From positions 75,051,348-75,115,347 of the forward strand of contig NC_080427.1 in assembly GCF_029873635.1 (NCBI RefSeq): a DNA stretch of 64,000 nucleotides. The letters run 5' to 3'. The translations under genes and the position numbers were made by a program. Numbering within the stretch: position 1 is the first letter of the stretch; every line of letters starts with the position of its first letter. Shown here piece after piece: positions 1 to 64,000 of this stretch. The notes below the pieces were generated by a model, which searched no databases, was not told where the DNA came from, and saw nothing but the letters and a program-made list of their open reading frames with translations. The stretch comes from Malania oleifera (taxonomy: Eukaryota > Streptophyta > Magnoliopsida > Santalales > Ximeniaceae).

Positions 1-1385
1 TCTAATTTATATTAAATTATTTGAGATTATAATGGTTTCTTTAGGCCCTAAAAAGGATCTTGCATTGAAGCGTATGTTTTAGTATTGAATATTATTTCTT
101 TTTTTGGATAAAAAATTACTGCGAATGCATTTAACAATTGAGAATCCATCTTATGTGGCCTTTTACACAATTTTTAATAAATGTGAACCTCAGTCTCTTG
201 CTCATCAGGCCTGGGCTCTAGGTACCCTTGGCATCTAAGGGAACCTTGCACCTTTAACAACTGTTCTTACTCTTCCTTGTAGGCATCAGGTCAGCAATTT
301 AAATGTTGAGTTTGAGGTATCCCAATCAAAATGCCTGGACTAAGTCATGTTTTTGGGGCATGCAGAATTAAAATATGCATCGGCTGATCAGCCTGTGGAT
401 TCTCAGATATTATACCCACATGAATGAAGCCACCAAATATTGATTTACTCCAAAAAAATTTTAACGGGGAGTCCCAATAAGATGTTTCAATGTTTTGGGC
501 TGGTTTCTGAGTTGAAGATACAAGATAGGCTGGAGGGGGGAAGGACATAGGGAGGCAATGACTGCAAGCTAATGACAAAAATGCGGGAGGGTTTGCTGTC
601 TCCTCTAAATGGATTTTCATACATGAAGTTTGAACCGTCTCCACATTTTTATTTTTTAAGCATTAGGCTATTAATCTCCATCTTAAACATCTCCTCTTTG
701 CGATTACGATCCTGTCATCATGCTTTAGTGAATACTAGTCCAAGCTCATGTAGGTACTAGTAACACATTCAAATTCCCAACATTTGCATCCTAAAATTGC
801 ACAACTAGCTCAAATGTCATGATCATATCTATTTCATTTTAAATGCAAAATGGGTCAAATTGGTATTCATTTGGAAGCCTCAGATATCTAGTTTCACAAG
901 AAAATGCAGAGCTATTTTTACAAAATTATTAGTCAAAGGTTATAAGGATCATCTTAATCAGTTATCCATAATGTGTGCACATTAGCTAACAGCCCATGGC
1001 ACTCAGGCATAATTTCAAATCATGATGCCTATCAAATAATGAGTAAAATCATATTGAATCTCAACTGAGCCACTATTTTTTTTTCCTCCCATTTTTTCTC
1101 CGTTCCGTAAGCTATAAATTTAGGGCCAAAATAGGGATTTAACTACTTTAAGAGGTTCAATTGCCTTAGGACACAGATTATAGTTTTATTAGTGATAATG
1201 CCAAACTTACTCATGATCTAGTTTTGGGTTTGATGTACATTTCCACCAGTGAAAAGTGCAAGGCTGTAGTCCACAGCAGATTGAAGCACCATGGCAGAAT
1301 CAGGGTTCTTTTTGTTCTTGTTCTTTCTTATTTTTTAATCCCTCTGGCTGAGCTGTCTATGAAAGATTGTAGCAGCTTTGAGTAT
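1..1385. other. Intergenic, no recognised gene
   Basis: AT-rich sequence with only short open frames and no recognisable domain. It ends at the TG terminus of the copia LTR. The last bases, AGTAT at 1381-1385, resemble the AGTGT following the element at 5993-5997 and are the probable target-site duplication. Confidence 0.6.
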
Positions 1386-1542
1386 TGTTGGCGTGATTGT
1401 ATGCTTGATTGTAGGATTAAAATTGTGGCATGATTATAGGAGGAATTTTCGGATAGGTAAATATTGTAATCTATATTCATTCATCTTGTACAGGAAAAAG
1501 GTAAGAAGAAAGATAGAGAATTTTATTTTTCATTTTTTATCA
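1386..1542 (+). repeat. 5' LTR of copia element
   Basis: 157-bp LTR beginning TGTTGGCGTG and ending TTTTATCA. It matches 5854-5992 except that this copy has an extra 18 bp near 1472-1495, absent from the 3' LTR. Short length is typical of small copia families. Confidence 0.88.
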
Positions 1543-1556
1543 TGGTATTAGAGACA
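1543..1556 (+). other. Primer-binding site (initiator tRNA-Met type)
   Basis: TGGTATTAGAGAC directly follows the 5' LTR. The canonical plant complement to initiator tRNA-Met is TGGTATCAGAGC, so this is a one- to two-base degenerate copy in the correct place. Confidence 0.8.
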
Positions 1557-2170
1557 AGGTTCCAACTCTGGACCTAGCTTTTTCCCTAACCCTACCCATG
1601 CCTTCTCTGCCGCCATCGTTTAGACGTGCCTGATGCCTTCACCGACGACGATGAAGGCCTGCACTGGCCAGCACTGTCTTGCCCCTTCGGAAAAAAAAGA
1701 AAATAAAATTTCACAGCCCTTGACGGGCACCATCCGGAGCGTTCATCAGCGTCAGTGACGTTCCAAAGGAAGACCAACACATCCTTCCCATCCCGTGGTT
1801 CAGTACCTGGAAAAACCCCACATCTCCGACGCCCACTGGACCTCGTCCACGACTGTCTTCCGCCGAAACACATCTCCTCGAGTGCCGGATTATTTGTTGG
1901 CTCCATCCTTCTGATGCGTAACTATGGAGATCTCATGGCTGTTTGATGGACTGCCTTTGTACATTCCTTTCTTATTTTCATTAAAGTGAAGGCTAGTAGC
2001 CCCACCTCTCTCATTTTTCCCTTTTCTTTCCTTTTCCTTTATTTGGGTGTCCTTTGTGAGATTACTCTTTGTTGCTGTTTTGGAGTTTCTATTTTAGGAT
2101 TTGGAAAAAGATGGAGACTGCCATGTTTTATTTTATCTTGTGACTATAGTGGATGTAGTGGATGCTTTGC

Positions 2171-2398
2171 TAGCTCTCTCGGTATCTGACCACTGAAGCT
2201 ATTATTTGCAAGTTGCAGAACAGCCAACCTTGTCAGAAGGCCAAATTTACGTGGGATTTTTCTTGTGAGGGCATTACTCGTGAGGGATATCCATTCAAGG
2301 TTACTACTCTTGAACAATTCAATTGGAATTTCACCACTAAGAAAGTTATTATTGAGAATAAGATCCTTCAGATTCTTGCAGCTCCCTATCTCTGCAGG
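2171..2398 (-). pseudogene. Captured LRR receptor-kinase fragment (BRI1-like 2/VH1-like), antisense inside copia element
   Basis: Read on the minus strand, about 76 codons encode three consecutive plant-type leucine-rich repeats. Diagnostic pieces are [29 protein letters not shown] and [17 protein letters not shown]. The NLEWxSxTSN and RLAVLQLxNN strings are characteristic of the BRI1/BRL brassinosteroid-receptor family just before the island domain; the fragment looks closest to BRI1-like 2 (VH1), from memory of the family. It lies between the copia primer-binding site and the copia protease, opposite in orientation to the element, where gag should be. No stop interrupts the repeats, but there is no kinase, signal peptide or neighbouring exon, so it is a transduplicated fragment and not a gene. 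Its outer limits are set by where similarity to the LRR pattern ends. Confidence 0.8.
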
Positions 2399-2464
2399 TT
2401 TGCAGGTTTTTTTGTGAGCTTGAAATCCAAGAACTGTTCTATCCGATTTTTTTTTTTTCCTCAA

Positions 2465-5400
2465 TGGAGGACACCGGAAATCTCGGCACCTCTGTTACTA
2501 CTTTATTTAATTCTTGTCATAATGCTGATAGTAATATTTGGATACCTGACTCTGGGGCTACCGATCACATGACGTTCGATCCCAATGATTTCTCACACAC
2601 TTCTCCACCGTGACGCACAAACATTGCAAATGCCAATGGAGTTGTTTCTTCGGTCACCGGGGCTGGCACGGTGACTTTGTCTCCTTCTCTCATATTATCT
2701 AACACTTTATTGGTTCCCTCTCTGTCTCATAAGTTAGTCTCTGTTAGCCAAGTAACAACAGACTTAAATTGTGTTGTGCTCATTTATCCTACTTTTTTGT
2801 CTTCTTCGGGATATTCTCACAAAGGAGATCATTGGGCACGGTACTAAGAGAGTGGGGGGGGGGGTGGGGTTTTTACTACATGGATGATTTCAGTGTGGGT
2901 CGAGCACATCATATGCGTCATCCGAATGGTATCAAGGAGAAACAGATTTGGCTTTTACATCGTCGATTAGGACATTCGTTATTTGGGTATATGCGTCATT
3001 TATTCCCTGATTTATTTTCACACATATCAACTGCTGACTTTAAGTGTGATACTTGCATTCTTGGCAAAAGTCATCAAGTTACTTATCCATTGAGTATGCA
3101 TAAAAGTGACGTTCCATTTGCTTTAATCCATTCCGATGTGTGGGGACCCTCTCCTGTTTCCTATTGCATTTGAAATTCGCTGGTTTGTAATATTTGTAAA
3201 ATGATTGTACTCGCATGACTTGGCTATACTTGCTGAAACATAAAGATGAGGTATTAAGTGTGTTCAAATCATTTCATGTCATGGTTCAGACTCAATTCTC
3301 AGCCAAGATACAGATTCTCTGGTCCAATAATGGTCGTGAATATTTTAACTAGGGATACCTTGATTATTTCCAACACCATGGAATTATTCATGAATCTTAT
3401 TGCTCATGGACTCCTTAGCAAAATGGTGTTGCTGAACGAAAAACCAACATATACTTGAAATTTCTCGTGCCCTTTTACTTGGCGCCCATGTACCCAACTA
3501 GCACTGGGCTGATGCAGTTGCTACAACTATGAACCTCCTCAAGCGTATGCCATCTAAAGTTTTGGATTTTAAGACACCCCTATAGGCTCTTTCAACTTAT
3601 GTGTCCTTGCCTACAGTATTAATGATTCCTCCCCGAGTCTTTGGATGTGTAGCTTTTGTACATCTCCATAAGGACCAACGCAATAAACTTGATCCATGTG
3701 CTATTCGATGTCTTTTTTTTGGAATATGTCGTACATCAAAAAGGATATTGGTGCTATGACCTGATCACCAAACGCACCTATGTCACTATGGATGTGACAT
3801 TCTTGGAATCCGACATGTTCTACTCTCCCTCGGTATCCAATTCTTCTCTTCAAAGGGAGATCCAAGTTGAAGAGCAGAATTGGTGAAGATTTGACTACTG
3901 GCTAGGGTTTGATGACATAAATACGGTAGTCAGTGGGGAACCTGATAAAACTCCAGATCAATCTTCAGAGGATGACATAACTCTAAGAGCAACATCTACA
4001 CCAGCAACATCTACATCAACCCCACCTGAAGCTGAACAAGAATCCCTCCACAACTTAGTACCTAAAGAGCCATCTCCTGAGAATACCCCTAAGGTAAACT
4101 CTCCCATTACACTTCCAACTAATAATGATATGGGTATCTCTGCTGGTTATACCTTACCTTCCAAGCATAATTGTGAAAAGCCACTAAATAGGTACTCTCC
4201 ATAAATTGAGGAACGAAGGTCAAGGTATCCGATTGGCAACTATGTATCTGCAAAGAAACTATCCGAACCCATTAAAAAATATGCACATGAACTTTCCTCG
4301 TACCATGTTCCCGCTGATGTTCTGGAAGCTCTAACAGACCCTAAGTGGACCCAAGCTATAAAAGAAGAGATGGAGGCATTACTAAAGAACAAAACATGGG
4401 TTCTTGTGTCGTTGCCTAGAGGAAAAAGGACGGTGGGATGCAAATAAGTGTTTTCCATTAAACACATGGCAGATGGATCTATCGAACGATATAAAGCAAG
4501 ACTGGTGGCAAAGGGCTATACACAAACATATGGCGTGGACTATCAAGAAACGTTCTCACCAGTAGCCAAGTTGAATACAGTTAGAGTCTTGTTATCTGTA
4601 ATAGCAAATCTCGACTGGTCGCTGCACCAGTTTGATATAAAGAATGCCTTTCTTCACGATGATCTTGAGGAGGAAGTGTATATGGATATTCCACTAGGGT
4701 ATACGACAACCTCAACGACTAAGGTTGTGTGTAAATTACAGCGCGCACTGTATGGACTAAAGCAATCACCAAGAGCATGGTTTGGGCGATTTAGCTTGGC
4801 AATGAAGAAATATGGGTTTCAAAAAGCAACTCAGACCATACACTCTTCCTGAAGCATCAACTGGGCAAGGTAATAGCATTTAATAATCTATGTAGATGAT
4901 ATGATCATTATAGGAGATGATCCAGAAGAAATAACAAGACTTCAAGAGCAATTAACAATAGAGTTTGAGGTGAAAAATCTAGGCGTACTCAAATATTTTC
5001 TAGGAATTGAAGTTTCTAGGTCTAAGCAAGGCATATTTCTTTCCCAACGAAATATATCCTAGATTTATTATCAGAAGTTGGGTTACTAGATTGTAAGCCC
5101 ACAGATACACCAATAATCTAGAATCACAAGCTTGGAGAATACCTAGACCAAGTGCCAACAGACAAAGGAAGGTACCAGAGATTGGTTGGGAAACTTATTT
5201 ATCTATCCCATACACGGCATGACATCGCCTATGCAATAGGTGTAGTAAGTCAATTCATGCATTGTCCAAGTGAAGATCATATGACTGCAGTGATTCCGAT
5301 TCTTCGATACCTAAAGTCCTTCCCTAGAAAAGGACTTATGTTCTATAAAAAAAACCACTTGAGGGTTGAAGGTTATACAAATGCTGACTAGGCAGGAAAT

Positions 5401-5846
5401 ATTTCAGATAGAAAATCCACCTCTCAGGCTATTTTACGTTTGTTGGAGGGAACTTGGTTACATGGAGAAGCAAGAAGCAAAAGGTGGTAACATTATCAAG
5501 TGCAGAAGCTGAGTTTTGTGGGATGGTTAAGGGTTTGTGTGAGCTTCTCTGGCTTTGAAGACTATTAACTGAAATTGGCTATGCCTCAAACTACGAGATG
5601 GACTTATTTTGTGATAACAAGGCTGCTATTGACATTTCTCATAATCTAGTTCAGCATGATCGGATCAAATATGTGGAAGTAGATCGACACTTCATCAAAC
5701 AAAATCTTGAGGCCAAGATAATTCGATTTCTATTCGTTAAGTCCGAAGACCAGTTGGCAAATATACTTACAAAAGCTGTGTGCAGTAAGAGCTTCTACAA
5801 CTCACTTGACAAGTTGGGCATTAGAGATATATATGCACCAACTTGA
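2465..5846 (+). pseudogene. Copia pol polyprotein (PR-IN-RT-RH), broken
   Basis: The frame passes through aspartic protease (DSGAT at 2548-2562), GAG-pre-integrase (WLLHRRLGHS with the CDTCILGKSH zinc-binding end, about 2947-3075) and integrase core (HSDVWG near 3130). The second catalytic Asp of integrase appears as Asn in SNNGREY near 3325. Then come reverse transcriptase (about 4310-5150, YVDD at 4889-4900) and RNase H, ending at the stop at 5844-5846 just before the purine tract. Many stops and frameshifts split the protein; the longest surviving open pieces are 2769-3173, 4448-4852, 5152-5391 and 5598-5846. Family and domain order are certain; activity is excluded by the lesions. Confidence 0.9.
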
Positions 5847-5853
5847 GGGGGAG
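5843..5853 (+). other. Polypurine tract
   Basis: The purine-rich run TTGAGGGGGAG directly precedes the TG of the 3' LTR. This is where plus-strand DNA synthesis is primed in LTR retrotransposons. Confidence 0.8.
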
Positions 5854-5992
5854 TGTTGGTGTGATTGTAGGCTTGGTTGTAGGATTAAAATTGTGGCATG
5901 ATTATAGGAGGAATTTTCGGATAGGTAAATATTGTAATATATAGAAAAAGGTAAGAAGAAAGATACATAATTTTATTTTTCATTTTTTATCA
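5854..5992 (+). repeat. 3' LTR of copia element
   Basis: 139-bp copy of the 1386-1542 LTR, TG...CA, lacking 18 bp near the middle of the R/U5 side. It is followed by AGTGT, the likely target duplication. Confidence 0.88.
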
Positions 5993-8900
5993 AGTGTTAA
6001 TTAGGAGATTGAAAAATACGATGTTAGTGATAGAAAAACCCCTGTTGATCATTGAACTGTGACCTAAAATTTCATGGCAACAGTTGAATTCCTCGTAAAG
6101 CTATGAAATTTGGGAGAGAAGAGGAGACATAGATGATTGGGATGGTAGATTTGCAGAGCCAAAGGAGAAAATGAAACATTTTCCAAGAAAATGAAGAATT
6201 TTATTTTCAAGATCTGAAAATTCGGAGAAAATGAGAAATTTGCAAAATCAAAGATGTTGACAATGTGACTTGGTTTAAACACTCATGTTTAAGTTCTAAA
6301 AAACAAAAGTATTTTTTTTTTTTCTACTTCTATTGAAATATGATCTTTGTTTATTTGTGTTTTGATTTGTGAGAAAATGGGAAGATTTTTGTTTTTATTT
6401 TTGGCAGTGCACCTTGGTTTGTCCTTTAAAGTTTAAAAGGAAAAAGAAAAAAGGATAAATTTCTTAGAGGTTCACGATTGACCCTATTATTCATCACATT
6501 TAAATCTTATTAAACAGGGTTGCAATGAAAAATTACGCATCCTCATATATTGAAAATTACCCTATTAGTTTTTTACTCTTATTAAACAGGATAAATTTCT
6601 GAACGAACCCATATGTTGATTCAATCTTCAATGTTCAGCACTGACGTTTTCCAAAAAACTGTATTTTGCTTAATTGTATGCATGTTAATTGGGAGTCCTA
6701 AGCGATGAACATTGACATTGTTTGTATTTTTACTACAGGTGCCGTTCATTATTGATCCCAACACTGATACCCAACTTGGTGACTGCAAGACCATTTTATC
6801 TTATTTGTTTGGTACATACTCAGCTGCCACTTTATAGTTTCAACATGTCTTCAAAAACTCCTGCAGTTGAGATCTAATACCAGTTCAGATATTTTGAACG
6901 CTGTGTATATGCTGTGTGTGCGCGTTTCTGAATATCGAGGAGCAGGGCATAGACATGTAAACTTGTCCCAGAGCTCTAGATTTGAATTTGTGTGGATTTA
7001 GACAAAATTCAGTACGATTTTGTATCATATTTCTTTTAAATTTACGAAATCCAAAGCTAATGTCTCTCCCAAACATAGGGTCTGTGTCCAAAGTTATCCC
7101 TAATTGCCTAAACATGTGTTTGGGAGCTTTGAATTTGGCTGTTGATTCGGATTTGTGTGAACAAAATGCAATATAAAAATGTATTGAATTTTGTCAAAAT
7201 TTATACAAATTTGAAGATGAGATTTGTACTTGATGTTGCCCCAACATATGATAAATGTAATCCATAAATACTAACTCATTGTTTATTTACTTCAAATTTT
7301 TATAAGAAGAAAGATGCAGATATCTCAAGGTGAAAAAATATGATATAATAGCCCGAAAATGGAGAGATCTAGCGAAATAAAGACAAGGGAAGTAGGGCTT
7401 ATGCACCCAAACGAAGAAAGAAATGTGGTTGGATCAAGAAAAAGGAGAAAGGGTGGCGGTATGGATGTAAAAAATGCAATTAATTATAGTAATGGCAATT
7501 AGAAAACTTTACATCCCGTTTTAAACGGAAAAGAAATATGAATAATATTTCATTTTTCTTAATTTGTTAATCATATTAATTTTTTTTTTAAATTTTTAAT
7601 AGTATTTAAATTATAAGAAAAATGTGATGAAAATTTAATCTTTTTTATTTTTTTAAATAGAATTTTTGATCCAAACGAACTCTTAGAGATGAAAAATACG
7701 GAACTTCTAATTAGGTCTGCCATTAGACACATCTCTTGACATTTAAAAAATGAATGACATCAATCTCATTTTGTATTTAATCATAATTAGTGGAATGCCT
7801 GTGCTGCACAGCAGAGCAATTTAAGAGTTATTACTTTCAAAGGCACTAGAAAAATAAAAATAACAGAAAGCAAACAAGATGTGCCAATTACAGAGAGCAA
7901 TAGTCTTCAGAAAGAGCAAAAAATGTTTATAATCCTGAACCTTTAGGTCAAATAATATCTATATTTCAGTGATCAAACTAATGAAGCAGAAAAAGGAAGG
8001 AACAGTTCCCATTTAGCCTTTGTTTTTTATGCATGTTCAAAGTTGAACCTTGCTTTCTTTCTTTTTCTAATTTTCTTCATGCTGCAAAGCATAAACAAGT
8101 CAGTTATTTTAGAATCAAATTATAAACTTTTAAAATGAAGATTTAACATAGATAATAATCTCTTGATTGGGATAATGGATGCATGTAAATGTGTTTGTAA
8201 CTTAAGAATTGTGTAGAGTTAAAATCAGCATTAGTTATTTGAGGCATGGTAGTTGGTGCCAATTATTTTTTTCCTCTGAGAACCAATGCATATTCACTTC
8301 AAATAAATGCTAAATGAAATAATTTTAACCTAACTACAATGAAGTATTATGAGACCTTGCCTCGTAAAAATTTCATACAAGATTGAAACCTGTAGCATCA
8401 TTGTATGACCAAAATCTTCTTATACATGTCTGCTATGAGATCGAGATATGCATTTTTAACTCTCTAATGCCCTCGTTGTAGTAGTCCACCCTCGTTGGAG
8501 TAGTAGTCCACACCTCTATATAGGATCCGTCCAAATGACAGTACCTTGAGGTAACTTTGGTATGAAATGTAATAATCTCGATCCATCTCCGTTGATATTG
8601 TGTGCTTACCTCTCGTATCTTTGCCCTTACAAAAGTCATCTCAATAGACTGAAATATAAATCATCCTTAAATGGTCAAAAACTCCCTGATACATACTTGA
8701 TATGGTATTTTCATAGATTTTCTCATTTAATATCTCAAGCCTTCGTCAAAGTGGCCCACACCTCTTTGATCCATCGCATCGCAAAACCCCAAAGTGACTT
8801 TTGTGCTAAATGCAATGGTCTCGACCCAAAATTTTGACGAAATATTGTATGCATTGGACCATAGTGCCTCCTAATTTTGCTGCATGAAAGGCACTCACAA

Positions 8901-9467
8901 GATTGAAGTACAAACCATGGTAAGTAAGAACAATTTGCAGGATAAAAGGCTCAACAAACCCATAGTAACATATGAAAACATAGTTGAAAACATAAATAAA
9001 TTTTAATTTTTCTTAGCTAGCATAATCAGACAAATAACATTGCATTTGCTGTTTCGACAATGAAGTTAACATTTATAATTCAAGACTGCAAATGAAAGAT
9101 CATTCTTATCTCTAAATATTAAAGATTCTAATAAGTAAATCTTGTTTCATTTGCCAATATGGGGTCCAGTGCTAGTTGATTTTTTTTTTTTTTTTTTAAA
9201 GGACAATGTGAAACTATCAAAGGAAAATACCAACTAGAATAATAGATACCACCACAACTAAGAGAAATCAAAATGAGTAACAAATAAGGAGTGGCTGAAC
9301 ATGATTTATTGCAACACAAACAAATCAGAAAGAAAAAGAATAGTGTCAAGATAAACAATGTAGAAATAACTATGAGTTGTCGACAACAAATTTAGTTACG
9401 AAATCAGGTACCAAGTAATAGCTTTTCCCAAGATAAACTCTATAAATCATAAATATAAATATAAAAT
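5993..9467. other. Intergenic AT-rich region
   Basis: No gene, conserved domain or RNA gene was recognised. It contains A/T runs, a 61-bp inverted repeat at 7066-7126, and AT-rich segments (about 6975-7075 and 7125-7230) resembling 45880-46016, suggestive of small non-autonomous transposons. Short open frames here have no recognisable similarity. Confidence 0.55.
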
Positions 9468-11362
9468 TGATTACGCGCCACAGTTGTGTAATTATGCATT
9501 TAAGATCATAATTTTAATTAAAATGTCTAATTTTGTCTAATGTTTTAATCATCGAGCTCACCCTATAATTTTAAGATAAATTAGCCTACTTTTGTTGAAA
9601 ATCTGCGGACACTCATATTTTATTATTGCAAGATAATTTTTGGAAGCCAAGCCATGCACGCAAAGAATAGCCTTTTTCAACACTATTTTATAATCTGTGT
9701 GTAATTCTCTCATCCGATCTCCAATTCAAATCATTCAAGATGCTGTAGAAAGCTAAGAGAACCCTCTACAACTTTCATGCTTTGTGTTTTGAAAAATACG
9801 GACAACATTAAGGTCGAAATCGGACATGAAGTTACCATATGCTGTTTTTATGAACTATTTCGGCATTACTTTGTAATCTGGGTGCAACTTTCTCGTCCGA
9901 GCTCTGATCGAGATAATTAAAAATATTGTGGAAAACCAAGGAAATTCTGTACAATTTTCGTGTTTTGAGATTTGAGAGTTATGAGCTATCAGAGGGTTGA
10001 AATTGGGTTTGAAATTGGTTGGCAGACCGTGTGCTTTTGAAAAAAAAAAAAAGAAAATAAATAAATAAATAAAAACATAAATAATGATGTGACCTGGCCA
10101 TGCAGCCGGGTCCTCTTGGTGGGGCGCTAGGCGAGATGCACACGGATAGGAGGGGGAGAAAACACAAAGAAAAGGGAAAAGAAAGGGAAGAAAAGGAGGA
10201 TTTTGAAAAGTCAAAGAAAAAGAGGCCAATTAGGTTTTCTTGGTGGGGGCCGCAGACAAGGAAAATATAGAAGATACAAGAGGCCGCACCACACACATAG
10301 GGTTTTTTCACTGGGACTGAAGGTCGGGTGCACGGACAAGAGGATTCTTTTGGTGGTGAATTCTCACACACACTGGAGTTTTTTTTTTTTTTTTACTATT
10401 CTTTTTTTTTTTTGGGAGCAGGGGACTTGTCTTGGATTCTTGTTGGGAGACTGCATGGAAAAAGGTCAACACAAATAGTGGCAAAGGAAAGCGGCGGCAC
10501 AGAAAAATAAAATCTTTTCAGGAACCGGAAAGCGGCGAACAAAGGCGGTGTTCAGGGTGTTCGCGAGGCGCGATGGCAATGCTGTGGCTGTCGTTTTATC
10601 TTTTACTCTACAAATAAAAACAAGTTTGGTGAAATCTTTTATGTTGGATTTAATTTTCGGAATGAGCTAATTTATGTATTCTAGGAAAACAATGTAGTCA
10701 GTTTTAAACTATGCTTGCTCTGCGATGCTAATCCGAAGTAGTTTTCCTTAATGTTTGTTTGAGTTATTCTGCACTTAATGCTTTTAATTAACTGACCATT
10801 AATTAGATGATGTTGGTATTATGATTTGCTACCGAAAGGGGGAATTGTAGGATAGATCTTGGATAATTCAGCGTAGGTGAATATAGAGATCGAAAGACTT
10901 ATATGAACATACGTAACGTTAAATAAAATCGTAGATCTTATTGCGTTCTTGTGTCATTAATTTGCATACTCTTATGTTAAATAATAAATAAGGATAGGTT
11001 CTGATTGACTATCGAAAAGGGCTTTTGGAAAAATTGGAGATTTGCTAACAAATAGAGAAAACGAAGTCGAATTAGCTAGATGAGTAAAGCATAGTGCAAA
11101 ACTAGGTGAAATCGGTTTCCTAGAAGCTTTCGCCCTCATTAATTTGATACACGACAACCAATTTTATTTTCTCTTGAACAATTTATTTAAAGTAGTCTTA
11201 TTTCAATTTCACAGTCTAAAATTATTAATCTTTCTAAATAAAATCAAGGTTAGTATAATTTCGGTACTTGGTAAAATTAAGACATCAATCCCTGAGGACG
11301 ATACTCTACATCATTATATTATAAAATTACAATACTGTGCACTTGCAGTTTTGCACCGATAA
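9468..11362 (+). repeat. Solo LTR, Athila-like gypsy family (diverged)
   Basis: It starts TGATTACGCGCC, the same terminus as the Athila LTRs at 27727 and 34435. It follows the same plan: a repeated CCGANCTCTGATC-type segment, a GACC-GGCCATGCAGCCGGGTC segment near 10090, then a pyrimidine/purine leader. The 3' part ends with CCTGAGGACGATACTC and a CTTGCAGTTTTGCACC segment typical of this lineage's U5. AAAAT flanks both ends (9463-9467 and 11363-11367), but in A-rich sequence, so the duplication is weak evidence. No internal coding region is present. The 3' limit is less certain than the 5' limit. Confidence 0.65.
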
Positions 11363-11398
11363 AAAATAGAGAGCGAAACTAAAAAATTACCATAGATT

Positions 11399-12282
11399 TT
11401 GTTGCGGTTATCTCAGTCAGAGTATATTAGCCATGTTTTATAGAGATTCAACATGAGTAGCGTCAAGGCAGTAAATAATCCATTGGCCGGTCATTTTCGT
11501 CTCTCCAAGGATCAAGCTCCCCAAATAGATGAAGAGAAGGGCTAAATGGCTAAGGTGCCTTACGCCTCAGTCATTGGAAGTCTCATGTACGTCATGGTTG
11601 GTACCAGACCAGACAATAGTCAAGCAGTGGGAGCTGTCAGCAGGTTTATGTCAAATCCAGGGAAGACTCACTGGGAAGTAGTGAAGTGGATTTTGAGATA
11701 TCTACGTGGCACTATTGATAAGTGCCTATGTTTTGGTAAAGGAGATTTGAAAATTCAAGGATATGTTGATGCTGATTTTGTAGGTAAAATTGATCATTGC
11801 AGAAGTATCACCGGATATGTGTTCATTGTTGGCACAATAGTTGTCAGTTTAATGTCACAGATACAGAAGATTGTTGTTTTATCCACTACAGAAGCTGAGT
11901 ATGTAACAGTGACAAAAGTCAGTAAAGAGATGATTTGGCTTTAAGGTTTGTTAACAGAGCTCGAAATAAAGCATGAAAGAAATGTTTTGCATAGTGACAG
12001 TTAGAGTGCGATACATCTGGCAAGCAACTCTGCATTTTATTCTAGAACCAAACACATTGGATTACGTTATCATTTTGTCAGATCTATGTTAGAGGATGGA
12101 GTGTTGACACTAGAAAAAATCTAATGTAGCAAGAATCTGGCAGATATGCTAACAAAGGTGGTGACTATAGATAAGATGAAGTTATGATCAACTTCAGTTG
12201 GTCTTCATGCTTGAATACATATTTGAACACATCATCATCTATATACTGGTTGAGATGGTCTCTTAGTCTCCAAGTGGAAGAT
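11399..12282 (+). pseudogene. Tork-like copia pol, 3' fragment (end of RT plus RNase H)
   Basis: Closely similar to 44362-45216. It contains the RT C-terminal LSQSEYI-type segment, the KVPYASVIGSLMY motif (from 11546), RNase H residues in VDADF and STTEAEY, and the C-terminal HFVRSMLEDG segment near 12075. Stops interrupt it (for example after EMIWL at 11944). The 5' part of the element is missing; similarity starts at about 11399, close to the end of the upstream Athila-like LTR. Confidence 0.85.
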
Positions 12283-12976
12283 TGTTAAGCTGAAATGGAA
12301 ATGGAGAAAATATGGAAATGGAGAAAATGGAAAGGCCTTAAAGAGGATGAACTACAGTCGTGTACCCAATTCATTCCGTCAAAAACACAATTATCACATG
12401 CTCAAATAATCCATTAAAAAAAATGTGCTCATTATCCATTAGAATGCAATAACTACTTTCATTCTATATATATCCTATGTATCTATAAATAAGAATATTT
12501 GTGTTGTATGAAGAGTGCAAGTGAAGTGAGTGAGCGAGGAGTGTGAGAGTGCTGAAGGTGAGAGAGAGACAAGTGTTAGGTTGAGGTCAGCCCTGCTAAT
12601 TGACCTGGTTAAGGTTGAGGTCAGTCTTGTGCTAATTGACTTGGTTGTAATCGATGCCGCTCCACCCTTAAGTGAGCTATTAGTGGAATCCTCAGGTTTG
12701 AGAGCTAAAGGTGGGGATGTAGGCACAGTTGGCCGAACCTCGATAACATATCGTGTGTTTGTTTATATTTCCGCACTTTATATTTACCGCACATGTATGT
12801 TATTATGTGAATGATGCGCTTGATTTAAATTTCCGTATATTATATTTATCGGCGTATTTGGAACTGCATAGAAAGACCCTAGGTTGTAATATTCACTAAC
12901 ATCTAATTCAACCTAGGAGAAAAGTTTAAAATTCCAATTCACCCCCTCCCCTCTTGGGAATACACCAATTCTAACA
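12283..12976 (+). repeat. 3' LTR of truncated Tork-like element (mosaic)
   Basis: Starts TGTTAAGCTG after a purine-rich AAGTGGAAGAT and ends ...CTAACA. The first part, to about 12570, including TATAAATA at 12484-12491, matches the LTR at 45217-45684. The remainder (about 12570-12976) is unrelated to that LTR and ends in a CACCCCCTCCCCTCTTGGGA segment common in other plant copia LTRs. The right terminus abuts the Athila integrase directly. Confidence 0.75.
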
Positions 12977-15089
12977 CATAGGCATTTCATTCTTTGCTGT
13001 AATTTTCCCTAATTTTTGACAAGGCTCACAGGTTTTACAAAAATTCTCAACATCTTTGAACATAGTAGGCCAGTAGAGTCTACTTTGCAAAATTTTTGAA
13101 ACAGTTTTCTTTGCAGTAAAGTGGCCTCCACACACTTCACTATGACAAAATGCATCACAGAAGTAAATTCATCATCGAGCACACATCTGTGAACCAATAT
13201 ATCAGAACAATATTTAAACATATATGGATTATCAAAATAGTAGTGTCGTACGTCTACAAGGAACTTACGCTTGTCTTGATTTACCCAATGGTCTGGCATT
13301 CAATCGGTGATAAGATAGTTCACAATATCAGTAAACCAAGGAGCGCGCGACACTGCAAAAAGATGCTCATCAATAAAATCATCATTTAAGGGAGAAAGGG
13401 ATATAAACATATCAAGTAGCTGCAAATGAGAAAGATGGTCAGCTACAACATTTTCTACTCCCTTTTTATCTTGAATGGTGATGTCAAACTCCTGAAGAGG
13501 TAGAATCCATCTTATCAACCTGGGCTTAGCATTTTTTTTTTTTTTGTCAATAAATATTTCAATGTAGAATGATTAGTAAAAATAATAACTGGAGATCTAA
13601 TGACATAAGAGTGAAATTTTTCCAAGGCAAACATAATAACCAACAACTCCTTCTCAGTGGTGGTATAATTTTTCTAAGCATCATTCAAGGTACTTCTTGC
13701 ATAATAAATGACATAAGGCTTGTTATCAACTCCTTGACCAAGAACAGCTCCAAGAGCGAAATCACTAGCATCAGTCATAATCTCAAATGACAAGTCCCAC
13801 CAAGGGGGTTGCATAATGGGTGCCATGGTCAAATATTTTTTCAGTGTCTTAAAATCGAGTTGGCATGTATCAATCCATAAAAATCCAGTCTCCATTTGCA
13901 ATAAAGAATACAGTGGTATAGCAATACTACTGAAGTTTTGAATGAAACGCCTATAGAAGCAGGCATGGTCAAGGAAAGAACAAATATTCCTCACTGTATT
14001 AGGGACAGGTAACTAGGAAATCAATTCTACCTTGGCTCTGTCAACCTTTATACCACGCTCAGAAACTAAATGGCCAAGTACCAAACCACTACTTACCATA
14101 AATTAACACTTTTCTCAATTCAACAACAAGTTCTTTTCTTCACATCTTTTTAAGATAGTAGTCAATATTTTCAAATAGGTATCAAAAGACTTACCAAACA
14201 TAGAAAAATCATCCATGAAAATTTCACAATCTCATCTAACATGTTAGAGAAAATACTTATCATGCAGCGCTAGAAAGTAATGGGTGCATTGCATAATCTA
14301 AATGACATCCTGTGAAAGGCATAAGTACCAAAGAGGCAAGTGAAGGTGGTCTTCTCTTGATCCTCTGGTGCTATGTCAATTTGATAATACCTAGAAAAAC
14401 CATCCAGAAAATAATAGAAAGCATTACCAGCTACTTTTTCGAGTATCTGATCTAGGAAGGGTAACGGGAAGTGATCTTTTCGGCTAACCGAATTCAACTT
14501 ACGATAATCAATACACATTCTCCAACTTGTTACTTTCCTAGATGGGATCAACTCTCCACTAGCATTCCCAATGACAATTAAACCATATTTTTTTGGTACT
14601 ACCTGTGTTGGGCTTACCCACTTGCTATCGGAGATGGGATAGATGATGTCAACATGTAATAGTTTCAGCACTTCTTTCTTTACCACTTCTTTCGTGGTTG
14701 GATTCAATCTCCGCTACGCATCACAAACTAGTCTTGCATCTCCCTCCAGAAAGATGTTGCGAGTACAGATTGCAGGATCAATACCCTTGATGTCTACAAT
14801 AGTCTAGCATATTGCTCCTCGATGCTGCCTCAATACCTGTAATAACTCAGTTTCCTGCTTCAAAATAAGATGAGAAGAAATTACCACCATGAATGTGCCC
14901 TGAATTGGGCCTAGAAAAGCATATTTCAAGTCCTCAGGTAGTGGCTTCAACTCAAGTGTTAGGACTTCTTCTTTCGATGACTTCATGACTTTTGGTAAGT
15001 CAAGAGCTTCAAAACTTGGCTTAAGCCAACTACTCATATAACCTACATCTAACAATCAAGGGGAACCATCTAACCTCGTGCACTGCCCC
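12977..15089 (-). pseudogene. Athila-like pol fragment (RT, RNase H, integrase zinc domain)
   Basis: On the minus strand: the pre-RT linker (LPEDLKYAFLG, about 14920), RT (14270-14707) with KWVSPTQVVPKK, CIDYRKLNSVSRKDHFPLPF and EKTTFTC, and the catalytic FMDD at about 14207-14218. Then RNase H (13674-13994, TDASDFALGAVLGQ), the RNase H tail with VADHLSHL (13300-13518), and the integrase HHCC region (13009-13299). These motifs place it in the Athila/Tat branch of Ty3/gypsy. Stops and frameshifts separate the pieces. The sequence ends abruptly at 12977 against the Tork LTR. Confidence 0.88.
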
Positions 15090-15172
15090 TGTAGAGACCC
15101 AAAGAATTATAGTAATTAAATAATAAGAGAAAGGAGGAAAAAGAGAATTTAAAAAGGGGACTAAGTAGGGCC

Positions 15173-15379
15173 TTGTCGACGAATGCTCCGCGTTCATCAA
15201 CGAACAAGATTATTAGGATCGTCAACATGGACATGTGTCTCGTCAACAAAAAATTTCCGAGAGGGCTGATTTCAGGATTTGAAATTCATCAACAAGGGGT
15301 AAGTTCTTATAGACAAACTACCTTCTTGGCCTCGTCGACGAAGTGATGTGTCTCGTCGACAAAGCCAGGTGTATAAATA
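15173..15379 (+). promoter_or_regulatory. Palindrome array plus TATA box in solo LTR
   Basis: Copies of the palindrome TCGTCGACGA start at 15173, 15194, 15219, 15240, 15287, 15332 and 15353, with a weak copy at 15307. The one at 15332 is perfect; the others carry mostly C/T or G/A changes. TATAAATA lies at 15372-15379, 9 bp after the last copy. A CT-rich leader follows. This is the U3 promoter of the LTR; a role for the palindromes is inferred from their conservation in four other LTRs. Confidence 0.75.
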
Positions 15380-16150
15380 AGCTCAAACTTAGCTTCCAAT
15401 GAAATTTTCATGCAGCAATCCTCTTTCTCTCTCTAAAATCGTCTCCCTCACCTTCTCTCTTCATTTTAGGCCCCTTTTTTCGCCGATTCGATGATCGGAA
15501 GCTGCCACATTACTCCTGGTAAGATTCTCTTTAAGTATGTTGAAGCAGATCATTGGTTAGGCAGATCAATGGTTAGGCCAACTTGGGTACCTTCCCAAAA
15601 TTAGGGTAAGTTGAATATTTGGGTATTTCCAGTATTATCAAGCTTATCCAAATTTAGATTCTGTAATGTATGTAAATATACTAGTGTTTTATGGAGTAAA
15701 ACTAGGGTATTATATTTTCAGGGATATGGTATTTTGGGACCCTACAGGCATGGGTTGAGGACCCCCAACAGATATTTTTATAGAAGCTCAGGTATATTAT
15801 AATTTAGGAAATATGAGTGAGATAATTTTCTAGGAAAATTCAGTGATTTACCGAGGAATTTGTATAACTCTATTATTGCAGGATTTTTGGGTTAACACGC
15901 CATGAGCATGAAAATAGAATTGGAGGCGGCGAGCCTTCCAACAGTTAGGTAAGGGAAATATGTTATGCTAGCAAATTCAGGAATTTTATCAGTATCAATT
16001 ATAATATTTAAATATAAGTACAGGGTGTGATTTTGAATATGTCAGAATATAGATTTATACAGATTTTTAATACATGATTTTTATTTGGTATGTGACATGA
16101 GTTTATATTTATTCAATATAGAATTTATACAATTCTCAAAATATCATGAA

Positions 16151-16226
<76 letters not shown>
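16151..16226. repeat. Compound microsatellite (AT)n(GT)n
   Basis: About 13 AT units followed by about 25 GT units inside the solo LTR. Confidence 0.97.
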
Positions 16227-16227
<1 letters not shown>

Positions 16228-17368
16228 CTACAGAATTATAAATTTCTAGAATACATATAGATAGACAATTTACAGAATATTCATAAATATGATTTATAGT
16301 ATTTTCAAGTTACCATTACTTCAGAACCATGATATTCACATATTCAGTCAAATATTCAAATATTCAGATATTTAGATATTCGGTTAGTTATTCAGAAATT
16401 CAGATTATTCAGATCAGTTTTACGGTATTATGGTTATTCCAAAATCATGGTAAAAATAGTAAGATAATTATAAATATCAGTATTATATAGTATTAGACTT
16501 GATGAATTATTCAGTCAGCAAAGTACGGTACCATTGCTATTTCAGTTTAGGGTGTAACCACACAACTTAGATAGTATGTGGATTTTTTAGTAGTTGATTG
16601 TGCTTATGTTGTGGATAGGCTCACTGTCAGTTAGGGTTGAGGAGGCCAATTTGACTTTCGAAGTTCAGTTGACTTATCCTGGTCGGCCAACCAGTGTTAA
16701 GTCTCACCTACGGGCCGCACAACCCTATCATGAGGGGTTAAATCATGACTTATAGTTTTTCAAGGTATTTTCATAGTTATTTATATGTATATAGAATTAC
16801 AGTAAACATCAGATATATTATAGTATTAGCCATATGAATAAGTAGGAAACTCAGTTAACACAGTTGTATTTTAAAGTATATAGATGTGAGTTGCAATATA
16901 AATTGTTTTATCAGTAACTTAGTTTCAGAATTTTTATCTGTATAATATATCTGTAACTCATCTGCTACACTCTAGTAATAGCATATTTCACCTTACTGAG
17001 AGTTGTCTCATCTCAGTAATTTACCACTTTTCAGGTGATCCAGGAAGGCGTGTAGATCAGGCACCGAGATAGGGGGGACCTTTTACTGCCTTATTCAGAG
17101 GGTAAGTATTTTGGGAAGTCACTTTTGAGTAGTCCCTAGGTTCAGGTGAGGGTATTTTGGGAATGGTTATGTAAGTATCTCTTGGAGAGATATTGGCTCT
17201 CTGGTATTGTATATATTTGATGTGGTTATTTGATTCCTACTTTCCGCTGCATAGTTTATAGATATACAGGTTCCATGGTCCCTACCTGGTCCGTGATGAT
17301 GTTATGGTTTATATTAGAGGGTATTATGGTGAAAGTTTACAGTTTATATACATAAGCATGTCGCTATA

Positions 17369-19445
17369 ACCCCTTTGATTCTATCAACTCTCTAGAAAAA
17401 GGAACTGTCTCATAAAAAATATTAGGCTGCTCAGGAGAGTCATTCTCAAATGCACTGTCAGAATCAAACACTGATAAAAACTTTGAAATATCAAAACCAT
17501 CTATCACATCAACTACACGTACCTCAAAGTCATCACAATCACTCTTCATCTTGCAAGCATTAAACAAATTCATCTTCCCAAATGTGAGTTTCAGTACTCC
17601 ACTCTGACAATTGATCAACGCATTGGAGGTAGCGAGGAATGGCTGTCCAAGTATGATAGGTTCCTAGGAAATGGTGGAGACAGGCTGCTGCATATCCAAA
17701 ACCACAAAGTCCATCAAGTAGTAAAATTAGTCGACTTGAACCAATACATCCTCAATAACACCCCGTGGTATCTTCACTGATATGTCTGCCAACTACAGCA
17801 CAATGGAGGTCTTCTTCAGCTCACCTAAGCCCAATTGCTCTATATCGAGAATGGTAGTAAGTTCACAATACTCCCCAAATCAAGTAAAGATCTCCTAATT
17901 CGAGATTCACCGATCATAATGGAGATGGTGGGAGAACTAGGATCTCTGAGTTTCTGAGGAGTTTCACTCAATATCAATGCACTAGCCTGCTCTATCAAGA
18001 AAGCTTTCTTCTTTCCATTCAATTTCCTCTTCACTGTGCACAAGTCCTTTAAAAATTTTGCATACGAAAGAACCTGTTTTATGGCATCCAAAAGTGGAAT
18101 ATTAATCTTCACTTGCTTGAAGATCTCCTAAATCTTATTATGGTATTTGTTCTTCTGGCTAGCTATCAACCTCTGAGGATAGGGTACCATAGGTCGGTAC
18201 TCCTTACTAGTCTCGGCCTCCACATCGATTGACTTCTTCAATTATGGGCTTACTTCCTCTAATTTTTCTTTGGCCTTATCTGCCTCAACTGCTACTTCTG
18301 GTGTCGGGGCAACTGTTTGCCTCTCAGTGGATATCTCAAGTCGAGAGACTTCTTTCCCAGTCCTCAAAGTAATGACGGCCTTTGCTATCTCAATAGAATC
18401 CCCTGAAACATTATGCACTGGTTGCTGTTGCTACCGGTAGACTTGAGGATTAGGATAAGGTTGCGTTGGAAATTTCCCTTTCTCTAAGGTACTCAACTGT
18501 GTACTTTTCTTATTAATGGCGCCTCGCAGTTCATTATTAGTTGTGGCCTGAATTTGCATGAACTGCTGAAGAGTATCCTCAAGAGACCTTTTTGGTGGAA
18601 TGGGTGCAACATTGGATGAAAAACCTAGAGGTGAGTCGTGCTAAGAAATCGGATGTGGTTGATATGGGTGTTGAGGTGGTGGTGCACAAGACTGGGGAGG
18701 CAGCTGAAACTATAAAGAAGATTGACCAAATTGATCATTTCTCCATGAAAAATTCAGGCAATTCCTCCATCTTGAATTGTAAGTGTTTGAGAAAGGCTGA
18801 TTGGGGGCTTTGTTAACCCAATTTGCTGATTGAATCTGATCAGACCTACTCTCCTGTACTACCATCATGATCGAACAATCCTGAGCCTTATGGCTAGAGT
18901 TGGCGCAAAGAGAACACACCTCAACTGATTTCGCCGTTTTCACCTTCTCTAACTCCATAACCTCTACCCTCTTAACCAATGCACAATACGAGCTTAGATA
19001 TCAATTTCCTCCTTTACCTCATATTTACCTCCACCACCAATTGCCTTGAGAGGTTGCACTGTCATTGGTGCCCAATCAAATTGTGTATTTCACTGTTGTG
19101 CACTTTCAGCTAAGTAATCAAAGAATGCTAGTGCCTCATCTAGTTCCTTGCTGAAGAACTCCCCATTACACATAGTCTGAACAAACTGCTTACAATCAGG
19201 AGTGAGGGCGATGTAAAAATAACTTACCAGCCTCCAAGACTCAAACCCATGATGTGAACAAATATTTATTAGCTCTTTGAACCTTTCCCAACAATCCTAG
19301 AAGGTTTCATTGCCTCTATGCATAAACTGACTGATTTGCTTTTGTAGGAACTAGGTTCTCTGAAAAGGAAAAAATTCATGTATGAACTCACGCTGCATGT
19401 CAGTCTAATTAGAAATAGAGTTAGGTCTTAGAGAATTAAACTAGA
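17369..19445 (-). pseudogene. Athila-like gag C-terminus and protease
   Basis: Minus strand, continuing from the gag N-terminus at 36879-37131 across the Tekay insertion. It includes the gag CCHC knuckle CSLCANSSHKAQDC (about 18875-18916) with all four ligands, and the KINIPLLDAIKQVLSYAKFL segment (about 18055-18112). The aspartic-protease motif follows as DLGS within LLDLGSIVNLLPFSI near 17840-17885, and the post-protease region runs to about 17369. Several stops and frameshifts are present. Gag coats virus-like particles in this family and the protease processes the polyprotein; neither is intact here. Confidence 0.85.
19441..19445. other. Left target-site duplication CTAGA (Tekay insertion)
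   Basis: CTAGA here and at 36874-36878 flank the Tekay element exactly at its TGTAACG and CACTACA termini. Gag frame resumes across the site when one copy is removed. Confidence 0.93.
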
Positions 19446-20458
19446 TGTAACGACCTGCTTAATTTCCATAGATTTTTTTTCATAATATAATAAAAACATG
19501 ATCCACCTGAACCCGTGGGTACCAGGGATATAATAGAAATACAAAACGGAAGCCTAAGCAGCAAGAAACATAAAATCACAATATCAAATACACAAAACCA
19601 TCCATCTCAATATCAGAGTTACTACATCCATTGTTATTATATTTACAACCCAAAAGGAGACCTAGGGTCATTCCCACAAAAATCATCTGACCCTATCACA
19701 AAATACATACCCTTTAGAAAGGGCAGGTCAACCGTATCTACCTCAGTGGAGCTTTATCCACTGTCCTATCAGGGGCTCCTAAAATTTTCATGAAATTTCG
19801 GGGTGAGACACCTCTCAGTAAGGGAAATAAACTAACACTAGTGTGTGGCAACATTAGCATTTCTGTGATATATATATATATAATCATGAACATAACCAGT
19901 AAAATTGTATTTATATTTTTGGGAAAAACATGTATAATCATAACATGACAGAACATACTGCATTCTCATAGCATAACTCATCTCATATAATAATAATACA
20001 AAAACAATCCTGGTAGGTTAGCAGGCTGTTGGCATGTATTACCCCCACATGACTGGGTTGTGTGGCCTGTAGGCGAGACCTGACAGTGGTTGGCCGACCA
20101 CTGCCAAGTCAAAAGTACAGTCTATAAGTCTGATGGGTCTGCCAGACCTGGTCCGTACACAAGGGCGCTCACACTTCTTAATACCACATCGACCATCCAA
20201 CCTCATGCCACTCCGTATAGTAGCGTTAACACAAATATCATGATAAATCATGAATATATAGCATCGGTACCGTGCAAGTGCTAGCCTAGACCAAGCCAAC
20301 CAGGTTCTAATAACATATAGCATATAATGAAACTGTGATACATGGATATTTCATACTATTAATTGCCAAATCAATATCATCACATCATTTTGCATATTTA
20401 TACATATATCACAAAAATTATTGGCTCATATGCCGGTATTTCATATTTTAACAAAGTT

Positions 20459-20680
20459 CGGTCCGTACGCCAACAAATCATATCCATAGCACGACTTGTA
20501 CGCCGACAAATCATGTCCATAGCACAGCTCGTACGCCGAAATCATATCCATAGTACAACCCGTATGCCGAAAAATCACATACATAGCACGACCCATACGC
20601 CGGCAAATCGTATCCATAGCACAACCCGTACACCGGCAAATCACATACATAACACGACCCGTATTCCAGAAATCATATCC
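20459..20680. repeat. 33-bp minisatellite within Tekay LTR
   Basis: Seven imperfect copies with unit content like CATATCCATAGCACGACC followed by GTACGCCGGCAAAT. The GTACGCC-equivalent starts are at 20465, 20498, 20531, 20562, 20595, 20628 and 20661, so the period is 33 bp with one 31-bp unit. Shorter versions occur at 27540-27726 and 63475-63620. Confidence 0.92.
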
Positions 20681-21272
20681 ATATCTTTACCATGTTCCCA
20701 GAAAATAGTATTTCATTATAAATTCCGCTCATGCCACACGAAATAGGTTTTATACATATTTAAACATATAATCTTTTACAGCAGTATTTCCCAAACATAA
20801 AGTATATATATATATGTAAATATATTTTTATTTCCCTAAAATCAGATGCTGTAATAACATACATACACTTTCATAAAATAACTAGCTTAGTTATCCCCTT
20901 ACCTGATTCCTGAAAAGCCCCTAAGAGAAACACTCCTGCACCCGTAGGGTTCCCCACTCAACACCCTAAAAATGATATTCCCCTGAACTAAACTTCAGTA
21001 TTTCTACGCATACTATGCTTTCTACAACTAACAAGAAGTCAAATATTAAGTAGAAAGTCTTACATTGGATCTGGGATGAATTCCGAACTCGACCCATCGA
21101 CGATCCACTCTAGCATATATGTAGAGAACTTCCCCAGAAGTGTCTTGATGGCTTCGGATCGTTGATCTGGCGAAGATTAGACCCAGAAAACTAGAGAGAA
21201 GGTTGGGCAACCGAAGGGAGAGAGAAGGGAGGATTCTGCACCAAAATTCTATCAAAAAATCGCATTTAGAAC

Positions 21273-21475
21273 TATTTATACTGCGGCCTTCGTCGATGAG
21301 CCACATCACCTTGTCAACGAGGTCATGAAGGAAGTTCATCGACAAAATCTGTTTCTCGTTGACGAAATTCAGGAATGAGAGAATTGCTCTTCAGTATTTT
21401 CTCGTCGACGAAACGTACACTCGTCGATGAGCCCAATTGTAACTTCGTCGACAAAAGTTTTGCGTTTGTCGACGA
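21273..21475 (-). promoter_or_regulatory. TATA box and palindrome array, Tekay 3' LTR
   Basis: On the minus strand TATAAATA occupies 21273-21280. Upstream of it (higher coordinates) copies of TCGTCGACGA start at 21290, 21311, 21336, 21356, 21402, 21421, 21445 and 21466. Only 21402 is perfect. The gap from TATA to the first copy is 9 bp. Confidence 0.78.
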
Positions 21476-21818
21476 GACCTGCTGCCTCTTTCTTTATCCT
21501 TTCCAATTTCTATTTCCTCCCTCTCTAATATTATTTAAATATTATAATTATTCAGGTCACTACATTCTCCTCTCCTTATAAAATTTCGTCCTTAAAATTT
21601 ACTGTTCATGTAACTTATCGTCCCTTAAAAGAAAAAAGGTCTACTTATTTTATTACTTACCCTCACTTATAAAGGAGGAATACCATGGTTACATTCCAAG
21701 TTTTGGGAGATTACATATACAAAAGAAAATTCTCCCAAAACTAAAATACCACTTACTAATTAAATTATTACATGTACCTACAAAAGAAACATTACCTAAC
21801 TACTTACATTTTACCCGA

Positions 21819-23246
21819 TTAAACTTCTTGGAATAAGTGCAGATACTCTTGCTTCATCTGCTCCTCGGATTCCCAAGAAGCCTCTTCAACTGTATGATTC
21901 CTCCACAAAAATTTTACCTGAAGAATCTCTTTGTTATGTAACTCCTGTACTTTCCTATCTAGAATCTGTAATGGTACCTCCTCATATACTAGTGAATCAC
22001 TGAACTCTAATTCACCATAACTAATAATATGAGAAGGGTTTGGAACGTATTTCCTCAATGTAGATATGTGGAATACATCGTGAATTCTAGATAACACAGG
22101 TGGCAAAGCTAGCTTGTAGGCCACCGGCCCCATTTTCTCTAGGATCTCAAATGGACTGATAAACCTAGGACTAAGTTTGCCCTTCTTTCCAAATCGCATA
22201 ATCCCTTTCAACGGAGCTATTTTCAAAAATACATGATCGCCAACTTCAAATTCTAAATTCTTGCGGCGATTATCAACATAACTCTTCTGTTGGCTCTGAG
22301 CTGCACTGATTCTCTCTCTGATGAGTCGAATTTTATCACACGCTTGCTGTACCAACTCTAGCCCCACAACTCGCCACTCACCCATCTCATCCCAAAACAA
22401 AGGAGAACGACATCTCCTACCATACAGTGCTTTAAATGGTGCCATGCCAATACTGGTCTGATAATTGTTATTATACGCAAACTCTACCAGCGGCATGAAT
22501 TGAGTCCAATTACCCCCAAAATCCAATACGCACGCTTGGAGCATATCCTCTAATGTATGTATCGTCCACTCAGTCTACCCATCTGACTGAGGATGAAATG
22601 TCGTGCTAAACGATAACTAAGACCCTAGTGCTTCCTACAAACTCTTCCAAAAATGTGGCGTAAAATGCGGGTCTTGATCTAACACAATCGATACTGGCAC
22701 CCCATGAGAACAAATTATCTCTTGAATGTAAAGCTCTGCCAAATGGTTAAGGGAGTAGCTGATCTTGATAGGTAAGAAATGGGCAGTCTTAGTCAAATAG
22801 TCAACAATCACCCCGATGACATTTTAGTCGTGCAATGCCATCGGCAGTCTTGACACAAAGTCCATAAATATATGATCCCACTTCCACTCTGGGATAAATA
22901 GCGGCTGCAACTGCCCTTCCAGCCTTTGGTGCTCAGCTTTTACCTGCTGGCATGTTAGACACTGGGCTACATATTCGGCGATCTCTCTCTTCATACCACT
23001 CCACTAGTACGACTCTTGCAGATCCCTATACATCTTCGTACTACCAGGATGAATTGTATATAAAGATCTGTGAGCCTCCTCTAGAATGGTCCTCCTAATA
23101 TCCACATCGACAGAAACACATAATCCGGAATGGAACCTCAAAGCTTCGTCATCTGCAACACTGAATTCCTCCCCCTAACCACTCTGCACTCTGTCCATCA
23201 CCTCTGCTAATTCTGGGTCTTCTTTCTGAGTAGTTTTAATTCTTTC
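21819..23246 (-). pseudogene. Tekay integrase with chromodomain-like C-terminus
   Basis: The open piece 21819-22544 encodes the integrase end of the core (WTQFMPLVEFAYNN, then APFKALYGRRCRSPLFWDE), the GPF/Y-like segment (LSPRFISPFEILEKMGPVAY) and a chromodomain-like tail (RNHTVEEASWE). It ends at a stop at 21819 followed by a 3' untranslated stretch. Upstream to 23246 the zinc-binding and catalytic core are recognisable only in pieces; for example Gln is replaced by stop in the SDGQTE motif near 22575. Chromodomain tails direct such elements toward particular chromatin in related families. Confidence 0.86.
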
Positions 23247-23786
23247 CTACATGATAGGTTGCACTACTAAACTGGCAATGTGAGCCTGAGAACCACTCTC
23301 AACTAATTCAGTACCTAGTTTCTCCAGATCTATCATGATTGAATACTGAATCTCCATAGTCGCCAATGCTGATTCCCACGATTTCCTACTCAACGCATCA
23401 ACTACCACATTTACTTTCCCTGGGTGACAACTGATGGTACAATCGAAATCTTTAATTAGCTCCAACCACCTTCTCTGCCTCATATTCAGTTCCTTCTATG
23501 TGAAAAAGTACTTCAAACTCTTGTGGTCGGAAAAGATTTCACACTGCTCGCCATACAAGTAATGCCTCCAAATCTTCAATACGTGTACAATTACAGCCAA
23601 CTCAAAATCATGGGTAGGGTAGTTCTTTTCATATTCTTTTAACAGCCTAGATGCATACACCACCACCCTGCCATGCTGCATCAATACACAACCAAGTCCC
23701 TTCAAGGACACATCACTGTAAATGACATACCCCTCACCCCCTAACGAGATGACCAATAGTGGTGCTGTGACTAATATTTGCTTCAA
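23247..23786 (-). pseudogene. Tekay RNase H
   Basis: Two adjacent open pieces (23496-23786 and 23247-23483) carry the RNase H motifs [35 protein letters not shown] and [11 protein letters not shown], followed by the tail with VDALSRK. The catalytic acidic residues are visible but a stop separates the pieces near 23490. It would degrade the RNA strand during reverse transcription. Confidence 0.88.
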
Positions 23787-24038
23787 TTCCTGGAAACTCT
23801 GCTCACAGCTGTCGTCCCACTCAAATCTGACATTCTTCTGAGTTAGTCATGTCAAAGGCCTCGATAACGATAAAAATCCCTCTACAAAATGACGGTAATA
23901 CCCAGATGGCCCCAAGAAACTCCTAATCTCCTAGACATTCCTTGGTCTAGCCCAATTTACTATGGCCTCAACCTTACTAGGATCTACAGAAATACCATCT
24001 CCAGATACAACATGCCCCAAGAACATGATCTTCTCAAG

Positions 24039-24848
24039 TTAGAATTCACATTTACTGAACTTGGCATACAACTTCTTTTCCCGAAGCGTTTGTAGAACCC
24101 GCCTCAAGTGCATCTCATGCTCCTCATGGCTCCTCGAATAGACCCGTACATCATCAATAAAAACAACAATGAACTGGTCTGGGTATTGGTGGAAGACTTT
24201 GTTCATCAAGTCCATAAATACTGCAGGAGCATTCGTCAAACCAAACAGCATAACAAGAAACTTGTAATGTCCGTACCTGGTCCTGAAGGCTGTCTTTGAT
24301 ACGTCTTCTGCTTTCACTTTTACCTGGTGATGGTGGGATCTAAGATCAATCTTAGAATAAACCCGTGTACCCTGGAGCTGGTCAAACAAATCATCTATAT
24401 GGGGTAAAGGATATTTATTCTTAATTGTCACTTTATTAATCTCCCTATAATTTATACACATCCTCGTCGACCCGTCTTTCTTCTTTACAAATATAACTGG
24501 AGCTCCCCATAGAGATACACTAGGTCGTACAAAGCCCTTATCCAGCAAATCTTGCATCTAATTCTTTAATTCTGCCAATTCTTCTGGCGCCATTCGGTAA
24601 GGTACTTTAGAAATCGACATTGTACCTAGAAGTAGATCAATAGGAAAATATACCTCGCGATTAGGTGGCAAGCCTGGTAACTCATCTGGGAAAATATCTG
24701 TAAAATATTTTACTACAGGCATACTAGCAAGTTTCAATTCATTCTCTGACATCTCCTTTACAATGGCCACAAACCCCTGACAACCACTCAGCAACAGTCT
24801 CCTGACTTGGATAGCTGAAACTAGCTGAGGTAGGGATTGCACTCGCAA
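24039..24848 (-). pseudogene. Tekay reverse transcriptase
   Basis: The linker FPDELPGLPPNREVYFPIDLL and YRMAPEELAELK (24558-24848) run into the RT core after a stop at about 24555-24557, where the family usually has Gln. The core has [54 protein letters not shown] and the catalytic FIDD in [13 protein letters not shown]. The open part is 172 codons, close to the length of the family's RT palm region. Confidence 0.9.
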
Positions 24849-24869
24849 CCTTACGGACTTGAATTTCGC

Positions 24870-25265
24870 TTATCCCGGAGGTCTGAATATCACTTCTCGT
24901 GTTTGACAATCTATGCTAGAAAAATTAGCTGCTAGCCAATCCATGCCAAATATGACATCAAACTCGTGCATGTCCAGCACTATCAAATTAACAAACAAAG
25001 TCCTCCCCTGGATATCAACTAGACGGAGCACCCTACTACACCTCGCTGCTAACTCAGTTGGTGTAGATACCAACAATTTAGTGTCTAACAACTCTGTTTC
25101 TACTCCATATAGTCTAGTGCACTCCAAGGACACAAACGAGTGTGTAGCTCTTGAATCAAACAATGCAATAACTTTAAAAGAAAGTATAATAACCATACCT
25201 ATCACCACGTCACCTGCCGTCTCAGCCTCACCTGACGTTAGAGTAAACACCCTGGTTGGAGTCAT
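24870..25265 (-). pseudogene. Tekay aspartic protease (altered active site)
   Basis: 131 codons without internal stop. LFDSRATHSFVS replaces the expected DSGATHSF: the essential active-site Gly is Arg. Downstream DVIFGMDWLAANFSSIDC is the usual second half. The altered triad predicts loss of protease activity even though the frame is open. Confidence 0.88.
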
Positions 25266-26291
25266 ATTCCTCTACTAGCCTCCACGTGGCGCCTGATAAA
25301 ATCCTCGGTGTGGTCAGGGAGCTGGAATTGCATCTAGTGGGGTAGGGCAATTTTGCACCATATGACCCTGCCTACCGCAACAGTAACAAACAACTCCACC
25401 TATGCAACACTCTCCCAAGTGTCTCCTCCCATAAGTCTGTCAGATAGGGAGACCCTACACTGCCTAAACCTTGTGTCCTCTAGTCTCCTGTCTCCATCCT
25501 CTGCCATGATTTCCTCTCCTCCACTGACTCGGTCTGTGACCCTATTGATAACCTGTAGATGCAGATCTCTTCCTTTGTCCCTGCTTCTCTACATCCAGCC
25601 GCTCACCAACCTCTACCAAGGCTACTCTATCGAATAGCTTAGCAAAATCCTGGATCCACAGCACTACCACCTGCTTGAAAATACTCCGTCTTAAGCCTCT
25701 CTCAAATTGTCTCGCTTTCTTCACCTCATTAGGGACAATGTATGGGGCGAAACGAAAGAGCTCGATGAAACGCACCGCATACTACTAAACTGATAATTGT
25801 CCCTGCTTCAGACTTAGGAACTCTTCCACTGTAGCCTCTCTGACAGTGGCTGAAAAATACCTATCAAAGAATAATTCCCTAAACCGATCCCAAGTCATGG
25901 CAATCGGCGTAGTCCTCTGCTGCTCCAAAAGCCTCATAGCAGTCCACCATCTCTCGGCCTCTCCTGTCAGTCTATAGGTGGCGAAGAGGACCCTCTTTTC
26001 ATCCGTACACTGTAACATGGCCAGGACCTTCTCGATCTCCTGCACCCAGTTCTCAGTGGCTATAGGATCGACTCCTCATGAAATGGCCAGAGGATTCATC
26101 TTCGTAAACTTCTTGATAGTGCATCCATGGCCAACCAACAAACCACCTTACTCCCTAGAGCTCTTAGTGATCTCATCCATAACCTGCTGAGCCACGCTAT
26201 GTAATACCGTGTCAAAGTCGGTTCCAGCTGCACCTGATGGCCCTGCTCCATCACTGCCACTCACATAGGCACTACTTCCTCCTAGATCCAT
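25266..26291 (-). pseudogene. Tekay gag
   Basis: A likely start ATG (complement of CAT at 26289-26291) begins MDLGGS. Retrotrans_gag motifs are [31 protein letters not shown] and VNEVKKARQFERGLR-type segments (25542-26045). The nucleocapsid knuckle CYCCGRQGHMVQNC, with all CCHC ligands, lies at about 25347-25392. Stops at about 25780 and several others interrupt it. Confidence 0.87.
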
Positions 26292-26523
26292 CCTGAAAAC
26301 AACAAATGCAACTTAGAAATTCAATCCTTATAATATACCCACTTAACTTAACCTATTATCTCAACACTCTCAGCTTATTTCTAACCCTAGTCCTACATTC
26401 TAGGAACATAACCCGACAATAGCTTAAATCCTGCCTCTAGACTGTAGAACAACCTTAAATCATTTCCTATACTCTGGTATCATTTCCGCTGCATTCTAAA
26501 GTCTACAAAACCTAGCAACCTAG

Positions 26524-26535
26524 GCTTTGATACCA
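26524..26535 (-). other. Primer-binding site of Tekay element
   Basis: On the minus strand TGGTATCAAAGC lies 3 bases after the 5' LTR terminus (CATTACA). It matches 11 of 12 bases of the initiator tRNA-Met complement. Confidence 0.88.
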
Positions 26536-27721
26536 AATTGTAATGATCTACTTAATTTCCATGATTTTTTTTCATAATATAATAAAAACATAATCCACCT
26601 GAACCTGTGGGTACTAAGGATATAAGAGAAATACAAAATGGAAGCCTACACAGCAGGAACCATAAAATCACAATATCATAAATACAAAACCATCCATCTC
26701 AATACCAGAGTTACTATATCCATTGTTATTATATTTACAACTCAAAAGGAGACCTAGGGTCACTCCCACAAAAATCATCCGACCCTATCACAAAAGACAT
26801 ACCCTTTAGAAAGGACAGGTCAATCGTATGTACCTCAGTGAAGCTTTATCCGCTCTCCTATCAGGGGATCCTAAAAAGTTCATGAAATTTTGGGGTGAGA
26901 CACCTCTCAGTAAGGGAAATAAACTAACACTAGTGTGTGGCAACATGAGAATTTCTATGATATATATATAATCATAAACATAACCAGTAAAACTGTATAT
27001 ATATTTCTAGGAAAAACATGTATAATCATAACATGACAGAACATACTGCATTCTCATAGCATAACTCATCTCATATAATAATAATACAAAAACAATCATG
27101 GTAGGTTAGCTAGTCATTGTCATGTATTACCCCTACATGACTGGGTTGTGTGGTCTATAAGCGGGACCTGACAATGGTTGGTTGACTACTGTCAAGTCAA
27201 AAGTACAGTCTGTAAGTCCGATGGGTTTGCTAGACCTGATCCGTACACCTGGGGCGCTCACACTTCTTAAAATCACATCAACCATCCAATCTCACACCAC
27301 TCCATATAGCAGCGTTAATACAAATATCATGATAAATCATGAACACATAGCATCGGTACCATGCAAGTGCTATTCTAAACCAAGCCAACCAGGTTCCAAT
27401 AACATGTAGCATATAATCAAACTATGATACATAGATATTTCATACTATTAATTTCCAAATCAATATCATCACATCATTTTGCATATTTATACATATATCA
27501 ATAAAATCATCGGCTCGTATGCCGGTATTTCATATTTTAACATAGCTCGGCCCATACGCCAGCAAATCATATCCATAACACGACTCGTACGTTGGAATAT
27601 CATATCCATAGCATGGCCCGTACACCAAAAAATCATATCCATAGCACGGTCTATACACTGGGAAATTACATACATAGCACGGTTTGTGTGCCGGCAAATC
27701 GTATCCATAGCATGACCCGTA

Positions 27722-27726
27722 CACCG
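27722..27726. other. Left target-site duplication of plus-strand Athila element
   Basis: CACCG here and CACCA at 36022-36026 flank the element exactly at its LTR termini. Surrounding sequence is minisatellite matching 20629-20645. Confidence 0.85.
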
Positions 27727-28625
27727 TGATTACGCGCCAAAACTGCGTAATTGGGTATCTTAACCCTGTATTTACGGCTTATATTTTTAAATAAATGTCC
27801 AATTATGTCCAATATTTTGATAAAGTTCCATATTTATCATTCTGGAGTTTTATTGTGCAATTTATGAATTTTGAGTAATTTTTTATCGTAAGAAAATTCT
27901 CGGAAACCAAAACCAGCACCTGTTCGTATTTCATGCATAACTTTTCCATCCGAACTCTGATCGAAAGGATTCAAATTTTTTAAGAAATAGGAAAGGATTA
28001 TCAACAACTTTTGTGTTTTGAGTTTCATGAGAAATGGGTTTCAAGGAGGTCAAATAAGGCTGTGAACGTAGAGAACAAATAAAATGAGAAAATAAAAATA
28101 TATATAAAAGGGTCATGATTTGACCCGACCATGCAAGCCGGGTCGTGTTGGACAATCTGGGTAGGGCAATCCTTCTTTCCTCTTTATAAACTGCCCCCGC
28201 GCATCTTCTCTTCTTCTTCCACTTCTCTTCTCCTTCTTCTTCCTCTTTTCTTTCCCTTAGTCGTCCTCTGCCCTTTCTCTTGCTCATTATCCTGTTTTCT
28301 TCCTCTGTTTTTTTTTCTTTTCTCTCATTCTCTCCCTGTTTCCTACTGCCCTCTATTCTCTCTATTTTTCTTTTGTTTTTCCCTTCAACCTCTCTTCTCT
28401 CTTCTCTCTTTGTTCTCCTTCAGTTCTCCTTCTCTTCCCTTTTCTGCAACCCAGCTATCCCAAGAAGCTCTGCAACCTGCTGCAATAGTCCAACCTCCAC
28501 CCGAGCATTCTTCATCATCCAAGCACCAGTAGAAGCTTCCAAGTTGCACAGCAATAGCAACGCTTGAGGCTCTCTCCAACAACCTCTTGCAGGCCACAGA
28601 CTCCCCAGTAACAGCACCAAAAACT
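27727..28625 (+). repeat. 5' LTR of nested Athila element, direct half
   Basis: Starts TGATTACGCGCC and is collinear with 34435-35325, including TATAAA at 28185-28190 and the CT-rich leader. It stops at 28625 where an inverted LTR end begins. Confidence 0.88.
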
Positions 28626-29451
28626 TGACTCACTAAAAAATGAGTAGCTCGGAAGCTATCCCAAGTTTAGGAGTTACATCGTGTAATATTAAGCCCAAGG
28701 GCTTGATTGTCTCCTCAAGGAACGCGTTTTAATCTCAGATTTTATGTTTTTCCAATCGAAAATAAAAGTACTGAACTCAGTTCAGATTCAGGCTTTCAAG
28801 ATTGTTCAATTTAACTTTTGACAAATTAAATAACACACAAATTAAACCCTAAAACTAACATTCACTAAATTAAAAAGCAAGAATGGAAGCCCTAGTTTAC
28901 TCAAGAAAACACCGAAACAATCACGAATTTAAATTGGTAACCTAGAACACGAAAGTAAAACATGTCAATCAAACTCAATGCACACACTAAAAACCAAAAA
29001 TTTAATCAAATCAAGAACTAAAGCTAAAAAAAAAAAATATTGTTAAAAAGACTTGAGGATTCAAATAATTAACTGAGTGTAACAATGCTAAAAGTAAACA
29101 ACCATTCAAAAATCCAATTTTTTCAATAAACAAAGCAAGAATAATAACCATTGTAATAAAGAAAGAAAGAGAAAAGAAAGAAAAGAGAGAGAATGATGTT
29201 CTAGCCTAGTGGTTTGCTGCAAAGGGTGGTGGTGCTTTGGTGGTCGAAGTAGAGAAGGTAATCTACTTGAGGAAAAGGCTGGCCTACGGCTGCTGTTGGT
29301 CAGCCATGGCTATGCAGAGCTGGCTTGTGTGCAGTTGCAGAGGAGTCTGTGGCCTACAAGAGGTTGCTGGAGAAAGCCTCGAGCGCTACTATTGCTGTGC
29401 TACTCGGAAGCTTCTGCTGGTGCTTGGATGATGAAGAATGCTCGGGTGGAG
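28626..29451 (-). repeat. Inverted partial LTR copy
   Basis: 826 bp that reads as the reverse complement of the 3' part of the LTR at about 35205-36021, beginning exactly at the LTR terminus (TGACTCAC). Its last about 125 bp are inverted relative to 28500-28625, forming an inverted repeat with an inter-arm distance of roughly 700 bp. Confidence 0.88.
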
Positions 29452-29594
29452 ATAGTTCGAATCGATTGTGTAGACTTTCACCTAGCACTAATAGGGATAC
29501 ACATAACATCGAATCTGACTGTTCACTTGTTAGTCTTGAGAGTGATTCTAAATTTGAGTTGAATAATCTATTTGGCCACTATTTCGAAGAAGCT

Positions 29595-31250
29595 ATGGCT
29601 ACACATGCACCACGTACACTTGAAGATTTTCTATAACCTACTCACACATCTACACCTTCATGCATCGTGCTGCCACAAGATGCATCGAATTTCACTCTTA
29701 AGCATGGCATGTTATCTATGATTCCCCAGTTTCAGGAGATGGACTTTGAGAGTCCATATCAACACTTGATAGATTTTGAGCTGGTTTGCACCACGTTTAT
29801 TAATAGGGCTGGGACTGATGAATACATTAAACTGCGTTTGTTTCCCTTTTCTCTGAAAGACAAGGCAAAAATCTGGTTTAATTCTTTGCGCCCTAACTCT
29901 ATTACTAGCTGGGCTAATATGCAGCGTAAGTTCTTGCATAAGTTCTTTCCTTTTTAGAGAACTCAGTACCTACAGGAGCAGATCAGTTAGTTCATGCAAA
30001 AAGATGGCGAGACGTTCCAAGCATGTTGGGAGAGATTCAAGGACCTGATGAACATATGTTCACATCACGGATTCGAATCTTGGAGGTTCGTGAACTATTT
30101 TTTTACTGTTTTAACCCCTGTGTGCAAACAATTTGTCTAGACTATGTGCAATGGGATGTTCTTCCGTAAGGAACTAGATGAGGACTTATCATTTTTAGAC
30201 TATCTAGCTGAGAGTGCCCAACAATGGAACACGCGTCTTGAAAGGGCATCGATAGCAACACAACCTCTCCGAGCGATTAGTGGTGGAGGCCAATACGAGG
30301 TCAAAGAGGAGACTAGCTTACAAGCTCTGGTTGCTGCGTTATCTAAGAAACTGAAAGTTATGGAATTAGAGATAGCAAAATCTGAGGTTTGCACTATCTG
30401 TGAGACTTCAGACCACAGATCTCAGGACTATCAATTCCTACCAGTATGGCAAGAGAGTAGACCTGATCGGGTACCATCGGCAAATTGGGTCAACACAACA
30501 CAAAATCAGCCTCTCTCAAACACTTGTAACCCAGGATGGCAGAATCATCTAAACCTCCCATGGAAAAATGATCAGCCAGGTCCATCATCCTCGCGGTATC
30601 AGCAAGTTCCTCAATCATATGCACTGCCTCTGCAACAGATATATCAGCTAGTTGCCGCTCCTCCACCACATTATCAGCCGCAACAAATTTCTCAGAGTTA
30701 CGCACCACCGAGATTTCAACCAACTCTAGTTCCTATCCTAGCGAAGAAGTCTCTTGATGATAACATGGCGCAAATGACAAACATGTTTCAACAATTCATG
30801 CAGATTCTTGTCACGACCAGTAATCAGAGTAGTCAATCATTCAGTGAATTAAAAGATGCCATGAATAAGATAAGTACACAGTTGAACACCATGGAAAATG
30901 GGAAATTCCCTGCACAGCCTTAGCCGAATCCCCAGGTATATAGAAAGCAACAGCAATATGTGCACAATGTTTCAGAAGATACGTTTAAGTCAGTAAAGGC
31001 AGTTATTACCTTGCGAAGCGGAAAAGAAGTTGCCCGTCCTGAAATGCCCACTGACTAACAAACAGTCGTGCCAGCACCTAAGGTGGCAAATGAGACAGAT
31101 AAAGGAAAAGAAAAATCAGATGAGGCCAACTCAAGTTTAACAAAGTCAGATAATAAAGAGGATGATCCAGTTAAGGAATACCAACCTGTGGTACCGTACC
31201 CTCAGCGGTTGACATTTGATCGAAAGAATAAGTATCATACGGAGATCTAG
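29595..31250 (+). pseudogene. Nested Athila gag
   Basis: Begins MATHAPRTLEDF and contains the Retrotrans_gag core (HGMLSMIPQFQEMD, LRLFPFSLKDKAKIWFNSL, CWERFKDLMNICSHHGFESW) and ELDEDLSFLDYLAESAQQWN. The knuckle CTICETSDHRSQDY has its final Cys replaced by Tyr. A Gln/Pro-rich middle and the RSGKEV segment lead into the protease. The longest uninterrupted part is 30144-30923 (259 codons). Stops occur at about 29635, 29956 and 30924 among others. Confidence 0.87.
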
Positions 31251-32160
31251 GAGATATTCAAACAGGTGAAGATCAATATTCCACTTCTAGAGGCGATACA
31301 ACAAATCCTAGCATATACAAAATTTTTGAAAGACCTATGCACAGTAAAAAGGAAATTAAATGTGGAGAAAAAGGCTTTCTTGACTGAGCAAGTCAGCGCG
31401 TTGATACTAAATTAGACTCCACAGAAACTTAGAGACCCTGGGTCTCCCACGATTTTGATCTTGATGGTGAATCTCGCATCGGGAGAGCTTTACTTGACTT
31501 GGGGAGTAGTGTGAATCTGCTCCCATTCTCGATATATAAACAATTGGGTTTAGGTGAACTAAAGAAGACCAATATGATGCTACAGTTAGCAGACAGATCC
31601 GTAAAAGCTCCACAAGGCATCATTGAGGATGTATTGATTTAGGTTGACAAATTTTACTATCCAGTGGATTTTGTTGTTCTCAAAATGCAGTAGCCTGTGT
31701 CCACCATCTATCAGGCCTCTGTTGTCCTTGGCTGACCATTCCTTACAACTTCTAACGCTTTAATCAATTGTCAAAGTGGAGTACTCAAGCTTACGTTTGG
31801 GAACATGGCACAGGAAATGAACGTGTTTAATAAAACGCTAACTGGACGTGAGGAATAAGAGGCACACGCAGTAGACATGGTGGATGACTTGGATGCATTG
31901 GAGCCGTTTTCAGCAGTTGGTCTGGATGGTATGTGTGAAAATGAAGCTCCTGGATAACTTGAGGTAATTGATAAGCTGTCCACAGGGATAGATGAAATAT
32001 TGATCCGTGATGAGCAATGGAAATCGCCAGAATTGACTATGTTAAACATCACCTATCCAATCAACGACATGTCATACGACCCTCTAGTTGATGATATTGT
32101 GAACTACTTTGCTACCAATCGAACATTACTACAGGACAAGTGACAGTTCTTTTCAGAAGT
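31251..32160 (+). pseudogene. Nested Athila protease and deleted pol remnant
   Basis: Frames give KINIPLLEAIQQIL and AYTKFLKDLCTVKRKLN, then the protease motif DLGSSVNLLPFSIYKQLGLG (about 31490-31560) and the post-protease YYPVDFVVL. The text then passes through NCQSGVLKLTFGN-type sequence to an RNase H-integrase linker like VDDIVNYFATN near 32085-32120. No RT motif is present, so RT and RNase H were deleted at about 32050. Stops and frameshifts are frequent. Confidence 0.8.
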
Positions 32161-32659
32161 CAAGAATATATTTGAGAAGATGGGTTGTCCTAACCGCAAA
32201 GCATGGCTCAAGGAATTAGATGATGCGCGTTGGGCTTACCGAGCTGCAACCAAGAGAATTTCAAGAATGACTCCATACAGGTTGATTTATGATAAGGCAT
32301 GTGAAGTACCTGTTAAAATTCAGCATTATATATTTTGGATCATAAAACAGAATAACTTTTTACTTAATAATGCCATAGGGTTGAGAAAATTGCAAGTGCA
32401 TGTGCCTAAAAGATCTAAGAGGAAAGTCTATGACAAGGATCGCTTAGAGAAGAAGCAGATGAAGGTGCTACATAAACTCAAGGAAAAACAACCCTTCCCA
32501 AGTCAGCTAGACTCTCTCTGCAACTCTAAGTACCACCTATTTTCGTTGAAGCTGAGACCCTGCTGTGGCTCGTATATCGTTGAACATGCTCATTCCCACA
32601 ACATAGTAGAACTGGTGGGTTCAATGAATGATAATAATGTCAAGGTCAAGGAGCCGTAG
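32161..32659 (+). pseudogene. Nested Athila integrase C-terminal region
   Basis: An open piece from 32180 with CPNRKAWLKELDDARWAYRAA, MTPYRLIYDKACEVPVKI, the Lys/Arg-rich middle and KLRPCCGSYIVEHAHSHNIVEL. This is the Athila/Tat integrase end. The integrase zinc domain and catalytic core are missing upstream, a second deletion joined at about 32170. It ends at a stop at 32657-32659. Confidence 0.85.
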
Positions 32660-34434
32660 CTCAAGCCTCTCACGATTCCATTTGATCCTAATAAGGAGGT
32701 CTTACTTCTGAAGACCCTAGGGGAGTCTTCTGACCTTCCTATGTTACTGCTTTCTTTTTCATTTATTTTTTATTTTCACTTTATTTCTTTTATTTTTGTT
32801 TGTATCTTTCTTTTTCTTCTGTCATTAGTCGGTAGTAATTTCCCATTAGCTATTCACCGTGCACAATTTTTAATTCCCTTATGCTTTCACATTGAGGACA
32901 ATGTTCCACTTTAGTTGGGGGGGGGTGAGCATTCGCATAAGACACTATGCACGTATACGTACTGGGTCTTATTAAAAATAAAAAAACAAAAAAAAATAAA
33001 AACAAAAAACAAAAATCAAAAGAAAGAGAGAAATAAAGAAAGAGCACTAAAAAACCTACACTACATTATGTTATACTTAACACTGACTCATACCGTTCAC
33101 ATACTTGCGTATAACTTAAGAATGACACACTTTAGTCAATCATGCGTAGTTTCTCTATATATGATTTTGTGACTCCACAAAGAATTGATTGGTAGTACAC
33201 TCATGTTAATTTGGTTATATAATTTCTTGTATCTACATGTATCTCACGAGGCTAAATAAACACATTCACGTGATTCATTACACTTAGAGTTTCCTGTGAG
33301 CACTGAAAAAAAACACCCATGACTATTATGACACCTTGTGAGATATTCTTGAGCTATGTATCGTCGTTTTGAGCATTAATATCAAATCAAAATTCATGGA
33401 ACTCAATTCTCTTTTTATGGATCCTTTGTACACTAGTCTATGTTTTGATTTACTAGCCTAGAGGTGACACCAAGTGGGGAGATAGAAACCTAGGTCTTGT
33501 AGCCTACTCAAAATGCGAAGGCTGAGTCACCCCTAAAGATAGACTTAATTCATGAACCCCTATTCGAGCTCAATTCCCATTGATGGTATGAAGATTACAA
33601 AAGAAGTGTTAAGATTGTCCTTATTACTCAAGAAAAGATAGAAAATAAAGAATGAGCAAAAGAAAGAATAAGAAATAAACATGTGCATGAAATGAAATAT
33701 CAATGCCGGTCCATATACATATCAAAAAAATTCAAGGAGACGACACATGTTTTCCACGTATGAAGATGCTTCAACCGGTTAATGCCTCAAATGTACTCAC
33801 GACAAGTTTGTGAATAAGTTGATCTAGGGTGGTCTCGGTTGGATATGGCAAGTAGGTGAGAAGATGTTAGGATGAAGGACCCGACACCTCATAGATAGGC
33901 TAGATCCTTTCCAAACTAGTCCAATCCGTATATTTAGCATTTGTTCCTTTTAATATGTGGGATGTTTGATCATGACACTCCTCCTCACATATGACGAGTG
34001 AACCTATTTTCTTTGAGTGTTTTTGAGGGTATACCAGTTAGGCCGAGTCAAAGCGACCATTCTGAAGGTGTTCACTGATATCCTAGGTGTACTAAGTAAC
34101 ACATATCACACACACCTCGAGAGTCTACCTATTTATACTCGAACTTATATGACTACATTAACTCTGAATTGTGCCGCTAGTTAACTTTATGTAAGTATAT
34201 TGCTCTTAAATGACATATAAACGATGAAACTTGCATGAGTGACATACTTTGGAGAATGTGCATTGAATATGAACAAGCCTGTGTGAAATTCAGTTATATT
34301 CTTGTATGTGAAACCGTATGGTAGTGTCGCATGTGCACTAATTTTATGCTCATTGGAGTTTGTAGCTGTAGGCACCGCCCTAAAATTCATTCATGTTATT
34401 TGCTAGAGACTAGCAAAATGTTAGTTGGGGGGTC
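32660..34434 (+). other. Noncoding 3' region of nested Athila element
   Basis: A 1.8-kb stretch between pol and the 3' LTR, usual in Athila/Tat elements, which in some relatives carries an extra ORF. No open frame with recognisable domains is seen here. It contains an internal purine run after AGTTG (about 32912-32928), a short A-rich tract (32970-33050), and the terminal purine tract AGTTGGGGGG at about 34423-34432. Confidence 0.7.
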
Positions 34435-36021
34435 TAATTACGCGCCAAAACTGCGTAATTGAGCATCTTAACCTGGTATTTATGGCTTATATTTTTAACT
34501 AAATGTCCAATTACGTCCAATATTTTGATAAAGTGCTGAATTTATCATTCTGGAGTTTTATTGTGCAATTTATGAATTTTGGGTAATTTTTTATCGCATG
34601 AAAATTCTCGAAAACCAAAATCGGCACCTGTTCGTATTTCATGCATAACTTTTCCACCCGAACTCTGATCAAAACGATTCAAATTTTTGGAGAAAGGGGA
34701 AAGGATTATCTATAACTTTTGTGTTTCAAGTTTTGCGAGAAACGGGTTCCAAGGAGGTCAAAATAGGCTATGAATACAGAGAACAAATAAAATGAGAAAA
34801 TAAAAATATATGTAAAAGGATCATGATTTGACCCCGCCATGCAAATCGGGTCACGTTGGACAATCTAGGTAGGGCAATCCTTCTTTCCTCTTTATAAACC
34901 GCCCCCGTGCATCTTCTCTTCTTCTTCCTCTTCTCTTCTCCTTCTTCTTCCTCTTTTCTTTCCCTTAGCCGTCCTCTGCCCTTTCTTTTTGCTCATTATC
35001 CCGTTTTCTTCCTCTGTTTTTTTATTTTCTCTCATCTCTCCTTGTTTCTCGATGCCTTCTGCTCTCTCTGTTTTTATTTTGTTTTTCCCTTCAACCTCTC
35101 TTCTCTCTTCTCTCTTTGCTCTCCTTCAGTTCTCCTTCTCTTCCCTTTTCTGCAACCCAGCCATCCCAGGCTGCAACCTGCTGCAACAGTCCAACCTCCA
35201 CCCGAGCATTCTTCATCATCCAAGCACCAGCAGAAGCTTCCAAGTAGCATAGCAATAGCAGTGCCCGAGGCTCTCTCCAGCAACCTCTTGCAAGCCACAA
35301 ACTCCTCTGCAACTGCACATAAGCCAGCTCTGCATAGCCACGGCCGACCACTAGCAGTCGCAGACCAGCCTTTTCCTCAAGCAGATTACCTTCTCTACTT
35401 CGGCCACCAAAGCACTGCCACCCTCTGCAGCAAACCACTCGGCTAGAACATCATTCTCTCTCTTTTCTTTCTTTTCTCTTTCTTTATTTATTACAATGGT
35501 TATTATTCTTTCTTTGTTTATTGAAAAAAATGGATTTTTGAATGGTTGTTTACTTTTAGCATTGTTAGACTCAGTTAATTATTTGAATCCTCAAGTCTTT
35601 TTAACAGTATTTTTTTTTTCGGTTTGAGTTCTTGATTTGATTAAAGTTTCAGTTTTTAGTGTGTGTGTTGAGTTTGATTGACATGTTTTACTTCGGTGTT
35701 CTAGGTTACCAATTTAAATTCGCTGTTGTTTCGATGTTTCCTTGAGTAAACTAGGGCTTCCATTCTTGCTTTTTAATTTAGTGAATGTTAGTTTTAGGGT
35801 TTAATTTGTGTGTTATTTAATTTGTCAAAAGTTAAATTGAACAATCTTGAAAGCCTGAATCTGAACTGAGTTCAGTACTTTTATTTTCAATTGGAAAAAC
35901 ATAAAATCTGAGATTAAAACGCATTCCCTGAAGAGACGATCTAGCCTTTGGGCTTAATATTACACGACGTAACTCCTATACTTGGGATAGCTTCGGAGTT
36001 GCTCATTTTTTGAGTAAGTCA
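34435..36021 (+). repeat. 3' LTR of nested Athila element
   Basis: 1587 bp starting TAATTACGCGCC (TG mutated to TA) and ending GTAAGTCA. TATAAA is at 34893-34898 with a long CT-rich leader after it. This is the reference copy for the rearranged 5' LTR and for the host LTR at 37416. Confidence 0.9.
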
Positions 36022-36193
36022 CACCAACAAATCACATACATAGCATGGCATGTATGCCGACAAATCATATCCATATCTTTACCATGTTCCCAAAAACCAA
36101 TATTTCATTGTAAATTTCGCTCATGCCACACGAAATAGGTTTTATACATATTTAAGCATATCATCTTTTACAGCAGTATTTCCCAAACATAAA

Positions 36194-36194
<1 letters not shown>

Positions 36195-36240
<46 letters not shown>
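36195..36240. repeat. TA microsatellite
   Basis: About 22 TA units followed by a T run in the Tekay 5' LTR. The corresponding site in the other LTR (about 20800) has only a few units. Confidence 0.95.
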
Positions 36241-36247
<7 letters not shown>

Positions 36248-36694
36248 TTTATTTTCCTAAAATCAGATGTTGTAATAACATACATACACTTTCATAAAAT
36301 AACTAGTTTAGTTTATCCCCTTACCTGATTCCTGAAAAGCCCCTAAGAGAAACACTCCTGCACCCATAGGATTCCCCGCTCAACACCCTAAAAATGATAT
36401 TCCCTAGAACTAAACTTCAATATTTCTACACGTACTACACTTTCTACAACTAACAAGAATTCAAATATTGAGTAGAAAGCCTTTCCCTGGATCTAGGATG
36501 AATTTCGAACTCGGCCCACTGACAATCCACTCCAGCAGATATGCAAAAAACTTCCCCATGAGTGTTGTGGTGGCTTCAGATCGTCGATCCAATGAAGAAT
36601 GGACCCAAAAAACTAGAGAGAAGGTTAGGGAACCGAAGGGAGAGAGAAGGGAGGATTCTGCGCCAAAATTCTATCAAAAAATCGCATTTAGAAT

Positions 36695-36830
36695 TATTTA
36701 TATTGTGGCCTTCGTCGACGAGCCACACCACCTCGTCGATGAGGTCATAAAAAAAATTCGTCGACGAACTCTGTTTCTTGTCAACGAAACGTACACTCGT
36801 CGATGAGCCCAATTGTAACTTCGTCAACGA
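36695..36830 (-). promoter_or_regulatory. TATA box and palindrome array, Tekay 5' LTR
   Basis: TATA at 36695-36702 (minus strand). Palindrome copies start at 36712, 36733, 36758, 36778, 36797 and 36821; 36712 and 36758 are perfect TCGTCGACGA. The gap from TATA is again 9 bp. Compared with the 3' LTR, two copies and the 46-bp interval between them have collapsed into one. Confidence 0.78.
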
Positions 36831-36878
36831 ACGCGAATATTATTTAAATATTATAATTATTTGAGTCACTACACTAGA

Positions 36879-37131
36879 TCTTCACTTTATCCTTCAAAGA
36901 AAAAGGAAATAAACGAAACTTAATATATTCATCAGTTCTTGCTCTAGTAATGAAGGTAGTACATGCCAACTCAAAATCAGTCAGATGCTGATAAGGACTC
37001 TCAGAATCCATCCCGTGAAACTGAGGCATTACTGACAACATACCATGCTTAATGGTGAAATTTGGTGCATTATTTGGCAAAGCAAAACAGGATGGTGTGG
37101 TGGTGCGTGTAGGCTGCAAAATGTCTTTCAA
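36879..37131 (-). pseudogene. Athila-like gag N-terminus (host element)
   Basis: Minus-strand piece with MLSVMPQFHGMD, SPYQHLTDFELACTTFI and FRLFPFSLKDKVKI. It is about four-fifths identical to the corresponding part of the nested element at 29700-29870 by eye. It stops at the Tekay insertion, and the next residues of the same motif continue at 19440 downward. The Trp codon at the junction is TAG. Confidence 0.88.
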
Positions 37132-37415
37132 AGTGCGTGGTGTAGGTGGAGGAGCAAGTGGATGTTCTAACCCAAGACATCAAACATCAACCCAAGCAGC
37201 AGACAGTCACCAACATAGCAACAGACATGCATGATCAAATTTTTTTTATGTTCTTTGTTTTTTATTGGTTTTTTTTAAAATATTATATTTATATATATAT
37301 ATTATTGGTTTTTTAAAAATATTATATTTATATATATATTTGTTTTAAATTATGATAAAAATCAAAATAAATGGAGAAACACTAGATTGCAACTAATTCT
37401 AACACTCCCCGGCAA
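37132..37415 (-). other. Athila leader with degenerate primer-binding site
   Basis: The 5' untranslated leader between LTR and gag, containing AT-rich direct repeats near 37280-37340. Next to the LTR, on the minus strand, TTGCCGGGGAG resembles the second half of the tRNA-Asp-type site used by Athila/Tat elements; the first half is missing. Confidence 0.6.
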
Positions 37416-38109
37416 TGACTCACTTCTAAAAATGAGTAACTCGGAAGCTATCCCAAGTATAGGAGTTATGTCATGTAATAATTAGCCCAAACAAGCCAGA
37501 TCGTTTCCTTAGGGAATATAAATTAGTTTTAAACTAATGCAAAACAGTAAAAAGAAAATATGAAAACAATTTTACTGAACATGGTTCAGATTCAAAATCT
37601 TGGGGGTTTTGAAAATTGTGGTGAAATTGAAAAGATGTGAGACCTAAACTATGAACCTAACACTCATAAAACTAGCCAAACAACTCACTAGTTAAACATT
37701 CAAATAATAAACAAAGATAAATTAAAATCAAACTTCAACAGTGACTCAACTAAATGAAAAATAAACTATACTAAACAATAAATAAAACTCAACTGAATAA
37801 AAAAAACTAAACCTAACAATAGATAAACTCAAACAACTCTTAAGTAACAATGACTAAAATTAAACTAATGAAAGGCTCCAACAAGATGTTTAAAATGACT
37901 TAAAATAAAATAATAAACTAAACTCAAGCTAATAGAAAGCTCCAACCAAATATTTAAAATGATATTAAAGTAAAAAAAAAATAAACAACAAGATTCCCAT
38001 AGAATGTTTAAAAATGATATTAAGGTAAAAAAAATGCAACTAAAATAACAGCAAGGTATTTTTTTTTTTAAAATGACAATGAAGTAACCTAACACAACTA
38101 AATGATAAC

Positions 38110-38199
<90 letters not shown>
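38110..38199. repeat. GA microsatellite
   Basis: About 45 GA units with one AA interruption, inside the host Athila LTR. Related GA runs lie at 38365-38404 and 38526-38553. Confidence 0.97.
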
Positions 38200-38203
<4 letters not shown>

Positions 38204-38358
38204 TTAAACAAGCATTAATTTAATACAAAGTGTTTCAACAATGAAATAAACCAACACATTAATTGACTTAAACAATTATTTAACTCCAACACCAACTTTA
38301 AATAACAATAAACTAAGATCTTAACACTAAAAACAATTCTAATAAATAATGTAAAAAC

Positions 38359-38364
<6 letters not shown>

Positions 38365-38404
<40 letters not shown>
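38365..38404. repeat. GA microsatellite
   Basis: About 20 GA units in the same LTR. Confidence 0.96.
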
Positions 38405-38407
<3 letters not shown>

Positions 38408-38525
38408 TCAACAATAATGGAAATGAAAGTATTCAATGCATTAATCAACATAAACTCAACATTAAATTATCCATTAAAATAACAATAAAGTGCACAACAA
38501 CTAGCTAAACAAATTAATTAAAATA

Positions 38526-38553
38526 GAGAGGGAGAGAGAGAGAGAGAGAGAGA
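38526..38553. repeat. GA microsatellite
   Basis: About 13 GA units with one extra G, in the same LTR. Confidence 0.9.
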
Positions 38554-38940
38554 GGAGGGCTTGCGTGAGCTCCACACAGCAGCTATTGTTGCTGTGTTCT
38601 CCTATTTGCAGCGGCGCAACTCCCCAAAACCCCAGCTCCAAGCCTCCCACACGCAATCTCCTTTTCCCCAAAAACCCTAGCCACCTTTTCTACCCTAACT
38701 TGCCTTCCCTTTTCTTTTACTCTCTTTTTCTTTTTCTTATTTACCTCCTAGCTTATAACCTCCTGCCACCGCCTACTTTTTCTGCCAGTCGTAGCCCTTT
38801 TCTCTCCTTGTTTTGTTGCTTTTCATTTTCCTCTCTTTTACTTCAATGCCTTCACATGCCAGTGCCTATAAGCCTCACGCCCCTCACACAACACACACAC
38901 TGTAACGACCTGCTTATCTTAATATATATATATATATATA

Positions 38941-39188
38941 TATATAAACGCAATAAATAAAATAGTCAACCTGAACCTATGGGTAACGGGGACATTTGTC
39001 ATTCATAGCGGAAACCTAAGCAGTAGTAAGTATAAAATTACAACCATCCAACCATAAATTTTATATATATAAACACAATAAATAAAATAATCAACTCGAA
39101 CCCGTGGGTAACGGGGACACTTGTCATTCACAGCAGAAACCTAAGCAATAATAAGTATAAAATTACAATCATCCAACCATAAATTATA
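38941..39188. repeat. 125-bp tandem duplication in solo LTR
   Basis: Two copies in direct order. GGGTAACGGG starts at 38981 and 39106, 125 bp apart, with matching flanks over the whole unit. Confidence 0.92.
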
Positions 39189-39959
39189 ATACCAGAGTCT
39201 ACTTATACCAAAATATCATACATATATTTTCAATCTCCCATAACATTCCAAATATAACTAGGATCTCATAACAAAATAATCCTGATCCTAGTACAAAATC
39301 TTACCCTCCTAGTGGGGTAACTCAATAAACTTAACGAAGGCCACGACCTACCGGTCTCTCAGGGTCTCCTAAAAAATTAATTAAATTCGGGGGTGAGACA
39401 CTTCTCAGTAAGGGAAAATAAACTAAATACAGCTGTGTGGTAACATGAACATTTAATAATAATATAGATATACAGTACAAACTTAATACCAGAAAACATT
39501 CATCATTTAGTAATTGCATAAACGTATACTTTCATATTTCTAATACATCATACTAATCATAAATGTCTAGTATAGCTAATAATACTAAAAACATACCCAG
39601 AATGAATAGTTAGCTGATGTCATGTATTACCCCCCATGACAGGTTGTGCAACCCGAAGACGGGACCTGACAATGGCTAGCTGACCACTATCGAGTAAAAA
39701 ATGTCTATAAGTAAGATGGGCCCGTCACACCATGGTCCGGACTTCTAGGCGGACATCCACACTTTACACTGAAAGCCACATCGACTATCCATCTCCCACC
39801 CCCTTGTGGGGTGGTTAACACCAATCTGATCATAGATATATGATCTATAAGCTATGGTACCGTGCTCCTAAAACTGAACTAAACTAACATCTGGGTTCTG
39901 GTAACATATAGTATATGATAATATAACATTTGACATAAATAGATTGATAGCATTTCTAT

Positions 39960-40135
39960 AATTTACATAAATATGGCCTCGTGCCAAACATTTCATAAAT
40001 ACGGCCTCGTGCCGAACATTTCATAAATACAGTCTCGTGCCGAACATTTCATAAATAGGGCCTTCGCGCCGAAATCATACATAAAACACGGCCTCGCACC
40101 GGCTATCAATCACAGTCTTACACCAAATATTTCAT
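39960..40135. repeat. 28-bp minisatellite in solo LTR
   Basis: About six copies of a unit like ATAAATACGGCCTCG followed by TGCCGAACATTTC. It occupies the same LTR position as the 33-bp minisatellite of the Tekay LTR. Confidence 0.88.
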
Positions 40136-40883
40136 ACATATCATTCTGAATAATAAATCAATTATCATGTATTTCCAACATCATTTTGTACTGTATATTT
40201 CATATTCCTGAAAACATGCTTCATTCATAACATATTCATATCATAATACTTGTCATGTAAAGAAATATTCATGTCACACATTTACTGTATTAAAACAATA
40301 CATTGTATTCTAAAATCATAATTTTTGGCATCTCATACATACATATACATTTCAACATAATAGCAGTATTTTCCTAAACGTGCATTTCCTTCGTAATATT
40401 CAAATATAGTACATGCTTTTCTAAAAATAAATTTACTGATAAATAATAATAATTTGCATAGAAAATAAGTGTTTTAGTTTATTCTCTTACCTGACTATTG
40501 AGAAAAGCCCCTATAAATTCTGTTCTCACACCAGTAGGATTTCCTAATCAATATCCTGAAAATGAAACTCCCAATACTAAACTTTAGTATTTTCGCGTAA
40601 ATATCATTTCCTATAACTACAGTAGGACCAAATTCGGCATAAAAAGTTTTACCTCAACTCAGGGATGAATTCCAACTTACTTCCACCAACAATCCGCTCC
40701 AGCATATTTTTTAGAATACTTCCCCAAGAGCATCGTGGCAGCCTCAGATCATCGATCTGGCGAACGACGGAGCCGAAATCAAAGAGAGAGGAGAGAGAAA
40801 CCAAAGGGAGTGAGATAGAGAGAGAGAGAGAGAGAGTGAGTGAGTAATTTCTATTTTTCTACGTTAAAAATCTGATTTTCAGC

Positions 40884-41140
40884 TATTTATAGGGCTGGAT
40901 TCGTCGACGAGACATGTCACCTCATCGACGAGTCCTGTAGAAAGTTCGTCGACGAACCTGCACCTTCGTTGACAAATTTCAGACTTCCCCAAAACCCTCT
41001 CTTGGTATCTTCTCATCAACGAAACTTGGCTTCGTCGACAAGGCCCTCTTATACCCTCGTCGACGAATCCCCTATGTTTGTCGACGAGGACCTGATGATT
41101 TCCTTCGATTAATACTCCCAAAGTGTAATGTCGTCGATGA
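40884..41140 (-). promoter_or_regulatory. TATA box and palindrome array, solo LTR
   Basis: TATA at 40884-40891 on the minus strand. Palindrome copies start at 40901, 40922, 40946, 40966, 41013, 41032, 41057, 41078 and 41131. Perfect TCGTCGACGA occurs at 40901, 40946 and 41057. The gap to TATA is 9 bp. Confidence 0.8.
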
Positions 41141-41645
41141 ATGCGAAGTTTGTTGCCTCTTTCTGTTTCTATTTCCATTTCCCTTCCTCTCTATTTAAAT
41201 ACCATTTTTATTATTTGGGTCATTACACACACACACACACACACAAGGCCTTTTTTGAATTGCATAGTTGGGCCACATCAAAGACCCGGCCCAGTTTCCT
41301 TTTTTTTTTTTTTTTGTGTTTTGTCTTCATTCCAACACACCAAGGCCTTTGTTGCTCATGGGCTTGCCAGTTGCTTCACTCTTCACACACGCGGCCCACT
41401 TGAATGCATGCATGGCCCCTAAGCCCAATGTATGGCTGAGTCCTCCTTCAAATTTTCAAAAATTACCCTACAATAATTAGGTAGAAAAACTCGTAAATTT
41501 CATGGCAAAGATAAAATAAAAATTCAAATTTTTTGAATTGAATCTAATGTTTAAATACTAAACATAATTAGGTATTTAATCAAAATTTTAACACTTAATA
41601 AATACATTTAAATACCTAATTACGTATCTTTGACGCATAATCAAG

Positions 41646-42020
41646 ATCCGCACCTTACTGATTCTTAGTCAGTTGCTTGAGAGTTTGAAAAGTATTGTTA
41701 CTATGATCAGTAGTTCTGCAGGAAAATCAAATCTAAATTTTGATGAAGTTGTCAGCATGATTTTGATGGAAGAAATTAGGATGTCAAACATTGCTTCCAC
41801 TTCAAGTTCAGCATTGAATGTGGAAAGCGAGGGAGATATTCATGGAAAGGAAGCGGGCATGGTCGATCAAACAATCGTGGCAGATCTAGGTCCAGGCAAT
41901 CCAAATCTATAAATCCCAAAGGTTCCCAGGGCACAAAGAACATTGAGTGCTAGAAATGTGGAAAGTTCGGTCATTTCAGAAACCAATGCAAAGGTCCAAG
42001 AAAGGAATATGAGGCAAAGA
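41646..42020 (+). pseudogene. Tork-like gag C-terminal part
   Basis: LLESLKSIV and LNFDEVVSMILMEEIRMS are the usual gag end of this clade. After a frameshift near 41890 comes the knuckle CWKCGKFGHFRNQC (about 41950-41991) with all four CCHC ligands. The N-terminal half of gag is missing. Confidence 0.85.
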
Positions 42021-43445
42021 CAGAAGCAAATATTGCTTTAGAAGAAGGTAATATGTTGATATGCTCTTGGAAAGCAAGAAGAAGTCTTGGGTCTTAGACT
42101 CTGGAACCTCATTTCATGCCATTTGCAGAAATAATTGCCTAGAGGAGTATATACCAAGTGATTTCGATAAGGTATACCTTGGAAATGATCAACCTTGCAA
42201 CAAAACTGGCAAGGGAATTGTGAAGATCAAGATGAACGGGTCAGTATGAAAGCTGGAGGATGTCAGATATATTCTAAACCTGAGAAAGAACTTGATCTCA
42301 TTTGGTTAACTGGCAGATGAGGGATACATCACAACATTCATTGGTGATGAATGGAAGATTTCAAAGGGTGCACTGACGATTGCACGAGGTAAGAAAAGTG
42401 GAACGCTTTATGTGACTTCTAATGTATGTATGTCTATTTCAGTTGCTACACGAAATGTCGATGGCAATATTTGACATCAACAACTTGGTCACATCAGTGA
42501 AAAGGGACTCAAGGTGATGCACTCAAAGAGAAAGTTGAGTGATTTATGGTCAGTAGAGATTGATATGTGCGAGGATTGTATACTCAGGAAACAGAAAAGA
42601 GTCAGTTTCCAGACATACACCAGTAGCCCAAAGAAGGAGAGACTTGAACTAGTCCACTCATATGTATGGGGATCGACGACCGTATCATCCCCAAGTGGAA
42701 GGAATTTCTTCGTGACCTTTATTGACGATCATTCTTGGAAGGTATGGGTTTACTTCCTGAAATACAAATCTGATGTCTTTGATGCTTTTAAGATTTGGAA
42801 AGCAATGGTTGAAAATGAAACTAGTTTGAAAATCAAGAAGCTGAGAACCGATAACGGTGGTGAGTATGATGACACCGGGTTCAAGAAATTATGCTATGAG
42901 CATGGTATCAGGATGGAAAAAACTATGCCAAGTATGGATCAACATAACGGCATAGTCAAGCAAATGAACCGATCATTGACTGAAAGAGCCAGAAGTATAC
43001 GTATGCAGTCAGGCCTACCAAAGCAATTCTCGGTAGAAGTAGTCAATATAGCAGCATACTTAATTAATAGGAGTCCATTAGTACCATTGGACAACAATCT
43101 ACCAGAAGAGGTATGGAGTTAAAAAGAGGTGAGAATTTCACATTTGAAAGTTTTTGGTTGTGTAACGTATGTGCATGTTAATGATCGTGTCATAAATAAG
43201 CTTGATCCAAAGTCTCAAAAATGTACCTTCATCAGTTACGGTGAAGATGAGTATGGGTATTGCATTTGGGATGATGAAAACAAGAAGGTGATCTGAAGCA
43301 GAGATGTGATCTTTGATAAAAAGGTGATGTACAAAGACAGACACACAATAGAACCAATAGAACCCGCAGAACCAGTTCAAAATGAAACAACTTATGTAGA
43401 CTTAGATGATGTCCTAGAAGGTGTCAGGGTACAATAGCGAAACAC
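42021..43445 (+). pseudogene. Tork-like protease and integrase
   Basis: Protease WVLDSGTSFHA (from about 42090) and YLGNDQPCNKTGKGIVKIKM are open to 42249. GAG-pre-integrase follows (HQQLGHISEKGLKVM, then CEDCILRKQKRVSF). The integrase core in the 202-codon piece 42514-43122 has TFIDDHSWKVWVYFLKYKSD, RTDNGGEY and the QHNGIVKQMNRSLTERARS segment, where the catalytic Glu usually found after NG(V/I) is Lys. His-Ser-Tyr replaces His-Ser-Asp at the first catalytic position. Stops at 42247-42249, 42307 and 43120 interrupt it. Confidence 0.87.
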
Positions 43446-43589
43446 CGAGAATCCTCGAGCAAAGGAGACATAATAGCAAAATGTCGAGATTTCTCAAGTA
43501 TAGGAATTTGTAGAGCATATTGTCGCACCATCGTCTCCTACTCCAGCTCCGGAGTTTAGGAGATTTTCTCGACAGCATGTACCAAATAA

Positions 43590-45216
43590 GAGGTATATGA
43601 ATTATTTACTTCTTACAGATGGAGGAGAACCTGAATGTTATGATGAAGCATGTCAGGCAGGAGATTCGAGCAAGTGGGAGCTTGCAATGAAGGATGAGAT
43701 GAAATCCCTTAACTCCAACAAAATGTGGGAACTAGTTAAGTTGCCTAAAGGTAAGAAGACTCTTCACAAAAAGTGGGTGTACATGATCAAAGAGGAGTAT
43801 GACGGATCCAAGAGATACAAAGCCTGATTGGTAGTCAAAGGTTTCGAGTAGAAGGAAGGAATTGACTACACTGACATTTTTGCACTAATTGTGAAGTTAA
43901 CAACCATCATATCAGTCTTGAGCATTGTTGCCTCAGAGGGTCTATATCTCGAGCAGTTGGATGTGAAGACAGCATTTCTTCACGGTGATCTTGATAAGGA
44001 GATTTACATGCATCAACAAGAAGGATTCTCAGTAAAAGGTAAAGAGGACCTTGTGTGCAGATTGAAGAAGAGTTTGTATGGTCTCAAACAAGCTCCTAAG
44101 CAATGGTATAGAAAATTTGACAGCTTTATGCATAGAAAAGATTTTCAAAAGTGCAATGCTGACCATTGTTGCTACTTCAAGAGGTATCATTCTAACTATA
44201 TCATACTATTGCTATATGTTGATGACATATTAGTTGTAGGACTAGATATAAGAGAAATCAGGAAATTGAAGCAGCAACTGTTAGAGGAATTTGACATGAA
44301 GTACTTAGGTTCAGCCAAGCAGATACTTTGGATGCGAATCTCCAAAGATAAGCAATAAAGAATGTTGCAGTTATCTCAGTCGGAGTATATTAGCCGTGTT
44401 TTACAAAGATTCAACATAAGTAGTGCCAAGGCAGTAAATACGCCATTGGCCGGTCATTTTCATCTCTCCAACGATCAGACTCCCCAGACAGATGAAGAGA
44501 AGGATTTCATGGCTAAGGTACCTTATGCCTCAACCATTGGAAGTCTCATATACATCATGGTTGGTACCAAACCAGACATTAGTCAAGCAGTGGGAGCTGT
44601 CAGCAAGTTTATATCAAATCCAGGAAAGATTCACTAGGAAGCAGTGAAGTGAATTTTGAGATATCTGTGTGGCACTGTTAATAAGTGCCTATGTTTCGCA
44701 AAGGAGATTTGAAAATTCGAGGATATGTTGATGCTAATTTTATAGGTGAAATTGATCATTAAAGAAGCACCATCGGATATGTGTTCACCGTTGGCACAAC
44801 AATTGTTAGTTGGATGTCACAGATACAGAAGATTGTTGTTTTATCCACTACAGAAGCTGAGTATGTAGCAGTGACAGAAGCCAGTAAAGAGATAATTTGG
44901 CTTTAAGGTTTGTTAATAGAGCTCGGAATAAGGCAGAAAAGAAATGTTTTGCACAACGACAATCATAGTACGATACATCTGGCAAAGAACATGGATTACG
45001 TTATCATTTTTTCAAATCTCTGTTAGAGGATGGAGTGTTGACACTGGAAAAAATCCAAGGTAGCAAGAATCCAACAGATATGTTGACAAAGGTGGTAACT
45101 ATAGAGAAGCTAAAGTTGTGCTCAACTTTAGTTGGTCTTCATGCTTGAAGACAGATTTGAGCACATCATTATCTACGTATTGGTTGAGATAGTATCTCCG
45201 TTTCCAAGTGGGAGAT
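43590..45216 (+). pseudogene. Tork-like reverse transcriptase and RNase H
   Basis: RT begins WELAMKDEMKSLNSNKMWELV and HKKWVYMIKEE (to 43827). After two stops it continues (43891-44358) with LEQLDVKTAFLHGDLDKEIYM, LKKSLYGLKQAPKQWYRKFD and the catalytic YVDDILVVG. A further open piece (44362-44637) has KVPYASTIGSLIYIM. RNase H retains STTEAEYVAV near 44850. Stops at 43825, 44356, 44636 and others. It is followed by CAAGTGGGAGAT, the purine tract. Confidence 0.9.
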
Positions 45217-45684
45217 TGTTAAGCTGAAATGGAAATGGAGAAAATATGGAAACGGAGAAAATGGAAATGCCTTAAAGAGGATGAGCTACAGCCGCGTACC
45301 AAATTCATTCCATCAAAAACACAATTATCACATGCTCAAATAATCCATTAAAAAACATGTGCACATTATCCATTAGAAAGCAATAGCTCCTTTCCTTCTA
45401 TATCTATCCTATGCATCTATAAATAAGAACATTTGTGTTGTGTGGAGAGTGCAAGTGAAGTGAGTGAGCGAGAAGTGTGAGAGTGTTGAAAGTGAGAGAG
45501 AAAAAAGTGTGAGAAGAGTTGAGTTAAGTGTGTGTCTCCTCCTCTTGTTTTTATCCTAGATTATAATATATTCGTTGTGCTTCGTGGACGTAGGTCAGAT
45601 TAGATCGAACCATGTAAATCTGGTGTTCTTATTTGTGCGCTTATGTTGTTTGTGTGTGTGATTATTGTTCCTAGATCCCTAACA
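45217..45684 (+). repeat. 3' LTR of Tork-like element
   Basis: 468 bp, TGTTAAGC...CCTAACA, with TATAAATA at 45418-45425. The first about 275 bp match 12283-12560; the R/U5 portion is different from that copy and looks like the standard Tork form. Confidence 0.88.
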
Positions 45685-47831
45685 TATTTAACATCATCAA
45701 TTCTCAAATGTATGTATCATAGATAAGTTTGGAAACAACAAATAACACATATTTAAGCATTGCTACAAGTACCAAATAAAAAAAAAATGAAAAAAAAAAA
45801 AGAAAAGAAAACATAATTAGCTGATTAATTTGCCTTTAGCATGTTGGTTATGCATGGTTTGTAAAATCTATCATTGTGTTTAGAAGTATGGATTTCAAAC
45901 TTTTGATCCAAATTTTTGTGAATTTTGATAAAACTTAGTATGATATTTATAACATTTTATTCAAATATATACAAATTCAAATGTAAAGTCCAAATCAAAC
46001 TTCCAAACATAAGGTATGCGTACTTGATATTTTCTATTATTCGTTTGGTCTATAGTGGTATGTGTATTACATGCATGAAAAGGTTGTCGTTTCATTGATC
46101 TAGAGAGAGAGAGAGAGAGGAGCTTCCTGAAAAAGAAATCCTTTGTAATGAAATGGAACAAGTTGTAATGAGTTGATTGAGAGTATAGAGATAGGACCTC
46201 AACGGATTAGAAAGAGTTGAAAATTATAGTTTTGAGCTGACCATAGCAGAAATACGGCTCGGAAAGAGCCAAATGTTAACCTATCTGCTCAGATTGAGCT
46301 AAACTATGAAGAACTGGGCTAAAAAAAAACACCAAATGGTTGAAATAACTAACCTTGAAAGATTCAAACTTTTGAAATTTGTTTCAAAAATGGGGGAGCA
46401 ACTGATATACCCAAAATTAATACTCATTCATAAAGGAAAAATAGTTAGGAAACCACCATTAACACCTCTACATAACCAACATGCTAACTTTAATACATAC
46501 TCATTCATGAGACGGAACGATTATAAGATTACAGTTAAAACCTCTTTCTATCGTTGCCATTCAAAGCCTCCCACAAGCTTCTTACTTAAGCATCGGAGTA
46601 ATCTCCCGGAGTAGATCCCAGGTCCTCCAAGCTATTTGCGATAGTCTCTTTTCAGGTGGTCGCGGTCAGAGGACGATCTACGAAAGCCATCGATTTTCAA
46701 CAGCAACAACTCCAAAACATAATCCTACAAAGTGTAGTTCAACATTATATGATCTTTTTCCCCTTCTATGATCCATGCAACATATCGTTTCTTAATATTT
46801 TTCAGTTACCAATTTCTAATGTATTAAATTGACTAAAGTCATTCACTCACTCACTCACACGGCTTAAATTTTGCAGATAATAAACTAAATTTTGCTTAAA
46901 TGAGCACGATGACCGCCAAACATTTATTAAAAAAGGCTAATGAAGAGTGATGAAGTGAAGCCAAAATAAGGTCACCAGAGCAGAGCCTTTCGTTCTTTCA
47001 TCCAAACGGAAACCACCTACTGGCGAGAAATTGTCACGGGGTGCATATACGCAGTCATTAAACAAGTGCAAGTAGCCAGGTAAGCACCGCACCACGCGCG
47101 CCTGAAGGTTGAATATATACAGTGGGTGTTTGTTTTTATTCGTGGGTTCAGCGAAGATGGATAAGGAAGACAGCTCGATCTACCACCGTAAACGTAACTA
47201 CAAACAAGTGTCTGAGTGAAACATGTGAAGGCCTCCGCAGATGCACGGCGAAAAGTGAAATGCAACAAAGCTGCTTGCGCGCGGAGAGAGGGGAAGCCTC
47301 CAAAACCCATGCAATTAAACGTGTTTCTGTTTCTTTCTTCGTTTCTGTTCTTATTCTTTTTTGGTGGGGGAGGAACATGCAGACACACCTCCACTTAGTA
47401 TGTATACAATGTACTTGTCATGAGATCTTTTCTTAGCAAAATAAATAAAATTCAATGTTGGGATTAAAGATTTGGATGCAAGTCTTGTGCTAGGGGTCAT
47501 TAATTTGATTTGGGACACATGTTCGTGTTCTTGAAATGAGTTTCTTGTGTCAATTTCGTGGTGTTTAGGAGCTGGAAATCTCTTGTTATGTACCAAATAA
47601 AGTAAATGTTATGGTCAAGTTATACAAAATTCAGGACTTGTTGAAGTAGTTCAATGCATTGTTGTAGGTAAAATAAACTGTGGCACTATACACGATATGG
47701 TGCTGGAAAGAGTTTTAATTTATCTAAACTTTAACTACTCATGTATTAGCAGATGATGAGTCGGAGTAGGTGTCCAATCAATTAAAGTTATAGGAGTAAA
47801 ATAAAAAAAGGGAGGTGATCAATTGGAACTA

Positions 47832-47915
<84 letters not shown>

Positions 47916-48142
47916 GAGGTAAGTAAAGAGAGGGAAAGGGGAAAAGGGAACATATATAAGATGGCACAAAGGCCAAAATAATTGTACATTGGATCATATG
48001 TGTCTTTGAAGTCGTTTTCTCTTTGCTTACATAACTGTTTATACATATCTCAAGCAACTACCACCTAATTTTAGGAAAGGAAATATATAAAGATCTTATG
48101 CTTAAATGCTTAAACTTGAAAATTTTTGCTGAAAATTCCACT
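45685..48142. other. Intergenic region
   Basis: No gene recognised. It holds an AT-rich segment at 45880-46016 ending CCAAACATAAGG that resembles 6975-7080, and a long GA microsatellite at 47835-47912. A locally GC-richer patch at about 47000-47330 gives overlapping open frames on both strands but no recognisable protein. Confidence 0.55.
47835..47912. repeat. GA microsatellite
   Basis: 39 uninterrupted GA units about 2 kb upstream of the pectinesterase gene. Confidence 0.98.
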
Positions 48143-48655
48143 TGTAAGTTTGTCCTACATTAAAACAATTGAGTAGACGACGAGTATGTAAGTACATGGT
48201 TAGGTCCAAGACCTAATTGTTTAAATTTTTTAGTCAAGTTAGTGATCATCTATGTATATTAAGTCCACCCAAGATCACTCCTAACAAGTGGTATCAGAAC
48301 TAGTGATTGAAATTGAGTTCGAGTGTTCATTCATGTGTTCTTATAGATGTTGATTCTATAGAAGAGGAGAGGTAGATCCTATAGATGCTAATCCCATAGA
48401 TGAATAGAATCACATGGTTTCGTGGTCTCTCTCATGGTTAAGTAATGGCTCCTAATTGGTTGCATGACAAGTAATGACTTCTATTCGAAAGGGAGTGATT
48501 AGAACTCACAAATGAGGACAAGATTATTGATAAGTCTAGCAACTTGTGAGCTTATCCCACATTGAAAAAAATCAGGTGTTTATATATATAGTTTGACTCA
48601 ATACCTAATGACTTAAGCTTTTGGGTTAACTTGGTGCTTATCCATGGACTCAACA
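48143..48655 (+). mobile_element. Probable TRIM (miniature LTR retrotransposon)
   Basis: Two short related direct repeats, 48143-48286 (144 bp, TGTAAGTTTGTCC...CCTAACA) and 48545-48655 (111 bp, TGTGAGCTTATCC...ACTCAACA), align along their length with small gaps. The first is followed after two bases by TGGTATCAGAAC (48289-48300), 11 of 12 bases of the initiator tRNA-Met complement. The 244-bp interior has no open frame. Size and layout fit a TRIM. No clear purine tract or target duplication is visible, and the repeats are diverged, so it is old. Confidence 0.65.
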
Positions 48656-49973
48656 CCTAATTTTGAAGGCTTTCATTTGCTCAACTCTAGAAGGCTTCAA
48701 GCTCTTTTGGCATATTACATCTCCAAGCAATTTTCTTGTTTGGCAACCATTTCCAAAAAAGAATTTGTACCATCAAAGATCTCTCTTCGCGGGTGGTTTC
48801 AATTTTTATTGGCATACCTTTAGAGTTTGACAGCTTTGTTATTATTGCCTAGAGTTCAACAAAATCTTATTTTCAATGTTTTCAAATTCAACCACTCTTT
48901 CCTCGAAAGCCTCATTGCACTTTGTCTTCACTGACTAGTGGCTCTCAGTTACCATCCATGGTGATTGACTCTTATGCTCTGATACCAACTACCAAGACTC
49001 CAAGTTAATTTCCACCAACTTATGGTTCGAGGGAAATTTGTTGAGAACTCTTTTTGGCCAAGTTTTCTAATGTTTACACAATTAAGCTTGCATATAGGAG
49101 CATATCATAAGTCCCCTAAACCACAATGGTAGCAAATATAGTATTATCATATGCAAGCATGAGCACATAGCAACATGACAAATAACATCACACAATTATG
49201 CGATCAAAATGTACATTAGGAAAAGATCTATTTATTTTATTCATCCAACAAAACAACAATATATTGGTTCACTCAAAGAATTTTAATTACAATGTAAATC
49301 ATCAACAGTTACATTTGGGATTCTTATCCCCTAACCTAATGTCTATTTTTGTTGCCACTCCATGACAAATAGCTTCTATATTTTTTTTTCCCCTTTCGGT
49401 CATATTAGAATACCAAACAATTTGAAAGTTAAATTGTAGGTCATTTGAACCAAACTTGTCAATTCTTATCCAAGTCATGATATAGGATTTCAACAGCTTA
49501 TTATTACCAAAATTAATTTGTAGGCAATGTTAAATCTACAAGACCCATGTTAGTTCCAATATATGAGAAAAAATTAGGTCCTCTGGGAAGACTAAGCGTG
49601 ATCCTCCCATCAAGTCTTTTCATATAATGAAAACACTCCATATGTGGATTCTATTAAATTATATGTGAATCCAACAATGTAAAATTTATTATTTGGAATA
49701 TTTACAGTAGATGGTAGGATCTAATAAAAGGGCCACACGGATTCTCTTAGGAGGACCTAATTTTTTTTCCCCACGCGACCACTGTGTTGTGCCCTCACAC
49801 TTGGGGTTGTGTATGTATATGCATACATTTGTACGTGTAAGTAGGAAAATTTTCTCCTCGCTCATCACTGTCACCACTGTTCAGCTTGTGAAGTCGTAAA
49901 TCTTTTGAAAAAATAAAAGACTTAAATAGCTCTCTTCTCCAGCAGTTAAGGTCCGAGCTTGCAGGCACTTCCC
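48656..49973. other. Upstream region of pectinesterase gene
   Basis: No coding region. A perfect reverse-complement copy of the initiator tRNA-Met site lies at 48976-48987, a hint of another retroelement remnant on the minus strand. A possible TATA-like TTAAATA is at 49922-49928, about 45 bp before the ATG; no other promoter element is supportable. Confidence 0.5.
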
Positions 49974-51724
49974 ATGGCAGTAGCCTCCATAACAAGACTA
50001 GCGTTCTTGCTCCTCCTAATCTTCCTCTCAAGAACTACATGGGCTCTAAACACTTCTTCTTCAGCTTCCTTAGATTCCCATTTAAGATCATTCTGCCACT
50101 CTGCCCCATACCCAGAAGTCTGTTTTGACTCGCTCAAGCTCTCCATCACCATCTCCTTCAACCCAAACATCCTCACCTATCTCCTTCAGTCCCTCCACGT
50201 CGCATTGTCCGAAGCCGGAAAGCTCGCCGACGTACTCGCCAAGGCCGGACAACGCTCAAACATCATAGAAAAACAAGAAGGAGCCCTCCAAGACTGCAAC
50301 GAACTCCACCAAATCACTCTCTCTTCCTTGCAAAAATCTGCGTCTTGGGTCCGTTCCTCCCCCAACGCCGAGTCCCGAAAACTAGCCGACGCAAGAGCCT
50401 TCCTCAGCGCCGCCCTCACCAACAAGAACACTTGCCTGGAAGGCCTGGACTCGGCTTCTGGCACATTCAACCCAACGCTTCTGAATTCAGTGATTAGTAC
50501 TTACAGGCATGTTAGCAATTGTCTTTCCATTCTCTCAAGGTTGAGCACGCCCGAACGCCGTCCCAACCGCCGCCTTTTAGGCGTTCCCAAATGGGTGTTG
50601 AGGAAACACGGCCGCGTTCTGCATATCTCTAGCCTTGAACAATATGACGCGAGCTCGGTGCTGTTGGTGGCCAAGGACGGGACTGGTAACTTCACGAAGA
50701 TCACCGATGCCATCAATTTTGCTCCTAATAACAGTGTTCACAGAGTCATTGTCTACATTAAGCAAGGGGTGTACGATGAAAATGTAGAAATCCCAAGTTA
50801 TAAGCCCAACATTGTTCTGCTGGGAGACGGAACCAATTTAACTTTGATTACCAGTAACAGAAGCGTGGTCGATGGTTGGACCACCTTCAGATCCGCCACT
50901 GTTGGTAATTAAGTTCAATCTTTGTTGAAATTTTGTGAGATTTCGCATTATTTAATTGCAACTCAGTATGTTTTGGAACTCAATTCATACTCCCAAGTGG
51001 TAATTTTCTTCTTCTGTTTTAATTATCAGCGGTGTCAGGGGACGGCTTTCTGGCGCGGGACATAAGCTTCGAGAACAGAGCAGGAGCAGAGAAGCACCAA
51101 GCGGTGGCTCTCCGAGTGAACGCGGATTTAGCAGCGGTGTACCGGTGCGCCATTAACGGGTACCAAGATACGCTGTACGTCCACTCTTTCCGGCAATTCT
51201 ATCGCGAATGCGACATCTACGGGACAGTGGACTTCATCTTCGGGAACGCTGCGGTAGTGTTTCAGGCATGCAACCTGGTTGTGAAAATGCCGCTCAGAGG
51301 CCAGTATGCGGTGGTGACGGCACAATCCCGGGACTCGGAATACGAGGACACCGGCATTTCCGTGCAGAACTGTTCGGTCGTCGCGGCGAGCGAGTTGTAC
51401 AACGTGAAGGCAACGAACCGCGTGAGGAGCTATCTTGGGAGGCCGTGGAGGGAGTACTCGAGGACGGTGTTCATGGAGTCGTACATCGACGAGCTCATCG
51501 ACCCGACCGGTTGGGTGGAGTGGCCGGGAGTTGATGAGGGCAGGTTGGAGACACTGTACTATGGAGAGTACGAAAACGATGGACCGGGTTCGGGGACGGA
51601 GAACCGGGTTCGTTGGTCGGGTTATCATGTCATGGATTACGACGACGCGTCTAATTTTTCGGTGTCCAACTTCATCGCCGGGGACGATTGGCTGGAGTCG
51701 ACGTTGTTTCCTTTTGATGATTAA
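49974..51724 (+). CDS. Pectinesterase with inhibitor-type pro-region (type I PME, PME12-like)
   Basis: Joined exons 49974-50904 and 51030-51724 encode 541 residues, normal for type I pectin methylesterases, which de-esterify homogalacturonan in the cell wall. Residues 1-24 form a hydrophobic signal peptide. The inhibitor-like PMEI domain follows (about 33-190), with paired cysteines at 41/50 and 108, 154, 183. RRLL at 199-202 is the usual subtilase processing site between pro-region and enzyme. The catalytic domain (about 226-541) has GVYDENV (265), HQAVAL with Gln334, YQDTLY with Gln356-Asp357, GTVDFIFGNA with Asp378, and YLGRPW with Arg448, so all active-site residues are present. ATG 49974 is chosen because it starts the signal peptide in good context. 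The motif pattern looks closest to the PME12 group. The single intron position and the intact frame indicate a functional gene. Exon 2 is notably GC-rich compared with the flanks. Confidence 0.96.
50905..51029 (+). other. Intron of pectinesterase gene
   Basis: 125 bp, GTAATT...TTATCAG, AT-rich, phase 1. Splicing joins Val310 to the split codon of Ala311 and restores the SGDGFLARDISFEN segment that is continuous in the family. Confidence 0.95.
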
Positions 51725-52586
51725 CAAGTTTTGTTTTTTCTTTTGTTGTTTCACTTAAATGATGCACATCTTGCCAAGCAAAATTTGGCGGCCCAAACCA
51801 CTCCAAGCCCACATGCCTAGTGGAATCCACAATTTCTTTTTTTTTTTGGGTAATATTGGAGTACACTCCTCATTTTATGACTCTATTATCCTCTCCTCAA
51901 AGAGATTTCAAAACTTTAAAAATTAAAGAAGTTTAAGATTTTGATAATTAAATGTCCCTTACCAATAGATTTGGAAGCATGGGTTTTGTATAAATTTAAA
52001 TAAAATTTTATTTTATTTTATTAAAATTTATATAAATTTTAATTTAAAATTTGAATATTAAGCTCTTAAGATAAAAGATGTCTCATATAATGAACTAAGA
52101 GTAAACGTAACCTCTTTCTTTTTTACTAGTTCTTTTTTTCCCTTAAAAAAATGGGTTGATAGAAGGATTTGTAATTCGATTGAATCTCATAGCCATTGTA
52201 GATAGTAAAACTCTCAAAAAGAGAATAAAAATTTGGTGAAAATTTTGTGTTAAACGTCCCACCCTATATACAATAGAGTCAATAGGGGTGAATGGACTCT
52301 TTTCGCATATAAACAATTTTCTTTACAAAAAAAAAAAAAAAAAAAAAGTCTTGGTGAGATGCAAACAATTATATCACAATATTTGAAATTTAAATCATGC
52401 ACAAGACAAATAGGAGAGAAAATCAACACCGATATTTTTACGTGATTCGGCACCAAGCCTACGTCCACGCCTTAGCACCAAGTAAAAGATTCTACAATCT
52501 ACTAAAATACTCCTTCACCGACAGAGCAAGCCTTACAACTCGGGAACAAATTGTGATGACCCCAAAAATGTATATATGAGTACAAC

Positions 52587-52627
<41 letters not shown>
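52587..52627. repeat. TAA microsatellite
   Basis: About 13 TAA units, 70 bp left of the gag-only LTR element. Confidence 0.96.
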
Positions 52628-52692
52628 CAATATCAATACAAATATGTTTTTTCTGTAAGATCCTTGATTCCATATTTGATACCTAAGAAAGA

Positions 52693-52697
52693 CCTTG
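52693..52697. other. Left target-site duplication CCTTG
   Basis: CCTTG here and at 62047-62051 flank the element at its TGTAACG and TTTACA ends; perfect match over 9.3 kb. Confidence 0.92.
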
Positions 52698-53789
52698 TGT
52701 AACGCCCCGACCCCCCTAAGTGGGCCCGAAGTGCTACTTATCAATTCATTTACCTAATAATCCACATTCTAATATCATTTATACAGCGAAAAATATAACT
52801 AAAATCTTTCAAAAAATACAACACTATAGTTTTCTACATCCATCTACATTCTAACATATATCATACATCTACCTGTACCTGTATTCACATAAATACATAT
52901 CTCTAAAATATAATCCCCAAATATCAGTATGTCTCACAACCATCCACTGCTTAGAAGACTTAAACATAATACATAAAATATTTACATTCCCAAAAACATC
53001 AAAATTATACCCTTTTCCTCAAAGGTGCTATAACAGTTTGAGCTCTCTAAGCTCAATCTCGTGGAGGTCTTGAAAAAGATTAGTTCATATTCGGGTGAAA
53101 CACATCTCAGTAAGGGAATAAACAATATATATTAAAATAGTGTGTGGCCAATATGAGTTTATATATAACATATTATTCATCATTTGCAAACCATTAACAT
53201 AATTTCCTGAAACCATTTTCTGATCCTATTCAAAAACATGCAAGATATTTTACCCACGAGATTATTCAAGGATAGGGGTGATTGTCCGCCCATACAAGTA
53301 GCACCCCTCTACCCTTATGCATTTGGCAACCCAAAGGCCACAACTAAAGCATACCAGGGCACTCACCTTACTCAGTAAGCTCTCAAGTGATAAATTGATC
53401 TTGTACTCACACAGTTCATACAAAAGTTTACCAGCGAAAGCTCCCAAGAATAGGGAAATCTACCCGCTCATACAAGTAGTTTCCCTTTACCCTAACACAT
53501 TATGCAACATACTGCTATACCCGATACAACCATGGCACTCGCCTTTCTCAGCAAGCCTTCGGGCGAAGAGTTGGCCTCGTCCAAATGTAACATGTTCTAC
53601 TAGCATAAATACTGCTAATACCATAATACGTTATTTTATTTGTCATTATTCTGCATCTTTCAACTGTTCATGTTCTTATCTTTTACTTTTCATTTCATTT
53701 CACTTTACGTGACTCTTTCCCATTTTACATTGTTCACATTTCACATTTCATTTCCATTTCATTCATTTCCTTTTTCATTTCATTTCATT

Positions 53790-54035
53790 TCGTACCTAAT
53801 ATCTTTCAACTGTTTTACCCAACATTTTTCAGCTGTCATACATTTACCCAACATCTTTCAGCTATTTTACCCATCATATTTCAGCTGTTTTACCCAACAT
53901 TTTTCAGCTGTCGTACATTTACCCAACATCTTTCAGCTATTTTACCCAGCATCTTTTAGCTGTTTTACCCAACATCTTTCAGCTGTTTTACCCAGCATAT
54001 TTCAGCTGTTTACCCAACATATTTCAGCTGTTTAC
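53790..54035. repeat. Minisatellite in LTR, ten copies
   Basis: Ten units of 21-28 bp built on CCAACATCTTTCAGCTGTTTTA, with a higher-order repeat in which units 2-4 recur as units 5-7. The sister LTR has three units at about 60680-60752. Confidence 0.9.
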
Positions 54036-54363
54036 AAGATTACATTAACACACACAAGCAGCATATTTCATTTAACATTTCGTACTCAGTTCATTCCCTG
54101 TATATCATGCATCTCATACATATAACATATTTCCACACAACATTCCTATTTACTCATGCTACACAATTTAGCAATAAAATTCATGCATTACCTGAAAATA
54201 AGCCAACCCACATTTGACATTCATATACTAGAAAAATACTTTTAATTTCTTGCACAATTATTCTGAAAAATATTTCACTTTCATCAATTCAATTTCACAT
54301 ATACGTATCTAATAAACAGTCCTAAATTTGAAAAAATATAATTTAAATGGTTGGCATTTTAAA

Positions 54364-55241
54364 TGTAGTGACTCGGAGAATAATAGTATTTAAATAATAA
54401 TGAGAGAGAAATGGAAACAGTAACAAAAGGAGGCAGCCGACTTCGTCGATGAACACGAAGCGTTCGTCGATGACATTGCATTTTGGATGGAATAACCCGA
54501 AAGATTTTCCACAGGGCCTCGTCGATGAACACAAGAAGTTTGTCAACGAGTGCATAAGGGGACCTCGTCGACGAAGTTACGACTTATCGATGAGAAGATA
54601 CCAAGAGAAGAATTGAGCTACTCTGAATTTCGTCGACGAAGGGTAAGGTTGGTTGACAAAATTACTTAAGAACTCGTTGACGAGATGACGTGGCTCGTCG
54701 ACGAAGCCTGCAGTATAAATAGCCCTAAATTGATTTTTAATCACAAAAATTTGCCGCAGTCTCTCTCTCTCTCTCTACCCCTACGGCTCCTTCTTCTTCT
54801 TCCTTTGATTTCGGCCCCGTCAGTCACCAGATCGATGATCTGAGGCCACTATGACGCTCCTAGTGGAGTTCTCTGCAAGTCCACCAGAGCGGATCGTTGG
54901 TGGGACGAAGTTGGAATTCATCCCAAATCCAGGGTAAGGTCTTTTATTTGAAATTTGGATTTCTAGCAGTTGTGAGAAATGTAATAGACATAGAGAGTGA
55001 CTATTTTTTGGAGTATTTTTGTATAGCCTTAGCTAGTTGACGATATTTCTGAGGAACAATTATATATGTGTATTTTGGGAAACAATTTAGCACTCTCGTA
55101 TTGTATGTAGTTATATATATGATTATGTTTATTTGATTTCTGCTTCTCGCTGCTTAAGTGAATGGTTGGGTTTAATCCAGTTTGGTATCAGAGCATTATA
55201 AATTTCATAGTATATGAAAAAAAAAATAGCAGGTCGTTACA
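54364..55241 (+). repeat. Short LTR-like insertion of Tekay-related family
   Basis: 878 bp from TGTAGTGACTC to GCAGGTCGTTACA, with perfect TTAAA duplications (54359-54363 and 55242-55246). The sister LTR at about 61080 is uninterrupted, which confirms the insertion. It is much shorter than other family members, so part of the LTR was deleted. A perfect primer-binding-site sequence TGGTATCAGAGC lies unexpectedly inside it at 55183-55194. Confidence 0.88.
54443..54721 (+). promoter_or_regulatory. Palindrome array plus TATA box (ten copies)
   Basis: Copies of TCGTCGACGA start at 54443, 54464, 54519, 54540, 54565, 54584, 54630, 54650, 54674 and 54695; those at 54565, 54630 and 54695 are perfect. 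TATAAATA is at 54714-54721 after a 9-bp gap. A CT-repeat leader follows. It is the longest version of the array in the window. Confidence 0.82.
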
Positions 55242-55957
55242 TTAAACTCATACCGAAAAATTTACACATACGTATAACACAATTTATTTTTCATTTAACT
55301 CATAAAAATTCTGATTTAATATATATTTTTCCTCTTACCTAATTTCTTACACTACGCCAACAAGGATCCCAAAAAGATGCCTGCAACGCTCACCCGGCCC
55401 CTGAAATTAAATTCCTAATTCCATTAAATTAACCCTAAATAAAATACTATTTACATATTTTCTATGGCCATAATTTTCAAATTAACAGTTATACCCGCAA
55501 ATATAACCAATTTGTCAATTTTTCCAAATCTCAATCTTGCTTTGGAGTGGGGCCTAAAAAATCCCAATTGGAAGTTTACCTACGTCAAAATGACGACAAT
55601 CGCAATTAGAACCACGTGGTGGTACCCGATCGTCGATTTAATAGCATATTTAAAGAGAAATTAGAAAAATGGAAAAAAATTACCTTTCCTTAGGAGCAAT
55701 GTCTAAGCCGTTCCCACGACAAACCTGCTCGAGTAGAAATGTCAGCAGTGGAATCAAGAATCTAACAGCACCTTCCATTTCCAGATCCGCTGCAAATCCG
55801 TCGAGAAATTGAGAAAGGGAGAGAGACGAAGACGGACGCACAGGAAAAAGAAAAATATTCCAAGGGGGGGTTAGTGTTTTGTACTTCTTCTTCTTTATCA
55901 GTTAACTTTATGCATATATAATATAACATACTATATTATAACATTATAATATTATAA

Positions 55958-55999
<42 letters not shown>

Positions 56000-56394
56000 T
56001 ATAAACATACAAATATCATATATGTAATTTAATTAATTCAATTAAATGACGTTTAGTTAATTTATTAATTTAAATAAATAAATAATTAAATAATTAATTA
56101 ATAATTAATTTTATTTTTTTATTATTATTATTTTCATACTATTCCTTTTATCAGTTCATTTATTATTTTTCCTAATTATTTTAATCATTTTAATTTTCGG
56201 GTCTTTACATTCTCCCCTCAAGAAATTTCATCCTCGAAATTTGTTACTCGATCACTTTTCACATTTCTAAAGTTTATCAACTTATGCAGTTTAATGTACA
56301 TCACCAAATAAACTGCTATATCATCTAAAATTAAATACGATCATTATTATCTTAAACATAAATTCATACCTACCCCCCTGACATTCTCTGGCTC

Positions 56395-57427
56395 AAACTG
56401 GATCAACGAGTAAACTCGTGCTGGACCACCTCTGCCAAGTGGTATTGGCTGTTTTCCTAGATCCTGATTCTGTGCAGGTACTACCGGCAACAATTATCGA
56501 CAATTCTTCTTAACATGCCTTGGTTTACTGCACCTAAAATAGGTAAGAGTCCTAAACCAGCATTCACCCATATGCCTCTTGTTGCATATCTAGCATATGG
56601 GGTAAAACTGATTACCCTGATAATCAGGACCCACTGCATCTTTTTCTTTCTTCCCTGACCCCTGATTGACCTCAACCTGGAAATTTGGTGGTGCAGGCCT
56701 CTTCTTCTGCTCTGAAGACTCAGTGCTGCTCTGAATATTTTTCTCCAACACTGAGACCTTATCAACTAGTTCTGAAAAACTCTAGACCTAAAACCTAACC
56801 ACCAGCTCATAGATTCTGCGCCTCAAACCTTTTTCAAATTTTCTAGCCTTCCTTACTTCATTCGGGATCAGGAACGGAGCAAAATGCGATAATTCAACAA
56901 ACTTGGCCGCATATTCGCCGACCGTCATATTCCCCTGTGTCAGATTAGTAAATTCTTCAATCGCTTCCTCTCTGACAAACGAAGGAAAATACCTGTCAAA
57001 GAACAACTCCTTGAATCTCTCCCAGGTAAGAGCTATCTTTACCACCCTCTGATCCTCTAGCAGCTTCACAGAAAGCCACCAACGCTTTGCCTCTCTCTAG
57101 TCATTTTGAATGTAGCATAATGGACCTTTTGCTCATCCGTGCAGTCAAGTACCTCCAATATCTCTTCTATCTGTTGAACCCAATTCTCAGCAATCACTGG
57201 ATCAAGTCCCCCCTAAAAAGTAGGAGGGTTCAACCTCATAAATTTCTTGATGCTACTGCCCTTATCTGTAGGTGGACAGTTCTGTTCTTTAGGTTCCTTT
57301 TTCATTTCTGCCCAAACCTGGAAAACTATACCCCGTAGCACCTAGAGGTATCAATGTCCTTTTCTTCACTAGAAGTCACTGAATCCTCTCTTCCTTCAGC
57401 TTCTACATTCTCATCTCAAGAATCCAT
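56395..57427 (-). pseudogene. gag of gag-only element
   Basis: A likely start ATG at 57427 (MDS, then an early stop). The open piece 56788-57069 has [40 protein letters not shown] and [21 protein letters not shown], which is the Retrotrans_gag core. Further on, CNKRHMGECW and the knuckle CSKPRHVKKNC lie near 56495-56590. It ends in PARVYSLIQFEPENVRG near 56395, the place where a Tekay gag runs into protease. Stops at about 56780-56790 and elsewhere show it is no longer coding. Confidence 0.83.
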
Positions 57428-57821
57428 CCTGAAAATAGGGCAGAGATGAGATAAAAATTTCATATCATAATTTCAAACAACGTACTCATTAAATTAAATC
57501 CAATAAAAATCCAAAATTTTCATATAAGGACCAATCTCACGGCTAGGAAACATTACCGTCGATGGATTTATCGTGGTCTTCTGAGACCGTCAACTGAATT
57601 AGAAAATCACAGAAGTCCGTCAAGGGATTTCTGCCTCCAAGCTATAAGACAAAACCCTATACTTCCCTACATCAAACCTACTTCTCAACACCTAACTTAC
57701 CCATCTCCTAGTTTTCATCCTAACTTATTCATATACTTTGGTATAAATCATCTCTAACCTAATACTCTAATATTTTCATATCCAGACGAAGTGAAATTAA
57801 TCACACTTCCGGTTGGACTTT

Positions 57822-57833
57822 GCCTTGATACCA
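57822..57833 (-). other. Primer-binding site of gag-only element
   Basis: On the minus strand TGGTATCAAGGC lies 2 bases after the 5' LTR terminus, 10 of 12 matches to the initiator tRNA-Met complement. Confidence 0.85.
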
Positions 57834-57835
57834 TC

Positions 57836-60800
57836 TGTAACGCCCTGACCCCCCTAAATGGGCTCGGAGTGCTACTAATCAATTCATTTACATAATAATC
57901 CACATTCTAATATCATTTATGCAGCGGAAAACATAACTAAAATCTTTCAACAAATACAACACCAGAGTTTTCTGCATCCATCTACATTCTAACATATAAC
58001 GTCCCTCAATTTCTTAACATAAATTATCACATAATAAATAAAATGGTCAACCCGAACCCGTGAGTAGCGGGGACACCTATCAAACACAACGGAAAACCTA
58101 ACAACAGTAAACATAAAATCTCAAATATCAAATCATAAAACATAATATTAGAGCATTCTATACATCCTCACATACATCAAAATATCTCTAACACTATTAC
58201 AAAATCTTACCCTTCTCACAGGGTAATCTCACTAGCTCAATGGCGGCCCTGACCCGTTGGTCTCTCAGGGGCTCTTGAAAAATTAATTAAGTTTGGGGAT
58301 GAGGCACTTCTTAGTAAAGGAAAATAAACTAAAAAAGTTGTGTGGCAACATGAATATTTAATGCATTTATACGTATATAGTACATTTCATAATTCTATAA
58401 ACATCATCATATCATACTAGGTAAACATATATTTTCACATCTGTTAATAAATCATAACATACATAAAATCATCTGTTATAACTGTAGTACTGAAAATAAA
58501 CCCAGGATGACTAGCTAGCTGGTGTTATGTATTACCCCCCATGACGGGTTGTGTAGCCCGAAGGTGGGACCCGACAATGGCTGGCCGACCACTACCGAAT
58601 CAAATATGTCTGTAAGTACGATGAGCCCGTCACACCCTGCTTCGAACTGCCAGGTGGACGTCCACACTCTACTGAAAGCCACATCGACTATCCATCTCCC
58701 ATCCCCTCGTGGGACGGTAGTACTAATAAGGCCTCGTGCCAAAATTAACTTATAGCTACGGTACTAAGCTCCTGGTCTGAACTAAACTAACATCCTGGTT
58801 GTGAAAATATATAATACATGATCATACGTAACATCATTACAGCCTCGTGCAAAAAACATAGATATATGGCCTCGCGCCAATAACATAAATACGGCCTCGT
58901 GCCGATAACATAAATACAGCCTCGTGCCGATAACACAAATACATGGCCTCGCGCCAATAACATAAATATGGCCTCGTGCCGATAACATAAATATATGGCC
59001 TCACGCCAAAATTGTTTCAGGTATATATATTCTGAAAATACATCATTTATCATATAATTGTCAAAACCATCACAACATAATTCATCTTTTCATAATACTT
59101 GAAAACATGTTTTGTTCGTAAAATCTTTTACATCATAATACATTCCACATAAAATAATATTCATGTCACACATATGCTGTTAAAAGTCATACTTCATATT
59201 CTAAAATCATGAATGACTTACATCTCATACATACATATACATTTTAATCATCATAGCAGTATTTTCCCAATCGTACATTTCATTCGTAATACACAATATA
59301 ACATATGCTTTTCTGAAAATAAATTTACTCATAATCAATAATAATTTGTATGGAAAATTACTACTTTAGTTTATTCCCTTACCTGACTATTGAGAAATTC
59401 CTTAAGACCCAAATCCTACGCTCTTAGCGCCCGAAATTCAACTCCTGAAATTTACATTTTCCCTAGATTAATTAATTTATTTCTCCAAAATAATACTCAT
59501 CTAGCCTTCCCTAAGCTCCATATACCTCAAATTAATATTTAAATTATTATTTAACATCCCCACTTAATTTTCTAAATTTTGCCTGCGGGTCCCAAAATTA
59601 CACCCGCGGTGCTCTCCCGAATCCTAAATTTCAGAAATCCTACTTCAGTTCCAGATGCTTAATATTTTAGCATTTCTAAATTAATGCTAATTAATTAAAA
59701 ATAAGCCCCTTAATAACAGCCGCACCCCAAATTTGGGGTTTTGGCCCGACTACATCATACATCCACCTGTATTCACATAAATACATATCTCCAAAACATA
59801 AGCCCAAAATATCATTATGTTTCACAACCATCCATCACTCAGAAGACATAAACATAATACATAAAATATTTACATTCCCAAAAACATCAAAATTGTACCA
59901 TTTTCCTCAAAGGTGCTATAACAGCTCAAGCTCTCTAAGCTCGATCTCGTAGAGGTCATGAAAAAGATTAGTTCATATTCGGGAGAGGCACATCTCAGTA
60001 AGGGAAGAAACAATATATATTAAAACAGTATGTGGCCAACATGAGTTTATATATAACATATTATTCATCATTTGCAAACCATTAACATAATTTCCTTAAA
60101 CCATTTTCTAATCCTATTCAAACACATGTAAGATATTTTACCCACAAGATTACCCAAGGATAGGGGTGATTATCCGCCCATACAAGTAGCACCCCTCTAC
60201 TCTTATACATTTGGCAATCCAAAGGTCACTGCTAAAGTATACCAGGGCACTCACCTTACTCAGTAAGCCCTCAAGTGATAAATTGATCTCGTACTTACAC
60301 AGTTCATACAAAAGTTTACCAGCAAAAGTTCCCAAGAATGGGGAAATTTACCCATCCATACAAGTAGTTTCCCTTTGCCCTAGCACATTATGCAGCCTAC
60401 TGCTACACCCGATACAACCAGGGCACTCGCCTTTCTCAGCAAGCCCTCGAGCGAAGAGTTGGCCTCGCCCAAATGTAACATGTTCTACTAGTATAAATAC
60501 TGCTAATACCATAATACGTTATTTTGTTTTCCATTATTTTGCATCTCTCAACTATTTATGTTCTTATCTTTTACTTTTCATTTCATTTGACTTTACGTGA
60601 CTCTTTCCCATTTTACATTGTTCACATTTCACATTTTATTTTTATTTCATTCATTTCCTTTTTCATTTCATTTCATTTTGTACCCAATATCTTTCAGCTG
60701 TTTTACCTAACATCTTTCAGCTGTTTACCCAACATATTTCAACTATTTACAAGGTTGCATTAACACACACAAGCAGTATATTTCATTTAACATTTTCATA

Positions 60801-62046
60801 CTCAGTTAATTCCATGTATATCATGCATCTCATACATATAACATATTTCCACACAACATTCCTATTTACTCGTGCCACACAATTTAGTAGTAAAATTCAT
60901 GCATTGTTTGAAAAATAAGCCAACCCACATTTGACATTCATATACTAGAAAAATATTTTTAATTTCTTGCATAATTATTCTAAAAAAATATTTCACTTTC
61001 ATCAGTTCAATTTTACATACACGTATCTAATAAACAGTCCTAAATTCGGAAAAACATAATTTAAATGGTTGGCATCTTAAACCCATATCAAAAAATTTAC
61101 ACATACATATAACACAATTTATTTTTCATTTAATTCATAAAAATTCTGATTTAATATATATTTTTTCCCTTACCTGATTTCTTACACTACGCCAACAGAG
61201 ACCCCGAAAAGATGCCCGCAACGCTCACCCCGCCCTTGAAATTAAATTCCTAGTTTCATTAAATTAACCCTAAATAAAATACTATTTAAATATTTTCTAG
61301 GGTCATAATTTTCAAATTAATAGTTATGCCCGCAAATATAACCAATTTGCCAATTTTCTCAAATCTCACTCTCGCTTTGGAGTGAGGCCTAGAAAAACTC
61401 AATTGGAAGTTTACCTATGTCAAAATGATGACAATTGCGACTAGGACCACATGGTGGTACCAAATCGTTGATTTAATAGCATATTTAAAGAGAAATTAGA
61501 AAAATAGGAAAAAATTACCTTTCCCTAGGAGCAGTACTTAAGTCGTTCCCACGACAAATCTGCTCGAGTAGAAATGTCAGCAGCAGAACCAGGAATCCAA
61601 TGACACCTTCCATTCCCCGATCCGATGTAAATCCGCCAAGAAATTATGAAAGGGAGAGAGACGGAGACGGATGCTTAGGAAAAAGAAAAATATTCCAGGG
61701 GGGCGTGAGTGTTCTGTACTTCTTCTTCTTCTTCTTCTTTAGTTAACTTTATACATATATAATATAACATACTATATTATAACATTATAATATTATAACT
61801 TTTTTATAAATAAATAAATATATATATATATATATATATAAACATACAAATATCATATATTTAATTTAATTAAATAACATTTAGTTAATTTATTAATTTA
61901 ATTAAATAATAATTAATTAATTAATTACTTACTTAATTAATAATTAATTTCATTTTATTATTATTATTTTTCATACTATTCCTTTTATCAGTTCATTTAT
62001 TATTTTTCCTAATTATTTTAATCATTTTAATTTTTGGGTCTTTACA
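57836..62046 (-). repeat. 5' LTR of gag-only element, with nested insertion
   Basis: Left end TGTAACGCCCTG, right end GGGTCTTTACA followed by CCTTG. Collinear with 52698-56209 except for the insertion at 57995-59754 and fewer minisatellite units. Confidence 0.9.
57995..59754 (-). repeat. Nested solo LTR, Tekay-related subfamily
   Basis: The left end TATAACGTCCCTC resembles TGTAACG termini. The body is related to the 38901-41227 solo LTR (GGGGACACC near 58068, GGTCTCTCAGGGGCTC near 58260, and a minisatellite of GGCCTCGTGCCGATAACATAAATA-like units at 58840-59010). The right end is near GACTACA. The sister LTR lacks it between TCTAACATAT and ATCATACATC. Clear target duplications are not visible, so ends are within a few bases. 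The part with the palindrome array is absent. Confidence 0.72.
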
Positions 62047-62216
62047 CCTTGTTTTAGTGAGTGCTCAGAAACCATTATGACTTAGCTATTCCCTAGAGAT
62101 CGGTCTAGTCAAAATGAAATTTTATAAAATAAACAGAGTAGACACTGTTTGTACACATAAATAAGTATAAATACATAAAATAATGTGTTGACTAATATAA
62201 TTTGTAGAAATATATG

Positions 62217-62263
<47 letters not shown>

Positions 62264-62464
62264 TAGGTATCCTATATAGGGCCCACATGAGTCTCAAACT
62301 TGAACTTGCTTCGACATATCAATTGCGGTTTTCATGCACCGAAAGTCTTCACGTAATCCATATATACCTACAAAGAGTTACAAACAGAAGTGTATTTTGA
62401 GTGTATGGCTTGTGTGAGGGTTGAACCATGGGACATAGGTCGACCAGTTCCGTCTTACATTAGT
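62047..62464. other. Intergenic sequence right of the gag-only element
   Basis: No gene. It contains an AAT microsatellite at 62219-62262 and ends at the next LTR terminus. Confidence 0.55.
62219..62262. repeat. AAT microsatellite
   Basis: About 14 AAT units. Confidence 0.96.
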
Positions 62465-64000
62465 TGTAATGACCTGCTTAATTTCCATATATTTTTTTCT
62501 TAATTAATACAAATCAGTATAATAAATCCAGCAGATCATGATCAACTTGAACCCGCGGGTACTAGGAATATAACATAAACACATAAAGGAAGCCTAAGTA
62601 ATAGGAAACATAAAATCATAATATCAAAAACGCAAACTCATTCATTCGAATACCAGAGTTCTACATCCATTGTATTTATACATATACAATCCTAAAAGAG
62701 TCCTATGGCCATTTCCCACAAAATCCAACTGACCCTACCAAAACTTACCCTTCAAAGAGGGCAGGTCAACTATACTATCTCAGCGGAGCTTTATCCGCTC
62801 TCCTATCAAGGGCTCCTGAAAAGTTCATATAATTCGGGGTGAGACACTTCTCAATAAGGGAAATAAACTAATACTAGTGTGTGGCAACATGAGCAATTCT
62901 GTAATATACATATAATCATATACATAGCATAACCAATAAAACTATATGTATCATTTCTGGGAAAAACATGTATAATCATAGCATAGCAGAACATACAGGA
63001 TTTTCATAGCATAATCCATCTCATATAAGTATAATACAAAAATAACCTTAGTAGGTTAGCTGGCTGTTGTCGTGTATTACCCCCACATGATTGGATTGTG
63101 TGGCCCGAAGGCGGGACCTGACAATGGTTGGCCGACCACTGCCAAGTCAAAAGTCCAGTCTGTAAGTCCGATGGGTCTGCCAGATCAGGTCCGTACACTA
63201 GGGGCACTCACACTTCTTAAAACCACATCGACCATCCGTCCTCACGCTACTCCGTACAATAGCGTTAACACAATATCATTATGAACATGAACACATAGCA
63301 GCGGTACCGTGCAAGTGCTAGTCTAGACCAAGCCAACCAAGTTCTGATAACATATAACATATAATCAAACTATGATACATGGATATTTCATAGTAATAGT
63401 TCTCAAATCAATATCATCGCATCATTTTGCATATTTATATATATATATATATATATCATAAAATCATCGGCTCGTACGCCGATATTTCATATTTTACCAT
63501 AGCTGGCCCATACGCCGGCACATTATATCCATAGCACAGCCCGTACGCTGGCAAATCATATCCATAGCACGGCCCGTACGCCAAAAAATCATATCCATAG
63601 CATGGCCCGTACGCCAGAAAATCATATCCATATCATTATCATATTCCTAGAAAACAATATTTATCGTAAATTCTACTCATACTACACAGAATGAGTTTTA
63701 TACATATTTAAACACATCATCTTTTACAGCAGTATTTCTCAAACATAAAAGCATATATAAATATATTTATTTCCTGAATCAGATGATGTAATAACATACA
63801 TAAATTTTCATAAAATAACTAGCTTAGTTTATCCCCTTATTTGATTCCTGAGAAGCCCCTAAAATAAGTAGTCTCACACCCGTAGGGTTCCCCGTTCAAC
63901 ACCTTGAAAACGACATTTCCTAGAACTAAACTTCAGTATTTCTACGTGTACTACGCTTTCTACAACTGTTAAGAAGTCAAATATCGAGTAGAAAGCATTA
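62465..64000 (-). repeat. LTR of Tekay family, cut by window end
   Basis: Starts TGTAATGACCTGC and is collinear with 19446-21050, including the GGTACCGTGCAAGTGCTAG segment (63302-63320), a TA microsatellite near 63436 and five units of the 33-bp minisatellite (63475-63620). By comparison, about 0.5 kb, including TATA box and palindrome array, should lie just beyond the window. Whether it is a solo LTR or part of an element cannot be told. Confidence 0.85.

Follow-up and report, generated by a model that had tools for sequence, protein, structure and literature searches.

We found that one and the same array of a short palindrome, TCGTCGACGA, is carried by the LTRs of two Ty3/gypsy groups and of one Ty1/copia family, and by Sirevirus-like LTRs, in Malania oleifera. 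Judging from the sequence, the array is probably an upstream U3 enhancer with a fixed syntax, which would be bound by a dimeric host protein; this suggests that unrelated elements may share one control switch. Retrotransposon promoters usually change fast and differ between families, whereas here site order, spacing and sequence are fixed. The arrays were studied in the window, that is, the whole stretch of 64,000 nucleotides that was analysed, and in its source assembly of 1.494 Gb, all comparisons being made within this single genome.

Five palindrome arrays lie upstream of TATA boxes in the window

All five arrays of the window were recovered where an earlier note had placed them, and in five of five the site nearest to the TATA word TATAAATA was separated from it by 9 bp, again as previously described. 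On the plus strand, the 15-kb array (15173..15362) holds eight sites, with TATAAATA at 15372..15379, 9 bp from site 1, and the 54-kb array (54443..54704) holds ten, with TATAAATA at 54714..54721. Two sites in each of them (15219 and 15307; 54584 and 54650) were too decayed for a CpG-tolerant scan and were placed by homology only. On the minus strand, the 21-kb array (21290..21475) has eight sites, the 36-kb array (36712..36830) six and the 40-kb array (40901..41140) nine, and their TATAAATA words are found at 21273..21280, 36695..36702 and 40884..40891, respectively. A 14-bp element of the GAAAATACCGAGAG type, read from the sequence, adjoins site 5 at 15250..15263 (plus strand), 21388..21401 (minus), 40999..41012 (minus) and 54594..54607 (plus).

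The upstream interval series that had been reported was matched when we re-measured the window arrays, apart from one missing 46-bp step in the 36-kb array. Counted upstream from TATA, the start-to-start intervals were 21, 25, 21, 46, 21, 25 and 21 bp in the 15-kb array; 21, 25, 20, 46, 19, 24 and 21 bp in the 21-kb array; 21, 24, 20, 47, 19, 25, 21 and 53 bp in the 40-kb array; and 21, 24, 20, 46, 19, 25, 21, 55 and 21 bp in the 54-kb array. The 36-kb array showed 21, 25, 20, 19 and 24 bp. Its missing step, in comparison with the 21-kb array, falls between two near-identical palindrome surroundings (36712-36830), and the loss looks like recombination between sites after insertion.

The exact palindrome occurs 10 times in the window, against 0.01 expected. 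A scan that tolerated CpG decay (CG to TG or CA) gave 38 matches, 37 of them inside the five arrays, while dinucleotide shuffles of the window gave a mean of 1.98 and a maximum of 6. Instead of the 10 bp previously proposed, the unit is rather 12 bp long, Y-TCGTCGACGA-R, with a pyrimidine before the core in 34 of the 35 window sites and a purine after it in 33 of the 35. The motifs of the earlier note were impure because they are mostly decayed forms of one palindrome.

The arrays belong to four independent insertions

The arrays had been assigned to five LTRs. The five arrays stand, but they represent four independent insertions, since the 21-kb and 36-kb LTRs share one Ty3/gypsy element (19446-36873). 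We joined these two LTRs because the 21-kb LTR matches 36,789-36,021 and then 27,726-27,088, in that order, and because the target duplication TCTAG is found on both outer sides of the element. The 3′ LTR occupies 19446..21564 (minus strand) and is delimited by a polypurine tract and the start TGTAGTGACC on one side and by the end CAGGTCGTTACA with TCTAG on the other. The 5′ LTR consists of a first piece at 36021..36873 (minus strand), with TCTAG upstream, and a second piece at 26539..27726 (minus strand), which matches the 3′ LTR at 85.6% over 639 bases (1,185 bases aligned) and is followed by a PBS-like stretch with one mismatch (26524-26535). Coding remnants lie between the LTRs at 21819..25271 on the minus strand, comprising an RVP_2 protease (24870-25271), RVT_1 (24039-24557) and SH3_Tf2-1 with a weak Chromo match (21819-22574). 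This is the sole complete element of the window, and its two LTRs differ by a K of about 0.12.

The 5′ LTR is split by a nested insertion (27727-36020), which contains direct repeats resembling LTRs (27729-28028/34437-34736) as well as a pair of inverted repeats (28635-29451/35196-36011). The CpG-tolerant scan gave no palindrome match in this insertion.

The remaining arrays are carried by a probably solo LTR at 15090..17368 (plus strand; start TGTAGAGACCC; target duplication GCCCC/ACCCC with one mismatch), whose 3′ end was set by a terminal match with three mismatches, and by solo LTRs at 38901..41227 (minus strand; target duplication GTGTG, within a GT run) and 54364..55241 (plus strand; target duplication TTAAA). 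Shortly before its 3′ end, the last of these LTRs itself contains a perfect PBS-like word, TGGTATCAGAGC (55183-55194). In their longer aligned LTR parts the four elements are about 67-71% alike. Another LTR of the family of the 21-kb LTR lies on the minus strand at 62465-63999, where the window end cuts it off before the array. The window also holds a host pectin methylesterase gene (49950-51724), with PMEI and Pectinesterase domains in 49950-50912 and an open stretch at 51023-51724 that looks like its continuation.

The array is abundant in the genome and its distance to TATA is quantised by family

In the whole assembly, the exact palindrome was counted 132,361 times, against 597 expected from the base composition of the window and 114 from a first-order model; the reversed word, used as a control, had 1,383 copies. 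Exact palindromes 0-30 bp before TATAAATA numbered 17,084 (reversed control, 3), and exact pairs 0-30 bases apart 20,630 (reversed control, none). As site counts in the window and genome-wide were both far above expectation, a chance origin of the array was ruled out. Two IMG/VR contigs with palindrome and TATA were single-site matches and were taken as chance.

Among 100 listed places, the gap between palindrome and TATA was 9 bp in 40, 11-12 bp in 11, 19-22 bp in 14, 27-30 bp in 34 and 5 bp in one; most of the 27-30 bp gaps belong to site 2 of arrays in the 9-bp family. A separate list of exact palindromes supplied its first 100 places, which were all located on contig C1 and formed 43 clusters; of these we took 40 as the sample and left out three. 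At least four CpG-tolerant sites were present in 38 of the 40, and the other two (L018 and L019) were single sites and belong to no class. Sorting by blastn, TATA gap and reading divided the 38 clusters into classes A (20), B (12), C (3) and D (3), with L020 and L040 assigned by TATA gap instead of blastn. All arrays other than those of the window and of the copia relatives described below were found via an exact palindrome on one contig.

Class A comprises the family of the window and its relatives, and 11 of its 20 members have the TATA word at a distance of 9 bp; the others have altered words there or, in the case of L035 and L036, were read on the opposite strand in this count. Class B matched the window LTRs in blastn only through simple runs, and its TATA word lies at 19-21 bp in nine of 12 members, with no such word in the other three. 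Two class C loci and one class D locus have a gap of 91-97 bp. The distance from array to TATA is therefore quantised by family: the 9-bp gap holds in the window's family, and elsewhere it is replaced by gaps of 11-12, 19-22 or about 91-97 bp. Array length also varies among copies, as L083 has a further 24-bp step and L084 and L089 have steps of 66 and 55 bp, beyond the eight sites.

Ty3/gypsy and Ty1/copia elements carry the array

Classes A and B are Ty3/gypsy, because their LTRs follow pol pieces with a Tf2-1-like SH3 domain near the pol end (E 2e-26 to 1e-21; the window element and L049 for class A; L038, L013 and L027 for class B). A chromodomain in these classes is only hinted at: the Chromo match in the window element (residues 203-250 of 251) had an E value of 0.0048 and 17.2 bits, under the cut-off of 25.1, and none was found in two short class B pol pieces.

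Class C is Ty1/copia. One strand carries in a row a 5′ LTR with PBS and gag_2 (L042), Pol_BBD and RVT_2 (L051) and a 3′ LTR (L043). The two LTRs are 81% alike, each about 0.55 kb long in an element of about 5 kb, and their arrays are 4.6 kb apart. The polypurine tract AGGTGGAG differs by one change from the Sirevirus octamer and, like the Sirevirus tract, has AT/TG after it, while the inverted-repeat arm CATCATCAAAA is absent before it. Despite the AT/TG junction, class C does not look like a Sirevirus. We then used 261 bases of the LTR outside the array as the query for relatives, scored 40 of 3,619 candidates, and examined 14 of the 40 that were high-scoring, came from several contigs and were picked blind to the array. 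All 14 carried the array, with six to eight sites called, and complete arrays showed intervals of 21, 25, 21-22, 47-48, 20, 25 and 20 bp.

Class D looks Sirevirus-like, by the junction and the copia gag of another copy (L109, L110). Two of its LTRs (L015 and L044) are 88% alike, and L034 was assigned by its array only. The class D array is longer and differently ordered, with extra 46-bp steps. In L110, CATCATCAAAA is followed by AGGGGGAT, and a second arm, TTTTGATGAT, lies within the LTR; the polypurine octamer has one change relative to the Sirevirus AGGGGGAG, the junction is AA/TG and not AT/TG, and the stretch ends before the expected array. L108, which has a D-type LTR start, showed no array within 2,001 bases.

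The spacing of the sites is fixed and does not follow the helical turn

We fitted eight slots to the arrays, with the 36-kb array and class D standing outside this fit, and dropped arrays with any slot scoring below 8 (the 15-kb array among them) from the conservation, covariation and interval counts. In the resulting 42 eight-site arrays (29 of class A or with a gap of 9-12 bp, six of class B and seven of class C), the mean intervals were 20.55, 24.55, 20.26, 46.76, 20.00, 24.36 and 20.45 bp. The short intervals had standard deviations of 0.3-0.95 bp, somewhat flattered by the fit, which holds intervals within 3 bp of the plan. The list of exact pairs is free of such forcing, and its 83 distinct pairs fell, start to start, at 19-21 bp (58 pairs) or 24-26 bp (25 pairs), with none of the 83 at any other distance in the range of 10-40 bp. 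The interval series is mirror-symmetric because it consists of two like blocks.

The earlier suggestion that the sites lie on one face of the helix failed at the ordinary B-DNA pitch of 10.5 bp per turn: four arrays were tested, and their phase coherence R was 0.14-0.32. The 20-21 bp steps do come close to two turns, but those of 24-25 and 46 bp do not. The best-fitting lattice was about 22.5 bp, and near its half, 11.0 bp, R was 0.53-0.85.

Sites and spacing are kept while the spacers have diverged

A comparison of motif and spacer conservation, by which the earlier note could have been refuted, came out in its favour: the motif is far better kept and the spacing is not free. Between the four window elements, non-CpG mismatches amounted to 32/242 in sites, 232/625 in spacers and 262/912 in the leader. 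Sites within one LTR were 0.74-0.84 alike, and their flanks 0.28-0.30. Three of the four non-CpG columns were invariant over 32 sites and the fourth varied once. Between families (17 class A, four class B and one class C arrays), non-CpG motif identity was 0.977-0.993, a value biased upwards by selection on motif score, and in the same arrays short-spacer identity was 0.465 against 0.427 shuffled for A-B and 0.476 against 0.446 for A-C.

To limit the effect of motif-score selection, the results can be set beside 20 loci found via one exact site near TATAAATA. Among the further positions at which a site was expected, 125 of 140 had one and 15 were empty, and the same search at mid-spacer controls gave one of 140. 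L061-L069 and L071 were left out of this set as repeats of places already included, and some of the 20 loci lie close together (such as L073 and L074), possibly as the LTR pair of a single element.

With more copia copies (six kept of 15 further class C loci fitted, L093 left out), in-register spacer identity was 0.462 for A-C against 0.440 with slots permuted, ranking 84/720 overall and 15/48 among length-matched permutations. The A-B value was 0.465 (ranks 20/720 and 11/48) and the B-C value 0.462 (ranks 153/720 and 28/48). On these figures, little or no in-register sequence memory appears to be left in the spacers between families. Common descent of the array across superfamilies is unproven from the short spacers, as in-register identity was not above out-of-register identity. 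The 14-bp element beside site 5, for which we had picked a reference word by eye in these same arrays, matched at a mean of 11.5, 10.0 and 12.4 of 14 positions in classes A, B and C, and the 14 nt that follow it at 4.8, 3.0 and 3.6 of 14.

We weighed these data against a passive origin, in which the array would be an old tandem repeat inherited with the LTR and its spacing unselected. The window LTR sites are homologous position by position, and class A spacers are partly still alike (0.59 against 0.47 shuffled), both of which would be expected of such a repeat. However, between families the spacers have fallen close to the identity of shuffled sequence while the non-CpG bases of the motif have hardly changed, and the short intervals deviate from their mean by no more than about 1 bp; moreover, the 36-kb array lost its 46-bp step after insertion, when selection no longer acts. 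With sites and spacing kept while the spacers diverged, we regard a passive repeat as very improbable.

Predicted hairpins of the array RNA lack consistent covariation

The array might instead act as RNA, either as a self-complementary U3 copy in the transcript for dimerisation or packaging, as the earlier note had also proposed, or by feeding silencing small RNAs. The RNA of the 40-kb array was predicted to fold at -76.6 kcal/mol (z -5.9) into one hairpin that pairs sites 8/1, 7/2, 6/3 and 5/4, and this mirror pairing was the commonest in minimum-energy folds of the 42 arrays (22, 18, 14 and 14 of 42). Maize Sirevirus palindrome clusters are small-RNA hotspots, according to the accounts of Bousios 2016 in PMC10760457 and PMC5311732. 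In the flanks, two of 31 mirror positions exceeded the shuffles by 2.7-3.3 SD, both of them between two 24-25 bp spacers (0.76 against 0.56-0.57), and two of 28 neighbour positions did so by more than 3 SD. However, mirror partners at offsets of at least 2 agreed at 0.42, against 0.41 shuffled, and a further two of the 28 neighbour positions fell more than 2 SD below the shuffles, equalling those above, with related loci inflating both counts. The arms of an RNA stem must match one another, but they need not each be a palindrome. Dimerisation or packaging thus gains no clear support, the predicted long hairpin notwithstanding, as the flanks lack consistent covariation, and we hold a function of the array as RNA to be unlikely.

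CpG decay points to methylation after insertion

Each site contains three CpGs. The CpG observed/expected ratio, computed directly, reached 1.47-2.19 in the arrays of the window and was 0.56 outside them. Among 375 CpG places in the called sites of the 20 loci, 279 were CG, 87 TG or CA and nine other, so that transitions made up 87 of the 96 changes, a count biased by site calling, which favours TG and CA. The LTR pair of the complete element offers a comparison without this bias: CpG positions differed at 26/83 in one piece and 23/78 in the other, and other positions at 64/739 and 106/1107. Deamination of methylated CG is well established, and the excess of CpG change is, we infer, a trace of CG methylation after insertion.

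The CpG content also bears on a further explanation, that an anti-silencing protein of the VANC kind would bind the sites and keep the LTR unmethylated in an active element. Dense motif arrays in non-coding transposon parts are the pattern described for VANC (PMC5735166, in the parts compared), and three CpGs per site, the high observed/expected ratio and the predominance of CpG transitions fit such a role. On the other side, VANC motifs stand in one orientation within variable tandem repeats, whereas the spacing here is fixed, and the CpG decay suggests that inserted copies do become methylated. We consider it improbable that the sites serve in this way.

A candidate U3 enhancer read by a dimeric protein

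We favour the reading of the array as a U3 enhancer. Each palindrome of 10-12 bp would be a putative binding site for one protein dimer, and two blocks of four sites, each about 20, 24.5 and 20 bp apart, would load eight dimers upstream of TATA. The blocks would be separated by a step of 44-51 bp, whose spacer opens with the 14-bp element of the GAAAATACCGAGAG type. Neighbouring dimers may contact one another or cooperate, in pairs about two helical turns apart; this is suggested because the spacing is fixed while the spacer sequence is free. The dimer itself is proposed because all sites are the same palindrome, which an RNA stem would not need. Elements whose own proteins differ use the same sites and syntax, and the factor that binds them is therefore most likely host-encoded. 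After insertion, CG methylation at the three CpGs in each site would shut the array off. The long hairpin predicted for the U3 RNA may, as a by-product, give rise to small RNAs of the sort reported from maize Sireviruses. Among the literature matches listed for TCGTCGACGA, or for CGTCGACG together with plant transcription factor, no title pointed to a palindrome-binding factor or an LTR topic.

It seems more likely that the shared syntax goes back to an old exchange of the module among elements than that it was assembled repeatedly. Only tentatively, and with more doubt than confidence, do we extend this to a portable module that moved between Ty1/copia and Ty3/gypsy, with one protein, possibly sensing CpG methylation, controlling a large share of the genome's retrotransposons at once. 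If one protein does read the array, removing a single gene could test much of the genome's retrotransposon activity. The approximately 132,000 exact sites also constitute a natural data set on enhancer spacing rules and on CpG decay after silencing.

Comparison with known systems

Repeated activator boxes, partly palindromic, are present in the U3 of Tnt1 and Tto1, in few copies and in one family each. To our knowledge, these boxes have no syntax in common with Ty3/gypsy elements. Box I of Tnt1 is mentioned in PMC2829016.

VANDAL VANC targets resemble the present array in that a short motif forms dense, family-specific arrays in non-coding transposon parts, but they differ in belonging to DNA transposons with a self-encoded binding protein and in consisting of variable tandem repeats with the motif YAGTATTAY in one orientation (PMC5735166, in the parts compared). 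In maize Sireviruses, palindrome clusters with predicted strong secondary structure lie in the regulatory part of the LTR (Bousios 2016, Genome Res 26:226, as described in PMC10760457 and PMC5311732). Structured Helitron regions have this maize palindrome as their commonest motif (PMC10760457), an earlier case of two kinds of element having one palindrome in common. The maize clusters differ in their palindrome (CACCGGACNNNGTCCGGTG as cited), in their host and in their carriers, which in these accounts are Ty1/copia and Helitron elements and not Ty3/gypsy LTRs; they are also described there as highly variable and rapidly evolving, unlike the present array (PMC10760457, PMC5311732). Among open-licence papers, surveyed partly by title, we found no match for one palindrome array with one syntax in both Ty3/gypsy and copia LTRs.

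The earlier note knew of no named element with this layout, but a named relative of the array exists in Sireviruses, whose LTRs contain palindromic RM boxes (PMC2829016). In the passages compared, RM boxes are repeated palindromic boxes upstream of TATA that form CpG islands and are called Sirevirus-specific, with a CGG-CCG core except in Tnd-1 (PMC2829016). As far as these passages go, both systems place at least eight copies of a CpG-rich palindrome, with diverged flanks, upstream of TATA in the upper LTR half. The four window elements hold 8, 8, 9 and 10 sites, 42 arrays have all eight, and the present sites likewise cluster shortly upstream of TATA and, by their observed/expected ratio, form a CpG island. 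The Vitis RM box CGGTCGACCG shares its GTCGAC centre with the present palindrome (PMC2829016, as excerpted). By the same passages, TCGTCGACGA differs from RM boxes in having no CGG-CCG core, as does the exceptional Tnd-1; RM boxes are found in Sireviruses, whereas the present array is found in Ty3/gypsy elements and in a copia family unlike a Sirevirus; and the array has one common spacing, whereas RM boxes are described there without a fixed one (PMC2829016). Taken together, the kind of array is already known from the RM boxes of Sireviruses, and what is new is the palindrome, its presence in Ty3/gypsy elements and one syntax across superfamilies.
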